The notes under the pieces: model-generated
Seen by the model: only the letters and a program-made list of their open reading frames with translations
What the model was told of the DNA's origin: nothing
Database searches by the model: none
Translations under genes and position numbers: made by a program
Source: a virus
Length of the DNA stretch: 39,121 bases
Virus record (IMG/VR): IMGVR_UViG_3300044800_000163
Location: 1-39,121 of that record
Direction: 5' to 3' (one strand)
Shown here: piece after piece, positions 1-39,121 of the stretch
How positions within the stretch are numbered: the first letter of the stretch is position 1
How the letters are laid out: each line of letters starts with the position of its first letter

Positions 1-117
1 ATTACAGACAATCTCACCTGCCTGTAATTTGTCAAAATTTGTGAACGTTGGTTTCACCCAAGCCGCGAATGAGATACCTTCAGATTGGCGACCACAAAAT
101 CTACATTGGCCTAGCAT
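1..117 (-). CDS. csf1: Csf1 N-terminus, second copy, cut by window edge
   Basis: The minus strand encodes residues 1-39 of the same zinc-finger Csf1 protein found complete at 35107-35904, and runs off the left edge. It contains the first pair of zinc-finger cysteines (C5, C8) and C38. The start codon at 117 is preceded by AGGA at a normal distance. Upstream lies a perfect hairpin (128-151) and the holin-like gene. If the phage is circular, this and the right-hand copy are one and the same gene, seen twice; if not, this is a second csf1 or a fragment of one. Confidence 0.75.
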   Translation of the reverse strand, partial: MLGQCRFCGRQSEGISFAAWVKPTFTNFDKLQAGEIVCN

Positions 118-127
118 ATTTCATCCT
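1..127. repeat. 127-bp exact direct repeat (left copy), 5' end of csf1
   Basis: This block is identical, base for base, to 35788-35914 and in the same orientation. It covers the first 39 codons of csf1 (minus strand) and 10 bases upstream. The two copies part immediately after base 127: this copy continues into a hairpin and the phage lysis genes, the other into a glycosyltransferase gene. A repeat of exactly 127 bp at the very edge of the sequence is what a de Bruijn assembly built with k=127 would leave at an unresolved branch. The simplest inference is that the phage also exists as a circle of 35,787 bp in which csf1 follows the holin region. Confidence 0.9.
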
Positions 128-160
128 GAGCCTCCTAAATTTAGGAGGCTCTTTTCTTAT
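128..160 (+). terminator. Perfect hairpin with T-tract between holin and csf1 copy
   Basis: Bases 128-151 form a perfect 24-bp palindrome with arms GAGCCTCCTAAA / TTTAGGAGGCTC, followed on the plus strand by TTTTCTTATTTT. That is a classical intrinsic terminator for plus-strand transcription. For the minus strand, where all neighbouring genes lie, no T-tract follows; instead the hairpin runs straight into the csf1 ribosome binding region. It could therefore act as a weak bidirectional terminator or as an mRNA structure ahead of csf1. Confidence 0.7.
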
Positions 161-172
161 TTTCCGGTCACT

Positions 173-478
173 TTATGGGGTTGTTGGTTTCGTCAGGACG
201 TGGATGCCCTGGTTTATGGCGACCGCTGTCAGCAGCATATACACCAGCGATCGGGCGCCCTCAGCATTGCAGGTTATCCCCAGGCTCAGCCATCCTGTAC
301 AGGATATCCCGAAGATCGCGCAGGTGGTGATCAGCAGCAGTACGGCCATGATGCCGCGCTTCTGGCCATCACTGAACTTGTCATACCAGGGCTTGAGCCT
401 GGGCAGCCAGTCGAACAGGACGGCCAGCAGGGCTGCAACGATGACGATTATCAGGTTGGGGGTAAGGGTTAGGTTCAT
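173..478 (-). CDS. Holin-like small membrane protein
   Basis: The 101-residue product has three hydrophobic stretches (about residues 9-27, 41-57 and 73-92) separated by short charged loops, the usual build of a class I holin. The start at 478 is chosen because AAAGGAG precedes it at normal spacing; the longer upstream reading frame has no ribosome site. It is the last gene of the late operon, downstream of a one-membrane-segment protein and a GH25-type lysin, so a role in membrane permeabilisation at lysis is likely. No sequence motif proves holin function. Confidence 0.6.
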   Translation of the reverse strand: MNLTLTPNLIIVIVAALLAVLFDWLPRLKPWYDKFSDGQKRGIMAVLLLITTCAIFGISCTGWLSLGITCNAEGARSLVYMLLTAVAINQGIHVLTKPTTP

Positions 479-519
479 GCTATTTCTCCTTTCTAAATCC
501 GGGTTGCCCCGGTTGATCG

Positions 520-918
520 TTATCTGGGAATAAGTCTCGCCAAAACTACGGCTATCGTAATGGTTTGAATAATAACCAGGACGGCTGTAATCACCGATGA
601 AACTTGCCCTTTCCACCATTTACGAGCCTCCTTCTTGCGATCCTCAGTTTCCTTTTCTCGTACTTGTGTTTCCGCTAATCGTGCTTGTGTCTCTAATTTT
701 CGCACCTCGATCATCTCTTCGATCATTTGTACGTTACTCGCAATGTCGCGGATGTTTGCCTCGGTCAGTTCACGCAACCCTGGTTTGCTGTTCCCGAATA
801 CAAGTTCGGCAATCTGGAGTTGATCTTTTGTTATCTCCGCCACCTGCTGGGTAAGGGTGGCAAAGTTCCCGGCACACTCGGGGAGAAGACCGTGGGGTAA
901 GGTTTTTTTCGGTGTCAT
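520..918 (-). CDS. Coiled-coil protein with C-terminal membrane anchor
   Basis: The 132-residue protein has a central charged helix rich in E, K and R (about residues 60-105) and one C-terminal membrane segment (about 108-128). This resembles XhlA/hemolysin-type phage lysis accessory proteins, which bind the membrane and help the holin or endolysin. It lies between the lysin and the holin-like gene. The start at 918 follows AGGAG at good spacing. The assignment rests on topology and context only. Confidence 0.5.
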   Translation of the reverse strand: MTPKKTLPHGLLPECAGNFATLTQQVAEITKDQLQIAELVFGNSKPGLRELTEANIRDIASNVQMIEEMIEVRKLETQARLAETQVREKETEDRKKEARKWWKGQVSSVITAVLVIIQTITIAVVLARLIPR

Positions 919-929
919 GACGTTTGCTC

Positions 930-1973
930 CTATGCTTTCGTCAAAAATGCCTTCCAGGCCCAGCCTCCCGCCGGGAAACCTGCCTGCGGCGGGACACCTG
1001 TCAGCGGTAAGAAGTGCGCGTACCATATCTGTGAAGTCATATCGTTCACGACGATCTTTGTCCCTTCCATAAGCAAACCGATATTCTTGCCCCCTACGGT
1101 TTCGTATACATTCAAGTTGTAACCTTTATTCACCTGGTAGGTGTTTGGCGGCACGACCGGAGGCACAACTGGGGGCACGACCGGGGGCGCAACCGGCGGG
1201 ACGATCACCGGCCATGCCTGCCCGCAGGTTGGGCAGATGGCGGGGTAAGTGGGGACTGGAACGGGAACGGGAACTCCAAGAGAGCCAATAAATACCTGTG
1301 TGAACTCCGATATGTCCAGTGTTCTGCGCACGTTCGTGTCGGTATAGACTCCGGGCAGGAGGCACCTGTCTCCGGTGAATTGATGCCCTACCACGTTTGT
1401 CTGCCCCGGCGCAATGATGATTTCGTAGTTTGGCAGCCAGGTGGATTTCAAAACTTCCCAGGTCATTTGTGTGGCGGTCGCTGGCTGGCGTCCGTAGTGT
1501 GCTATCCAGGCCGGGTACTTGTTTAGCCACAGGTTCATGTCTGGCGCCCATTCGTCTATATAGTTTTTGTTCGTGTAAACCCCCGACTTCGGAAAGCGCG
1601 AGAATAATTGCGCGGTGAACATGCGATTCTTTTCCGAGCGTACTTTCGCATCCATCACCACGCCGTGAGCTTCGAGATCTGCCCATGCGAATTTTACCGG
1701 ATAACCCTGCATCTGATCCACGAACCAGTTGGCCTCAACGGCGGGGTCTTTGTCCGGGTAGTAGTAGTAATACGTTTGCAATATCAGACTGCTTGCCGCG
1801 ACTTGATCCAGGATGCGTTTCGAGTTGTCGTTCAGCTCGAATAACCCGCTGGGTAGAAACATTTTGTACAGCCCAATGATGACCGAGACAACCCCACCAT
1901 CAATCAGTTCCTGGATGTTCAGGTGATCGTCCCACATGCTCACATCAATCACGAGCGGGCCTGATATTTTCAT
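930..1973 (-). CDS. GH25-like endolysin (muramidase)
   Basis: The 347-residue protein begins with a glycoside hydrolase family 25-type fold: the opening strand VIDVS (Asp10) and the strand WADLEAHG (Asp99, Glu101) carry the acidic residues expected of this muramidase family. A proline- and valine-rich linker with a CPTCG motif (about residues 235-270) joins it to a C-terminal SH3-like segment (about 275-347), a typical wall-binding part. It should cleave the glycan of host peptidoglycan at the end of infection. The start at 1973 follows GAGGAAT and is 2 bases after the stop of the upstream tail gene. The family call is good, the exact bond inferred. Confidence 0.75.
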   Translation of the reverse strand: MKISGPLVIDVSMWDDHLNIQELIDGGVVSVIIGLYKMFLPSGLFELNDNSKRILDQVAASSLILQTYYYYYPDKDPAVEANWFVDQMQGYPVKFAWADLEAHGVVMDAKVRSEKNRMFTAQLFSRFPKSGVYTNKNYIDEWAPDMNLWLNKYPAWIAHYGRQPATATQMTWEVLKSTWLPNYEIIIAPGQTNVVGHQFTGDRCLLPGVYTDTNVRRTLDISEFTQVFIGSLGVPVPVPVPTYPAICPTCGQAWPVIVPPVAPPVVPPVVPPVVPPNTYQVNKGYNLNVYETVGGKNIGLLMEGTKIVVNDMTSQIWYAHFLPLTGVPPQAGFPAGGWAWKAFLTKA

Positions 1974-1975
1974 AG

Positions 1976-2815
1976 TTATTCCTCGACCTCCGCCGCCACC
2001 ATCAGCCATTCCACGTCCAGCCGGTTGCCCGGGCTGAGGGTATGTTTACGGCCGTTGATGAAATAATCTCCATTGATCCCGGTTTGTGTTTCCGTAATGT
2101 GCCAGCGGCTGGAGATATTCCCCAGCATGGCCGCCGTCATCAGGCCGTCCGATTTGTTGGCGTGAAATTTCACCCGGATGGGCGGTTTGGTATGGCCGCT
2201 GGTCATGGCCTGCAGTAAGTTGGCGATGTCGTCGGCGATCTGCGGGTCGTTCTGATAGGGCATATCGAAACTCTGGACCCGCAGCCCGCCCGTTCCCACA
2301 GAAACAGTATAGGGATTGTATGGATAGATGCCCAGGCCGCGCAGTTGGAACAGGTTCAGATATCCGGCTGCACCGTTGTTCTTGACGTGGATATCACTCG
2401 AATTGGCGCCAGTTCGCACCATTGTCACTGCCAGGAAGGTGTTCAAATCCTCGGTGGTCCCATCATTCACGCTGCCGAACTTGTAATCGGTGCTGATCAC
2501 CGGGGGGATGATATCCCTCCCGGAGATGCGGTTGCCGCTGACTTGTTCGACGTAATACAGGCTGAAGGATTGCTCTTCTCCCGGGCCCAGGGCTAAGTGG
2601 CTGTTCAGTGTTGCCAGGATCACTCCATTGGGATATTGGTCTATGGTGTCCACCCGCCGCGGCGTGATCTGTACCTGGAACACATCGAATACCTGCCCGG
2701 CGTCATCGAGCACTTCCACATCCTCCATCACGTCTTCGAGCGTTCCCAGGACGGTCTCATTGTTGTCTCTTGCGTTGCGACGCTCGAACTTCAACGTTCC
2801 ACCACCAACAGACAT
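1976..2815 (-). CDS. Tail tip protein, C-terminal part of split gene
   Basis: The 279-residue protein has no recognised domain of its own. Its opening segment (GGTLKFERR) looks like the internal 'G-x-L-x-F-E-x-R' segment of distal tail proteins. It is in the same frame as the gene before it (2828-4087), separated by one TGA and four codons. A GGAGA ribosome site inside that gap allows separate translation. It may therefore be the second half of an ancestral single tail protein, now split, or made partly as a read-through fusion. It lies between tape measure and lysin, the usual place of baseplate or tail-fibre proteins. Confidence 0.55.
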   Translation of the reverse strand: MSVGGGTLKFERRNARDNNETVLGTLEDVMEDVEVLDDAGQVFDVFQVQITPRRVDTIDQYPNGVILATLNSHLALGPGEEQSFSLYYVEQVSGNRISGRDIIPPVISTDYKFGSVNDGTTEDLNTFLAVTMVRTGANSSDIHVKNNGAAGYLNLFQLRGLGIYPYNPYTVSVGTGGLRVQSFDMPYQNDPQIADDIANLLQAMTSGHTKPPIRVKFHANKSDGLMTAAMLGNISSRWHITETQTGINGDYFINGRKHTLSPGNRLDVEWLMVAAEVEE

Positions 2816-2827
2816 CTCATCTCTCCA

Positions 2828-4087
2828 TCAATTCAGTACGTAAATGCGTCCATATTCCGAGCGGGCGATCTTCGCCAGGACGGAATATACCGAGTCTTTG
2901 CTCACGTCGTCGGTGTCGAAGGCGCTCACAAAGGTGCTGTCGCCGGTATCGAAATCAATATCCTCCGGTTGGAGGGTGACCGCCGCCAGCAGGGTGGTGA
3001 GCAGTTGGTCGCCTGTCTGGTTGGTCTGCACGCCGATCGGCGGGAGCGGGATGTTCATCATCAGGTCCAGCCAATCCATGGCCTGGCAGCGGGTGATGGC
3101 TGCCCCGAACACACCCGCGCTGGGGATGGGCTTTTTCAGCCAGTAGAAACATTGAACAAACAGGGTGTTGTTGTAATATTCGCTGAAACGCACCCGGATG
3201 TTCTTTTTGAACCCGTCCCGGCAGTTGGTATGCCCCGGCGAGTAGTATCCGGCCCTGCCGGCGCTGTTGGCCGCGGAATTGTCGAACACCCAGGAGATCG
3301 AGCCCGGGTTGGCGATCAGGTCCACCATCGACGTGGAGCGGATCCCGTCCGTGAATTCGATCGGGCCGTCCATCAGGCTCACATCCTCGGTGCAGTCGGT
3401 CCAGCCGGCGTAGGCCTCTGTCGGGGGCGTGAAGTTGGCCGTCCATTGGGCAAAGCCCTTGGATATCCTGAACTCGTCAATCCATCCGTTGAGATTGGCA
3501 CCAATAAAGGCACTACCAGTTACAGTTACGTTCGCCAGGGTATAGGATGTAGTGTCTGTTGTACCAATTTGCTGACCATCCACAAACATTCTGGTGTTGT
3601 TTCCGCTGCGTGTTAATGCTATATGGTACCAAGTGTCCACTTCACATGAATCCATCGGACAACTAATATCAACATACATTACTCCTGTTGACCAGGATGT
3701 CAGATGCCATACATACGAATCATCAGTATGCTCTATGGCAAAACCAATTAAGTTAACTAAACTATCGGTATGCAGATATATAAGAGCGCTTTCCGGTAAC
3801 ACAGAAAACTTCACCCGAAAGTCAATTGTAAAATCGCCAGACCCAAAGTGGAAATTAGAATGGTCGGGTGTGGAGATATAGTCACCTGTGGCAGGATTAA
3901 ATAAGCCAGATTCACCGAACACACTTTCAGCAGTATCTATTTGCGCACTACCTTGCGCCGTCCAGATCTTGCCTGAATCGTCGATGAACGTGGTGGACGC
4001 ATCTGCTCCGTCAAAATGCAGCAGCGTATTTATATACGCGCTGCCCGGGTCCAGTTCCAGCTCCAGTTTCCAGGTGATGGTCTCCAC
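2828..4087 (-). CDS. Distal tail protein with inserted LamG-like lectin domain
   Basis: The 419-residue product sits directly after the tape measure gene, the position of the distal tail or tail-tip protein. Residues about 20-210 look like a laminin-G/concanavalin-type beta-sandwich (the opening LLHFDGADAST, then GSGDFTIDFRVKF, DTWYHIALTRSGN and WIDEFRISKG), a fold that binds sugars. The DNA of this part (about 3480-4030) is clearly richer in A and T than its flanks, so the domain was probably acquired. The flanking parts look like ordinary tail structural protein. It likely contributes to host recognition. An in-frame TGA separates it from the next gene. Confidence 0.65.
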   Translation of the reverse strand: METITWKLELELDPGSAYINTLLHFDGADASTTFIDDSGKIWTAQGSAQIDTAESVFGESGLFNPATGDYISTPDHSNFHFGSGDFTIDFRVKFSVLPESALIYLHTDSLVNLIGFAIEHTDDSYVWHLTSWSTGVMYVDISCPMDSCEVDTWYHIALTRSGNNTRMFVDGQQIGTTDTTSYTLANVTVTGSAFIGANLNGWIDEFRISKGFAQWTANFTPPTEAYAGWTDCTEDVSLMDGPIEFTDGIRSTSMVDLIANPGSISWVFDNSAANSAGRAGYYSPGHTNCRDGFKKNIRVRFSEYYNNTLFVQCFYWLKKPIPSAGVFGAAITRCQAMDWLDLMMNIPLPPIGVQTNQTGDQLLTTLLAAVTLQPEDIDFDTGDSTFVSAFDTDDVSKDSVYSVLAKIARSEYGRIYVLN

Positions 4088-4088
4088 T

Positions 4089-5786
4089 TTATCTCCGCTT
4101 CTGGATCTCGGCCGCCAGCACGGATGGCAGGGCTTCGAGGGAGTTCTGGATGGAGTTTAGTTTGGTTCCCAGCGCGGCAATGGCCTGCTCCAGGGCCGCC
4201 GTCGACGAACCGCCGCCGAGCATGTTATTTGCCTGCTGGTTGGAATAGACCATTGCCCCGCCACCCGGTAGGGCCTGCACCAGTTCTTCATAGCCTGTGC
4301 GGCGCCCGGGCATGTCGCCTACAATCCCCAATCCGCCCATCGGGATAAATCCGCCGGCAGCATGACCGCTGACATTAGTTTGATAACCAGGTGTTGCAGA
4401 ATAACCGCCGGTATTTGGGTTGTTATAAACGGCTGCCGCTCCACCTTTAACTGCCGTAGGATTTGCAAGAGTCCAACCGCCCCCTCCAACAGCAGCGGCG
4501 GCAGCGGCATTCGCGTTCATACTGCCTAGATCTATGGTCATCATCTGGATAACAAAATCAATAGAAATTCCCGCTGCCAGGTATTTTTTTACTTTATCGA
4601 ACTCGGCCTCAATTTGCACAAATTGAGCAATAGCGGCGGGAGAAATCTGGCCGGTAGCCTCCAAAAATCCTTCCCAGACTTGCGCACCCTCAGCTCCCAG
4701 TCCTTGCACCTGGTCACCCAGCCATTTAAGGGTTTCATCAGTGCGGTCTGCGGCTGTTTTCGCGTTCGTATATTGGGTTTCCCAACTGGTCTGGTCTTCA
4801 ACGTCCTTTTGAAGTTGCTTCAATTCATCATCCGTAAGTTGTAGACTTGTATCTAAAGTCGTACCATATGCGACAGCGGCCTGCCTGGCTGCCAGCAAAC
4901 TGGTTGCAACTTGGTGACCAGTTTGCTCAAATTTGACAAGTTCGTAATTTGCTTCGGTCACGTCTTTTCCAATATTTGCTATGTCCTGACCTGTTGCCAG
5001 TAAGGCAATGGTCACTTGGGGATCATTACTAAAATCAAGCCATTGTTTCTGGTAGTCGGCAAAGCTTGTGGAGTTACGCAATATTTTTTCCTGGACTTGG
5101 TTCAATCCTTTTACAAGATCTCCTCCGCTGGCGAAATTTGCTGCTTCTTCAAGTACCTTTATTACAATCGGCAGGGTGAGTGTTCCGGCATGAAGTTTCA
5201 ATCCTTCCCAGGTATCTGATACGTCATTGATCTCGTCTTTGTATTTCTGTACCTGCCCGATGGTGGCGTCAGAAATGACCAGGTTCTTGTTCACCTCTTC
5301 CAGCCGGGCGGCGATATCGCCGGTCTCGAAGAACTTTTGCAGGGTCAGCCCGCCTTTCCCAAATTCCTTCACCAGGAACTGCGTGCGCTCCATGCCCGGG
5401 TTCAGGGCATCGTATTGTGCCTGCATAGCCTCCAGGGAGGCGATGGTCGGTTCGAAGCCGTTCTTCTCGGCAAACTTGAAGGCCGTCTCCACGTCGCCGG
5501 CGGAGATCCCCAGGTCCTTCAGCACCACCAGCAGGCGGCTGCTGTCCTCGGCGGTCATGCCGGTCTCGTTCCTGAATTTCTCCGTTTCGGTGGTCGCCTT
5601 GACCAGTTCCCCCACCGTCGCCTGGAGGCCCTTGTCGATGGCGTAATAGGCTGCGGTAACCGAACCCGCAATGGCAATGCCGGCGGTCATGGCGTTCTTG
5701 ATGTCCACCAGGCCCTTGACGGTCTCGCTATCCGCCCCGCCCTGTTTCAGCAACTTGATGATGATGTTGAAAACCTTGTCAGCCAT
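4089..5786 (-). CDS. Tail tape measure protein
   Basis: The 565-residue protein is largely helical with a hydrophobic segment near the N-terminus (about residues 35-50, alanine-rich) and a glycine-rich C-terminal part. It follows the tail chaperone pair with the -1 frameshift signal, which is the invariant position of the tape measure gene in siphophages. It sets tail length and is ejected with the DNA. At about 0.15 nm per residue it predicts a short tail of some 85 nm. The start at 5786 has only an A/G-rich leader derived from the adjacent repeat element. Confidence 0.8.
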   Translation of the reverse strand: MADKVFNIIIKLLKQGGADSETVKGLVDIKNAMTAGIAIAGSVTAAYYAIDKGLQATVGELVKATTETEKFRNETGMTAEDSSRLLVVLKDLGISAGDVETAFKFAEKNGFEPTIASLEAMQAQYDALNPGMERTQFLVKEFGKGGLTLQKFFETGDIAARLEEVNKNLVISDATIGQVQKYKDEINDVSDTWEGLKLHAGTLTLPIVIKVLEEAANFASGGDLVKGLNQVQEKILRNSTSFADYQKQWLDFSNDPQVTIALLATGQDIANIGKDVTEANYELVKFEQTGHQVATSLLAARQAAVAYGTTLDTSLQLTDDELKQLQKDVEDQTSWETQYTNAKTAADRTDETLKWLGDQVQGLGAEGAQVWEGFLEATGQISPAAIAQFVQIEAEFDKVKKYLAAGISIDFVIQMMTIDLGSMNANAAAAAAVGGGGWTLANPTAVKGGAAAVYNNPNTGGYSATPGYQTNVSGHAAGGFIPMGGLGIVGDMPGRRTGYEELVQALPGGGAMVYSNQQANNMLGGGSSTAALEQAIAALGTKLNSIQNSLEALPSVLAAEIQKRR

Positions 5787-5808
5787 ATTTTTTTCTTCTT
5801 TTTTTTCT

Positions 5809-5887
5809 CCCCCTCTCCAAATCCGCAGGATTTGGGGAGGGGCCGGGGGTGGGGTGGGAGGGGCCGGGGGGTGGGGCGGGAGGGGTC
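5809..5887. repeat. C/G-rich palindromic element, copy 1
   Basis: The core is CTCCAAATCC-gca-GGATTTGG, followed on the plus strand by runs of G (GGGGAGGGG, GGGGGTGGGG and so on). It lies in the 5' leader of the tape measure gene. It belongs to a family with eight other copies in the window (7668, 8008, 12136, 13032, 15965, 17119, 19697 and, degenerate, 24768). Confidence 0.9.
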
Positions 5888-6622
5888 AGTGCTTGGTGTT
5901 ATAGGCCGGGTGGTTGGCCCGCCAGTTTGCCAGGCGCCGCTCGATGATCGCATTCGCTTTCGTGGCCGATTCGACCTTTGTGGTGATCGCCTTCGCCCCT
6001 TCCAGCCATTCGTCGGGCAGGTCGTATACCTGCCAGGGCGCGATCACCGGGCCGCCCGCGGCGGTATTGATGTGCCGGGCTATATAGTAGGCTGCGAGGA
6101 CGGGGTCGCCGGTCGAACCGCTGCAGGCGATTTCTCCGACGGACCCCGCCAGCCTTTTTTTACATCTTCCCGGTGCTTCTCGATCAACGCCCAGGAGCTG
6201 ATGCACAGCCACTCGTAGAACTGTGGGTTCTTGTTGTTGATCACCTCCAGTTCGTCGGCCGTCCAGTGCGTTGCGGCGTCCGGCGCCTGGGACCACTGCC
6301 GGGCATACCAGCCATACAGCGACCGGCGGTGGTTCTCCGTGGCGATCTTGAAGTGATCGTCCTGCGTATGTTTCGCCTGGACCTGGAGCCAGCCCAGCAG
6401 CCGGAAAACCAGTGTGACCTTTTTCTCCGGCTTCTCGCCCGGTTTGGCGGCCAGTTTGTTCAACACCTGGCTGAAGTCCCGGTTGAGGCTGTCGAACTCC
6501 ATCAGCACCGAGCGGGGCGGGTCCACCCATACCTGGAGGCCCACCCCGGCCAGCGTCGGCTCTTCCGGGGCGTATTCCTGCAGCGGCAGGAAACGTGTCA
6601 CTTTCGGGATGGTGAATTGCAC
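5886..6622 (-). CDS. Tail assembly chaperone, frameshifted long form (gpGT-like)
   Basis: This is the fusion product predicted when ribosomes slip back by one base on the seven-A run at 6161-6155 within the shorter chaperone gene. After the slip the reading frame continues for about 89 more residues (starting RLAGSVGEIA) to a stop at 5886, next to the tape measure gene. A gpG/gpGT pair made by -1 frameshifting is a conserved trait of long-tailed phages; the long form binds the tape measure protein during tail assembly. The coordinates span both frames, so a plain translation will not read through. Confidence 0.75.
6080..6622 (-). CDS. Tail assembly chaperone, short form (gpG-like)
   Basis: The 180-residue product follows the major tail protein and precedes the tape measure gene, the place of the tail assembly chaperone. 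It is charged and helical in its second half, with no enzyme motif. The proposed start is a GTG at 6622, four bases after the stop of the major tail gene; an in-frame ATG at 6652 would overlap that gene and has no better ribosome site. Codon 154 begins the slippery run that gives the longer gpGT-like form. Confidence 0.7.
   Translation of the reverse strand: MQFTIPKVTRFLPLQEYAPEEPTLAGVGLQVWVDPPRSVLMEFDSLNRDFSQVLNKLAAKPGEKPEKKVTLVFRLLGWLQVQAKHTQDDHFKIATENHRRSLYGWYARQWSQAPDAATHWTADELEVINNKNPQFYEWLCISSWALIEKHREDVKKGWRGPSEKSPAAVRPATPSSQPTI
6155..6161 (-). other. -1 ribosomal frameshift site A_AAA_AAA
   Basis: On the minus strand the sequence reads GTA AAA AAA GGC in the zero frame. Seven consecutive A residues make a perfect X_XXY_YYZ-type slippery heptamer, and the -1 frame downstream is open for about 89 codons, ending just before the tape measure gene. 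The position between major tail protein and tape measure matches the known G/GT frameshift of siphophages. Confidence 0.75.
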
Positions 6623-6623
6623 G

Positions 6624-7625
6624 TTATACCGTGGCCTTGTTGGTGACCACATCCACCGCCAGCATGGCTGCCCCGGTCACGCCGTACAACCCGTGGAACA
6701 GCGCCACGTGCAGGTTGTTGCCGTCCTTCTCGGAGCCCATCGGCTGGATGTCTTCGAACACGCCCCACAGACTGACTGTCAGCGAATGAGCCGCTCCGGT
6801 GCCGATCACCGATCCGGTGTTCTTCAACTGGATCGCGTAGGGCGTCCTGGCCTGCATGCCGGTATACAGCGCGTTGGCGTCCGAGTTGCCCTCGAGCGTC
6901 AGTTTCAGCATGGCATCGATATAACTTTCGCCGTGCGCGTCAAACGTCAGGGCGTTCCCGTGGAACTTGGGGTGCAGACCGGTGATGATCTCCAGGCTGA
7001 AGTCGCGCAGCAGGCCGGTCTTGATGGTGCCGCCCTTGCCGGACCAGCTGGTGTCGATGTAGAGGGCGGTCTTGTTGGCCACCATCGGCTCGATGGTCGG
7101 GATGGTCGCCGCCCCACTGAATGTGGTGGGGGTGATCGACTTGGCGAAGCATTCTGCGCTGATCTTGATCGCCTGGTTCTGGCCCATCCCTCCGGCGATG
7201 GTGATCTTCTTGGCCATCACATAGCTCAACAGGTAGGCCTGCACGTCGTCGCCGATCTCGAAGGTCATCGAATCCGGCACATTACTGGCAGTCACCGATG
7301 GCGTGAACGGCCAGATGTAGTCGCTCTGTCCCGTTTTTCCCACCACCGCGGTGATGTCGCCCTTCAGCGCCATGCTGAACAGCATCGGCAGCGCCTGGAA
7401 GTAGCCATCGTCCAGGTTCAGCGTGAACCCGTCCACCAGCTGCTGGTACAGGTGCGGCTCGGAAGCCTTGACATTCACCGCCAGGTTGTAGGACGGGAAG
7501 ACGTAGGCGCGGTCGCTCGGAACCGCCGCGTCGCCCAGGAACATGCTGGTACATGTCACCGGCGTGCCTTTGGTGGTCTTCAATTCCTTGGCATATTGGA
7601 CCTTCTTGAACATTCTTTCGCCCAT
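6624..7625 (-). CDS. Major tail tube protein
   Basis: The 333-residue protein is rich in beta-strand-like segments and small residues, with no enzyme motif. It lies after the neck genes and before the chaperone pair, where the major tail protein is found in siphophages. It should polymerise into the tail tube. AAGGAG precedes the start at 7625 at good spacing. Its length is at the high end for tube proteins, so an extra surface domain is possible. The call rests mainly on gene order. Confidence 0.7.
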   Translation of the reverse strand: MGERMFKKVQYAKELKTTKGTPVTCTSMFLGDAAVPSDRAYVFPSYNLAVNVKASEPHLYQQLVDGFTLNLDDGYFQALPMLFSMALKGDITAVVGKTGQSDYIWPFTPSVTASNVPDSMTFEIGDDVQAYLLSYVMAKKITIAGGMGQNQAIKISAECFAKSITPTTFSGAATIPTIEPMVANKTALYIDTSWSGKGGTIKTGLLRDFSLEIITGLHPKFHGNALTFDAHGESYIDAMLKLTLEGNSDANALYTGMQARTPYAIQLKNTGSVIGTGAAHSLTVSLWGVFEDIQPMGSEKDGNNLHVALFHGLYGVTGAAMLAVDVVTNKATV

Positions 7626-7667
7626 AGTATTTACTCCTTATCTTTTTCTTCCCTCTCCTCCTTCTCT

Positions 7668-7782
7668 TTTCCCCCTCTCCTTCTCTCTCTTTTCCCCTTC
7701 TCCAAATCCGCAGGATTTGGGGAGGGGTTGGGAGTGGGGCGGGAGGGGTTGGGGGTGGGGCGGGGAGGGTTTGGGGGTGGGA
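7668..7782. repeat. C/G-rich palindromic element, copy 2
   Basis: The same palindrome core as copy 1 (CTCCAAATCC-gca-GGATTTGG) is followed by three G-rich runs, the longest tail of any copy. A C/T-rich stretch on the plus strand precedes it. It fills the gap between the 68-residue gene and the major tail gene, upstream of the latter's ribosome site. Confidence 0.9.
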
Positions 7783-7989
7783 TTATTCGGCTGGTTCGGC
7801 GACAAGAGCCGCCGAAGGTTTAACTGGTTCATAATTGCCGTTCAGGATGGCCGCTTGCAGCACATCCAGCACGCCAAGTTCCTTGGCCTGAATTGCAGTC
7901 ACTTCGTGCGGCAGGCCGGGAATGCCCTGCCCGTTCCCGCAGAAACGGTAAACGGTGGTCTGGTCGATGATTGGTTGTTTTTTAGCCAT
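7783..7989 (-). CDS. Small conserved-type tail-region protein, unknown
   Basis: The 68-residue product has no membrane segment and one cysteine (in YRFCGNG). I do not recognise a family. AAAGGA lies at good distance before the start at 7989, so it is likely translated. It sits between the tail terminator-like gene and the major tail gene. Its last codons (AALVAEPAE) overlap a piece resembling the second repeat family, so its C-terminus may have been supplied by a repeat. Confidence 0.55.
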   Translation of the reverse strand: MAKKQPIIDQTTVYRFCGNGQGIPGLPHEVTAIQAKELGVLDVLQAAILNGNYEPVKPSAALVAEPAE

Positions 7990-8007
7990 GTTTTTTCCTT
8001 TTCTTTT

Positions 8008-8062
8008 CCCCCCTCCCCAAATGAAAAACATCATTTGGAGAGGGGTAGGGGGTGGGGTGGGG
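8008..8062. repeat. C/G-rich palindromic element, copy 3
   Basis: The core CTCCCCAAATGA-aaaaca-TCATTTGGAGAGGGG is a variant with a different central sequence from copies 1 and 2. Compensating changes keep the arms paired, which points to selection for the hairpin or to an independent insertion. It lies directly ahead of the ribosome site of the 68-residue gene. Confidence 0.85.
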
Positions 8063-8545
8063 CTATATTTGCCCTGATAGGTTCTGCTTGACTTCCCAGC
8101 GGATGAGAATGCCGTGATGCGGCGCTTCGTCCCCGTAGCGCAGGATGCTCAGCGCCAGGTTGTCGGCCTCGTCCAGGATGAAATGTTCCACCAGCCCGCC
8201 CAGGGTCAGGTTGGCCTTGGCGGCAGCCAGGATGCGCCCGTAGAACGGGACAATGAAAGCCAGGTTGGTTTTCTTGACGTCCGGCGTCAGGTGCAGTTCG
8301 GTCTCGCCCTTCCAGATCAGGATGGTCGGGATCGACGAGCCGGCCGCGCCGTAGCTGGGCACCACCGTCAGCGGCCAGGATAGGGCGATCGGGCCTTTGT
8401 CAGCCAGGTCGGTCAGCGCCTCCGGGAATTCATTTTTTACGGTGCACTTGGGGGTACGCACCACCTGCCCGCGCCCGTATTCGAAGCCCCAGACGGCGTT
8501 CAGCGCATCCAGCCAGAGTTCCACGGTGCGGGTGTCGATGGTCAT
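8063..8545 (-). CDS. Tail terminator/completion-like protein
   Basis: The 160-residue protein follows the gp10-like neck gene (4-base overlap at 8542-8545) and precedes the tail tube genes. Tail terminator or head-tail joining proteins of this length occupy that position in HK97-like phages. It has mixed beta and helical segments and no recognisable motif, so the function rests on context. Confidence 0.5.
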   Translation of the reverse strand: MTIDTRTVELWLDALNAVWGFEYGRGQVVRTPKCTVKNEFPEALTDLADKGPIALSWPLTVVPSYGAAGSSIPTILIWKGETELHLTPDVKKTNLAFIVPFYGRILAAAKANLTLGGLVEHFILDEADNLALSILRYGDEAPHHGILIRWEVKQNLSGQI

Positions 8546-9051
8546 GAGTGCGCCAGCTCCTGGACGACCTGCTCGGCTGCCGCGCTGAACAGGCTGTCAA
8601 TGCCCGGCTTGGCGGCTTCCAACCCGGCTTCCATGAAGTGCCTTCCGGTGAACCCGGGATCCTGCACGCTGCCGATGGATGTGAACCGAGTCCCGGATGA
8701 AAAGTGCAGCAACCCGTCCTCCGTGCGCCTGGCTGCCACGGTATGGGCCACGGCGCCCTCGTTCAGGGGCGCAGCATACGGCGCCGAGGGCATCCCGTAG
8801 CGCTTCCCGAAGCCAATATCCGCATGGGTGCCCAGCGCCGCCGTCCCGCTGTGGATCACCTTGGAGCCCAGGGCACTCTCCAGCCGCCCGGTGTGGTGGG
8901 GCAGGTTCGGGCGGATCTTCTCTTTGACCAGCTCGGCGGCTTCCTGCAGGGCCGGATAAAAATGCTTGTCGAAGATCTCCGGGTAGAATTTCAGGAGTTC
9001 GATCTCGTTCTGCAGGGCTTCGCTGCCGAGGATTTCGTATTTGATGGCCAT
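8542..9051 (-). CDS. HK97 gp10-like neck/tail component
   Basis: The 169-residue protein shows the pattern of the HK97 gp10 family: an N-terminal helix, the segment 'AAELVKEKIRPNLPHHTGRLESAL' region at about residues 37-60 where the family's 'P-x-x-T-G-x-L' motif falls, and a later 'G-x-PSAPYAAPLNEG' loop (about 85-100). Such proteins join head and tail. Its stop overlaps the next gene by four bases, indicating coupled translation. Confidence 0.7.
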   Translation of the reverse strand: MAIKYEILGSEALQNEIELLKFYPEIFDKHFYPALQEAAELVKEKIRPNLPHHTGRLESALGSKVIHSGTAALGTHADIGFGKRYGMPSAPYAAPLNEGAVAHTVAARRTEDGLLHFSSGTRFTSIGSVQDPGFTGRHFMEAGLEAAKPGIDSLFSAAAEQVVQELAHS

Positions 9052-9059
9052 CCATGCAC

Positions 9060-10136
9060 CTATTTGATCCTGTAGTGGTCCCGGATGCGTTCCAGGTCGT
9101 AGCGCGGAAAGGCGTCGTTATAGTAGACCGTCCCGAGATCGGCGTTGCCGGATTTTCCTGCATAGCCGGTTTCGGCCTTATGGAGCATCAGGGTGGCGAT
9201 CTCTTTGCACAGGAACAGCACATCCGCCGGCACCAGGTAGCGGCTGATCGCTGCGCCGCTTCCATGAGCTGCAACAGTCGTGCCATTTACCGCCCGGGCC
9301 ACCACAAACTTGCGGTACACGTCCACGGCGGCAGCGCTGGTATGGGCCGCCCCCAGGGTCTTGTTCCAGTGCCGCTGCACGTAGAGTGTGTTGGCGCTGA
9401 TGTCCAGGATGCGCATCTGCTCCACCCCGATGCGGATGATCTCGCCGATGGTTGCTGCTGCTCCGCTGGTCAGGATGATGGTCTCCTGGACGGCGTCGAT
9501 CGTGCCGTTCAGGGTGGTGATGCCGGTCACCGGCGTGTCGTAGCCGCTGATCAGTTCCTGCTCGCTGCCGATCGACAGCACCGCGCCGGGGCTGAGCTTC
9601 GAGCCGTCGTTGACCTGCAGGCTGACCGCGCTGTCGGTCTGCTGGGCAGCCAGTTCGGCGCCGGTATCGGCGGTCTCTTCATACAGTCCCCACCGGCCGG
9701 TAACCGCCACGCTGGCTTTTTCGTCGAAAAAGACGCTGAGCTCGGTGGCTTCCGGGTCCACTTCGATCGAGGAGTAGGGGCCGTTCGGCCAGTGACGGTT
9801 ATCCGGCTGCAGAATATAATCCGTGTCGGCGATCGTGTCATCATCGTTGACCAGGCTGATCAGGGCCAGCATGGGTGGGATGAGCAGGTTGTCGCGTCCT
9901 TTGCCGTTGAACAGGCAGGTTTCCGTGATCGGGATGAACCCGCCGATCTCCTGCAGGATGGTCTGGCTGGCAGCCTGGATCTGCTGGTAAAGCAGTTCCA
10001 CACCGCCGGCCGGAGGCTCCGGGTCGTTGAGCAGGTCGTTGACCGTGCAGTAGATCTGCCCAAACTGGCCGGCCGTGGCCGCCGGTGTGGGGGTGGGGGT
10101 GATCGGTGTGATCGCAGCACCGAATGGATTTGTCAT
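9060..10136 (-). CDS. Head-tail connector-like protein with internal domain
   Basis: The 358-residue product has a threonine/proline-rich start, an N-terminal part (about residues 25-150) and a C-terminal end (about 300-358, with a basic helix ERIRDHYRIK) that look like a connector protein, and a middle (about 160-290) of repeated beta-strands that may be an inserted surface domain. Its position between the portal-capsid block and gp10 supports a head-completion role. It overlaps the gene before it by four bases. The exact family is not certain. Confidence 0.5.
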   Translation of the reverse strand: MTNPFGAAITPITPTPTPAATAGQFGQIYCTVNDLLNDPEPPAGGVELLYQQIQAASQTILQEIGGFIPITETCLFNGKGRDNLLIPPMLALISLVNDDDTIADTDYILQPDNRHWPNGPYSSIEVDPEATELSVFFDEKASVAVTGRWGLYEETADTGAELAAQQTDSAVSLQVNDGSKLSPGAVLSIGSEQELISGYDTPVTGITTLNGTIDAVQETIILTSGAAATIGEIIRIGVEQMRILDISANTLYVQRHWNKTLGAAHTSAAAVDVYRKFVVARAVNGTTVAAHGSGAAISRYLVPADVLFLCKEIATLMLHKAETGYAGKSGNADLGTVYYNDAFPRYDLERIRDHYRIK

Positions 10137-11317
10137 GCAGCCACCTCCGAATCGTAGAAGTCCTCATATCCCGCCCGGATGACTTTGATGTAATACCTTT
10201 TGGCTTTTAGGTTGCTGAAGGTGACAAGACCAAGAGCGTCACTGATTTGTTTTTGTATTATTCCGGTATAGGCATCGGTTGGATAGAGTTCAGCCGTTGC
10301 ACCCAAAACCGGCAATCCTGTCACACTATCCGTTACTGGATAATCGGTGATTGTACATAATCCACCATCCCCACCTGCGCTCTCTCCAAGTGCTTCAAGT
10401 GAATCTTTGGTTCGGTCATACCCTGACGCCCCCACTTTGTTCTTCAAGGCGTCCACCAAGTCCATAGCTGCACCAGCCGCGAGATTGTTTGGTACTGCCC
10501 CTGCTTCTTTGATGGTATCTGCCTGTACCAAATTGGCAGAGGTCAGGGCCACTGGCGTTCCTGCTGCATCATCAGTTTTCCATCGCATCAGAATTGACGA
10601 AACAAAACCACTTGCATTTACCAGCATCAAATGCAGTTTCGCTCCGAACGAGTCGGCAACAATGCCAACGTTGGCCTCTAATACATTCCAAATCATCAGC
10701 GGCAAAGCCGTCAGTCCTGCTCCGGTAGCATCGGTCAAATCTACTGTCTGTGCCAGTTTTAATGCACCAGCCGCCACAGTGGGAAGACCGGCTGCCAATC
10801 CCGGTACTACATCCGGCAGGCTGTTGATTGTTCCGGTCGGAGAGGCTTTGTCGAAGAACTTGGTAAATGCTGCGACGATATTTGCCGCCGTACCAGTGAT
10901 TGCAGAACCAAGAATTGCACCCAAATCCACACGCCCACTCGTGTCTATATTTATCCATTCCTCGTTCACGTCCACAATAATGTCCGCCGTGGTGTCATTA
11001 TCGGTTGCGAGACCAAGCAACCAGACCTCCAACAAATCCGTAGCGTTCAGGGTGACGGGGATACTGCCAAAATAGATTGACGTGATGCCTGCTGTAACCG
11101 TTTTGGTCGTTTTGATACTCTCATAATATGATCCGGCATTGGCGCGCCGGACGCGGATGTAGGCGGTGTAATCCCCACCGCCTTTTATCTGGTCGGCAAA
11201 TAGATTGATGAACAGGTAACGGACACGGGTTGTGTTAACCTGCGTATGCACCAATGTCGCCGTAGTGAGGTTGGTATTGGTAGTTGTGGTCGTTCCGAAT
11301 TGAGTTAAAAGTGCCAT
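10133..11317 (-). CDS. Structural protein with C-terminal Ig/regulatory-like domain
   Basis: The 394-residue protein starts with a threonine-rich segment, has beta-strand-rich N-terminal and alanine-rich helical middle parts, and ends (about residues 315-394) in a domain like a carboxypeptidase-regulatory or Ig-like beta-sandwich, with 'DSVTGLPVLGATAELYPTD' and 'KRYYIKVIRAGYEDF' as its marks. Such domains decorate phage particles and bind cell-surface sugars weakly. AGGTGA precedes the start at 11317. It lies within the head-protein block. Confidence 0.55.
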   Translation of the reverse strand: MALLTQFGTTTTTNTNLTTATLVHTQVNTTRVRYLFINLFADQIKGGGDYTAYIRVRRANAGSYYESIKTTKTVTAGITSIYFGSIPVTLNATDLLEVWLLGLATDNDTTADIIVDVNEEWINIDTSGRVDLGAILGSAITGTAANIVAAFTKFFDKASPTGTINSLPDVVPGLAAGLPTVAAGALKLAQTVDLTDATGAGLTALPLMIWNVLEANVGIVADSFGAKLHLMLVNASGFVSSILMRWKTDDAAGTPVALTSANLVQADTIKEAGAVPNNLAAGAAMDLVDALKNKVGASGYDRTKDSLEALGESAGGDGGLCTITDYPVTDSVTGLPVLGATAELYPTDAYTGIIQKQISDALGLVTFSNLKAKRYYIKVIRAGYEDFYDSEVAA

Positions 11318-11325
11318 AATTTCAC

Positions 11326-12051
11326 CTATCCGAACGGGCCGCCGAATGGGCCGTAAAATACGGGATTGATAATTCCGCCGCCCAGCGTATAATTCACCAC
11401 CAACTTCGGGCATTTGGTTATATCTGTGACTGAGTAATCACTGGAATGCCAACTGAAACTTTTTTCAGTAGATGTCCATAAAATTAGTCCGTTATTGGCA
11501 GATAACATCGTATTAAATTCAGTTAGATTTAATATAGCAGCATATTCAGTTTCCACTACATCATTAGCGAGATAGGTGAATGAACCCATTGCCGTGGAGC
11601 TAAAATCAATCCCACTTTGCGAACAACCAGCATCAGTTCCGCCATCCCCTGCTGCATCACCCGCCCACTTGGTAGTAATACCACCTGCGCCGTTCGCAGC
11701 GCGCGCGTTCCAACACGATTCTCCTGCCAATGCCTGTACACCGTTTTTACTGCCTTCCACCCACCCTGCATTTGCCGCCAAAATCCGCGACCAGTAATGG
11801 ACTCCGTTATAAGCAACTTGTGTGGCATTATAAATATATATTGTTGCTTCTACGACAATATATCCGGCGGGAAACGACAAATTTGTAATTGGAAATTTTA
11901 CTAGCACATTTCGCTGCGTATTGCCATCTATCTTACGAGTTGTGAGGGCAGTAGCAATACCATAGTTAAATTTGGGGTAGTCCCCAGCATCATTTCGCAC
12001 GACATTATCAATTCCGTTCGCCGCGTTCGGTTGTAATATTAAAGTAGGCAT
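11326..12051 (-). CDS. DNRLRE-domain-like structural protein
   Basis: The 241-residue protein matches the layout of a DNRLRE domain: an early Asp/Asn-rich strand (GIDNVVRNDAGD), 'RNVLVKFPI' for the family's 'R-x-L-l-x-F' strand, then 'IVVEATIYIYNAT' and later WNARAANG and 'ITKCPKLVVNY'. DNRLRE modules are secreted or particle-surface beta-sandwiches. It ends in a low-complexity PFGGPFG tail. The gene is richer in A and T than the capsid genes nearby. Confidence 0.6.
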   Translation of the reverse strand: MPTLILQPNAANGIDNVVRNDAGDYPKFNYGIATALTTRKIDGNTQRNVLVKFPITNLSFPAGYIVVEATIYIYNATQVAYNGVHYWSRILAANAGWVEGSKNGVQALAGESCWNARAANGAGGITTKWAGDAAGDGGTDAGCSQSGIDFSSTAMGSFTYLANDVVETEYAAILNLTEFNTMLSANNGLILWTSTEKSFSWHSSDYSVTDITKCPKLVVNYTLGGGIINPVFYGPFGGPFG

Positions 12052-12135
12052 GGTTCACCTGTCTGGCAAAACCCGCCACCGCCTAAATCTTCATGGACAG
12101 AACAACGAGAGAGAAGCATCTAAATCCTTTTTTTT

Positions 12136-12226
12136 CTCCCCTCTCCAAATGCTGTTCTTGCATTTGGAGACATTGTCCCGGTGATCTGCCGGGAGGGGTT
12201 GGGGAGGGGTGGGGTGGGGTGGGGCC
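12136..12226. repeat. C/G-rich palindromic element, copy 4 (interrupted)
   Basis: The core CTCCAAATG-ctgttctt-GCATTTGGAG is followed by a 22-base piece containing its own short inverted repeat (CCCGGtgatctgCCGGG) before the G-rich tail resumes. It lies in the long leader of the DNRLRE gene. Confidence 0.88.
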
Positions 12227-12250
12227 AGAAAAAGAACCAGGATCCGGTCG

Positions 12251-12526
12251 TCATCCCTTTTTGGATGGGCGTGCGCTGGCAATCTGCCTGCGCACTAGCT
12301 TCTTAACCATTTTTTCAGCGACCGGCTCGACCACGGCGGTCTCTACGACCACGGCAGCCTCCGGCACCGGTGCGGCCGGCCTGGCTTTCTCGGTCAGGCG
12401 GGCAAAGCCGCCGTCCACGAAGGCCTGCGCCATTTCTTTCGGGATCTCCGTCCCGACTTCCAGAATCTGTCCTGGCTGATATGAGCCTTGCGGCCCGGCG
12501 GCGATGGTTAACATGGTGATTTTCAT
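12251..12526 (-). CDS. Small head-region protein, unknown
   Basis: The 91-residue protein opens MKITMLTIAAGPQGSYQPG and ends in an alanine/proline/valine-rich then basic tail. Small proteins with this 'G-x-y-x-P-G' start are common between capsid and connector genes of siphophages; their function is unclear. The ribosome site AAGGAG just before the start at 12526 is part of the second repeat family. Confidence 0.6.
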   Translation of the reverse strand: MKITMLTIAAGPQGSYQPGQILEVGTEIPKEMAQAFVDGGFARLTEKARPAAPVPEAAVVVETAVVEPVAEKMVKKLVRRQIASARPSKKG

Positions 12527-12532
12527 TTTTTT

Positions 12533-12606
12533 CTCCTTAAGCCGAGGCGGCGTCAAGCCGTCATCGGCTACTTCGGCGACATAGGTCGCCGAAGCGGTTA
12601 GGTCAG
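12533..12606. repeat. Double-hairpin element (family 2), copy a
   Basis: Read on the minus strand, this element forms two stems: one with arms CTTCGGCGAC / GTCGCCGAAG and one around GACGGCTTGACGCCGCC, and ends in TTAAGGAG, the ribosome site of the gene at 12251-12526. Three other copies lie at 14060, 14587 and 16674. In this copy one stem has a mismatch (GCCGTC against GGCGGC). Confidence 0.85.
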
Positions 12607-12620
12607 GGGGTGGGGTTTTT

Positions 12621-13007
12621 TTATTCCACCGTCACATGGAACGTCCCGGTACGCGGAGTGGTGCCTGCCGTTCCGGATGTCACCGCTATCTGGACCCGGT
12701 CGGCAGCAGCCACGATCTTGTCATTGACTGCAGTTCCGCTTCCAGCATACAAGGCCGCCACGCCGGCGGTGGTGTGGGTGGCCTGGCGCGGTGCCACTGT
12801 AGCCGAGGCATTGATATCGTTCTGCGTCCAGACTGTCTCGCCGGTGGCCTCGAGCGTGATCGCAAAATCCACGCCGTTCTCATATCCGTTGTCTCCATCC
12901 TTGACATATCGGATCTGGCTGATCCGCCCGGAAAATACCGGAGTAAATCCCGTTCCAACACCGCTGGAATTGGTGGGTATTACAACCGTAAAGCGTTTGA
13001 TGGCCAT
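12621..13007 (-). CDS. Small structural protein of the head region
   Basis: The 128-residue product is beta-rich with alternating threonine, alanine and valine and contains no enzyme motif. It opens MAIKRFTVVIP. Position between the beta-helix protein and the connector genes suggests a particle decoration or head-completion part. AAAGGTGA precedes the start. I do not recognise a family. Confidence 0.55.
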   Translation of the reverse strand: MAIKRFTVVIPTNSSGVGTGFTPVFSGRISQIRYVKDGDNGYENGVDFAITLEATGETVWTQNDINASATVAPRQATHTTAGVAALYAGSGTAVNDKIVAAADRVQIAVTSGTAGTTPRTGTFHVTVE

Positions 13008-13031
13008 AGGTCACCTTTTTCTTTCTTTATT

Positions 13032-13090
13032 CCCCTCTCCAAATGCTGTTCTCGCATTTGGGGAGGGGTTGGGGGTGGGGCGGGGAAGGG
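13032..13090. repeat. C/G-rich palindromic element, copy 5
   Basis: The core CTCCAAATGC-tgttctc-GCATTTGGGG with a G-rich tail lies just ahead of the ribosome site of the 128-residue gene. The loop and arms are the same as in copy 8 (19697), which indicates recent spread. Confidence 0.9.
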
Positions 13091-13106
13091 GTCAGAGGAT
13101 AGGGGT

Positions 13107-14051
13107 CTAGCTCTCTGCCAACGCTGCCATCAGACCGCCATGGAAATAGGTCTGGGTGAAGATGTAGGTCAGGGTGTCGGCCACGGCCGAGACTCCAGCA
13201 AACTGGTTCTTGCCGAGCAGCAGGATTTGGTGATAGGCTGCCGTGGAGTTGTCATCAATGGCCTGGGTGAGGTTTGCGCCTCCGCCTCTGGCATTGGCGA
13301 ACAGGCAGTCCTCGAATTGCACCATCCAGGGAACAGTTGCAATGTCTGCATCCACCAGCACATGGACGTGAGCCGCCTGGGCGCCCCAGGACAGGAATTC
13401 GCTCTTGACGAATTTATCCCGGCAAACGGAAGCTCCCGCTCCCTTGTTCAGCCATAGGCCATAGCTTGCAGCCGAGCGTGGGTTCGTGTATTGCCCGATT
13501 GTATTGCGAAGGAACACATTCTCGGCCCCGGCCTCCTTCAACGAATAGGAACCAGCATCGTAAGCGGTCGGTGCCATCCAGAACACATTCTCGAAGAAGT
13601 TCCGCATTCCGGTGCATACTCCCACACCGCTGGCGACTCCGGCGACTTTTTCGTTGTTGAACTGCATATTCTTGATGATGCAGCCCTCCCCGGAGAACGT
13701 TATGACGTGCTCGAGGGCCGTGGTTGCCAGTGCAACCACCCGGGAGCGCTGGCCGAGGCCGTAGACCGGGGATCCGAGCCCCACCAGGTGGGTGTAGGCC
13801 TTGTCCCAGGCAATGATCGCCGAGGGGTTGGTCGCCGTGGCGCCTGAGAGAGCCAGCACCGCATCGTGTTGATTGGCCACGCACATATCCTCGGCCAATT
13901 CGAGCGTCTTCAGGGGACTGTCCAGGTTCGTGCCCGAATTGCTGTCGCTGCCGTTCACGGTGTCGTACAGGTACGTTTTGCTCTTCGGTCCCATCGGCAG
14001 GTCCAGCACGTTCAGGTACTTCCTGAGATCGTAGGAATTTGCTTGTTTCAT
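13107..14051 (-). CDS. Right-handed beta-helix particle protein
   Basis: The 314-residue protein shows the regular short-strand pattern of a parallel beta-helix (for example HVITFSGEGCIIKNMQF, then NFFENVFW, ENVFLRNTIG, VQFEDCLFAN). The start, with 'YDTVNGSDSNSGTNLDSPLKTL', is the usual N-terminal cap of pectate-lyase-fold surface proteins. It has no visible catalytic set. It lies straight after the capsid genes and not in the tail module, so a capsid-surface or fibre role is more likely than a tailspike. Its ribosome site is part of repeat family 2. Confidence 0.65.
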   Translation of the reverse strand: MKQANSYDLRKYLNVLDLPMGPKSKTYLYDTVNGSDSNSGTNLDSPLKTLELAEDMCVANQHDAVLALSGATATNPSAIIAWDKAYTHLVGLGSPVYGLGQRSRVVALATTALEHVITFSGEGCIIKNMQFNNEKVAGVASGVGVCTGMRNFFENVFWMAPTAYDAGSYSLKEAGAENVFLRNTIGQYTNPRSAASYGLWLNKGAGASVCRDKFVKSEFLSWGAQAAHVHVLVDADIATVPWMVQFEDCLFANARGGGANLTQAIDDNSTAAYHQILLLGKNQFAGVSAVADTLTYIFTQTYFHGGLMAALAES

Positions 14052-14059
14052 GTTTTTTT

Positions 14060-14154
14060 CTCCTTAAGCCGAGGCGGCATCAAGCCGCCATAAGCGAAGC
14101 GACCCTGTGGGTCGGCTACTTCGGCGACAGGGGTCGCCGAAGCGGTTAAGTCAG
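14060..14154. repeat. Double-hairpin element (family 2), copy b
   Basis: This is the longest copy. On the minus strand it carries the stems CTTCGGCGAC / GTCGCCGAAG (with a mismatch), a small extra stem GACCC-aca-GGGTC, and GGCGGCTTGATGCCGCC, and it ends in TTAAGGAG that serves as ribosome site of the beta-helix gene. Confidence 0.85.
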
Positions 14155-14163
14155 AAAGTAGGG

Positions 14164-14577
14164 TTATGTCTGCGGCGCGTTGCGGGGGTGGCCCTGGATC
14201 CAGGTGGCCGACAGGAAAATGTTGCCCGAGTCGTTGCCAGTTGGCGTGATCGTCGCCCGCAGATAGCGCTTGTGGCCAATGTAGCCGATCTTACGGGTTT
14301 CATTGTCGTTGGCGTACGTGAAGCCGGCCAGGACTTCCGTACCCAGCAGTTCTGCGTCCACCACGGCTGCAGCATCACCAAGAGCGGCTGCATCGCCATC
14401 CTCGATTAGAACGGCGAAGGTGGCATTTACATCCGTCAGCGCGCCCAGTTGAATGAGCAATTCGTTGGCGGCAAAGTTTGCCGTGTCAAGGATCTCGCTC
14501 ACGAAGGGGGTATTGTCGGTCACGGCCGCCACAGGTGCCAGCGCCCGGACAAATTTGAGATTACTGTGTTGGTCCAT
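14164..14577 (-). CDS. Small capsid-adjacent structural protein
   Basis: The 137-residue protein follows the capsid gene. It ends with 'KIGYIGHKRYLRATITPTGND' and 'WIQGHPRNAP', a pattern I associate with small proteins found after the major capsid gene in many siphophages. Function is unknown; a decoration or stabilising role is plausible from place and size. The start at 14577 uses an AAGGAG that belongs to repeat family 2. Confidence 0.6.
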   Translation of the reverse strand: MDQHSNLKFVRALAPVAAVTDNTPFVSEILDTANFAANELLIQLGALTDVNATFAVLIEDGDAAALGDAAAVVDAELLGTEVLAGFTYANDNETRKIGYIGHKRYLRATITPTGNDSGNIFLSATWIQGHPRNAPQT

Positions 14578-14586
14578 ACTTTTTTT

Positions 14587-14658
14587 CTCCTTGAGCCGAG
14601 GCGGCAACAAGCCGCCATCGGCCAGTTCGGCGATGCGAATCGCCGAATGAACAATTAG
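14587..14658. repeat. Double-hairpin element (family 2), copy c
   Basis: On the minus strand the stems are CGGCGATtcgcatCGCCG and GGCGGCTTGTTGCCGCC, followed by CAAGGAG, the ribosome site of the 137-residue gene. It lies between that gene and the capsid gene. Confidence 0.85.
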
Positions 14659-14662
14659 ATTT

Positions 14663-14704
14663 CTAGGCTAACTTGATGCGCACCTAGGCCAGCTTGACGC
14701 GCAC
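14663..14704 (-). repeat. Imperfect tandem duplication of the capsid gene's 3' end
   Basis: The last 21 bases of the capsid gene (encoding VRVKLA and stop) are followed directly by 21 more that encode VRIKLA and a stop. The two units differ at 3 of 21 positions, and the changes are synonymous or conservative. This looks like the leftover end of an earlier or related capsid allele. Confidence 0.85.
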
Positions 14705-15919
14705 GAACGCCTCTTCGAGCACGGGCATGCCGTCCGATTCTATCCGACCGATGAAACCGGTCTGGTTGGTTCCGGCATACAGCTCCACCAGGCGCTGGAT
14801 CGAGAACTCGAGCGAGTCGACGATGTGGTAATACTTGAAGTCGCCCAGGATGCCCACGTACAGGCCGGTAGTGAAGGTCGAGGGGGCATACTCGCTCATG
14901 CGCACCGGGAAGCCCATCAGGGTGTCGGGTTCGCCGGCGACGATGCTGTCAGTCCACATGTACTGGCCATCGTCATTCTGCAGCTTGGCGATCTGCTTGA
15001 CCGCCGAGCGGTGGAATATCCAGCTGGCATTTTGCCAGTAGCCACCCTTCAGGGTGTACTTGGCCTCCTTCAGCCCATCGGTCTGGATGCTGGAGGTGGT
15101 GTTGCCGGTGGAGACGTCCCGCCCGGTGCTGATGCCGTCAGCGGAAGCGGTAAAGACGCCCAGCGGCTGGTTGGCGCCCGAGCCGGTCAGGCAGGCTTTC
15201 TCGAAGGCGATCCCAAACTTGTAGGCCAGGCGCTGGATTACCAGACGCTCAGCGTCCGGGTTGAGCCGCAGCATCTTGTTGCTGATCTTGATGTATTTGG
15301 CCAGCGGGTGGGGGGTGAATTCGCGCTTACCGAAGGACATGGCGCTGTCTTCGGCTCCGATCAGCAGTTCGCTGGTCCAGGTGGGATCTGACGCATCGGC
15401 AGCCAGGTAGGGCTGGCCCAGGCTCTGGGCGCTGGTGAGCGTCTGAACGTCGGCGAGAGCGCGGATGAAGGTCTGATCGTCGATGCCCTTGATCAGGTCT
15501 TTGACAAACTGCTCGGGGGCGATGGTATACCCGCCGGAGGAATCTGCATCCGCCTGCAGGGCGCGCAGTTCAGGGCTGGCGACGCCATTGGTGCGGGCAC
15601 GCAGGAGCGGGCCTTTGACGCCGAATGCCAGGAATGCCCGCATTTCGGCCTTGGTCTTGGCTTCGTCGGCGCTGGCGATCGAGCGGCCTTCGGGGCGTTC
15701 GGGTTCGCTGACCGGTTCGCCCAGTTCGGCTTCGACGGCTTCGAGTTTCTCGCGCTTGTCGATGTCGCCTTGCAGCTTCTCGACTTCGGTCATGATGGCG
15801 TTGTACTGGGTGTCTTCCTCGGCCAGCATGGCGCGCTTCTCTTTGTCGGCGCGGTCCACCAGCTCACGTGCCTGGCGGATCAGGGTGGCGCGCTTTTGGC
15901 GCAATTCAGTGGATTTCAT
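14684..15919 (-). CDS. Major capsid protein, HK97 fold
   Basis: The 411-residue protein has the standard build: a charged coiled-coil delta region (about residues 1-80), a variable linker that the prohead protease would cut (about 100-120), then the HK97 core. The core is marked by SSGGYTIAPEQF (about 128-140), 'HPLAKYIKISNKMLRLNPDAE' (about 205-225), 'FGIAFEKACLTGSG' and 'ESDGMPVLEEAFVRVKLA' at the end. It forms the icosahedral shell. AAGGAG precedes the start. It follows portal and protease genes in the usual order. Confidence 0.93.
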   Translation of the reverse strand: MKSTELRQKRATLIRQARELVDRADKEKRAMLAEEDTQYNAIMTEVEKLQGDIDKREKLEAVEAELGEPVSEPERPEGRSIASADEAKTKAEMRAFLAFGVKGPLLRARTNGVASPELRALQADADSSGGYTIAPEQFVKDLIKGIDDQTFIRALADVQTLTSAQSLGQPYLAADASDPTWTSELLIGAEDSAMSFGKREFTPHPLAKYIKISNKMLRLNPDAERLVIQRLAYKFGIAFEKACLTGSGANQPLGVFTASADGISTGRDVSTGNTTSSIQTDGLKEAKYTLKGGYWQNASWIFHRSAVKQIAKLQNDDGQYMWTDSIVAGEPDTLMGFPVRMSEYAPSTFTTGLYVGILGDFKYYHIVDSLEFSIQRLVELYAGTNQTGFIGRIESDGMPVLEEAFVRVKLA

Positions 15920-15964
15920 GGTAGGTTCTCCTTGTTATGTGCTCCACTTTCCTTTTCCTCTCTC

Positions 15965-16034
15965 TTCCCCCTCTCCAAATGCTGTTTGCATTTGGGGAGG
16001 GGCTGGGGGTGGGGTGGGGTGGGGCGGGTGGGGT
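15965..16034. repeat. C/G-rich palindromic element, copy 6
   Basis: The core CTCCAAATGC-tgttt-GCATTTGGGG has a shorter loop than other copies, and the G-rich tail reaches the stop of the protease gene. It lies ahead of the capsid gene, about 45 bases before its start codon. Confidence 0.9.
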
Positions 16035-17092
16035 TACAACTTCTCTGCCAGATCCAGATGCTTGCGCAGTAGGGAGTTCCGCACCTGCGGAGACTGCGCG
16101 GCGTCCGGCTCGGGCGGGGCCTCCTGGCCCTCGTGCGAGCGGATCCGGTTCAATTCATTCAGTTTCGAGCGCACGTTGGCGCTCGTGGTCGGGTATGCCG
16201 GGAATGTGACCGGCGAGACGTCGTACAGTTCGGTAATATCGATCAACTCGCGCAGCGGAAGTAGTTTTTTATCGTCCGGGAAGCTCCATTTCTCCCCTTC
16301 CGGGAGTACGTTCCAGGCATATGAAGATTGGTGCACATCCCCGCGCTGGACCCGGGCGTAGAAATTCATGGCTTCCTGGTCGGCAGTATTGATGTCGATG
16401 GCGTAATGCAGTCCATCCTGCTCCTGCGAGAGATGCAGGGTGTTGGCTGTGGTGCGCCCCAGGACCGTATTCCAGTCATGGTTCGGGGAACCGATCACAT
16501 CCGGTTTTCCGGCCAGCACATTGGTGAAGGCGCCTGGCCGGACGATCTCCCGGAACAGGCCGGCAATGATTGTCTCCTGGTCGAAGACCGCCGCCACGCC
16601 TTCTATGACAGGTTTTTGGTCTGCGCTCTGCGCGGCCCGGACCGAGACATTCAGGTAGCGGCGTTCGAATTCGAGTCGAGGCGGCGTCAAGCCGCCATCG
16701 ACCGTTTCGGCGACATGAGTCACCGAAACGGATCTCAGGCTCGCCAGTTCGGCCGGTTCCACCTTCGCATCCTTCAGATGGGCCGCCAGGTGATTCCATA
16801 CACCCTGCCGGTCGGCATCCGGTATGTTAGCCCCGCCCATCGCTCCGTTCAGCACGCCGATCCCGGATTGGCAGCCTTTGATATTGGCCGCACCGATGTC
16901 TCCGCCGGCGGTCACTTCGTGGTGGATGAACTTGTAGCTGCCTTTGAGCGTGGCATCCTGTTCCGGGTCCTGCCAGGCGAAGGCCTTGCGATAGTAGCTC
17001 TCGGTCTCGCCGTTCTTCAGGGCTGCCTTGGCGGCCGGGCCGTCCCAGGAGGCATCGGAAGTGTCTGTGTGATGAACTTTAATGGCTGTCAT
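16034..17092 (-). CDS. Prohead protease with extra N-terminal domain
   Basis: The 352-residue protein carries an HK97-family prohead protease in its second half: 'IEGVAAVFDQE', 'FREIVRPGAFTNVL', the histidine of SPNHDWNTVLGRT and 'YDVSPVTFPAYP' are the usual marks. It matures the capsid by cutting delta domains. The first 120 residues are a separate, histidine- and glycine-containing domain seen fused to some phage proteases. Between the two, residues of about 120-142 (RSVSVTHVAETVDGG and onward) are encoded by a copy of repeat family 2 read in frame. The start at 17092 follows GGATG. Confidence 0.82.
   Translation of the reverse strand: MTAIKVHHTDTSDASWDGPAAKAALKNGETESYYRKAFAWQDPEQDATLKGSYKFIHHEVTAGGDIGAANIKGCQSGIGVLNGAMGGANIPDADRQGVWNHLAAHLKDAKVEPAELASLRSVSVTHVAETVDGGLTPPRLEFERRYLNVSVRAAQSADQKPVIEGVAAVFDQETIIAGLFREIVRPGAFTNVLAGKPDVIGSPNHDWNTVLGRTTANTLHLSQEQDGLHYAIDINTADQEAMNFYARVQRGDVHQSSYAWNVLPEGEKWSFPDDKKLLPLRELIDITELYDVSPVTFPAYPTTSANVRSKLNELNRIRSHEGQEAPPEPDAAQSPQVRNSLLRKHLDLAEKL
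16674..16737. repeat. Double-hairpin element (family 2), copy d, inside protease gene
   Basis: On the minus strand this copy shows the stems CCGTTTCGGTGACtcatGTCGCCGAAACGG (one mismatch) and GGCGGCTTGACGCCGCC. Unlike the other copies it lies inside a gene and is translated as a linker. The stem bases differ from other copies, with changes on both sides that keep pairing. Confidence 0.85.
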
Positions 17093-17118
17093 AATCAATC
17101 ATCCTTTATTCTTTTTTT

Positions 17119-17170
17119 TCCCCCCTCTCCATTTACCGTACTTGCAAATGGGGAGGGGTTGGGAGTGGGG
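17119..17170. repeat. C/G-rich palindromic element, copy 7
   Basis: The core is CTCCATTTACCGTAC-TTGCAAATGGGGAG with a weaker palindrome than other copies. It covers the last dozen codons and stop of the portal gene (ending APLPTPPHLQVR) and the leader of the protease gene, so the repeat now supplies the portal C-terminus. Confidence 0.85.
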
Positions 17171-18776
17171 CATCACGGAACAGGCCAAAGGTCTGCTCCA
17201 CCAGCAATTCTGGAAGTTCTTTTTCCCAGGCGTCCAGCAGGCCGGTTAGGCCGTCGAGATCGGTCACTGCGCGCAAGGTCTGCAGGTTGGCGCCAGCATA
17301 GGAGCTGGCCAGTTCTTCGAGCGGCGGGACCTGTGTCCGGTTGAGCAGGCCGGTATAGCTCTCCACGGCCGGCCGCAGCGCCCGCTTGACAAATTCCTGG
17401 TGTTCTGTATAGAAATCGTTTAACCAGGTATCCCAATCTTTCTTTTCTTCGGTCTTCAGTCCCCGGTCTTCGGTCTTTTTTAAGAACTTGCGGCTCGCCT
17501 CGCGCAGGTCGTGCAGCTCCCGCCGGACGATGCGCTCGGCGGCCTCGGCCACCACCGGTGAGAAGTTCTTCTGGACCGAGGCGGGCACCATGTTCAGCGG
17601 GGTTAGGTAGGCCTGCCCCTGGTTTTTCGGCAGCGGGTTCCGGTTCTCCATCGCCAGGATGTCGTCGGCGGAGAGCCAGCCCCATTGGCGCCCAATGGCG
17701 TAGGATTCGTAACGGCTCTTGATGTCGCCGCGCAGCAGGCTGTCTACCAGCGTTTCACAGTAGTACAGGCCTCTCTCTTCGGGGCTGAGCAGGCTGAAGT
17801 TGATCGCCTGCTCGAAACGTACCAGCCAGGGTCTTATCGTGTGGATCACGAACGAGAGCATGAACTGTTCTACACTGGCGTAAGTGGCGGCTTTCTCGTA
17901 CTCCTGGAGCAGCGAGAGCGGATAGTTGTAGAAGCGGGCGATCTCGGCTACCTGGAAGGTGCGGGTCTGCAGGAACTGGGCGTCCTCGGGCGGGATGCCG
18001 ACCTCCACGAGATCCATGCCTTCTTCCAGGATCATGACTTTATGGGAGTTTTCCGAGCCTTGATACTCGTCATTGATCTCCAATTTCAGGCGTTCGAAGG
18101 CCTTATCGCCCAATTGCTTGGGGTGTTTGAGGGCAATCCCGGGCCGGGCGTCGTTCGCAAAAAATTTTCCACCGAACTCTTCGGCAGCCATCGAAAGGGC
18201 CAGGGCATTGCGGGCCATCTGGATGGGCGAGTAGCCCAGTAATCCGTCGAAGCCGAAGGCAGCGACTTGCATGACTTCGCTGGCGGGAAAGGTACGCGGC
18301 GAGCCGTCCGCCTGGCGATAGTTGTAGACTTTCACGCCATTCTTGCGTTCGACGCTCATGCGGTCCGGCCGCAGGGGCCAGAGTTGACTCACGTCGCCGG
18401 CTTTGTTCCTGACGATCTGGCTGAATGAGTTGCCCCAGGCGGCAGCATGTCCAGCGCTCAACTCCCAGCCGATCTGGGCGGTGTGCTCAGGGTTCCAGGC
18501 GTCATGCAGGATCGGGTAGAGCGGGTGTTCGAAAGCCCGCCGTTTCCCGCCTCCCGGCAGGCGGCGATACAGGATCTTTGGTAAGGTGCTGGTACATTCG
18601 GCGATGCCCCGAATGCAGGCGAAGGCGGTGGAGACGGTCAGGGCGGACTCGATCGAGACGTCCTTTTTGGCATAGGTATCCCAGCCGTTGCCCCGCACAA
18701 TGGACCCGGGCGGCGATTCTTTGACGGTCCAGGTCTGCGATCCGTGCTGGCGCTTTTCCACCAGGTTACTCAGCAT
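17133..18776 (-). CDS. Portal protein, HK97 type
   Basis: The 547-residue protein shows the HK97/phage_portal family signature: 'SALTVSTAFACIRGIAECTSTLP' (about residues 43-65), 'HPLYPILHDAWNPEHTA', the 'LWPLRPDRMSV' stretch and 'GFDGLLGYSPIQMARNAL' (about 173-190). Twelve copies make the ring through which DNA enters. Its C-terminal third, with a helical region rich in K and E, continues past the usual portal core; the last residues come from repeat copy 7. The 5' end overlaps the small membrane protein gene upstream by 11 bases. Confidence 0.9.
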   Translation of the reverse strand: MLSNLVEKRQHGSQTWTVKESPPGSIVRGNGWDTYAKKDVSIESALTVSTAFACIRGIAECTSTLPKILYRRLPGGGKRRAFEHPLYPILHDAWNPEHTAQIGWELSAGHAAAWGNSFSQIVRNKAGDVSQLWPLRPDRMSVERKNGVKVYNYRQADGSPRTFPASEVMQVAAFGFDGLLGYSPIQMARNALALSMAAEEFGGKFFANDARPGIALKHPKQLGDKAFERLKLEINDEYQGSENSHKVMILEEGMDLVEVGIPPEDAQFLQTRTFQVAEIARFYNYPLSLLQEYEKAATYASVEQFMLSFVIHTIRPWLVRFEQAINFSLLSPEERGLYYCETLVDSLLRGDIKSRYESYAIGRQWGWLSADDILAMENRNPLPKNQGQAYLTPLNMVPASVQKNFSPVVAEAAERIVRRELHDLREASRKFLKKTEDRGLKTEEKKDWDTWLNDFYTEHQEFVKRALRPAVESYTGLLNRTQVPPLEELASSYAGANLQTLRAVTDLDGLTGLLDAWEKELPELLVEQTFGLFRDAPLPTPPHLQVR

Positions 18777-18966
18777 TAGGCTTTACCTTCGGAGAATTGC
18801 GAGGCTCGACCAGCCACACACTCAGCCCGATCATCACCAACCCGGTGATGGCCAGCGCCCACGGCCAGGATACAGCGAAGCCCAGGCCGATGAAAAACCA
18901 GCCCAGACCGACGAAAAGTAAAATGTCAGGTACTTCGATCTTCGGTTTCTTTTCCGGGTCAGCCAT
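18766..18966 (-). CDS. Small two-segment membrane protein
   Basis: The 66-residue protein has two hydrophobic segments (about residues 14-31 and 34-52) with charged ends. It is the first gene after the late promoter and its structured leader, and overlaps the portal gene by 11 bases. I do not recognise a family. No clear ribosome site beyond weak purines precedes the start at 18966. Confidence 0.55.
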   Translation of the reverse strand: MADPEKKPKIEVPDILLFVGLGWFFIGLGFAVSWPWALAITGLVMIGLSVWLVEPRNSPKVKPNAE

Positions 18967-18989
18967 GCGCCTCCGGGATTAAATTAAAT

Positions 18990-19074
18990 GCCACCACCAG
19001 GGCAGTCTCTTACGAGACCGCAATCTGGCGGTGGCAAGGCCGTCGTTAGCACTATGTGCCCTACAGGTGACGAC
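18990..19074 (-). ncRNA. Candidate structured late-operon leader RNA (two hairpins)
   Basis: On the minus strand, after the promoter at 19115-19143, the leader folds into two stems. The first (19074-19042) pairs GTCGTC with its complement GACGAC-like arm and encloses GCAC-ata-GTGC. The second (19035-18990) pairs GCCACCGCCAG with CTGGTGGTGGC and encloses GTCTC-gtaa-GAGAC. The long arms, a GNRA-like loop and the position right at the transcript start resemble put-type antiterminator RNAs of phage HK022, but no sequence identity is claimed. A riboswitch-like or attenuator role is equally possible. Confidence 0.5.
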
Positions 19075-19114
19075 CAGGCTTTTCTCTGGCGTCCCTGTGG
19101 GGGTTGTCTAAAAC

Positions 19115-19143
19115 ATAATAGAACAAATTCCCTAATTTGTCAA
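19115..19143 (-). promoter_or_regulatory. Late operon promoter (sigma70 type)
   Basis: On the minus strand TTGACA (19143-19138) and TATTAT (19120-19115) are separated by 17 bases, a near-perfect sigma70 promoter. It lies 150 bases ahead of the small membrane protein and portal genes and downstream of the packaging genes. A perfect hairpin with arms CGTTTC / GAAACG sits just upstream at 19147-19162. Confidence 0.75.
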
Positions 19144-19163
19144 GTCCGTTTCTATGGAAACGA

Positions 19164-19217
19164 TTATCCTATTTTGTTCTCTCGAGCTTCAAAAACCGTC
19201 TTGCACTCAGGGCACAT
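19164..19217 (-). CDS. Micro-gene, 17-residue CxxC peptide
   Basis: The peptide MCPECKTVFEARENKIG starts at 19217 after GAAGGAGA at good spacing and ends with TAA. It follows the DUF115-like gene by 17 bases. The CPEC pair suggests half of a zinc knuckle. It might be a genuine micro-protein or the remnant of a longer zinc-ribbon gene. Confidence 0.4.
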   Translation of the reverse strand: MCPECKTVFEARENKIG

Positions 19218-19234
19218 GGTTAGAAATTCTCCTT

Positions 19235-19870
19235 CTATTGAAACGCTCCAAACACATCCACCAATGGCCCGCTGACCGCCTTGATCCGCTCCGAATGCGG
19301 GCATTTCTCGAACGCCTCCCGCCATCCGTCCAGGTGTTCCTTCAGCGGCATCGTATAGGCCAGGTCACGCGGGTCGGCTTCCGCCGGCCGGGGGTTCTGG
19401 TAGCAGTCCATTCCGCATAAGATCACCGGGTTACATCCGAGATAACACGCCAGCCAGGTTGCCAGGTAGCTGGAAAACAGCCCTCTCCACCACTCTGCGC
19501 CGGCCAGATCTACGTCCGTCCACTCCAGTCGCCAGCTGACCCGCAATCCTCCAAAAACATATAACGCATCCAGCATGGCCAACGAGCTGTTGGGATCGTC
19601 CAGAAATACCATGTAATCCGCCTGGACGAGCTGCGCGCCGTGCAGATTGACGCTGATCAGCACCGGCCTGTTTTCCCCCCTCTCCTTATCTCTCTTCCCC
19701 CCCTCTCCAAATGCTGTTCTCGCATTTGGGGAGGGGTAGGGGGTGGGGCGGGGAGGGGCCGGGGGTGGGGTTAGCACCTTGCGCAGATCCGCTTCCAGAC
19801 TGGGTCCGCCCCCCAGCACCGCGCCCGGGTAACCTTTGTGTGCGTCTTGCAGAGTCAGGATGTTGATCAT
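19235..19870 (-). CDS. DUF115/MptE-like protein with in-frame repeat insertion
   Basis: The 211-residue protein has the pattern of the DUF115 (MptE/6-hydroxymethylpterin or motility-accessory-like) fold: GAVLGGGPSLEADLRKV (about residues 16-32), then VLISVNLHGAQLVQADYMVFLDD, and 'YLATWLACYLGCNPVILCGMDCYQ' (about 135-158). Relatives bind nucleotides or transfer sugars. Residues about 33-68 (proline-rich, then charged) are the translation of repeat copy 8, inserted between the first and second strands without breaking the frame. It lies between large terminase and the late promoter; its role is unknown. Confidence 0.6.
   Translation of the reverse strand: MINILTLQDAHKGYPGAVLGGGPSLEADLRKVLTPPPAPPRPTPYPSPNARTAFGEGGKRDKERGENRPVLISVNLHGAQLVQADYMVFLDDPNSSLAMLDALYVFGGLRVSWRLEWTDVDLAGAEWWRGLFSSYLATWLACYLGCNPVILCGMDCYQNPRPAEADPRDLAYTMPLKEHLDGWREAFEKCPHSERIKAVSGPLVDVFGAFQ
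19697..19770. repeat. C/G-rich palindromic element, copy 8, inside a gene
   Basis: The core CTCCAAATGC-tgttctc-GCATTTGGGG with two G-rich tails matches copy 5 closely. It lies within the DUF115-like gene and is translated in frame as a proline-rich loop. Confidence 0.9.
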
Positions 19871-21628
19871 CTATAACTTCCTCAGCCCGCGCTCGTCGTA
19901 CACCGACCCAACCGTCTCGCCCTGGTTGCGCATCGCCCATCCCAGCCCCATCAATAGCGCCACGATCCCGTCGATCTTCTCCTTTGAGCGTTCCTTGTCT
20001 GCCTTGATGTTGCCCGCCGGGTCGGTACGGGCGATCAGGTTGTCGGCCATCCATGTCAGGATCGGGTTGTCGCCGTGGGCCAGCTTTTTTCCGATCACCA
20101 GGCGCTCTAGTTCCTTCATCGGCGGGCTCATGCTCTGGTAGCCCTGCCCGAATGGGAATACGTCCATTGTCAGGCCTTTCTTGATCATCATCTGCCGCAG
20201 GGTTTCGGCGTTCCAGCGGTCGTACGGGATTCCCATCACCTGGAACTGCTCCGCGTCCTGTTCGATCTCCTCCAGGATCCAGTCGTAGTCGATCACGCTC
20301 CCCGGCGTGGCCGTCAGGTAGCCTTCCGCCTGCCAGGTGTTGTATGGCACCGCATCGTCCTTCACGCGCCGGATCAGGTTGTCCTCCGGCACCCAGAACC
20401 GGCAGATCACGAACCAGGGCTCCTCTTCGGTCAAAGGCGGGAATACGTGCACCAGGGCGGAGAGATCCGATATGGAGCTCAGGTCCAGCCCGGAGTAGCA
20501 CGTCCGGCCGGCCAGGTGAGCGGGCAGTTCCAGCGCTTCCACCGGTCCCCGGCACAGGCGCCAGGCGTCCATGTTCATCCATTTGATCTCGCCCTGCACC
20601 CAGATGTTCAGCTCTTTTTGTTTGAAAGCGTTCAGCGCGCTGGTCATGCTCTTGGCCCGCTCGGCCTTGGTGCGCATGTCCCCCCATTTCTTGCTTACGC
20701 CCAGGTTGGGATTGGCCTTAATCCAGACGTTCTCATCCCGCCAGTCGTCGCCCTCGTCCAGGGTGTAAATGATCCCGAACCAGGTGTCGTCCTCCACAAT
20801 CCGGTCCAGTACGCGCCGCGTGTATTCGTGTTTCTCGAAACAGACCCCCATCCGGTTAGTGCCGGCGGTGCTGATTGCCAGGATCATCGGTTGCCGGCGG
20901 CTGCCGGTGGCGGTTTCGAGTACATCCCACACATCCCGCTTCTTATGAGCATGCAGTTCGTCCAATCCGGCCGCGTGGACGTTCAGGCCGTCCATCGTGT
21001 CGCTGTCGGCTCCCAACGGCTCGAACTTCTGCGCCCGGTCCAGGTTGAAGATGCTGTCTTTATACAATTGCACGCCATTCCGTCGCAGGATGGCGCTCTT
21101 GCGCACCATCCGCATTGCTTCCCCGTGGATGATGCGCGCCTGGTCTCTCTTCGTAGCGGCCGAGTAGACCTCGGCTCCGGTTTCCCCACCTGGAACTTCA
21201 TCAGAGAATGCCAGGTAAAGCAGTACCGCCGCCAGCCAGGTGCTTTTCCCGTTCTTCCTCGCAATTTCGATATAGACGGTCCGGAATCGCCGCGTGCCGG
21301 CGGTGTCCTCCTTCTGCCCGTTCCGCTCCACCACCCAGCGCGGGTGCGGCGACCGCTTCCAGCCGAAGATGCACCAGGTGATGAACTGCTGCCACGGTTC
21401 GAGCCTCAGCGGCTGGCCGGCCCACTCTCCCTTCGAGTGGCACAGCAGCCCGATGAAATTTAGCGCGCGCTGGGCGGCTTTGGCATCGAAGACCAACCCG
21501 CGCTCGGCGCCGGTCTTCAGATCGTTCAGGTGGCGCTGGCAGGCCTGGCGCACCCATCGGCAGGCAATGACTCTGCCGTGGACCACGTCACGCGCATATT
21601 GCTCGGCTGGATGCAGTCTGGCTGGCAT
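19871..21628 (-). CDS. terL: Terminase large subunit
   Basis: The 585-residue packaging motor has an N-terminal ATPase with a Walker A-type loop ARKNGKST (residues 123-130) and a Walker B-type 'HAAGLDELHAH' (Asp223, Glu224), and a C-terminal nuclease part in which CYSGLDLSSISD supplies the first metal-binding aspartate. This fits the Terminase_1 family. It pumps DNA into the prohead and cuts it. The start at 21628 follows AAAAGGAA; it overlaps the stop of the small subunit gene. Confidence 0.92.
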   Translation of the reverse strand: MPARLHPAEQYARDVVHGRVIACRWVRQACQRHLNDLKTGAERGLVFDAKAAQRALNFIGLLCHSKGEWAGQPLRLEPWQQFITWCIFGWKRSPHPRWVVERNGQKEDTAGTRRFRTVYIEIARKNGKSTWLAAVLLYLAFSDEVPGGETGAEVYSAATKRDQARIIHGEAMRMVRKSAILRRNGVQLYKDSIFNLDRAQKFEPLGADSDTMDGLNVHAAGLDELHAHKKRDVWDVLETATGSRRQPMILAISTAGTNRMGVCFEKHEYTRRVLDRIVEDDTWFGIIYTLDEGDDWRDENVWIKANPNLGVSKKWGDMRTKAERAKSMTSALNAFKQKELNIWVQGEIKWMNMDAWRLCRGPVEALELPAHLAGRTCYSGLDLSSISDLSALVHVFPPLTEEEPWFVICRFWVPEDNLIRRVKDDAVPYNTWQAEGYLTATPGSVIDYDWILEEIEQDAEQFQVMGIPYDRWNAETLRQMMIKKGLTMDVFPFGQGYQSMSPPMKELERLVIGKKLAHGDNPILTWMADNLIARTDPAGNIKADKERSKEKIDGIVALLMGLGWAMRNQGETVGSVYDERGLRKL

Positions 21629-22128
21629 TACTTCTTTCCTTTTGCTACTTTGACCTGGTTTCCGAACAGTTCCTTTTCCAGCCCCTTCTGGTCCTTCTCG
21701 TCGGGCGGCTCGGCGTGCACCTTCGAGCGGCTGCTGGGCGTCAGCCCGAATTCGGCGGCCAGGGAGTTGAGTTGCTCGTTCATGCGGTTGACGACGGCCA
21801 GGTAGGGGTTCTGGACCAGGTTGCCGTTCGAGGTTCTGATGACTGTCCCCAACTCGGCCACTTTGATCTCTGCCTCGCGCCAGCGTTTGTAGATCGAGCA
21901 ATAGCGCGCCAGGGCGTCCAGGTCGATGTTGGTCAGCACGCCCAGTTTCATCAGCTGCGGCGCCATCTTTTTCCATTGGGTACGCGCCAGCCCTTTCAAA
22001 AAATCCGGACAGGCCGGCACGCGCGTCAATCTCCCCGGTTTTGGCTCCGATTTATTCAATGGACGCTTCCCCGGGTTGCCCTCCATTTCCTTGATGGCTG
22101 TTGGTTTTGGTCTGCGTCCTTGCGTCAT
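21628..22128 (-). CDS. terS: Terminase small subunit, P27 family
   Basis: The 166-residue protein matches the P27 family: 'GRRPKPTAIKEMEGNPGKRPLNKSEPKP' at the start, then 'CPDFLKGLARTQWKKMAPQLMKLGVLTNIDLDALARYC' (about 38-78), and the 'YLAVVNRMNEQLNSLAAEFGLTPSSRSKV' end. It recognises the packaging site and loads the large subunit. HNH, terS and terL in a row are typical of cos-type HK97-like phages. Confidence 0.9.
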   Translation of the reverse strand: MTQGRRPKPTAIKEMEGNPGKRPLNKSEPKPGRLTRVPACPDFLKGLARTQWKKMAPQLMKLGVLTNIDLDALARYCSIYKRWREAEIKVAELGTVIRTSNGNLVQNPYLAVVNRMNEQLNSLAAEFGLTPSSRSKVHAEPPDEKDQKGLEKELFGNQVKVAKGKK

Positions 22129-22257
22129 ACACCCCCCTGTCTATTTACGCGGTCAATCCCCCCGTCGGTAATTTCGCGGTATAACCCCCTGTGGTTTTTT
22201 TCGCGGACGCGCGCAAATAACCACCCAACCGGTCTAGCGCGCACAGGCGCCAGAGAT
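22129..22257. other. Non-coding gap with three C-rich/CGCGG repeats, candidate cos/pac site
   Basis: This 129-base gap between HNH and terS holds three imperfect units of about 27 bases, each a run of five or six C followed by a TTTACGCGG, ATTTCGCGG or TTTTCGCGG core (near 22131, 22157 and 22183), with a fourth C-run at 22262. Terminase binding sites are often tandem repeats next to terS. I saw no gene in it. The function is inferred from place and repetition. Confidence 0.4.
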
Positions 22258-22629
22258 TTAATCCCCCCTGCCATGCCAGCCTCCACCTTCTTGTGCGTTG
22301 GTCCGCCGGTTGTGGCAGGCGCGACAGCATGCATGCAGGTATTGATCGGCGTCCGGGTCCGGCACGCCCTGCTTGACCAGCTCCCTACGGCTGGGTACAT
22401 GGTCGGGGATGACGGCCGGGCGGCCGCAGTCTTCACAGGTTGGATGATCATGCAGGAATGCCTCTCTCTTCTTTCTCCAGTCCGCGCCGTAGCCGCGCCT
22501 GGCGGCCGATGGACGGACGGTCTCTGCCCGGCCTTGATGCTCCCGGGCGTGGATCTCGCACCGGCTGCCCTGGGACACCAGGGTCCGGCAGCCAGGCACG
22601 ACGCAGGGATGGGGCGCTTTGGTCGGCAT
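22258..22629 (-). CDS. Phage HNH endonuclease
   Basis: The 123-residue protein has the phage HNH layout: an N-terminal zinc site (CVVPGCRTLVSQGSRCEIH), RRGYGADWRKKREAFLHDHP (about 45-64), CEDCG, then 'VIPDHVPSRRELV' (the H of HNH) and LHACCRACHNRRT with the second CxxC. In HK97-like phages such an enzyme next to terS/terL is needed for cutting at cos. GGAGG precedes the start at 22629, which overlaps the stop of the gene before. Confidence 0.88.
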   Translation of the reverse strand: MPTKAPHPCVVPGCRTLVSQGSRCEIHAREHQGRAETVRPSAARRGYGADWRKKREAFLHDHPTCEDCGRPAVIPDHVPSRRELVKQGVPDPDADQYLHACCRACHNRRTNAQEGGGWHGRGD

Positions 22630-22856
22630 CACTCGCCTCCTGCCTCTGGCTGGCGCTTGATCACTCGCTGGATCTGCTGGTCTTTGGCCGACCAGTAGAA
22701 CGGTTCTCCGCACTGTACACAGTTCCCGCGCAGTTCATGCCAGATCCCGCCGCCTGCATGAAACAGGCTGCCGATCCCCTGGACGTAGACCTTCTCGCAG
22801 ATCTGGGCGCCGCATGCGCACAGGATCGGGACGGGCGGCACGACATCGCTGCTCAT
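22629..22856 (-). CDS. Small zinc-ribbon protein
   Basis: The 75-residue protein carries a CACG...CVQCG pair of cysteine knuckles separated by about 33 residues, as in a zinc ribbon. Otherwise no family is recognised. Its ATG overlaps the TGA of the gene before (TGATG), so translation is coupled. Confidence 0.6.
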   Translation of the reverse strand: MSSDVVPPVPILCACGAQICEKVYVQGIGSLFHAGGGIWHELRGNCVQCGEPFYWSAKDQQIQRVIKRQPEAGGE

Positions 22857-23194
22857 CACTTATCCTGCCTGAGCGTCACCGACCCGCCTTCGATGCAGAA
22901 CTCTGCCCGGTGGGCACTGTGCTTCACCAGGTAGCGCTTGGCTGTCTCGGTGCTGATATTGAGTTCGAAGGCCGCCTCCTGCATCGCCTCCCGGTAGGAT
23001 AGTTTGCCGTCCTCCTGCAGGATCGTGGTGATCAGGTCCACAAAAGCGTGCTCGGCATCCTGGTTGAATGCCACAATGTCGGTCTGTTTGAGCCCTTGCC
23101 CGGGTTTCTCGATGGGTGTACTCCGCCTGTCTGTCAACTTGACAGGTTTCGGCCTGTGGTTTTTCTTCGGTGCTGCCTCGTCCGGTTTGGTCAT
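22856..23194 (-). CDS. HTH-containing small protein
   Basis: The 112-residue protein has a basic, proline/lysine-rich start and a helix-turn-helix-like segment near the C-terminus (KLSYREAMQEAAFELNISTE and the following helix TAKRYLVKHSA). That suggests DNA binding. The start at 23194 follows AAAAGGAA. An in-frame start at 23281 with its own GGAG is possible; that stretch also contains an out-of-frame 28-codon reading frame starting GTG at 23278 that ends by overlapping 23194. Confidence 0.55.
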   Translation of the reverse strand: MTKPDEAAPKKNHRPKPVKLTDRRSTPIEKPGQGLKQTDIVAFNQDAEHAFVDLITTILQEDGKLSYREAMQEAAFELNISTETAKRYLVKHSAHRAEFCIEGGSVTLRQDK

Positions 23195-23277
23195 GGTTTC
23201 CTTTTCGGGTTCGGGTAGGTGTGCATAATGCCGATGTGCAGCTCGATGCGGTCTTCCAACACTTGCAGGTAAGTCAC

Positions 23278-23345
23278 TCATTCTAAATTCTCCACACACA
23301 CACTCACACACACACATACTCTTTTAATTACATTGAAGGGACTGG
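23278..23345. repeat. CA-rich simple repeat in leader region
   Basis: Bases 23293-23323 are an interrupted (CA) dinucleotide tract on the plus strand (GT on the minus strand) within the short gap between the 126-residue gene and the HTH gene. It is low-complexity sequence with no sign of a CRISPR array or coding function. Confidence 0.7.
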
Positions 23346-23354
23346 AATAACAAG

Positions 23355-23735
23355 TCAAAAGGGGGTGAATGGGCGGGCACCATAAACACGTTTTCCGCCG
23401 CGCGCATAGACCCGATTCCCCTCCGGTTTGACGTTCGCCGCGGCCTCCAATTTTTGGAGATTCGCCACCGCTTCGTCCAGCCAGGCCGGCACATTCCGGA
23501 CCCGTTTGACCTTCTGCCCGCAGGCCACGCAGATCGGCGGCAGGCCTAGCCGGATCCGGGTCTCAGATCGGCGGGGCTCGTAACCCTTAGTGGCTATGCG
23601 CTGGGCAAGGCCAGGATTAGGACGATCATCCGCAGTGAGCACTCTGCATGCCACCGCAACCTGGCGCCAGGAAGCCATCCCTGCGTGCTTTTTCTGCAAC
23701 TGTCGAGTGAGTTGATCTAGGGTGCGTGTTTTCAC
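23355..23735 (-). CDS. Small protein with HTH-like start and CxxC
   Basis: The 126-residue protein begins with a possible helix-turn-helix (TLDQLTRQLQKKHAGMASWR and on to about residue 50), then a 'RRSETRIRLGLPPICVACGQK' stretch with one CxxC knuckle. Similar small proteins are seen in phage early regions. No function can be assigned. The start at 23735 has no strong ribosome site. Confidence 0.5.
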   Translation of the reverse strand: MKTRTLDQLTRQLQKKHAGMASWRQVAVACRVLTADDRPNPGLAQRIATKGYEPRRSETRIRLGLPPICVACGQKVKRVRNVPAWLDEAVANLQKLEAAANVKPEGNRVYARGGKRVYGARPFTPF

Positions 23736-23793
23736 AGCGGGACGCTCCTGGGGGCTGTTACAAGCCGTAACGGGGCAAGGAATAGGGGGTTGG

Positions 23794-24027
23794 TCATTCG
23801 GTATGGCCTGCCGGCTGAATTTGCGTCATCATGGCAATTTCGCACCAGCGTCGGTAGCGCATCAGCGCTTTCTCTCCATATTCAATGGCCGCTTTGGCAG
23901 TCTTGAAACGACGACGTCTAAGCGCTCTAGGATTGTCGTGCCACCGCCTTATCAGTGGCCAATAAACCTTTTCTGCCTTGATGAAATGTTTCCAGTAACC
24001 AACCTTTTCATTTCCTCGCAACAACAT
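23794..24027 (-). CDS. Small basic protein, unknown
   Basis: The 77-residue product is rich in arginine and tryptophan (for example YWPLIRRWHDNPRALRRRRF), with a helical pattern that could bind nucleic acid. It overlaps the upstream gene by 20 bases. No family is recognised. Confidence 0.5.
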   Translation of the reverse strand: MLLRGNEKVGYWKHFIKAEKVYWPLIRRWHDNPRALRRRRFKTAKAAIEYGEKALMRYRRWCEIAMMTQIQPAGHTE

Positions 24028-24247
24028 GGGCGCTCCTTTCCTTCAGGTGGGTGCGGCGGAGTCTCTCGCAATCTACGCAGCGCCTGACGCCCATCAGCGG
24101 TTTGACCGCCTCCGTGTACGGAAATGAGCATCCGCAATAAGCCACCAATAGAAATTCATCGTAGCGTAATATGCAGTGGACCTGGTCGGCATGGGGATGG
24201 TTTTTGAGCCATTGGCCGATATATCCTACTTTAGTGGCGATGTCCAT
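24008..24247 (-). CDS. Small cysteine-containing protein, unknown
   Basis: The 79-residue protein has CGCSF and CVDCERL motifs about 19 residues apart, perhaps a zinc site. It overlaps both neighbours slightly, as is common in this tightly packed block. The function is unknown. Confidence 0.5.
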   Translation of the reverse strand: MDIATKVGYIGQWLKNHPHADQVHCILRYDEFLLVAYCGCSFPYTEAVKPLMGVRRCVDCERLRRTHLKERSAHVVARK

Positions 24248-24479
24248 TGCCTTTATCGCCCTTCATCAGTTCTTTCCCGGCCTGCAGACTGTCGTGCGAG
24301 ACGCCCTGCTCGCCGTCGGCGCACCAGTCGGAGGGTTTGACGACCGGCCAAACCGAGACGCTCGCATTAGGCCCAACTGCATAAGCAACGGGCGGATGGC
24401 GCCGGCAAACTCCATTACCATCCGGGCTTCTCAGGACTGGGGAGTAAAAGATGCACATGGTGCAGGAGGCTGGTGTCAT
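24231..24479 (-). CDS. Four-cysteine small phage protein
   Basis: The 82-residue protein opens MTPASCTMCIFYSP and continues CRRHPP and 'WPVVKPSDWCADG'. This C-x2-C...CRRHPP...W-P...DWC pattern is common among short phage and prophage proteins and probably binds a metal or an iron-sulphur cluster. The start at 24479 follows AAAGGA. Confidence 0.6.
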   Translation of the reverse strand: MTPASCTMCIFYSPVLRSPDGNGVCRRHPPVAYAVGPNASVSVWPVVKPSDWCADGEQGVSHDSLQAGKELMKGDKGNGHRH

Positions 24480-24507
24480 TGGTTTTTCCTTTCGATTGGC
24501 TGTAAAT

Positions 24508-24756
24508 TCATTCGATGCCCGGCAGTTGATCGTTTTTCCATTCTTTCCAGGCGATGTAGGCATGTCCAATGTCGTTCGTACCCATCCAGGCCAGACAGTA
24601 GGTATATTGCCCGTCCTTGGGACCATACTGCGCCAGGAGCAGCTCGAGATCCGGGACCCGCCCAACTTGACGGAACTTGAGCCGGTGCAGGCCGGATCCC
24701 AGGATGACGCTCTCGGTCATGTGCGGCGGCTCGATCCGGGGCTGGAGATTATTCAC
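24508..24756 (-). CDS. Small protein coupled to parB-like gene
   Basis: The 82-residue product is coupled to the ParB-like gene: its GTG start overlaps that gene's TGA (GTGA) and GGGGGA precedes it. It contains several tryptophan and tyrosine residues near the C-terminus (WMGTNDIGHAYIAWKEW) and no known motif. Confidence 0.5.
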   Translation of the reverse strand: MNNLQPRIEPPHMTESVILGSGLHRLKFRQVGRVPDLELLLAQYGPKDGQYTYCLAWMGTNDIGHAYIAWKEWKNDQLPGIE

Positions 24757-26558
24757 GCCGCATCCCCCTCTCCCTCTCCCCCTAAATCCGAGGGATTTGG
24801 GGGGATGTCGCCGCTAGGCGACAAGGGGGTCGTTTCGGGCTCGAAGGCTTTTGCCCGTTCCAGCCAGTCTTCCGGCAGGGTCAGGCCCCAGGCCTTGGCG
24901 ATTCCCTGGAGAAATTCAGCAGTGGCTACCGGACCCTCGTTTTCAGATTCATATTCCAGATCCAGCAGGCCTGTAATGATCTCGATGCGGCAAAGGTGTA
25001 GTTTCTCTTTCCTGGAGAGGATCTTCTCTTTATTGCGTTTCGTAAGATCTTCATCGTCCAATCTCGCCATCGCCATCAGGAAACCCAGGTTGTCGATCAT
25101 ATTCAAGGGTGTGGCAAAAAGTGAATAGACTTCAGCTTCCTCCTCAAATCTTCGGCTGGCTTCCTGTAATTTTCGCCGGAGTTTGTTCTGTTCCTCCCAT
25201 GAGTTGGAGGAACGTCCGGAGGCCTTTTCCTTCTTTTCGTCCTTCTGCGCCTGGACTAGTTCCGGGGCGATTGTGACCATTTCGATCACTTCGGACTTGG
25301 TAAAAGCATTCTCGTATTGCGCAGGCTTGATGTGCAGCCGCAGGTTGGGATCTTTTTTCTCGAAAAGGGCTTTAGAAACATCCTCCCAGGAATGCGCCAG
25401 CGCCACAAACCCGCTGTGCGCCTCTTCCACGCTCAAAGCCTTGATCTTGAGTTTCTTCTCTTCCCTGACCAGCTCGACCAATAACCAGGCGTCCTTTTTG
25501 TGGGAATAGCAGGCCTTCAAGGTGCAGTAGTGATTGTTATCGGCTTTCACGTGGAAAGCGCAGGCGGTGCAGGCCGGCGGATGGATCAACTGGTCGAGCC
25601 GTTCGATCGTTTCGGCGTCGGCGCCCTGGGCGATCAGCGCTTCGGCGCTGACCAGGCCGCTGTGCAGTTTATTGACCCAATCCTTCAACTGAGGGCGGTT
25701 TTCGACGGTCAGTTCCCCGCCCGGGAGCGCTTTCTTTGCCAGGCGGATATCGATATCTCCCAACACGGACAGCGGTTGCATGAATTTGGCGATCTGCGAC
25801 GTGGGCATGTCCAGATCCCACAATCCTGAGCCGGCCGAAGGCTTGCCGCTTCTCCAGTAGGCCCACATTCTGACGGCTTTATTCTTGTATGCCAGGCCAT
25901 TCAGGATGGCCTCGATGACCTTCTCGACCGGCTGGGTGCCCTCGATGATCTGGTGCATTGCCCCCTCGACCAGCTCTGGAGCCACGCGCACCAGGACCAG
26001 CAGTTGCCGCGCCGCCGCGATCGTGATCTCGCCGCTGGAGAGCTTTGCCTGGGTGATCTCCGGCAGCCCCAGCAGCCGCACCGTACCGCGTATGGTGGTT
26101 TCGTCGCAATTGAAGAATTCGCCGGTCTCGGCACTGGTCTTCTTGAAGGTCTCCATGTAGGTGTGCATGGCCCGGGCGCGCTCGATCGGGTTCAGGTCCC
26201 GCCGCTTGATGTTCTCGGCCACCGCCATTTCGAACATCTGCAGATCGTCCAGGTCCCGCACAAAGCAGGGCATCTGATAGAACTCGGTGGGCAGTGGAAG
26301 ACGATCGGGATCCACCTTTTCCTGGGCGGCCAGCCGGTTGAACGCCGCCAGCCGGGTATGGCCGAAGGCCAGTTCGTATCTCGATACCTGGCTGCCCTGG
26401 CTGAGTTGTTTCTTACGCACGGTCGGCGGCTGCAGCAGGCCGTTACGGGCAATGTTTTCGGCCAGCTCGGCCACCACGGCCGGATCTTCCGCCTGGCGCA
26501 CCTGGTAGGGATTGGAGAGTATCTCCTGGATGGGGATCAAAACAGGGGCTTCGTTCAT
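24753..26558 (-). CDS. ParB-like nuclease/partition-domain protein
   Basis: The 601-residue protein starts with a ParB/RepB/Spo0J domain (residues about 6-95) with NPYQVR, ENIARNGLLQP and GHTRLAAFNRL (residues 66-76, the CTP-binding box), then AENIKRRDLNPIERA and a helix-turn-helix region (about 140-190). Beyond it lies a long extension with a cysteine cluster, CTACAFHVKADNNHYC (about 335-350), and a charged tail. The last residues (PSGDIPPNPSDLGGEGEG) derive from a degenerate repeat copy. Phage proteins of this kind act in DNA binding or partition; no parA was seen. Confidence 0.8.
   Translation of the reverse strand: MNEAPVLIPIQEILSNPYQVRQAEDPAVVAELAENIARNGLLQPPTVRKKQLSQGSQVSRYELAFGHTRLAAFNRLAAQEKVDPDRLPLPTEFYQMPCFVRDLDDLQMFEMAVAENIKRRDLNPIERARAMHTYMETFKKTSAETGEFFNCDETTIRGTVRLLGLPEITQAKLSSGEITIAAARQLLVLVRVAPELVEGAMHQIIEGTQPVEKVIEAILNGLAYKNKAVRMWAYWRSGKPSAGSGLWDLDMPTSQIAKFMQPLSVLGDIDIRLAKKALPGGELTVENRPQLKDWVNKLHSGLVSAEALIAQGADAETIERLDQLIHPPACTACAFHVKADNNHYCTLKACYSHKKDAWLLVELVREEKKLKIKALSVEEAHSGFVALAHSWEDVSKALFEKKDPNLRLHIKPAQYENAFTKSEVIEMVTIAPELVQAQKDEKKEKASGRSSNSWEEQNKLRRKLQEASRRFEEEAEVYSLFATPLNMIDNLGFLMAMARLDDEDLTKRNKEKILSRKEKLHLCRIEIITGLLDLEYESENEGPVATAEFLQGIAKAWGLTLPEDWLERAKAFEPETTPLSPSGDIPPNPSDLGGEGEGDAA
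24768..24815. repeat. C/G-rich palindromic element, copy 9 (degenerate)
   Basis: The sequence CCCCCTAAATCC-gag-GGATTTGGGGGG keeps the palindrome core but lost most of the G-rich tail. It lies in the 3' end of the ParB-like gene, in frame. A short stem GTCGCCgctaGGCGAC follows. Confidence 0.7.
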
Positions 26559-27019
26559 GCCGGCACCTGGCTCTCTGCAGCCTCTGCCGCGCCCGCAGGG
26601 ATTGGGAAGTAGGGAACATCGGGGTTAACGTCGGCGACAATGACCATTTCACCTCGTTGGGGATGGCGGATGTGGGTTTTCGGTTCCAACAGGTGGTCTC
26701 TCAAAATCTTGTCCAGCGCCTTCCCGGTGATCTTCTCGCCAGCACGCGGACCGCTCAGGATTTTGATCAGGGATTGCCGGGTGTATTTCCCTCTTCCCGG
26801 TTTCTTCGTCTCCTTCTTTTTTTCGACCGTTTCCACCGCCTGGTGACTATTCCCGCCGAAGAGGCTCTGCAGGATGGCTGTCGCCTTCGCGTCATTGCAT
26901 TCCAGGACGTAGACTTCCTGGCTTTTCACGTGGCAACCAGGGATGGCATTCTCCAGGGTCAGGATTAATTCAACGAGGGTGTCTTCTTGCACTTTGTTCA
27001 TATCAATTTCGATTCTCAT
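26555..27019 (-). CDS. Early-region protein with basic middle, unknown
   Basis: The 154-residue protein has an N-terminal half with alternating strands and helices, a lysine-rich linker (KKKETKKPGRGKYTR) and a C-terminal helical segment that could be a winged-helix-type fold. AAGGAG precedes the start at 27019. It overlaps the parB-like gene by four bases, so the two are coupled and it might be its partner. No family is recognised. Confidence 0.5.
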   Translation of the reverse strand: MRIEIDMNKVQEDTLVELILTLENAIPGCHVKSQEVYVLECNDAKATAILQSLFGGNSHQAVETVEKKKETKKPGRGKYTRQSLIKILSGPRAGEKITGKALDKILRDHLLEPKTHIRHPQRGEMVIVADVNPDVPYFPIPAGAAEAAESQVPA

Positions 27020-27231
27020 GGTTTTCTCCTTCGAGCAGAATTATCTTCCTCCATCACGATGAAGGCGGATTTCCAACCAGCACTGTGTACAAAATAATAG
27101 ACTTTTTCAGCCTTGAACCCTGCCGCCCAGGCTTGGGCCTCTTCCGGCGTATGAATCGCACTGGTCTGGATCGTTCCAGCACCCGTCGGCAGATCCTTCA
27201 AGTGCTCCAGTACGATCACTTCAGGCATCAT
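27016..27231 (-). CDS. Small early protein, unknown
   Basis: The 71-residue product overlaps the next gene by four bases and the previous one by 11. It has 'TPEEAQAWAAGFKAEKVYYFVH' in its centre, and no membrane segment or cysteine. The function is unknown. Confidence 0.5.
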   Translation of the reverse strand: MMPEVIVLEHLKDLPTGAGTIQTSAIHTPEEAQAWAAGFKAEKVYYFVHSAGWKSAFIVMEEDNSARRRKP

Positions 27232-27490
27232 CTTCCTCTGTTGTCTGTCCTTCTTTTTTCGTCTCTTCCGTGACCAACTCGGCCTGCGCGGGGAACATGC
27301 CTTTCAGCGGGAGTTGCCTGGGGATGATCCGCACTTCCACCTCGCCGCCGTCTTTCATGCTAAGATATGCACCCAGGACATAGGCGGCTTCCAGGTTGTC
27401 GTCGTTGATGGCCATGCTGAAGGAGATGGTCAGTTCTCCGTTGGCTATATCGGCCCTTACAGACTTCGCCTTCCATTTTAAAAATTCCAT
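27221..27490 (-). CDS. Small early protein, unknown
   Basis: The 89-residue protein has a beta-strand-like start (MEFLKWKAKSVRADI) and an acidic C-terminal tail (TKKEGQTTEEDDA). TAGGAG lies at good distance before the start at 27490. Its function is unknown. Confidence 0.55.
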   Translation of the reverse strand: MEFLKWKAKSVRADIANGELTISFSMAINDDNLEAAYVLGAYLSMKDGGEVEVRIIPRQLPLKGMFPAQAELVTEETKKEGQTTEEDDA

Positions 27491-27499
27491 TGATGACTC

Positions 27500-27718
27500 C
27501 TATTTTTCTTTCTCATCATCCTGAGTGATTTCTGCTGGCCAGTCGATGTCTGGCCGAGTATTCCAGATATCAATTGCATCTTCTCGTTTAGCGGCGGATG
27601 GCGCGTCTGCCCCGCATTCTCCACACCGAACCCAACAGGCATATTCGTTGGTCCGGCAAATCCACACCTTGAGTGACCCACAAAAAGGACAAGCCTTTAT
27701 TTCAATTATGTTTGACAT
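27500..27718 (-). CDS. Lar-like zinc-ribbon protein
   Basis: The 72-residue protein has CPFCGS, a CWVRCGECGAD segment and EDAIDIWNTRP, which is the pattern of the Lar restriction-alleviation family. The rac-prophage Lar protein modulates type I restriction in Escherichia coli; many phages carry related zinc ribbons whose role is not tested. AAGGAG precedes the start at 27718. Confidence 0.72.
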   Translation of the reverse strand: MSNIIEIKACPFCGSLKVWICRTNEYACWVRCGECGADAPSAAKREDAIDIWNTRPDIDWPAEITQDDEKEK

Positions 27719-27728
27719 CGATTGCTCC

Positions 27729-28166
27729 TTAGATCATCTGCGGCTGTGTGGCAATCTCTATTTTCTGCTTGGCCGCCGCACGCCGGGCTTCACGAATGGA
27801 GCGGGCCCGCGGCAGCCAGTTGTAGGCCTCCCGGGCTGCCTGGCGGTTCTTTTCGGCGCGAGATTCCTGTTCGGTGGCGAATTGACGGATCAGATTCTCG
27901 TCATCTTCCAGGATATATCCCGGCTCTTTGGATGAACTGACAATCGGCCATGTGCTCCGCAATCTCTCGATGCATGCGCGGATCCTGCGATCCTCTATGC
28001 AGCCGGCCAGTTGGTTGGCCTGAACATATTTCCCGTAGACGGCCAGTACCATGTCCTGGCGGGTGGTCTTCTGGCCGGCGCGCTCGACTAAAATCGTCAA
28101 AACTGTATGTTCGAGCTCGTCGGTGATCTCCCCGAGCAATTGTGCGCAAATGGGGTGAGTTGTCAT
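27729..28166 (-). CDS. Possible winged-helix early protein
   Basis: The 145-residue protein has 'TVLTILVERAGQKTTRQDMVLAVYGKY' (about 22-48) and IRACIERLRSTWPIVSSSKE (about 63-83), which together read like a winged-helix domain, followed by a basic helical tail. It may regulate or bind phage DNA. The start at 28166 follows GGAGAG; the longer upstream frame overlaps other genes. The fold is a guess from pattern. Confidence 0.45.
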   Translation of the reverse strand: MTTHPICAQLLGEITDELEHTVLTILVERAGQKTTRQDMVLAVYGKYVQANQLAGCIEDRRIRACIERLRSTWPIVSSSKEPGYILEDDENLIRQFATEQESRAEKNRQAAREAYNWLPRARSIREARRAAAKQKIEIATQPQMI

Positions 28167-28543
28167 GGTCTCTCCGTAAACCCGGACTGCCGCAGGTAGT
28201 CGGCCACGTCCCGCACACAGTTGGCGATTTCCCGCCGGAACATGGTGATGTTCCCGCCGTCCGGTCCATCGATGGAGATGAAGAACTGCCCCCTCAACTC
28301 GCAGATACTGGCCTTGCGGCCGGTCTCCGGGTCCAAGAACGTGCCCCGCAGCATGCCGCTGCCGTTGAAACAATTTTGTGCGCTCAGCGCCTCCGGCCCA
28401 TGCCGGATCAGGGCGTGCGTGCTGGCAGTGACTCCGAGATACCCGATTGCAGTGATCGCCAGCCAGGCCAGCAGGATGAAGACCAGGGTTGTAGGAAATT
28501 TGGGAAATGCCGGCGTGCGGGTTGTGTGGGTTGTGTGGATCAT
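28163..28543 (-). CDS. Membrane-anchored early protein
   Basis: The 126-residue protein has one N-terminal hydrophobic segment (about residues 18-38, LVFILLAWLAITAIGYLGVT) and an outside or soluble remainder with three cysteines. It overlaps both neighbours by four bases (ATGA joints). The function is unknown; membrane-bound exclusion proteins have this build but nothing proves it. Confidence 0.55.
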   Translation of the reverse strand: MIHTTHTTRTPAFPKFPTTLVFILLAWLAITAIGYLGVTASTHALIRHGPEALSAQNCFNGSGMLRGTFLDPETGRKASICELRGQFFISIDGPDGGNITMFRREIANCVRDVADYLRQSGFTERP

Positions 28544-28824
28544 TGTCCCCCCCGATCGAGTGCCTCGGCCAGGAGATACGGCACGATGTCGGCATCGTTC
28601 TTGCAGTTCCAACCGGCTTCGAGCCAGCCGGGGATGGCGAGAGAATAGAGCTGGTAAAACCGGACGTCTTTATTGACGAATTCCCGGGCTTCCTCATCAG
28701 TCGAAAGCAGCCAGCCCAGCAGGTCTTTCGCCCCTGGGTTGCCGTTGCCCTGTATCTGCCTGAGCAGGCCCGCCATCTCCGGCGTGATCTGCGCCCGGAT
28801 ATCCCTTACCGCTTCAGCATTCAT
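28540..28824 (-). CDS. Small early protein, unknown
   Basis: The 94-residue product is helical, acidic and lacks motifs I know. AAGGAG precedes the start at 28824, which overlaps the TGA of the gene before. Confidence 0.55.
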   Translation of the reverse strand: MNAEAVRDIRAQITPEMAGLLRQIQGNGNPGAKDLLGWLLSTDEEAREFVNKDVRFYQLYSLAIPGWLEAGWNCKNDADIVPYLLAEALDRGGQ

Positions 28825-28973
28825 GCCGTTTCTCCTTCCATGCTCCCAATGCGAACCTGCCGCACGCGGGAGGTCAGGAACGTAAAATCCTCTCCCTGCA
28901 GGTAGATCGCAATGAGGAGAAAAATTCCTCTTACAAAATAAATTCCTTTGAAGGCAAAAATGAGTATGTTCAT
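28821..28973 (-). CDS. Small membrane peptide, 50 residues
   Basis: The peptide opens MNILIFAFKGIYFVRGIFLL, a hydrophobic N-terminal segment, followed by a charged tail. The stop overlaps the next gene's start (ATGA). The ribosome site is weak. It is one of several single-segment membrane peptides in this early region. Confidence 0.45.
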   Translation of the reverse strand: MNILIFAFKGIYFVRGIFLLIAIYLQGEDFTFLTSRVRQVRIGSMEGETA

Positions 28974-28984
28974 AGGACTATCTC

Positions 28985-29206
28985 TTAAAGTGGGCGGGTT
29001 GGAGCGCCTTGCGCTTCCAGCAGCCGCAGGATGGTCTGCGCCGAGTTCAGGGCGTTTGCCTCCCGGCGCAAGCGGTCTGTTTCCGTGAAGACCAGTCCGT
29101 CGTCCATAAGCGGGTGCAGCATGTGCACGATCCGCTGAGCTTCTTCTGCGGAGCGGTCCCGGGCTTCTTTGGCAACGTTCGGCCACGGGCGGGGTTGGTC
29201 ACTCAT
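28985..29206 (-). CDS. Small early protein, unknown
   Basis: The 73-residue protein is helical with 'EEAQRIVHMLHPLMDDGLVFTETDRLRREAN' in the middle. It overlaps the 27-residue gene upstream by eight bases. AAGGAG lies unusually close to the ATG, so initiation may rely on coupling. Confidence 0.5.
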   Translation of the reverse strand: MSDQPRPWPNVAKEARDRSAEEAQRIVHMLHPLMDDGLVFTETDRLRREANALNSAQTILRLLEAQGAPTRPL

Positions 29207-29282
29207 TCTCCTTCTGGCCGTCTGGATGGGCCAGGTTGAGCTGGATCAAGGCTGATTCGATGCTGAATTTTTGCTTTTTCAT
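29199..29282 (-). CDS. Micro-gene, 27 residues
   Basis: The peptide begins MKKQKFSIESALIQLNLAHP. AAGGTGA lies at good distance before the start at 29282 and its stop overlaps the next gene, so it may serve as a coupled leader peptide. Confidence 0.4.
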   Translation of the reverse strand: MKKQKFSIESALIQLNLAHPDGQKENE

Positions 29283-29323
29283 TTCGCTGTCACCTTCCGT
29301 GCTATTATTCTGAAACTATGAGA

Positions 29324-29755
29324 TCAACTAACCCGCCCGGATGGCGCCGAAGTTCGATGAATGGGGCACTCCGGATTGTCGCCCGCTTTCTCGTAGCAGG
29401 CGCACAGACCGCCAGCAAACTCAACGAAAGGCCTGCCTTGAAGTTCTTCCAGGATCGGAACTTCAACCGTTGGCCCGTTTTGCATCTCTCGCGCTTCCGG
29501 TGTTTCCGGGACTCCCACCGCATACCCGGCCGGCTCGCTCAAGGCAGTCTCGAGCTTTCCGACAACGGAATGCCCGGCAAGATCAAAGCGGACCACCGTC
29601 TGGTGAAAATATTGGTCTCCGATCTCGTTGTGGCTTACAAATGGGTTGCCCCACAGATCCCAGCCATCAGCCAGGTGCTGCGTTACTTCCTTGCTCAATT
29701 CAACGCTGCCAACGCAGTCCAAGAGCTTGTATTCGTGTCCCATTTCTGCCTCCAC
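29324..29755 (-). CDS. DUF1737-domain protein
   Basis: Residues about 6-55 (HEYKLLDCVGSVELSKEVTQ, then HLADGWDLWGNPFVS and YFHQTVVR) match the DUF1737 pattern of a small strand-helix-strand domain with an invariant 'G-W' turn. The rest of the 143 residues has CACYEKAGDNPECP near the end. The domain's function is unknown. Confidence 0.6.
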   Translation of the reverse strand: MEAEMGHEYKLLDCVGSVELSKEVTQHLADGWDLWGNPFVSHNEIGDQYFHQTVVRFDLAGHSVVGKLETALSEPAGYAVGVPETPEAREMQNGPTVEVPILEELQGRPFVEFAGGLCACYEKAGDNPECPIHRTSAPSGRVS

Positions 29756-29782
29756 CTTCCGTCTCCGGTCTCTGCCGGTCTA

Positions 29783-29899
29783 CTACCCGCCGGCCAACAG
29801 GCAGGCGGTCATGACCAGGGCCAGCCCTATACTGATGGCCCAATCGATCAGGATACCCGCCCATGCCTCGTTCAGTTCTTTTTTCTCTTCAATGTTCAT
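29783..29899 (-). CDS. Micro-gene, 38-residue membrane peptide
   Basis: The peptide MNIEEKKELNEAWAGILIDW is followed by a hydrophobic segment AISIGLALVMTACLLAGG. AGGAGG precedes the start at 29899 at good spacing, and the start overlaps the TGA of the 75-residue gene. Confidence 0.5.
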   Translation of the reverse strand: MNIEEKKELNEAWAGILIDWAISIGLALVMTACLLAGG

Positions 29900-30123
29900 C
29901 CCTCGCCTCCTATGGCTTCCCAAAATTCCTGCCCTCCCAGAGCACCAGCCCCAGGAGCGCAATTCCAAGGACGATCAATCCAGATATTTCCCATCCGTTC
30001 ATCGATTTCTCCTTTTGAATACCCGCGCATTTCCAGGACGATTTCGATCAGCATATCCAGTACCATTCCAAACAGGCGCTGGTCATCCTCCGTGCGCAGC
30101 GGGACGATCTCAATTTTTAGCAT
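29896..30123 (-). CDS. Small early protein, unknown
   Basis: The 75-residue protein starts MLKIEIVPLRTEDDQRLFGM. Its second half overlaps, in another frame, a micro-gene (29910-30002) that has a better ribosome site, so one of the two may not be made. The stop overlaps the next start. Confidence 0.45.
   Translation of the reverse strand: MLKIEIVPLRTEDDQRLFGMVLDMLIEIVLEMRGYSKGEIDERMGNIWIDRPWNCAPGAGALGGQEFWEAIGGEG
29910..30002 (-). CDS. Nested micro-gene, 30-residue membrane peptide
   Basis: The peptide MNGWEISGLIVLGIALLGLV and a short tail starts at 30002 after AAAAGGAG at ideal spacing. It is nested in another frame within the 75-residue gene. It would span the membrane once. Confidence 0.45.
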   Translation of the reverse strand: MNGWEISGLIVLGIALLGLVLWEGRNFGKP

Positions 30124-30130
30124 GTTCTCT

Positions 30131-30442
30131 TCATGCCTTCTTGATCCACTTCCCGCCCACCACTTCGATCTTGGTGGTGAAGCGACTGCCCATCAGCGGC
30201 TCCGGCCGGCGAATGAGACCCTTTCCAACCAATTTATTCAGGTAAAACACCACCATGCTGGTGGAGCTGATCTCGCATTCTTCCATGATCTCCCGGATAG
30301 TGGGCGAGTTGCCGTCGTGGTCGCGCTTATAGGTCACGATGTACTTGTAGATGCGCTCGGTCGGTGCACGAGAGTCCGTGTATCTACTGTGCTCATGCGG
30401 GCGTGGGCCCAGCCGTGTACCCAACTCGATGCATGGACTCAT
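30131..30442 (-). CDS. LexA-type winged-helix regulator
   Basis: The 103-residue protein has the LexA DNA-binding layout at residues about 28-77: 'RIYKYIVTYKRDHDGNSPTIREI' (helix 1 and the S-P-T-x-R-E turn), 'MEECEISSTSMVVFYLNKLVGKGLIRR' (recognition helix and wing). It lacks the LexA peptidase part. It is probably a regulator of the early region. The start at 30442 overlaps the stop of the tiny gene upstream. Confidence 0.7.
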   Translation of the reverse strand: MSPCIELGTRLGPRPHEHSRYTDSRAPTERIYKYIVTYKRDHDGNSPTIREIMEECEISSTSMVVFYLNKLVGKGLIRRPEPLMGSRFTTKIEVVGGKWIKKA

Positions 30443-30522
30443 GGCCGGTTCCCTTTCAATACCCAGTTCGCCCCCAGGGCGATGAGTAATATGATTACGA
30501 TCCCTGCTATCAATGCCATCAT
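30439..30522 (-). CDS. Micro-gene, 27-residue membrane peptide
   Basis: The peptide MMALIAGIVIILLIALGANW and a basic end fits one membrane segment. It is joined by ATGA overlaps to the gene on each side, so it is translated only by coupling if at all. Confidence 0.45.
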   Translation of the reverse strand: MMALIAGIVIILLIALGANWVLKGNRP

Positions 30523-30773
30523 GCCGGCTCCCCTTGGGATGGATTCCAGTCAATGGTCAACTGGGGTTTTATTGCCCCTCCATCAGTGATCGTTTGCTTG
30601 GAAATCGCCACGTTCTTCGGCGTCCGCATGTCGAAGTATTCCAACACGATCTGGTTGATCGTGAGCGAAAATCCCTTCCCCCCGTTGCGCCGGACGACGC
30701 TCTCCCCCTGAATCAGGTCGTAGACCTCAGGGCGAAAATTGACAATGCGTTTCTCAAATTCAGTTTTAGACAT
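30519..30773 (-). CDS. Possible ribbon-helix-helix regulator
   Basis: The 84-residue protein reads as strand (EKRIVNFRP), helix (EVYDLIQGESVVRR), turn (NGGKG) and helix (FSLTINQIVLEYFD), the order of a ribbon-helix-helix DNA-binding domain. It is the first gene after the early promoter, where an autoregulator would be expected to bind the inverted repeats. The fold is inferred from pattern. Confidence 0.55.
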   Translation of the reverse strand: MSKTEFEKRIVNFRPEVYDLIQGESVVRRNGGKGFSLTINQIVLEYFDMRTPKNVAISKQTITDGGAIKPQLTIDWNPSQGEPA

Positions 30774-30805
30774 AGGTTTATTCTCTCAATCATCAGAACT
30801 ATGTT

Positions 30806-30842
30806 TATACTCATATTATATACAGAGTATACAGTTTGTCAA
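30806..30842 (-). promoter_or_regulatory. Early promoter with inverted-repeat operator
   Basis: On the minus strand TTGACA (30842-30837) and TATAAT (30820-30815) are 16 bases apart, both perfect consensus. An inverted repeat TATACTC-12 bases-GAGTATA (30806-30831) brackets the -10 box, and a second, ACTAT-attc-ATAGT, lies at 30853-30866. Both are good operator candidates for a dimeric repressor. Confidence 0.8.
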
Positions 30843-30874
30843 GGGTTTTATGACTATATTCATAGTTGTTTAGT

Positions 30875-31015
30875 ATGCTGAACGGCGATCCGGGAGACCG
30901 GGCCAAGGTCCTGCGCGCGCTCGTGGTGGAGGTCAGGGCCGAACGCATCGGCGGCAGCCCGGTCCGCCACCGCAAAGGCACCATCACCGGGACGATCAAA
31001 GAACACATCGCCTAA
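30875..31015 (+). pseudogene. Recombinase-like C-terminal remnant
   Basis: This 46-codon plus-strand frame, GC-rich in an AT-rich surrounding, reads GDPGDRAKVLRALVVEVRAE. That resembles the end of large serine recombinases, where a 'R-x-l-L-R-A-L-v-x-x-V-x-V' stretch is common. It has no ribosome site and no upstream continuation, and its last four codons and stop lie in the csf1-derived 69-bp repeat. It is probably a gene remnant left at a recombination joint. Confidence 0.35.
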
Positions 31016-31069
31016 AAGCAACTCACGCATTTTGGCTTTGTTTCCCTTACTTAAAGGGATCCATTCGCC
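31001..31069. repeat. 69-bp exact copy of csf1 codons 74-96
   Basis: Bases 31001-31069 are identical to 35617-35685 and in the same orientation. They correspond exactly to codons 74-96 of csf1 (GEWIPLSKGNKAKMRELLLG and three more residues). There is no other csf1 sequence on either side here. The two copies bracket 4,616 bp holding the rest of the csf operon. Confidence 0.95.
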
Positions 31070-31082
31070 TTATATTTACCTC

Positions 31083-31111
31083 TTGACAACCTAAACGATT
31101 AGGTATATACT
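31083..31111 (+). promoter_or_regulatory. Promoter with 16-bp palindromic operator
   Basis: TTGACA (31083-31088) and TATACT (31106-31111) are 17 bases apart. The spacer is almost wholly taken up by the perfect palindrome ACCTAA-acga-TTAGGT (31089-31104), a strong operator candidate. It drives the two plus-strand genes next to the csf operon. Confidence 0.8.
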
Positions 31112-31133
31112 AAGTACAAATAGGAGATAAGAC

Positions 31134-31589
31134 ATGACCACAAAAACGATCACGACCAAAACCGGCAAGACAATCACAGTAGAGATGGTACGCGAGGTGC
31201 AAGATAAGGTCAATTACTCGGACGGTTACAACATTGTGGTGGGTCGCGAAATTGTCGAGTATACCAACATCACCTTGCGCGACAGCAACGGCAAGACTCT
31301 TATGACGGGCAAAGAGATCGACACCCCCAAATCCATCCCTGCCGAGATGAAAAACAAAGGTGCAGTAGCTTGCATCGGCAATGCTTATGTAACCCAAGAG
31401 ATCGTAGACTTGGTCACTGCCGCCTTCGCGGAGTTGGAAGCCGAAAATCCTAAGTCCGATGAGCAGATTGCAATCGAGGTTGCTAAAGTAAAAGCGATTG
31501 CGGATCACGACGCCTGGTATGACTCCCCCGAGCAAGTAGCAGCGCGCAATTTTGAGTATGAAATGAATCGCCCTGACAGTGATCTGTAA
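31134..31589 (+). CDS. Unknown protein beside csf operon (first of two)
   Basis: The 151-residue protein has a threonine/lysine-rich start, a beta-rich first half and an acidic helical end. No signal peptide, membrane segment or cysteine pair is visible except one Cys. TAGGAG precedes the start and a regulated promoter lies just upstream. I do not recognise a family. It is transcribed toward the csf operon and away from the phage early genes. Confidence 0.65.
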   Translation: MTTKTITTKTGKTITVEMVREVQDKVNYSDGYNIVVGREIVEYTNITLRDSNGKTLMTGKEIDTPKSIPAEMKNKGAVACIGNAYVTQEIVDLVTAAFAELEAENPKSDEQIAIEVAKVKAIADHDAWYDSPEQVAARNFEYEMNRPDSDL

Positions 31590-31643
31590 TCCCAAAAGTA
31601 ACTGTACCGGCCCGGTTGACCGGTCTCTAAAAAGGAGATCAAA

Positions 31644-32162
31644 ATGGAAGAAAAACTTGAATACCGATGGCCGAACCTGAAACCAGTCATCCGCCAATAT
31701 GTTGTCCGCGACGACCAGGGACGCTATGGCATTGCCTATCAGGATAACTGCTACCACAAGGGTAATCTCTTTGCCCACCCGATTGACGTGATGTCCATTA
31801 TCTCCCCCGAGGGTATGTGTGGAGCGGAGACACTCCCGACCAACGCCATCCTGATGACAGATACCGCCTTCCCTTTGCGGGAAGATGGCTCCTACAAAGG
31901 CACATGGTACGACTATGGCGGCATTGGGATTATCCCCCCCGGGGACATCCGCACCATCACAATCATTGACGATCTCGGTTATGTCATGCCTGATAAGATG
32001 GCCGATCTCTTTTTGGTCGGGAGCGACAAGATGGGACATTGGGACTCATTTTGGGCGAAAAATCTTGGTAAAAAGGGAGGATCCTCTACTAGTGTGAAAA
32101 AGAAAGCATCCAGCGCGGAGAATGGCAAACTTGGCGGCCGCCCCAGGAAGGAAACCCAATAA
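31644..32162 (+). CDS. Unknown protein with AT-hook-like tail (second of two)
   Basis: The 172-residue protein is rich in aromatic and acidic residues and ends in a basic, flexible tail with NGKLGGRPRKETQ, like an AT-hook or other DNA-touching tail. AAAGGAG precedes the start at 31644. Its stop lies only 8 bases from the convergent stop of the cysH-like gene. Small acidic proteins with regulated promoters near CRISPR-Cas genes can be inhibitors or regulators, but nothing here proves that. Confidence 0.65.
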   Translation: MEEKLEYRWPNLKPVIRQYVVRDDQGRYGIAYQDNCYHKGNLFAHPIDVMSIISPEGMCGAETLPTNAILMTDTAFPLREDGSYKGTWYDYGGIGIIPPGDIRTITIIDDLGYVMPDKMADLFLVGSDKMGHWDSFWAKNLGKKGGSSTSVKKKASSAENGKLGGRPRKETQ

Positions 32163-32169
32163 CTCTCCA

Positions 32170-32910
32170 TTACACGTATTCCCGTGCTTTGGGATGTTCC
32201 GCGGCGAAATAGTTAAATAATTCCGGCCAGCCCCGCTTTAAGATGGCCATTTGGCCATATCCAAGCACGCGCTCGACTGCAAACGGCCCGATCCGTTGAT
32301 ATTGTGGTTCCACCCCCATCTCTTCCAGCCGGTCATAGGCCCGGTTGTAGTCCAGGTTATTGCTGACGATATAAGCCCAGACATCCTGCCAGATCCAGTC
32401 ATGGATCGGGTTGCAGTGCCAGGTCTGATCTTTTTGCGCCAGGAATAGCGGACCGTTGACCCGTAGGTGCATCCTACGGATATTATTTTCCTCCTGTCGC
32501 AGTCCCAGATAAACCAGATCGTAACCTTTCTCTTTGGCATAGGTCTGCAATCCGTTGTTTTTTGGCGCATCCACCCAGATTGTCCCTTCCGGGATGTCAT
32601 CCGCCCCATTTGCCCAGGAGGTGAACCATTCGGCATGTTTGATCGTTGCCGCGATCCGGGCACATCTCATCCGCCCGATATAATCCAGCGTCTCTGGGAA
32701 ATTCCATTCATCGTCTGAAAAAACGCAGGGAACATCCGGAGCCTGGCTATGCACCAGATCCATTACCACGGTCGAGTCTTTGCCGCCTGACAGAGCGATG
32801 TAACCTGATTGGCTTGTCGTAATTGCCCTGGCCACGATCCGGCGCGCATTGGCCAACCGTCCCTGGTATATCCTGGTCCTGGCACGCAGCGCCGCGATTT
32901 CATTGCGCAT
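32170..32910 (-). CDS. cysH-like: CysH-like PP-loop ATPase of type IV-B locus
   Basis: The 246-residue protein has the PP-loop SGGKDS (residues 41-46) of the phosphoadenosine-phosphosulphate reductase family, followed by 'DDEWNFPETLDYIGRM' and WHCNPIHDW. The C-terminal cysteine motif of true CysH enzymes (ECGLH type) is absent, so it is unlikely to reduce PAPS. CysH-like genes are the standard companion of type IV-B csf operons. Its start overlaps the HTH gene by 11 bases, so it is co-translated. Its role in type IV-B is not known. Confidence 0.85.
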   Translation of the reverse strand: MRNEIAALRARTRIYQGRLANARRIVARAITTSQSGYIALSGGKDSTVVMDLVHSQAPDVPCVFSDDEWNFPETLDYIGRMRCARIAATIKHAEWFTSWANGADDIPEGTIWVDAPKNNGLQTYAKEKGYDLVYLGLRQEENNIRRMHLRVNGPLFLAQKDQTWHCNPIHDWIWQDVWAYIVSNNLDYNRAYDRLEEMGVEPQYQRIGPFAVERVLGYGQMAILKRGWPELFNYFAAEHPKAREYV

Positions 32911-33232
32911 GGTTTCTCCAAGCTCGGCCGGGCATTATTTCGCCTTTTTTTATTCTTTCATTCAATTTTGCAGCGTTCCGGCGTTTTGTTTCCCGCTCCA
33001 GATCAGTGTAGATGTGTATCTGTGCCTCTGGCCGCTCCCAGTGATATATTGTAGTGATCGATACGCCGATAGTTTGTGCGGTTTGTGCCCTGGTCATTTG
33101 CTCACCAAGCCGGAGATAACTTACAACATCCGCCGGGTGTCTGCCTGGATATTTACTTTCACATAGCCGGACCATCAGGCCATATCGGAGATCATGCCTG
33201 GATTTGTAGCGTGGATCTATTTTACTGGTCAT
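32900..33232 (-). CDS. Small HTH protein inside the csf operon
   Basis: The 110-residue protein carries a helix-turn-helix at about residues 46-70 (MTRAQTAQTIGVSITTIYHW, a Tn3/MerR-like 'G-V-S-x-x-T-I-x-x-W' recognition helix) and a basic helical tail rich in lysine and arginine. The start at 33232 overlaps the csf3 stop (ATGA), and the stop overlaps the cysH-like start by 11 bases, so it is an integral part of the operon. It may be an autorepressor or a DNA-binding part of the complex. I know of no standard type IV-B subunit like it. Confidence 0.75.
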   Translation of the reverse strand: MTSKIDPRYKSRHDLRYGLMVRLCESKYPGRHPADVVSYLRLGEQMTRAQTAQTIGVSITTIYHWERPEAQIHIYTDLERETKRRNAAKLNERIKKGEIMPGRAWRNHAQ

Positions 33233-33924
33233 GGCAGCACCAGTATGATCTGGTTGCGCCTGTCCCAATAGGATGGGCGTACACCGTATAGGGCAATATT
33301 ACCCACACAATCATCCGGCCTTTCACCGGCAGGAATGCCGCGCATGAGTTTGCCATCCTTCCATATCGACCAATCCTCGGTACTTTTCGTGACTTCCCAT
33401 CTCGCCACCCTGCCCCAGCCCTGGGCGGCCTTTTTGCCAATATGGATGAGCGTGGACAGCATCCGCATTATCTCCGCCCGGTCTCCCACGCAATACCAAC
33501 GCACCCATAGAGCTGACCTGTAAAATACGAGCTGGTGATAAGCCTTATATGGCCCAGCCAGGTTGTTGACCGTTCCGCGTCGCTCGCCGAAATTCACATA
33601 ATCGGACAGATCATTGTCGTAGCGCTTATTCCAGTAGTCTTTTCCTTCCACATTCGGTCCCCACTCCGCCCAGGAGCAGCGGTAATACCACTCCCTCGCA
33701 TGGACGGTTTTGATCGGCAACTTCCCGCCGATCATCGCCTGGCCCTTGGGTTGGGCCAACCTGGTTGCACCCGACAAGGACACATCCTGAGCGCCCAGGG
33801 CCTCGCGTGTCTGCTGATAGAGCAGCAATCCATCCAGCGGCAGCCATTGGTCGGAGATCACTGCCGTCCGCAGATTGGCGGTGATCTGAAGTGGCTCAAA
33901 ATGTAGATCCTCACGCGAGACCAT
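33229..33924 (-). CDS. csf3: Csf3 (Cas5-like) of type IV-B CRISPR-Cas
   Basis: The 231-residue protein opens 'LHFEPLQITANLRTAVISDQWLPLDGLLLY', the Csf3 form of a Cas5/RAMP beta-strand followed by the 'P-L-D-G-L-L' element, and has the glycine-rich 'GKKAAQGWGRVARWEV' loop (about residues 166-182). Cas5-type subunits cap the 5' end of the guide RNA. The start overlaps the csf2 stop by 14 bases. Its place after csf2 matches type IV operons. Confidence 0.85.
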   Translation of the reverse strand: MVSREDLHFEPLQITANLRTAVISDQWLPLDGLLLYQQTREALGAQDVSLSGATRLAQPKGQAMIGGKLPIKTVHAREWYYRCSWAEWGPNVEGKDYWNKRYDNDLSDYVNFGERRGTVNNLAGPYKAYHQLVFYRSALWVRWYCVGDRAEIMRMLSTLIHIGKKAAQGWGRVARWEVTKSTEDWSIWKDGKLMRGIPAGERPDDCVGNIALYGVRPSYWDRRNQIILVLP

Positions 33925-34888
33925 TGATCAATTCGCGGATATCACTTCCGCGCTCCTGCAAATGCTTTTGATAGAGATTGCCCAGCTTAAAGGCCACCTC
34001 GTTCCCGGCTGGGGCAAGGCGTGGATCGATCTCGATCCATTTGTCAAACTTGATCAATACCTTGCCGTGCCCAACGCCGCTCTTGCCTCCGATATAGGGA
34101 GACTTGGAAAACTCCATCAACGTGACGACAAACGCCTCCCGTTCCAGGTCGGTAACATCATCCAGCGCCACCTCCCAAAACAGGCGCGTCCCGGCCGCCA
34201 ATGTTTCGACAAAATAGCGCATTTGCTGTTTCTGCCCGGTCTCGCCCTCCACATCCTCACCTTTGCGGGCCTTTTCACGCTTCGCACTGGCATCCATTTC
34301 CAGCAATCCTCGCACATCCGGAATAATTAATTGGCGTAGGTTTTCGTTTTTTTCGTCGTCGCGGCGTGTATAGGCTTCCTCCTGGCATAACTCCCAGACG
34401 CTTTCCACTCCCTGCTCGGCAAAGCGTTGTGGGAGTAGGTGCGCTGTCTCAGAGCAGATCGGGATGACCTTCCCGATTTTGGCCTTGCCCGGCATGATCT
34501 GATTGCCCATCGCCCCGCCGAAGAGAGCCACCAACGGGATCAGACTGCGCCACTTGCGCGCCTCATCCACATCCAGGCCGCGGTTACCCAGATCCTTGGT
34601 CAACGCTCCCCCGGAAAACAGAAAGTAGAACGCCGGTAGAGATAGACCTTTGACCTCGCCCATTTGCTCATTGATGCCATATCCGAGCATCTTGAGCATG
34701 TGCAGCATTCCCCGGTCTCGTAATATCCCGCGCATGGCATTGCCGGATATGATCGGCACTTCCTCCACCGACCCATCTGGCTGGATCACCTTCTCGCGGC
34801 GTAGTTTGGAGTTGATGCCGTGAGAATCTCCGATGTGGCTAATGGATGTGAGTGCGGTCATTATGCCTTCAAAAATGAGTGTTTGCAT
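33911..34888 (-). CDS. csf2: Csf2 (Cas7-like backbone) of type IV-B CRISPR-Cas
   Basis: The 325-residue protein has the Csf2/Cas7 RAMP features: an opening strand (MQTLIFEGIMTALTSISHIG), 'PIISGNAMRGILRDRG' (residues 45-60, the 'G-N-S-L-R-G' helix) and 'SPYIGGKSGVGHGKVLI' (about residues 268-284, glycine-rich loop). Several copies would coat the guide RNA. AAGGAG precedes the start at 34888, right after the cas11 stop. Confidence 0.9.
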   Translation of the reverse strand: MQTLIFEGIMTALTSISHIGDSHGINSKLRREKVIQPDGSVEEVPIISGNAMRGILRDRGMLHMLKMLGYGINEQMGEVKGLSLPAFYFLFSGGALTKDLGNRGLDVDEARKWRSLIPLVALFGGAMGNQIMPGKAKIGKVIPICSETAHLLPQRFAEQGVESVWELCQEEAYTRRDDEKNENLRQLIIPDVRGLLEMDASAKREKARKGEDVEGETGQKQQMRYFVETLAAGTRLFWEVALDDVTDLEREAFVVTLMEFSKSPYIGGKSGVGHGKVLIKFDKWIEIDPRLAPAGNEVAFKLGNLYQKHLQERGSDIRELINGLA

Positions 34889-34889
34889 T

Positions 34890-35291
34890 TCAATTCTCCT
34901 TGGTTTTCAGATTTCCGAATAATTCCGGCGAATTATCAGAATGTAAATTTTCCCATTCCTCGCGCTTTTCCTGGTTCACCACGCGCACCATAAGCACGAT
35001 TAATGTTGTTTCTTCGCGCAAGAGCTTCAGTAATGCGCGATCATTGCCGGAATTGGCAATGCGTTCGACCGTTGCACGGTCATCTGCGTCTTTTCCGGCA
35101 TCAGCATTAAGTTTCAGACAAAGTTGGTTGATGAACTTCGCCAGGTTGTTTGTGTATGCCGCACTGCGCACCTGGTTCTCGAACTGTGTCCAGATCGTCA
35201 TCCGGTAGCGACTCTTGTAATCCGCTGGCGTCCCGCGCCAGATCGCCATCAGCAGTGTCGCTGCCTGGTTCCGAATCTCTTGATTTTCCAT
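34890..35291 (-). CDS. cas11: Cas11-like small subunit of type IV-B
   Basis: The 133-residue protein is all-helical in pattern with many charged residues, the build of a CRISPR small subunit. It lies between csf1 and csf2, where cas11 is found in type IV-B. The ATG at 35291 has AAAGGAG at good spacing; a GTG two codons earlier is possible. The first 185 bases overlap the end of the csf1 frame (see csf1). Assignment is by place, size and fold pattern, not by motif. Confidence 0.7.
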   Translation of the reverse strand: MENQEIRNQAATLLMAIWRGTPADYKSRYRMTIWTQFENQVRSAAYTNNLAKFINQLCLKLNADAGKDADDRATVERIANSGNDRALLKLLREETTLIVLMVRVVNQEKREEWENLHSDNSPELFGNLKTKEN

Positions 35292-35904
35292 CTTCACTCC
35301 TTTGCGCCAAAAACAGCGCTAATGAAAATACAGGCCTTCCACGCAATGACTTGATTTGGTCTTCCAATTCAAACCATCGTTCTATTCCAAATTTTAGGAT
35401 GCGCCAACCTGCATAGTTACCCGTTTCAATCTCTTCTTTTGAAAATTCGGCGTATAAACTTTCAATCGGCGTGAATAAAGCGCGTAATTCATTAGGAATT
35501 AAATAGATCCTTTGTTCCTCGAATTGTACCCAGCCCGCTTTATTACCTGGCGCATTACGCGTCGCTCTGAAAACAATGTGCTTCTGCCCACTATCGGCAA
35601 TCGCTGCCAATTCCGGGAACACATCGCCTAAAAGCAACTCACGCATTTTGGCTTTGTTTCCCTTACTTAAAGGGATCCATTCGCCGCCAATAATAAAATG
35701 TGAATAGTTCCTCATCCGCTGCGGCTTTTCTTTCCCCATCCGCACTGCCAATTCCGGCGACGCCTCGTTGAAGAAGAACAGGCAATCATTACAGACAATC
35801 TCACCTGCCTGTAATTTGTCAAAATTTGTGAACGTTGGTTTCACCCAAGCCGCGAATGAGATACCTTCAGATTGGCGACCACAAAATCTACATTGGCCTA
35901 GCAT
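35107..35904 (-). CDS. csf1: Csf1 (Cas8-like, zinc finger) of type IV-B CRISPR-Cas
   Basis: The 265-residue frame starts with a four-cysteine zinc finger: C5-x2-C8 and C38-x2-C41 (CRFCGR, CNDCLFF), the mark of the Csf1 large subunit. It is the first gene of the operon. Only about the first 202 residues look genuine; the last 63, rich in Asp, Ser and Gly, are read from cas11 DNA in another frame. One extra base in the five-T run near 35309-35313 would bring the TGA at 35296-35294 into frame, just ahead of cas11. So either this copy has a frameshift or an unusually long overlap. The first 127 bases of this region repeat at the left edge, and codons 74-96 repeat at 31001. Confidence 0.85.
   Translation of the reverse strand: MLGQCRFCGRQSEGISFAAWVKPTFTNFDKLQAGEIVCNDCLFFFNEASPELAVRMGKEKPQRMRNYSHFIIGGEWIPLSKGNKAKMRELLLGDVFPELAAIADSGQKHIVFRATRNAPGNKAGWVQFEEQRIYLIPNELRALFTPIESLYAEFSKEEIETGNYAGWRILKFGIERWFELEDQIKSLRGRPVFSLALFLAQRSEDGKSRDSEPGSDTADGDLARDASGLQESLPDDDLDTVREPGAQCGIHKQPGEVHQPTLSET
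35617..35685. repeat. 69-bp repeat, copy within csf1
   Basis: These bases are codons 74-96 of csf1 and match 31001-31069 exactly. The repeats would let homologous recombination loop out 4,616 bp including cysH-like, HTH, csf3, csf2, cas11 and the csf1 C-terminal part. Confidence 0.95.
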
Positions 35905-35914
35905 ATTTCATCCT
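35788..35914. repeat. 127-bp direct repeat (right copy), 5' end of csf1
   Basis: Identical to bases 1-127. Here the sequence just beyond it (35915 onward) is the 3' end of a glycosyltransferase gene instead of the phage lysis region. The point of divergence, at 35914/35915, is therefore a junction between phage and non-phage sequence and a candidate attachment or recombination site. Confidence 0.9.
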
Positions 35915-35916
35915 CA

Positions 35917-37410
35917 TCAAGGTACCTCCTCGATCAAATAAACGCAGGATTGCACCAACTCATCATCTTCTGAGCAACCCAATGGTACGGTTTCAAGAAG
36001 CCCATGCCCGAGTAGATAGTCATTCTCGCAGGGTGAGGTGAGTGGCGTTACGGCGGTGACCACCCAGATGCGACCGGTTGTGTTTTCAGGGAGATCGCCA
36101 GTCTGTTCCCCGATAGCAGCACGAGTAAGATTGGATAGGCCGCCATAAACCCGTCCGCATGGGGTAACCCGGATGGCATTGTCAATATGCTGCCAATAAA
36201 CCGATCCGGAGACAAACACCCCATCATCAGCATAATAGAGCAGGTCGCCCTCCTGCCATTGAGAATCAATTACGGAATACATATCGCCATTTTTGAGCAG
36301 TGTCTCATCGGCCCAATGGGATCGGATTTCGGTACCGATCAGATTAACCAGCAATGCCGGGACCAGGAAAATCGCCATCAATAACAATGGTCTTCTCCCC
36401 AGGGTCCCTACCGGCTCGGCGATCAGAAGGCAGATGAATGCTCCCGAGGGTATCAGCGCCCGGTAGAGCATGATGGGTTGCCAGATAATACTGATCATGG
36501 CGGCCAGAGTTATAGGAACAAATGCCAGGATAACGGTTGGCAAGTTCAAGATCCGGTGGCGAAGGGACCAGATCACCACCCAGGTCACCACGCCATAAAA
36601 AACGGCGATATTGACCATTTCAGCTTTCAGCATCCCACTCAAAAAAACAGTGTATAACAGATCTCTCAGTATGCTCCAAAATGAGAAATAAAGGATCCAA
36701 TAATTCCCATTGATCTCGTTCATTTGTTTGAATAGGACCAACAACCAGGGGATGAATGCCAACCCGGCAGCAGCCACGGCGATGGTTACCGGCCTCCAGG
36801 TGCGCCGGTCATAGACCATGGCAGCCAGCCAGATCGCCGCGGCATATAAAAGTCCATAGTTTTGTAGATAGAGCATGGTGGTGGTGGCCAGCGCCAGCCA
36901 GACCCACTGGCGGCGAAGGATGCATAACCAGGCAATCAGCACCAGCAAGGTCAGCAAGGCATACATGCGCCCTTCCTGGGCATAATAGATCTGCTCGGGA
37001 AGGAAGCAGAACAGGCCAAACGCTACCAACCGGATCCTGTCATTGGTAGTCATGATCTTCAGGATAAGCCACCAGACCCAAATGGTGGCGATGCTGGCCA
37101 ACAAAGACGGGATCCGCACAATGGCCCAGGCGGGAATGCCTGGAATGTGAGCCAATGGCCAGCAGAGAAGATACCAGAGAGGAGGATGTACATCTCCGGC
37201 TGTGGCGGCAATGAGACGGTTGATGGGCAGGCGGGCCAGGAGGATGCTGAAATTTTCATCATACCAGGTGGGCATTGCCCAGATCGGGATGATGCGCAGG
37301 AGACCACCAATGACAGCGATTATGATTGGCCATTCAATATGACAAAGAATGTCCTTTTTGTCGCCCCGCTCAGCTGCGGTAAGAAAAGAGAATTTAGATT
37401 TTGAGATCAT
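35917..37410 (-). CDS. GT-C (family 39-like) membrane glycosyltransferase
   Basis: The 497-residue protein has a dozen or so membrane segments and the GT39-like 'WYDENFSILLARLP' start (about residues 48-60, with the D-E pair expected after the first segment) followed by 'GDVHPPLWYLLCWPL'. Such enzymes move sugars from lipid carriers onto proteins or glycans outside the membrane. The C-terminal 120 residues form a soluble outside domain. The start at 37410 overlaps the TGA of the small gene upstream (ATGA). The stop lies 12 bases ahead of csf1. It looks like host DNA. Confidence 0.75.
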   Translation of the reverse strand: MISKSKFSFLTAAERGDKKDILCHIEWPIIIAVIGGLLRIIPIWAMPTWYDENFSILLARLPINRLIAATAGDVHPPLWYLLCWPLAHIPGIPAWAIVRIPSLLASIATIWVWWLILKIMTTNDRIRLVAFGLFCFLPEQIYYAQEGRMYALLTLLVLIAWLCILRRQWVWLALATTTMLYLQNYGLLYAAAIWLAAMVYDRRTWRPVTIAVAAAGLAFIPWLLVLFKQMNEINGNYWILYFSFWSILRDLLYTVFLSGMLKAEMVNIAVFYGVVTWVVIWSLRHRILNLPTVILAFVPITLAAMISIIWQPIMLYRALIPSGAFICLLIAEPVGTLGRRPLLLMAIFLVPALLVNLIGTEIRSHWADETLLKNGDMYSVIDSQWQEGDLLYYADDGVFVSGSVYWQHIDNAIRVTPCGRVYGGLSNLTRAAIGEQTGDLPENTTGRIWVVTAVTPLTSPCENDYLLGHGLLETVPLGCSEDDELVQSCVYLIEEVP

Positions 37411-37619
37411 AGCCAATCATAAGTTGGAAGCAATTCGTACCCGAGTTTCTCTCGGTGAGTGTTTATCTCTCTGGTGAGACGAATATTTTCACAGATAAGC
37501 AATGCAATTGTCGCAGCAGATCCCTCTCTACCTCGCACATTCGCAAGGGAAATTGCCAACTTTTTAGCTTTGATCAAATCATCAGTAGTCAGTTCTGGAC
37601 GTGTGAATATATCAGTCAT
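37407..37619 (-). CDS. Small gene between glycosyltransferases, unknown
   Basis: The 70-residue protein has 'LTTDDLIKAKKLAISLANVR' and 'AATIALLICENIRLTREINTHREKLGYEL', a helical build with no membrane segment. It is coupled to the glycosyltransferase gene by an ATGA overlap. A GGAGATT precedes the start at 37619. The function is unknown; size and pairing with 37633-37824 would fit a toxin-antitoxin or other two-gene cassette, without further support. Confidence 0.55.
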   Translation of the reverse strand: MTDIFTRPELTTDDLIKAKKLAISLANVRGREGSAATIALLICENIRLTREINTHREKLGYELLPTYDWL

Positions 37620-37632
37620 CAGAAATCTCCTT

Positions 37633-37824
37633 TTAGGGTGGTCCGGATTTCTTCAAATAATTTGCGGCTAATAGCGCCAGGCTTCCCATTATTACTTTAT
37701 TGCCACCCACTTCGATTGCAATCTCCAGGGAAGATTTACCTTCGTTCACAAGTTGGCTAACCATGTCAACCTTTTTAGAGAAGTATTTCAATAGGTATTT
37801 ATAGGCTTTCTCTTCGATGATCAT
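37633..37824 (-). CDS. Small gene coupled to upstream glycosyltransferase, unknown
   Basis: The 63-residue protein has an amphipathic start (MIIEEKAYKYLLKYFSKKVD) and a semi-hydrophobic end (NKVIMGSLALLAANYLKKSG). Its ATG overlaps the TGA of the larger gene at 37821, so it belongs to the same operon. No family is recognised. Confidence 0.55.
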   Translation of the reverse strand: MIIEEKAYKYLLKYFSKKVDMVSQLVNEGKSSLEIAIEVGGNKVIMGSLALLAANYLKKSGPP

Positions 37825-39121
37825 GGTGCCTCCACCAGGTAGACATTGATCTGAGCGGCTTGCAAATAGTTGATGGTATAAACCGGGTCCTGGTGATGGA
37901 CCAGGTCATTCAGTTCAACCTGCTCATCTGGAGAGATCAATCCATCCTTTGGAATGATCACCCACGAACGGCCGGTAGCTCCGGTCGAAAAGTTTAGATC
38001 CGAGTGGTGCATGGATGGCACCTCGAGAAAAGGTTCATGGACAATATCAGTCCAGGTATGGGGAAGATCATCCAGGTAATAATCGATTGGTGTTCCTACC
38101 GTGGCTGTGGTGTAAACCAACACATCCCCAGTTCGCCATTGAGAGCGGATCTCATTCGCCACCTGGTCCAGGCGACCGCCTCGAGCGGAGGAATGCCACA
38201 GCACCAACCCGGCTATCAGCATTCCAGTCCAGGCAATGGCTGGGACAATGTTGATCCAGCGCCAATTCCCGAGTTCCCAACCCAACCAGAGGGCCATGGG
38301 AAACAAACCAGGCATCAAGGTCCGGTATAGGACCATGTTATTCTTGGTGATCAGGCTGAAGATGATCAATCCGAGATAGGGGATCAGACAGGCCAAAAGA
38401 GGGATGATCCTACCCCGTCTATCATCCACCCTGGAAAATAATAATAAAAGGATTGTGGCCAGAGCGATGAATGCGGCCAGTAAGAATGTCATGCCATATA
38501 GTTCTGGCCAGATGGCTGTAATGCTGGAATTGATTAACCAACTGATGGTCAAATGGGGTTGCCAGGGTTGCTGAATAATCCAGGTATTGAGCATATCAAT
38601 AATGGCCGGGATCCAGACCAGAACCGATCCCAGGCCAACCAGGAAAATGCGGCGGACCTTCCATGGATATAAATATAAGGCTATGAGCAGCGCCGCAACA
38701 GCATAGACCGGGCCAATATTATGAGCATAAATAGTCAGACCACAGATGGCCAGCAATCCAAGCCAGTTGTGATCCAGAACAAACCAGAGCGCCGCCAGGA
38801 ATAGGCAGGATAGCAGGCCATAGGAACGGGCGTCCTGGGCCATCCAGAGCAGGCCGGGCAGGAAGGCGGCCAGGCTGGAGGCGCAGATCTGCTGGCTGAG
38901 GGTGAAATTCAGGCGGCGCATGAGTTTCCAGACCAGCCACAAACTGACCAGTCCGGCAACCATGGAAGGCAACCGTAATAACCAGACCGAATGACTGATG
39001 GCCATCAGGGGGCGCAGGAGGATATCAAGGATGAGATTTCCAGAACCTCCATTTACATTCTGGAAAAGAGTCAGGAAGGGGATCTGGGTGCGATTGATCA
39101 TAAAGACTTCATCATTCCAGA
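37821..39121 (-). CDS. GT-C (family 39-like) glycosyltransferase, cut by window end
   Basis: The visible 433 residues carry many membrane segments and the family start motif WNDEVF just inside the edge, which corresponds to WYDENF in the neighbouring gene, so only some 40-50 N-terminal residues should be missing. The methionine at 39101 is internal. The C-terminal 110 residues form an outside domain like that of its neighbour. Two related enzymes in one operon suggest a duplicated glycan or protein glycosylation function of the host. Confidence 0.75.
   Translation of the reverse strand, partial: WNDEVFMINRTQIPFLTLFQNVNGGSGNLILDILLRPLMAISHSVWLLRLPSMVAGLVSLWLVWKLMRRLNFTLSQQICASSLAAFLPGLLWMAQDARSYGLLSCLFLAALWFVLDHNWLGLLAICGLTIYAHNIGPVYAVAALLIALYLYPWKVRRIFLVGLGSVLVWIPAIIDMLNTWIIQQPWQPHLTISWLINSSITAIWPELYGMTFLLAAFIALATILLLLFSRVDDRRGRIIPLLACLIPYLGLIIFSLITKNNMVLYRTLMPGLFPMALWLGWELGNWRWINIVPAIAWTGMLIAGLVLWHSSARGGRLDQVANEIRSQWRTGDVLVYTTATVGTPIDYYLDDLPHTWTDIVHEPFLEVPSMHHSDLNFSTGATGRSWVIIPKDGLISPDEQVELNDLVHHQDPVYTINYLQAAQINVYLVEAP

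Follow-up and report, generated by a model that had tools for sequence, protein, structure and literature searches.

Type IV-B CRISPR-Cas operons carried by phages form a family in which many members encode a Csf1 protein with a C-terminal tail written, in another frame, inside cas11, and across the family both the csf1-tail frame and the cas11 frame are under selection. The member described here lies in a 39,121-nucleotide stretch of viral DNA (IMG/VR virus record IMGVR_UViG_3300044800_000163, hereafter called the window; Table 1). It is a type IV-B locus, and a variant one: it is phage-borne and its Csf1 tail is overprinted on cas11. We regard this as an apparently clear example in which overprinting of one cas gene on another gave a CRISPR subunit an extension that is under selection; our literature search found no earlier report of a cas-on-cas overprinted extension.

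A preliminary description of the window had proposed an array-less, phage-borne type IV-B operon with the gene order csf1, cas11, csf2, csf3, HTH gene and cysH-like gene at positions 32170-35904 of the minus strand. The order and the coordinates were correct. PADLOC type IV profiles matched Csf1, Cas11, Csf2 and Csf3 with E-values from 9e-25 to 8e-80, and all four core type IV subunits, including a separate Cas11, are therefore present; the CysH-like protein matched PF01507 (2e-20). The nearest solved structure for Csf2 was that of the type IV-B complex from Mycobacterium (7jhy, E 6e-33), which outranked "Cas7c" (1e-23) and type IV-A Csf2 (about 1e-7) in the profile ranking. These matches and the phage genes described below support the proposed class and carriage. 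For Csf1, the best Foldseek match of its AlphaFold model was the type IV-A Csf1 7xg1_A (E 3.3e-4, probability 1.00), and the zinc ligands C5, C8, C38 and C41 were nearly invariant in an alignment of 20 relatives. The HTH protein scored weakly in all libraries (best values 0.0027 in Pfam and 1e-4 in NCBIfam). Its homologues found by tblastn sit at the matching operon position in relatives G001 (55%) and L110 (37%), and it is likely a DNA-binding regulator. The convergent gene orf172 gave no match in profile searches and recurs alongside the operon in G010, G016 and L110. The window had also been said to lack an array, cas1, cas2, cas6 and dinG, and none was detected: there was no short-period repeat array and no Cas6 within the window, and Pfam, PADLOC and NCBIfam scans of the operon and its neighbouring genes gave no match to an adaptation protein, Cas6, DinG or Cas10. 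The window had no match in Rfam.

Table 1 Features of the window and the evidence for each of them
Feature	Positions	Strand	Evidence or remark
Exact direct repeat	1..127 = 35788-35914		junction closing 35,787-bp circle
Siphophage genome	128..32169		PHROGs, Pfam
GH25 lysin	930-2009		PHROGs/Pfam
Major capsid protein (MCP)	14684-15919		PHROGs/Pfam
Portal	17133-18776		PHROGs/Pfam
Large terminase (TerL)	19871-21976		PHROGs/Pfam
ParB-like	24753-26558		PHROGs/Pfam
orf172, convergent gene	31644..32162	+	tblastn 41-48%
CysH-like PP-loop protein (SGGKDST)	32170..32910	-	PF01507 2e-20; AF2 model
HTH protein	32900..33268	-	weak HTH matches; tblastn homologues
csf3 (Cas5)	33229..33924	-	PADLOC Csf3_0_IV 7e-55
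csf2 (Cas7, filament subunit)	33911..34888	-	PADLOC Csf2_0_IV 8e-80; PDB 7jhy_e 1e-28
cas11 (small subunit)	34890..35297	-	GTG start at 35297; PADLOC Cas11_1_IV 6e-30
csf1 3' end overprinting cas11 5' part, other frame	35107..35297	-	191 nt; frame conserved in relatives
csf1 (Cas8-like large subunit, zinc finger)	35107..35904	-	265 aa; PADLOC Csf1_0_IV 9e-25
Branch sequence upstream of csf1, two membrane-glycosyltransferase-like genes	35915..39121	-	off 35,787-bp circle

The 127-bp direct repeat, from whose length we infer k=127, fits a single assembly-graph k-mer node visited twice, so that positions 1-35787 would be a self-loop and 35915-39121 a branch. The loop closes into a circle with phage genes aboard, and its lysin, major capsid, portal and large terminase genes share the strand of the csf operon. 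Thus, the earlier proposal that the operon belongs to a circular phage genome of about 36 kb (35.8 kb by our reading) is supported, short of proof. Related operons were found in viral-contig scans of growing depth, on 19, then 27, then 58 contigs (csf2 identity 29-82%). The sole non-viral contig with a relative was from a Chloroflexi MAG, which was also the only strong match among 400 Chloroflexota genomes; because the search method favours close relatives, this indicates a strong viral bias and does not prove exclusivity. The TerL profile phrog_2 matched 15 of the 27 relatives tested and two more, G001 and G018, have a TerL that resembles that of the window, so tailed-phage carriage is general. 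We also considered that the assembler had joined the operon to the phage from a neighbouring replicon or from the host. The branch does provide csf1 with a second upstream context, behind the glycosyltransferase-like genes, and csf2 was not found in the TerL relatives of the window phage, most of which are fragments. However, the circle closes through csf1 itself and the relatives lie on phage contigs of their own, of which several (G005, G007, G013 and G016) have exactly matching repeats at their ends, so that phage carriage is the rule; a misjoin is very improbable. For the Chloroflexota host suggested earlier, the evidence stayed at the one MAG contig, which is a weak pointer. No viral relatives of the branch were found and its homologues in Chloroflexota genomes were weak (best 34%). 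G-rich palindromic repeats, taken as a host clue, had matches in 0 of the 400 Chloroflexota genomes.

A long out-of-frame overlap of csf1 and cas11 (about 70-260 nt) is present in 33 of 51 distinct operons; in the early set, csf1 ran about 170-250 nt into cas11 in the other frame in 18 of 20. AlphaFold2 predicts that window Csf1 consists of a folded core (residues 1-203, pLDDT mostly 80-97) and a disordered tail (residues 204-265, pLDDT <50). To score the csf1 frame, the Cas11 protein was held fixed and synonymous codons were redrawn. With the reservation that this resampling breaks shared ancestry at silent sites and therefore overstates significance, we observed 3 stops in the csf1 frame against 51+-6 expected, a BLOSUM conservation of 1.61 against 0.30+-0.07, and open tails in 19/19 against 0.7 (a set that includes two later-found relatives). 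Nonetheless, the control region, cas11 downstream of the overlap, had no excess conservation. In G011, where csf1 stops early, the tail frame contains several further stops, as expected without selection. In addition, a second tail family (L207-L211 and L215), unrelated in sequence, likewise runs into cas11, for about 165 nt, and is open in all six members against 1.3 expected. The other 18 of the 51 operons do not have the long overlap, and several more distant relatives have no tail. On a wider csf2 tree the tail state changed at least 8 times, and because this tree is poorly resolved, gain and loss cannot be separated with certainty.

In most relatives the disordered tail terminates in Q-L-x-L-F. 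The consensus for binding to the sliding clamp is QL[S/D]LF or QxxLF (PMC12309361), and transposases of mobile elements bear a clamp motif near the C-terminus (PMC4549789). The Csf1 motif first came to notice in the initial set, and relatives found afterwards also carry it. By resampling, four of its five positions are conserved beyond the constraint of cas11 (p<=0.001) and it ends 15 of 19 tails against 0.46 expected, which rules out a by-product of cas11 coding. In the wider set it occurs in 28/33 operons with the long overlap, as compared with 23/874 other ORFs, and most operons without the long overlap are also without the motif. Tails of the second family carry the hexapeptide form at their ends (QLALDLF, QLQLELF or QIQLELF; 6/6 against 0.14 expected). 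Two tail-less relatives, L122 (QSDLL) and L124 (QQDLF), have a similar motif in Cas11 instead. Judged by motif, placement and recurrence, the tail end of the relatives is a putative ligand of the sliding clamp (DnaN). The window is an exception: its Csf1 ends in HQPTLSET, where the degenerate motif (QPTLS) departs from the clamp consensus, and this protein may bind the clamp weakly or no longer. Alternatively, the motif might be a docking site for Cas11, CysH, a host factor or some other partner in place of the clamp. Short hydrophobic motifs within disordered tails could in general be recognised by other proteins, and the window retains its tail with the F of the motif missing. Such docking seems unlikely to us because pentapeptide (QLxLF) and hexapeptide (QLxLxL) forms both occur, in unrelated tails, and because the motif persists where CysH has been exchanged.

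The cysH-like gene was swapped between closely related operons. The distances of Csf1, Csf2, Csf3 and Cas11 correlate with one another, whereas those of cysH hardly do. The core tree fully supports the pairing of the window with G001 and that of G007 with G008, and both pairings are rejected for cysH (AU p 2.6e-7 and 8e-19, respectively). The position of cysH within the operon varies among the relatives. It is kept in 48 of 53 csf3-bearing operons, and each of the five that do not have it carries another gene there. Radical-SAM proteins with 47% mutual identity fill the slot in G009 and L200. In L122 and L209 it holds a DSGAF protein (40% mutual identity) that matched no profile; we had presumed this protein to be TGT/DpdA-like, and the idea was dropped as Pfam and PADLOC gave it no support. 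In L124 a methyltransferase gene (PF00398) separates csf2 from csf3, precisely the place that cysH occupies in the sister operon G015, and SpoU-type methyltransferases adjoin cysH in L173 and L187. Families of this kind commonly modify RNA. For slot proteins assigned by profile match, this hints at a role in nucleic-acid modification. The AF2 model of window CysH resembles PAPS reductases and FAD synthase, and the CysH alignment has no invariant cysteine, as was also reported for Cas-associated CysH (PMC8175902).

The dual coding, the enrichment of the motif in relatives and the exchange of cysH are what the data show, and from them we infer a mechanism, which we hold tentatively, with slightly less than even confidence. 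A phage type IV-B ribonucleoprotein, probably guided by RNA made elsewhere, would deliver a modifying enzyme that can be exchanged; in many relatives the site of delivery would be the replication clamp. The operon is probably accessory cargo of a circular tailed-phage genome. By analogy with the solved IV-B complex, Csf2 and Cas11 would form an RNA-binding filament with Csf1 and Csf3. Because the window has neither array nor Cas6, any guide must originate elsewhere, and host crRNA or another small RNA may serve. Csf1 would contribute its disordered extension, about 60 residues long, and in relatives with the motif this may seat the complex on the clamp. The exchangeable enzyme, CysH-like in the window, might then act on nucleic acid or nucleotides at the clamp, as its swaps with modification-enzyme families suggest. 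The likely use would be competition with other mobile elements or with the host at the replication fork. A stronger form of this idea, in which phage IV-B systems in general are fork-tethered machines that deliver a nucleic-acid-modifying enzyme, with the cas11-overprinted Csf1 tail as recruiter to the clamp and the enzyme slot swapped like a cartridge, is somewhat less probable.

The relatives also bear on the source of the RNA. Cas6 is carried by L131, L185, L208 and L210, and a Cas6e-like protein by L205, L213 and L214. In L206, a four-repeat array (period 61 nt) lies close to a Cas6-like ORF; L189 has a two-repeat mini-array directly upstream of csf1. The 56-kb contig of L131 carries Cas6 and no array, and searches for protospacers of three L206/L189 spacers returned the contigs themselves only. 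Most relatives, like the window, have neither Cas6 nor array. The suggestion that the system uses foreign guides is somewhat strengthened by the relatives that carry cas6 or cas6e. A 69-bp copy of csf1 at 31001-31069 was considered as a conserved guide and rejected, since the relatives have no comparable exact copy.

Two other readings start from this RNA. The complex may be a crRNA-guided silencer, in which crRNAs of the host, or own crRNAs in array-bearing relatives, block transcription or replication of competitors as in type IV-A (PMC11656645), with CysH in a minor role. The Cas6, Cas6e-like and array-bearing relatives fit such a silencer; the lack of Cas6 and array in the window and most relatives, and the spacers without protospacers, speak against it, and we consider it improbable. 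About equally improbable is an RNA sponge, that is, a Csf filament that binds small RNAs unspecifically and so disarms host defence based on guide RNAs, with CysH as an auxiliary. The purified Mycobacterium IV-B complex was assembled on heterogeneous RNA (PMC7937560), which a sponge would account for, as it would for the absence of array and Cas6 from the window. However, a sponge would not account for a Csf1 tail under selection or for the clamp-like motif. Nor does it explain why CysH is so strongly retained or is substituted by other enzymes, or why some relatives have cas6 or cas6e. Delivery of an exchangeable enzyme by an RNA-guided complex remains the reading that we prefer.

Among known systems, the IV-B loci of actinobacterial plasmids (Mycobacterium sp. 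JS623, Rhodococcus; 7JHY, PMC7937560) are alike in csf1, cas11, csf2, csf3, the usual CysH-like gene and the absence of array and Cas6, and differ in being carried by plasmids. In the plasmid comparators pMYC1, pGD21-2 and pCPRO01, csf1 stops before cas11 and the clamp-like C-terminus was not seen. The IV-B systems of Fuxivirus, from Bathyarchaeia viruses, are likewise virus-borne with a CysH-like gene; they belong to an archaeal virus and have a mini-array, and the parts of that report available to us do not mention an overprinted tail or clamp motif (PMC10848311). Skermania phage SPI1 has the order csf1-cas11-csf2-csf3-cysH in Orf40-44 (KR011061, annotated as hypothetical), but its csf2 is 38% identical, csf1 and cas11 overlap by only 14 nt and the motif is absent. 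Type IV-A (DinG) shares Csf1, Csf2, Csf3 and the competition between mobile elements; in contrast, it possesses array, Cas6 and DinG, and its Csf2 is more distant from that of the window. Clamp-binding transposases (IS1634 and others, PMC4549789) are also mobile-element proteins with a C-terminal QLxLF-type motif, but they are not CRISPR subunits and their motif does not lie inside another gene.

The csf1/cas11 overprinting, the clamp-like motif of the relatives, the exchange of cysH and the cas6- and array-bearing relatives go beyond the preliminary description. They bear on the open role of type IV-B and of its CysH-like partner (PMC8175902), and the array-bearing and cas6-bearing members are natural material for identifying the RNA of type IV-B.

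The Csf2 of the window, a Cas7 filament subunit, matched PDB entries 11fs, 11hc and 11hd, whose chains are labelled Cas7c, at 6e-16. These chains, the identity of which is taken from the chain name, are nearer to the window Csf2 than is IV-A Csf2. Skermania phage SPI1 (L068, KR011061), whose genome is public and whose host is named, carries a type IV-B operon, and the products of this operon (Orf40-44) are annotated as hypothetical proteins.

Arrays and Cas6 or Cas6e-like genes were present in several operon-bearing relatives. The L206 array lies near a Cas6-like ORF and the IV-B operon on a viral contig, and the L189 repeat pair is just upstream of csf1.

Coordinates of features in the window and in its relatives
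Feature	Location	Detail
CRISPR array	L206:12481-12693	four repeats of 30 nt, 61-nt period
repeat pair	L189:127-217	two identical 28-nt repeats flanking a 35-nt spacer
Cas6 gene	L131:6975-7622	within phage IV-B operon
Cas6e-like gene	L213:2320-2880	within phage IV-B operon
IV-B operon	KR011061:6840-10473	Orf40-44
truncated csf2	L021:6411-6920; L022:217-726	ends at ~residue 160
palindromic repeats	window 5795-19780	~9 dispersed copies
csf1 segment copy	window 31001-31069	69 bp, from 35617-35685
orf172	window 31644-32162	convergent to operon
assembly-graph branch	window 35915-39121	two membrane-glycosyltransferase-like genes

In the window, the branch gives csf1 a second upstream context. The arrangement of orf172, in which no known domain was found, recurs in three relatives (G010, G016 and L110). 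The copied csf1-internal segment is an exact, intergenic duplicate flanked by divergent sigma70-like promoters at 30842 (-) and 31083 (+); no comparable exact copy was found in the relatives. The structural genes are interspersed with a repeated G-rich palindrome, CCCCTCTCCAAATG...CATTTGGGGAGGGG.

In the L021 and L022 operons, csf2 is truncated and csf3 and cysH are missing. These two relatives are one phage lineage, from two samples, with a decayed operon.
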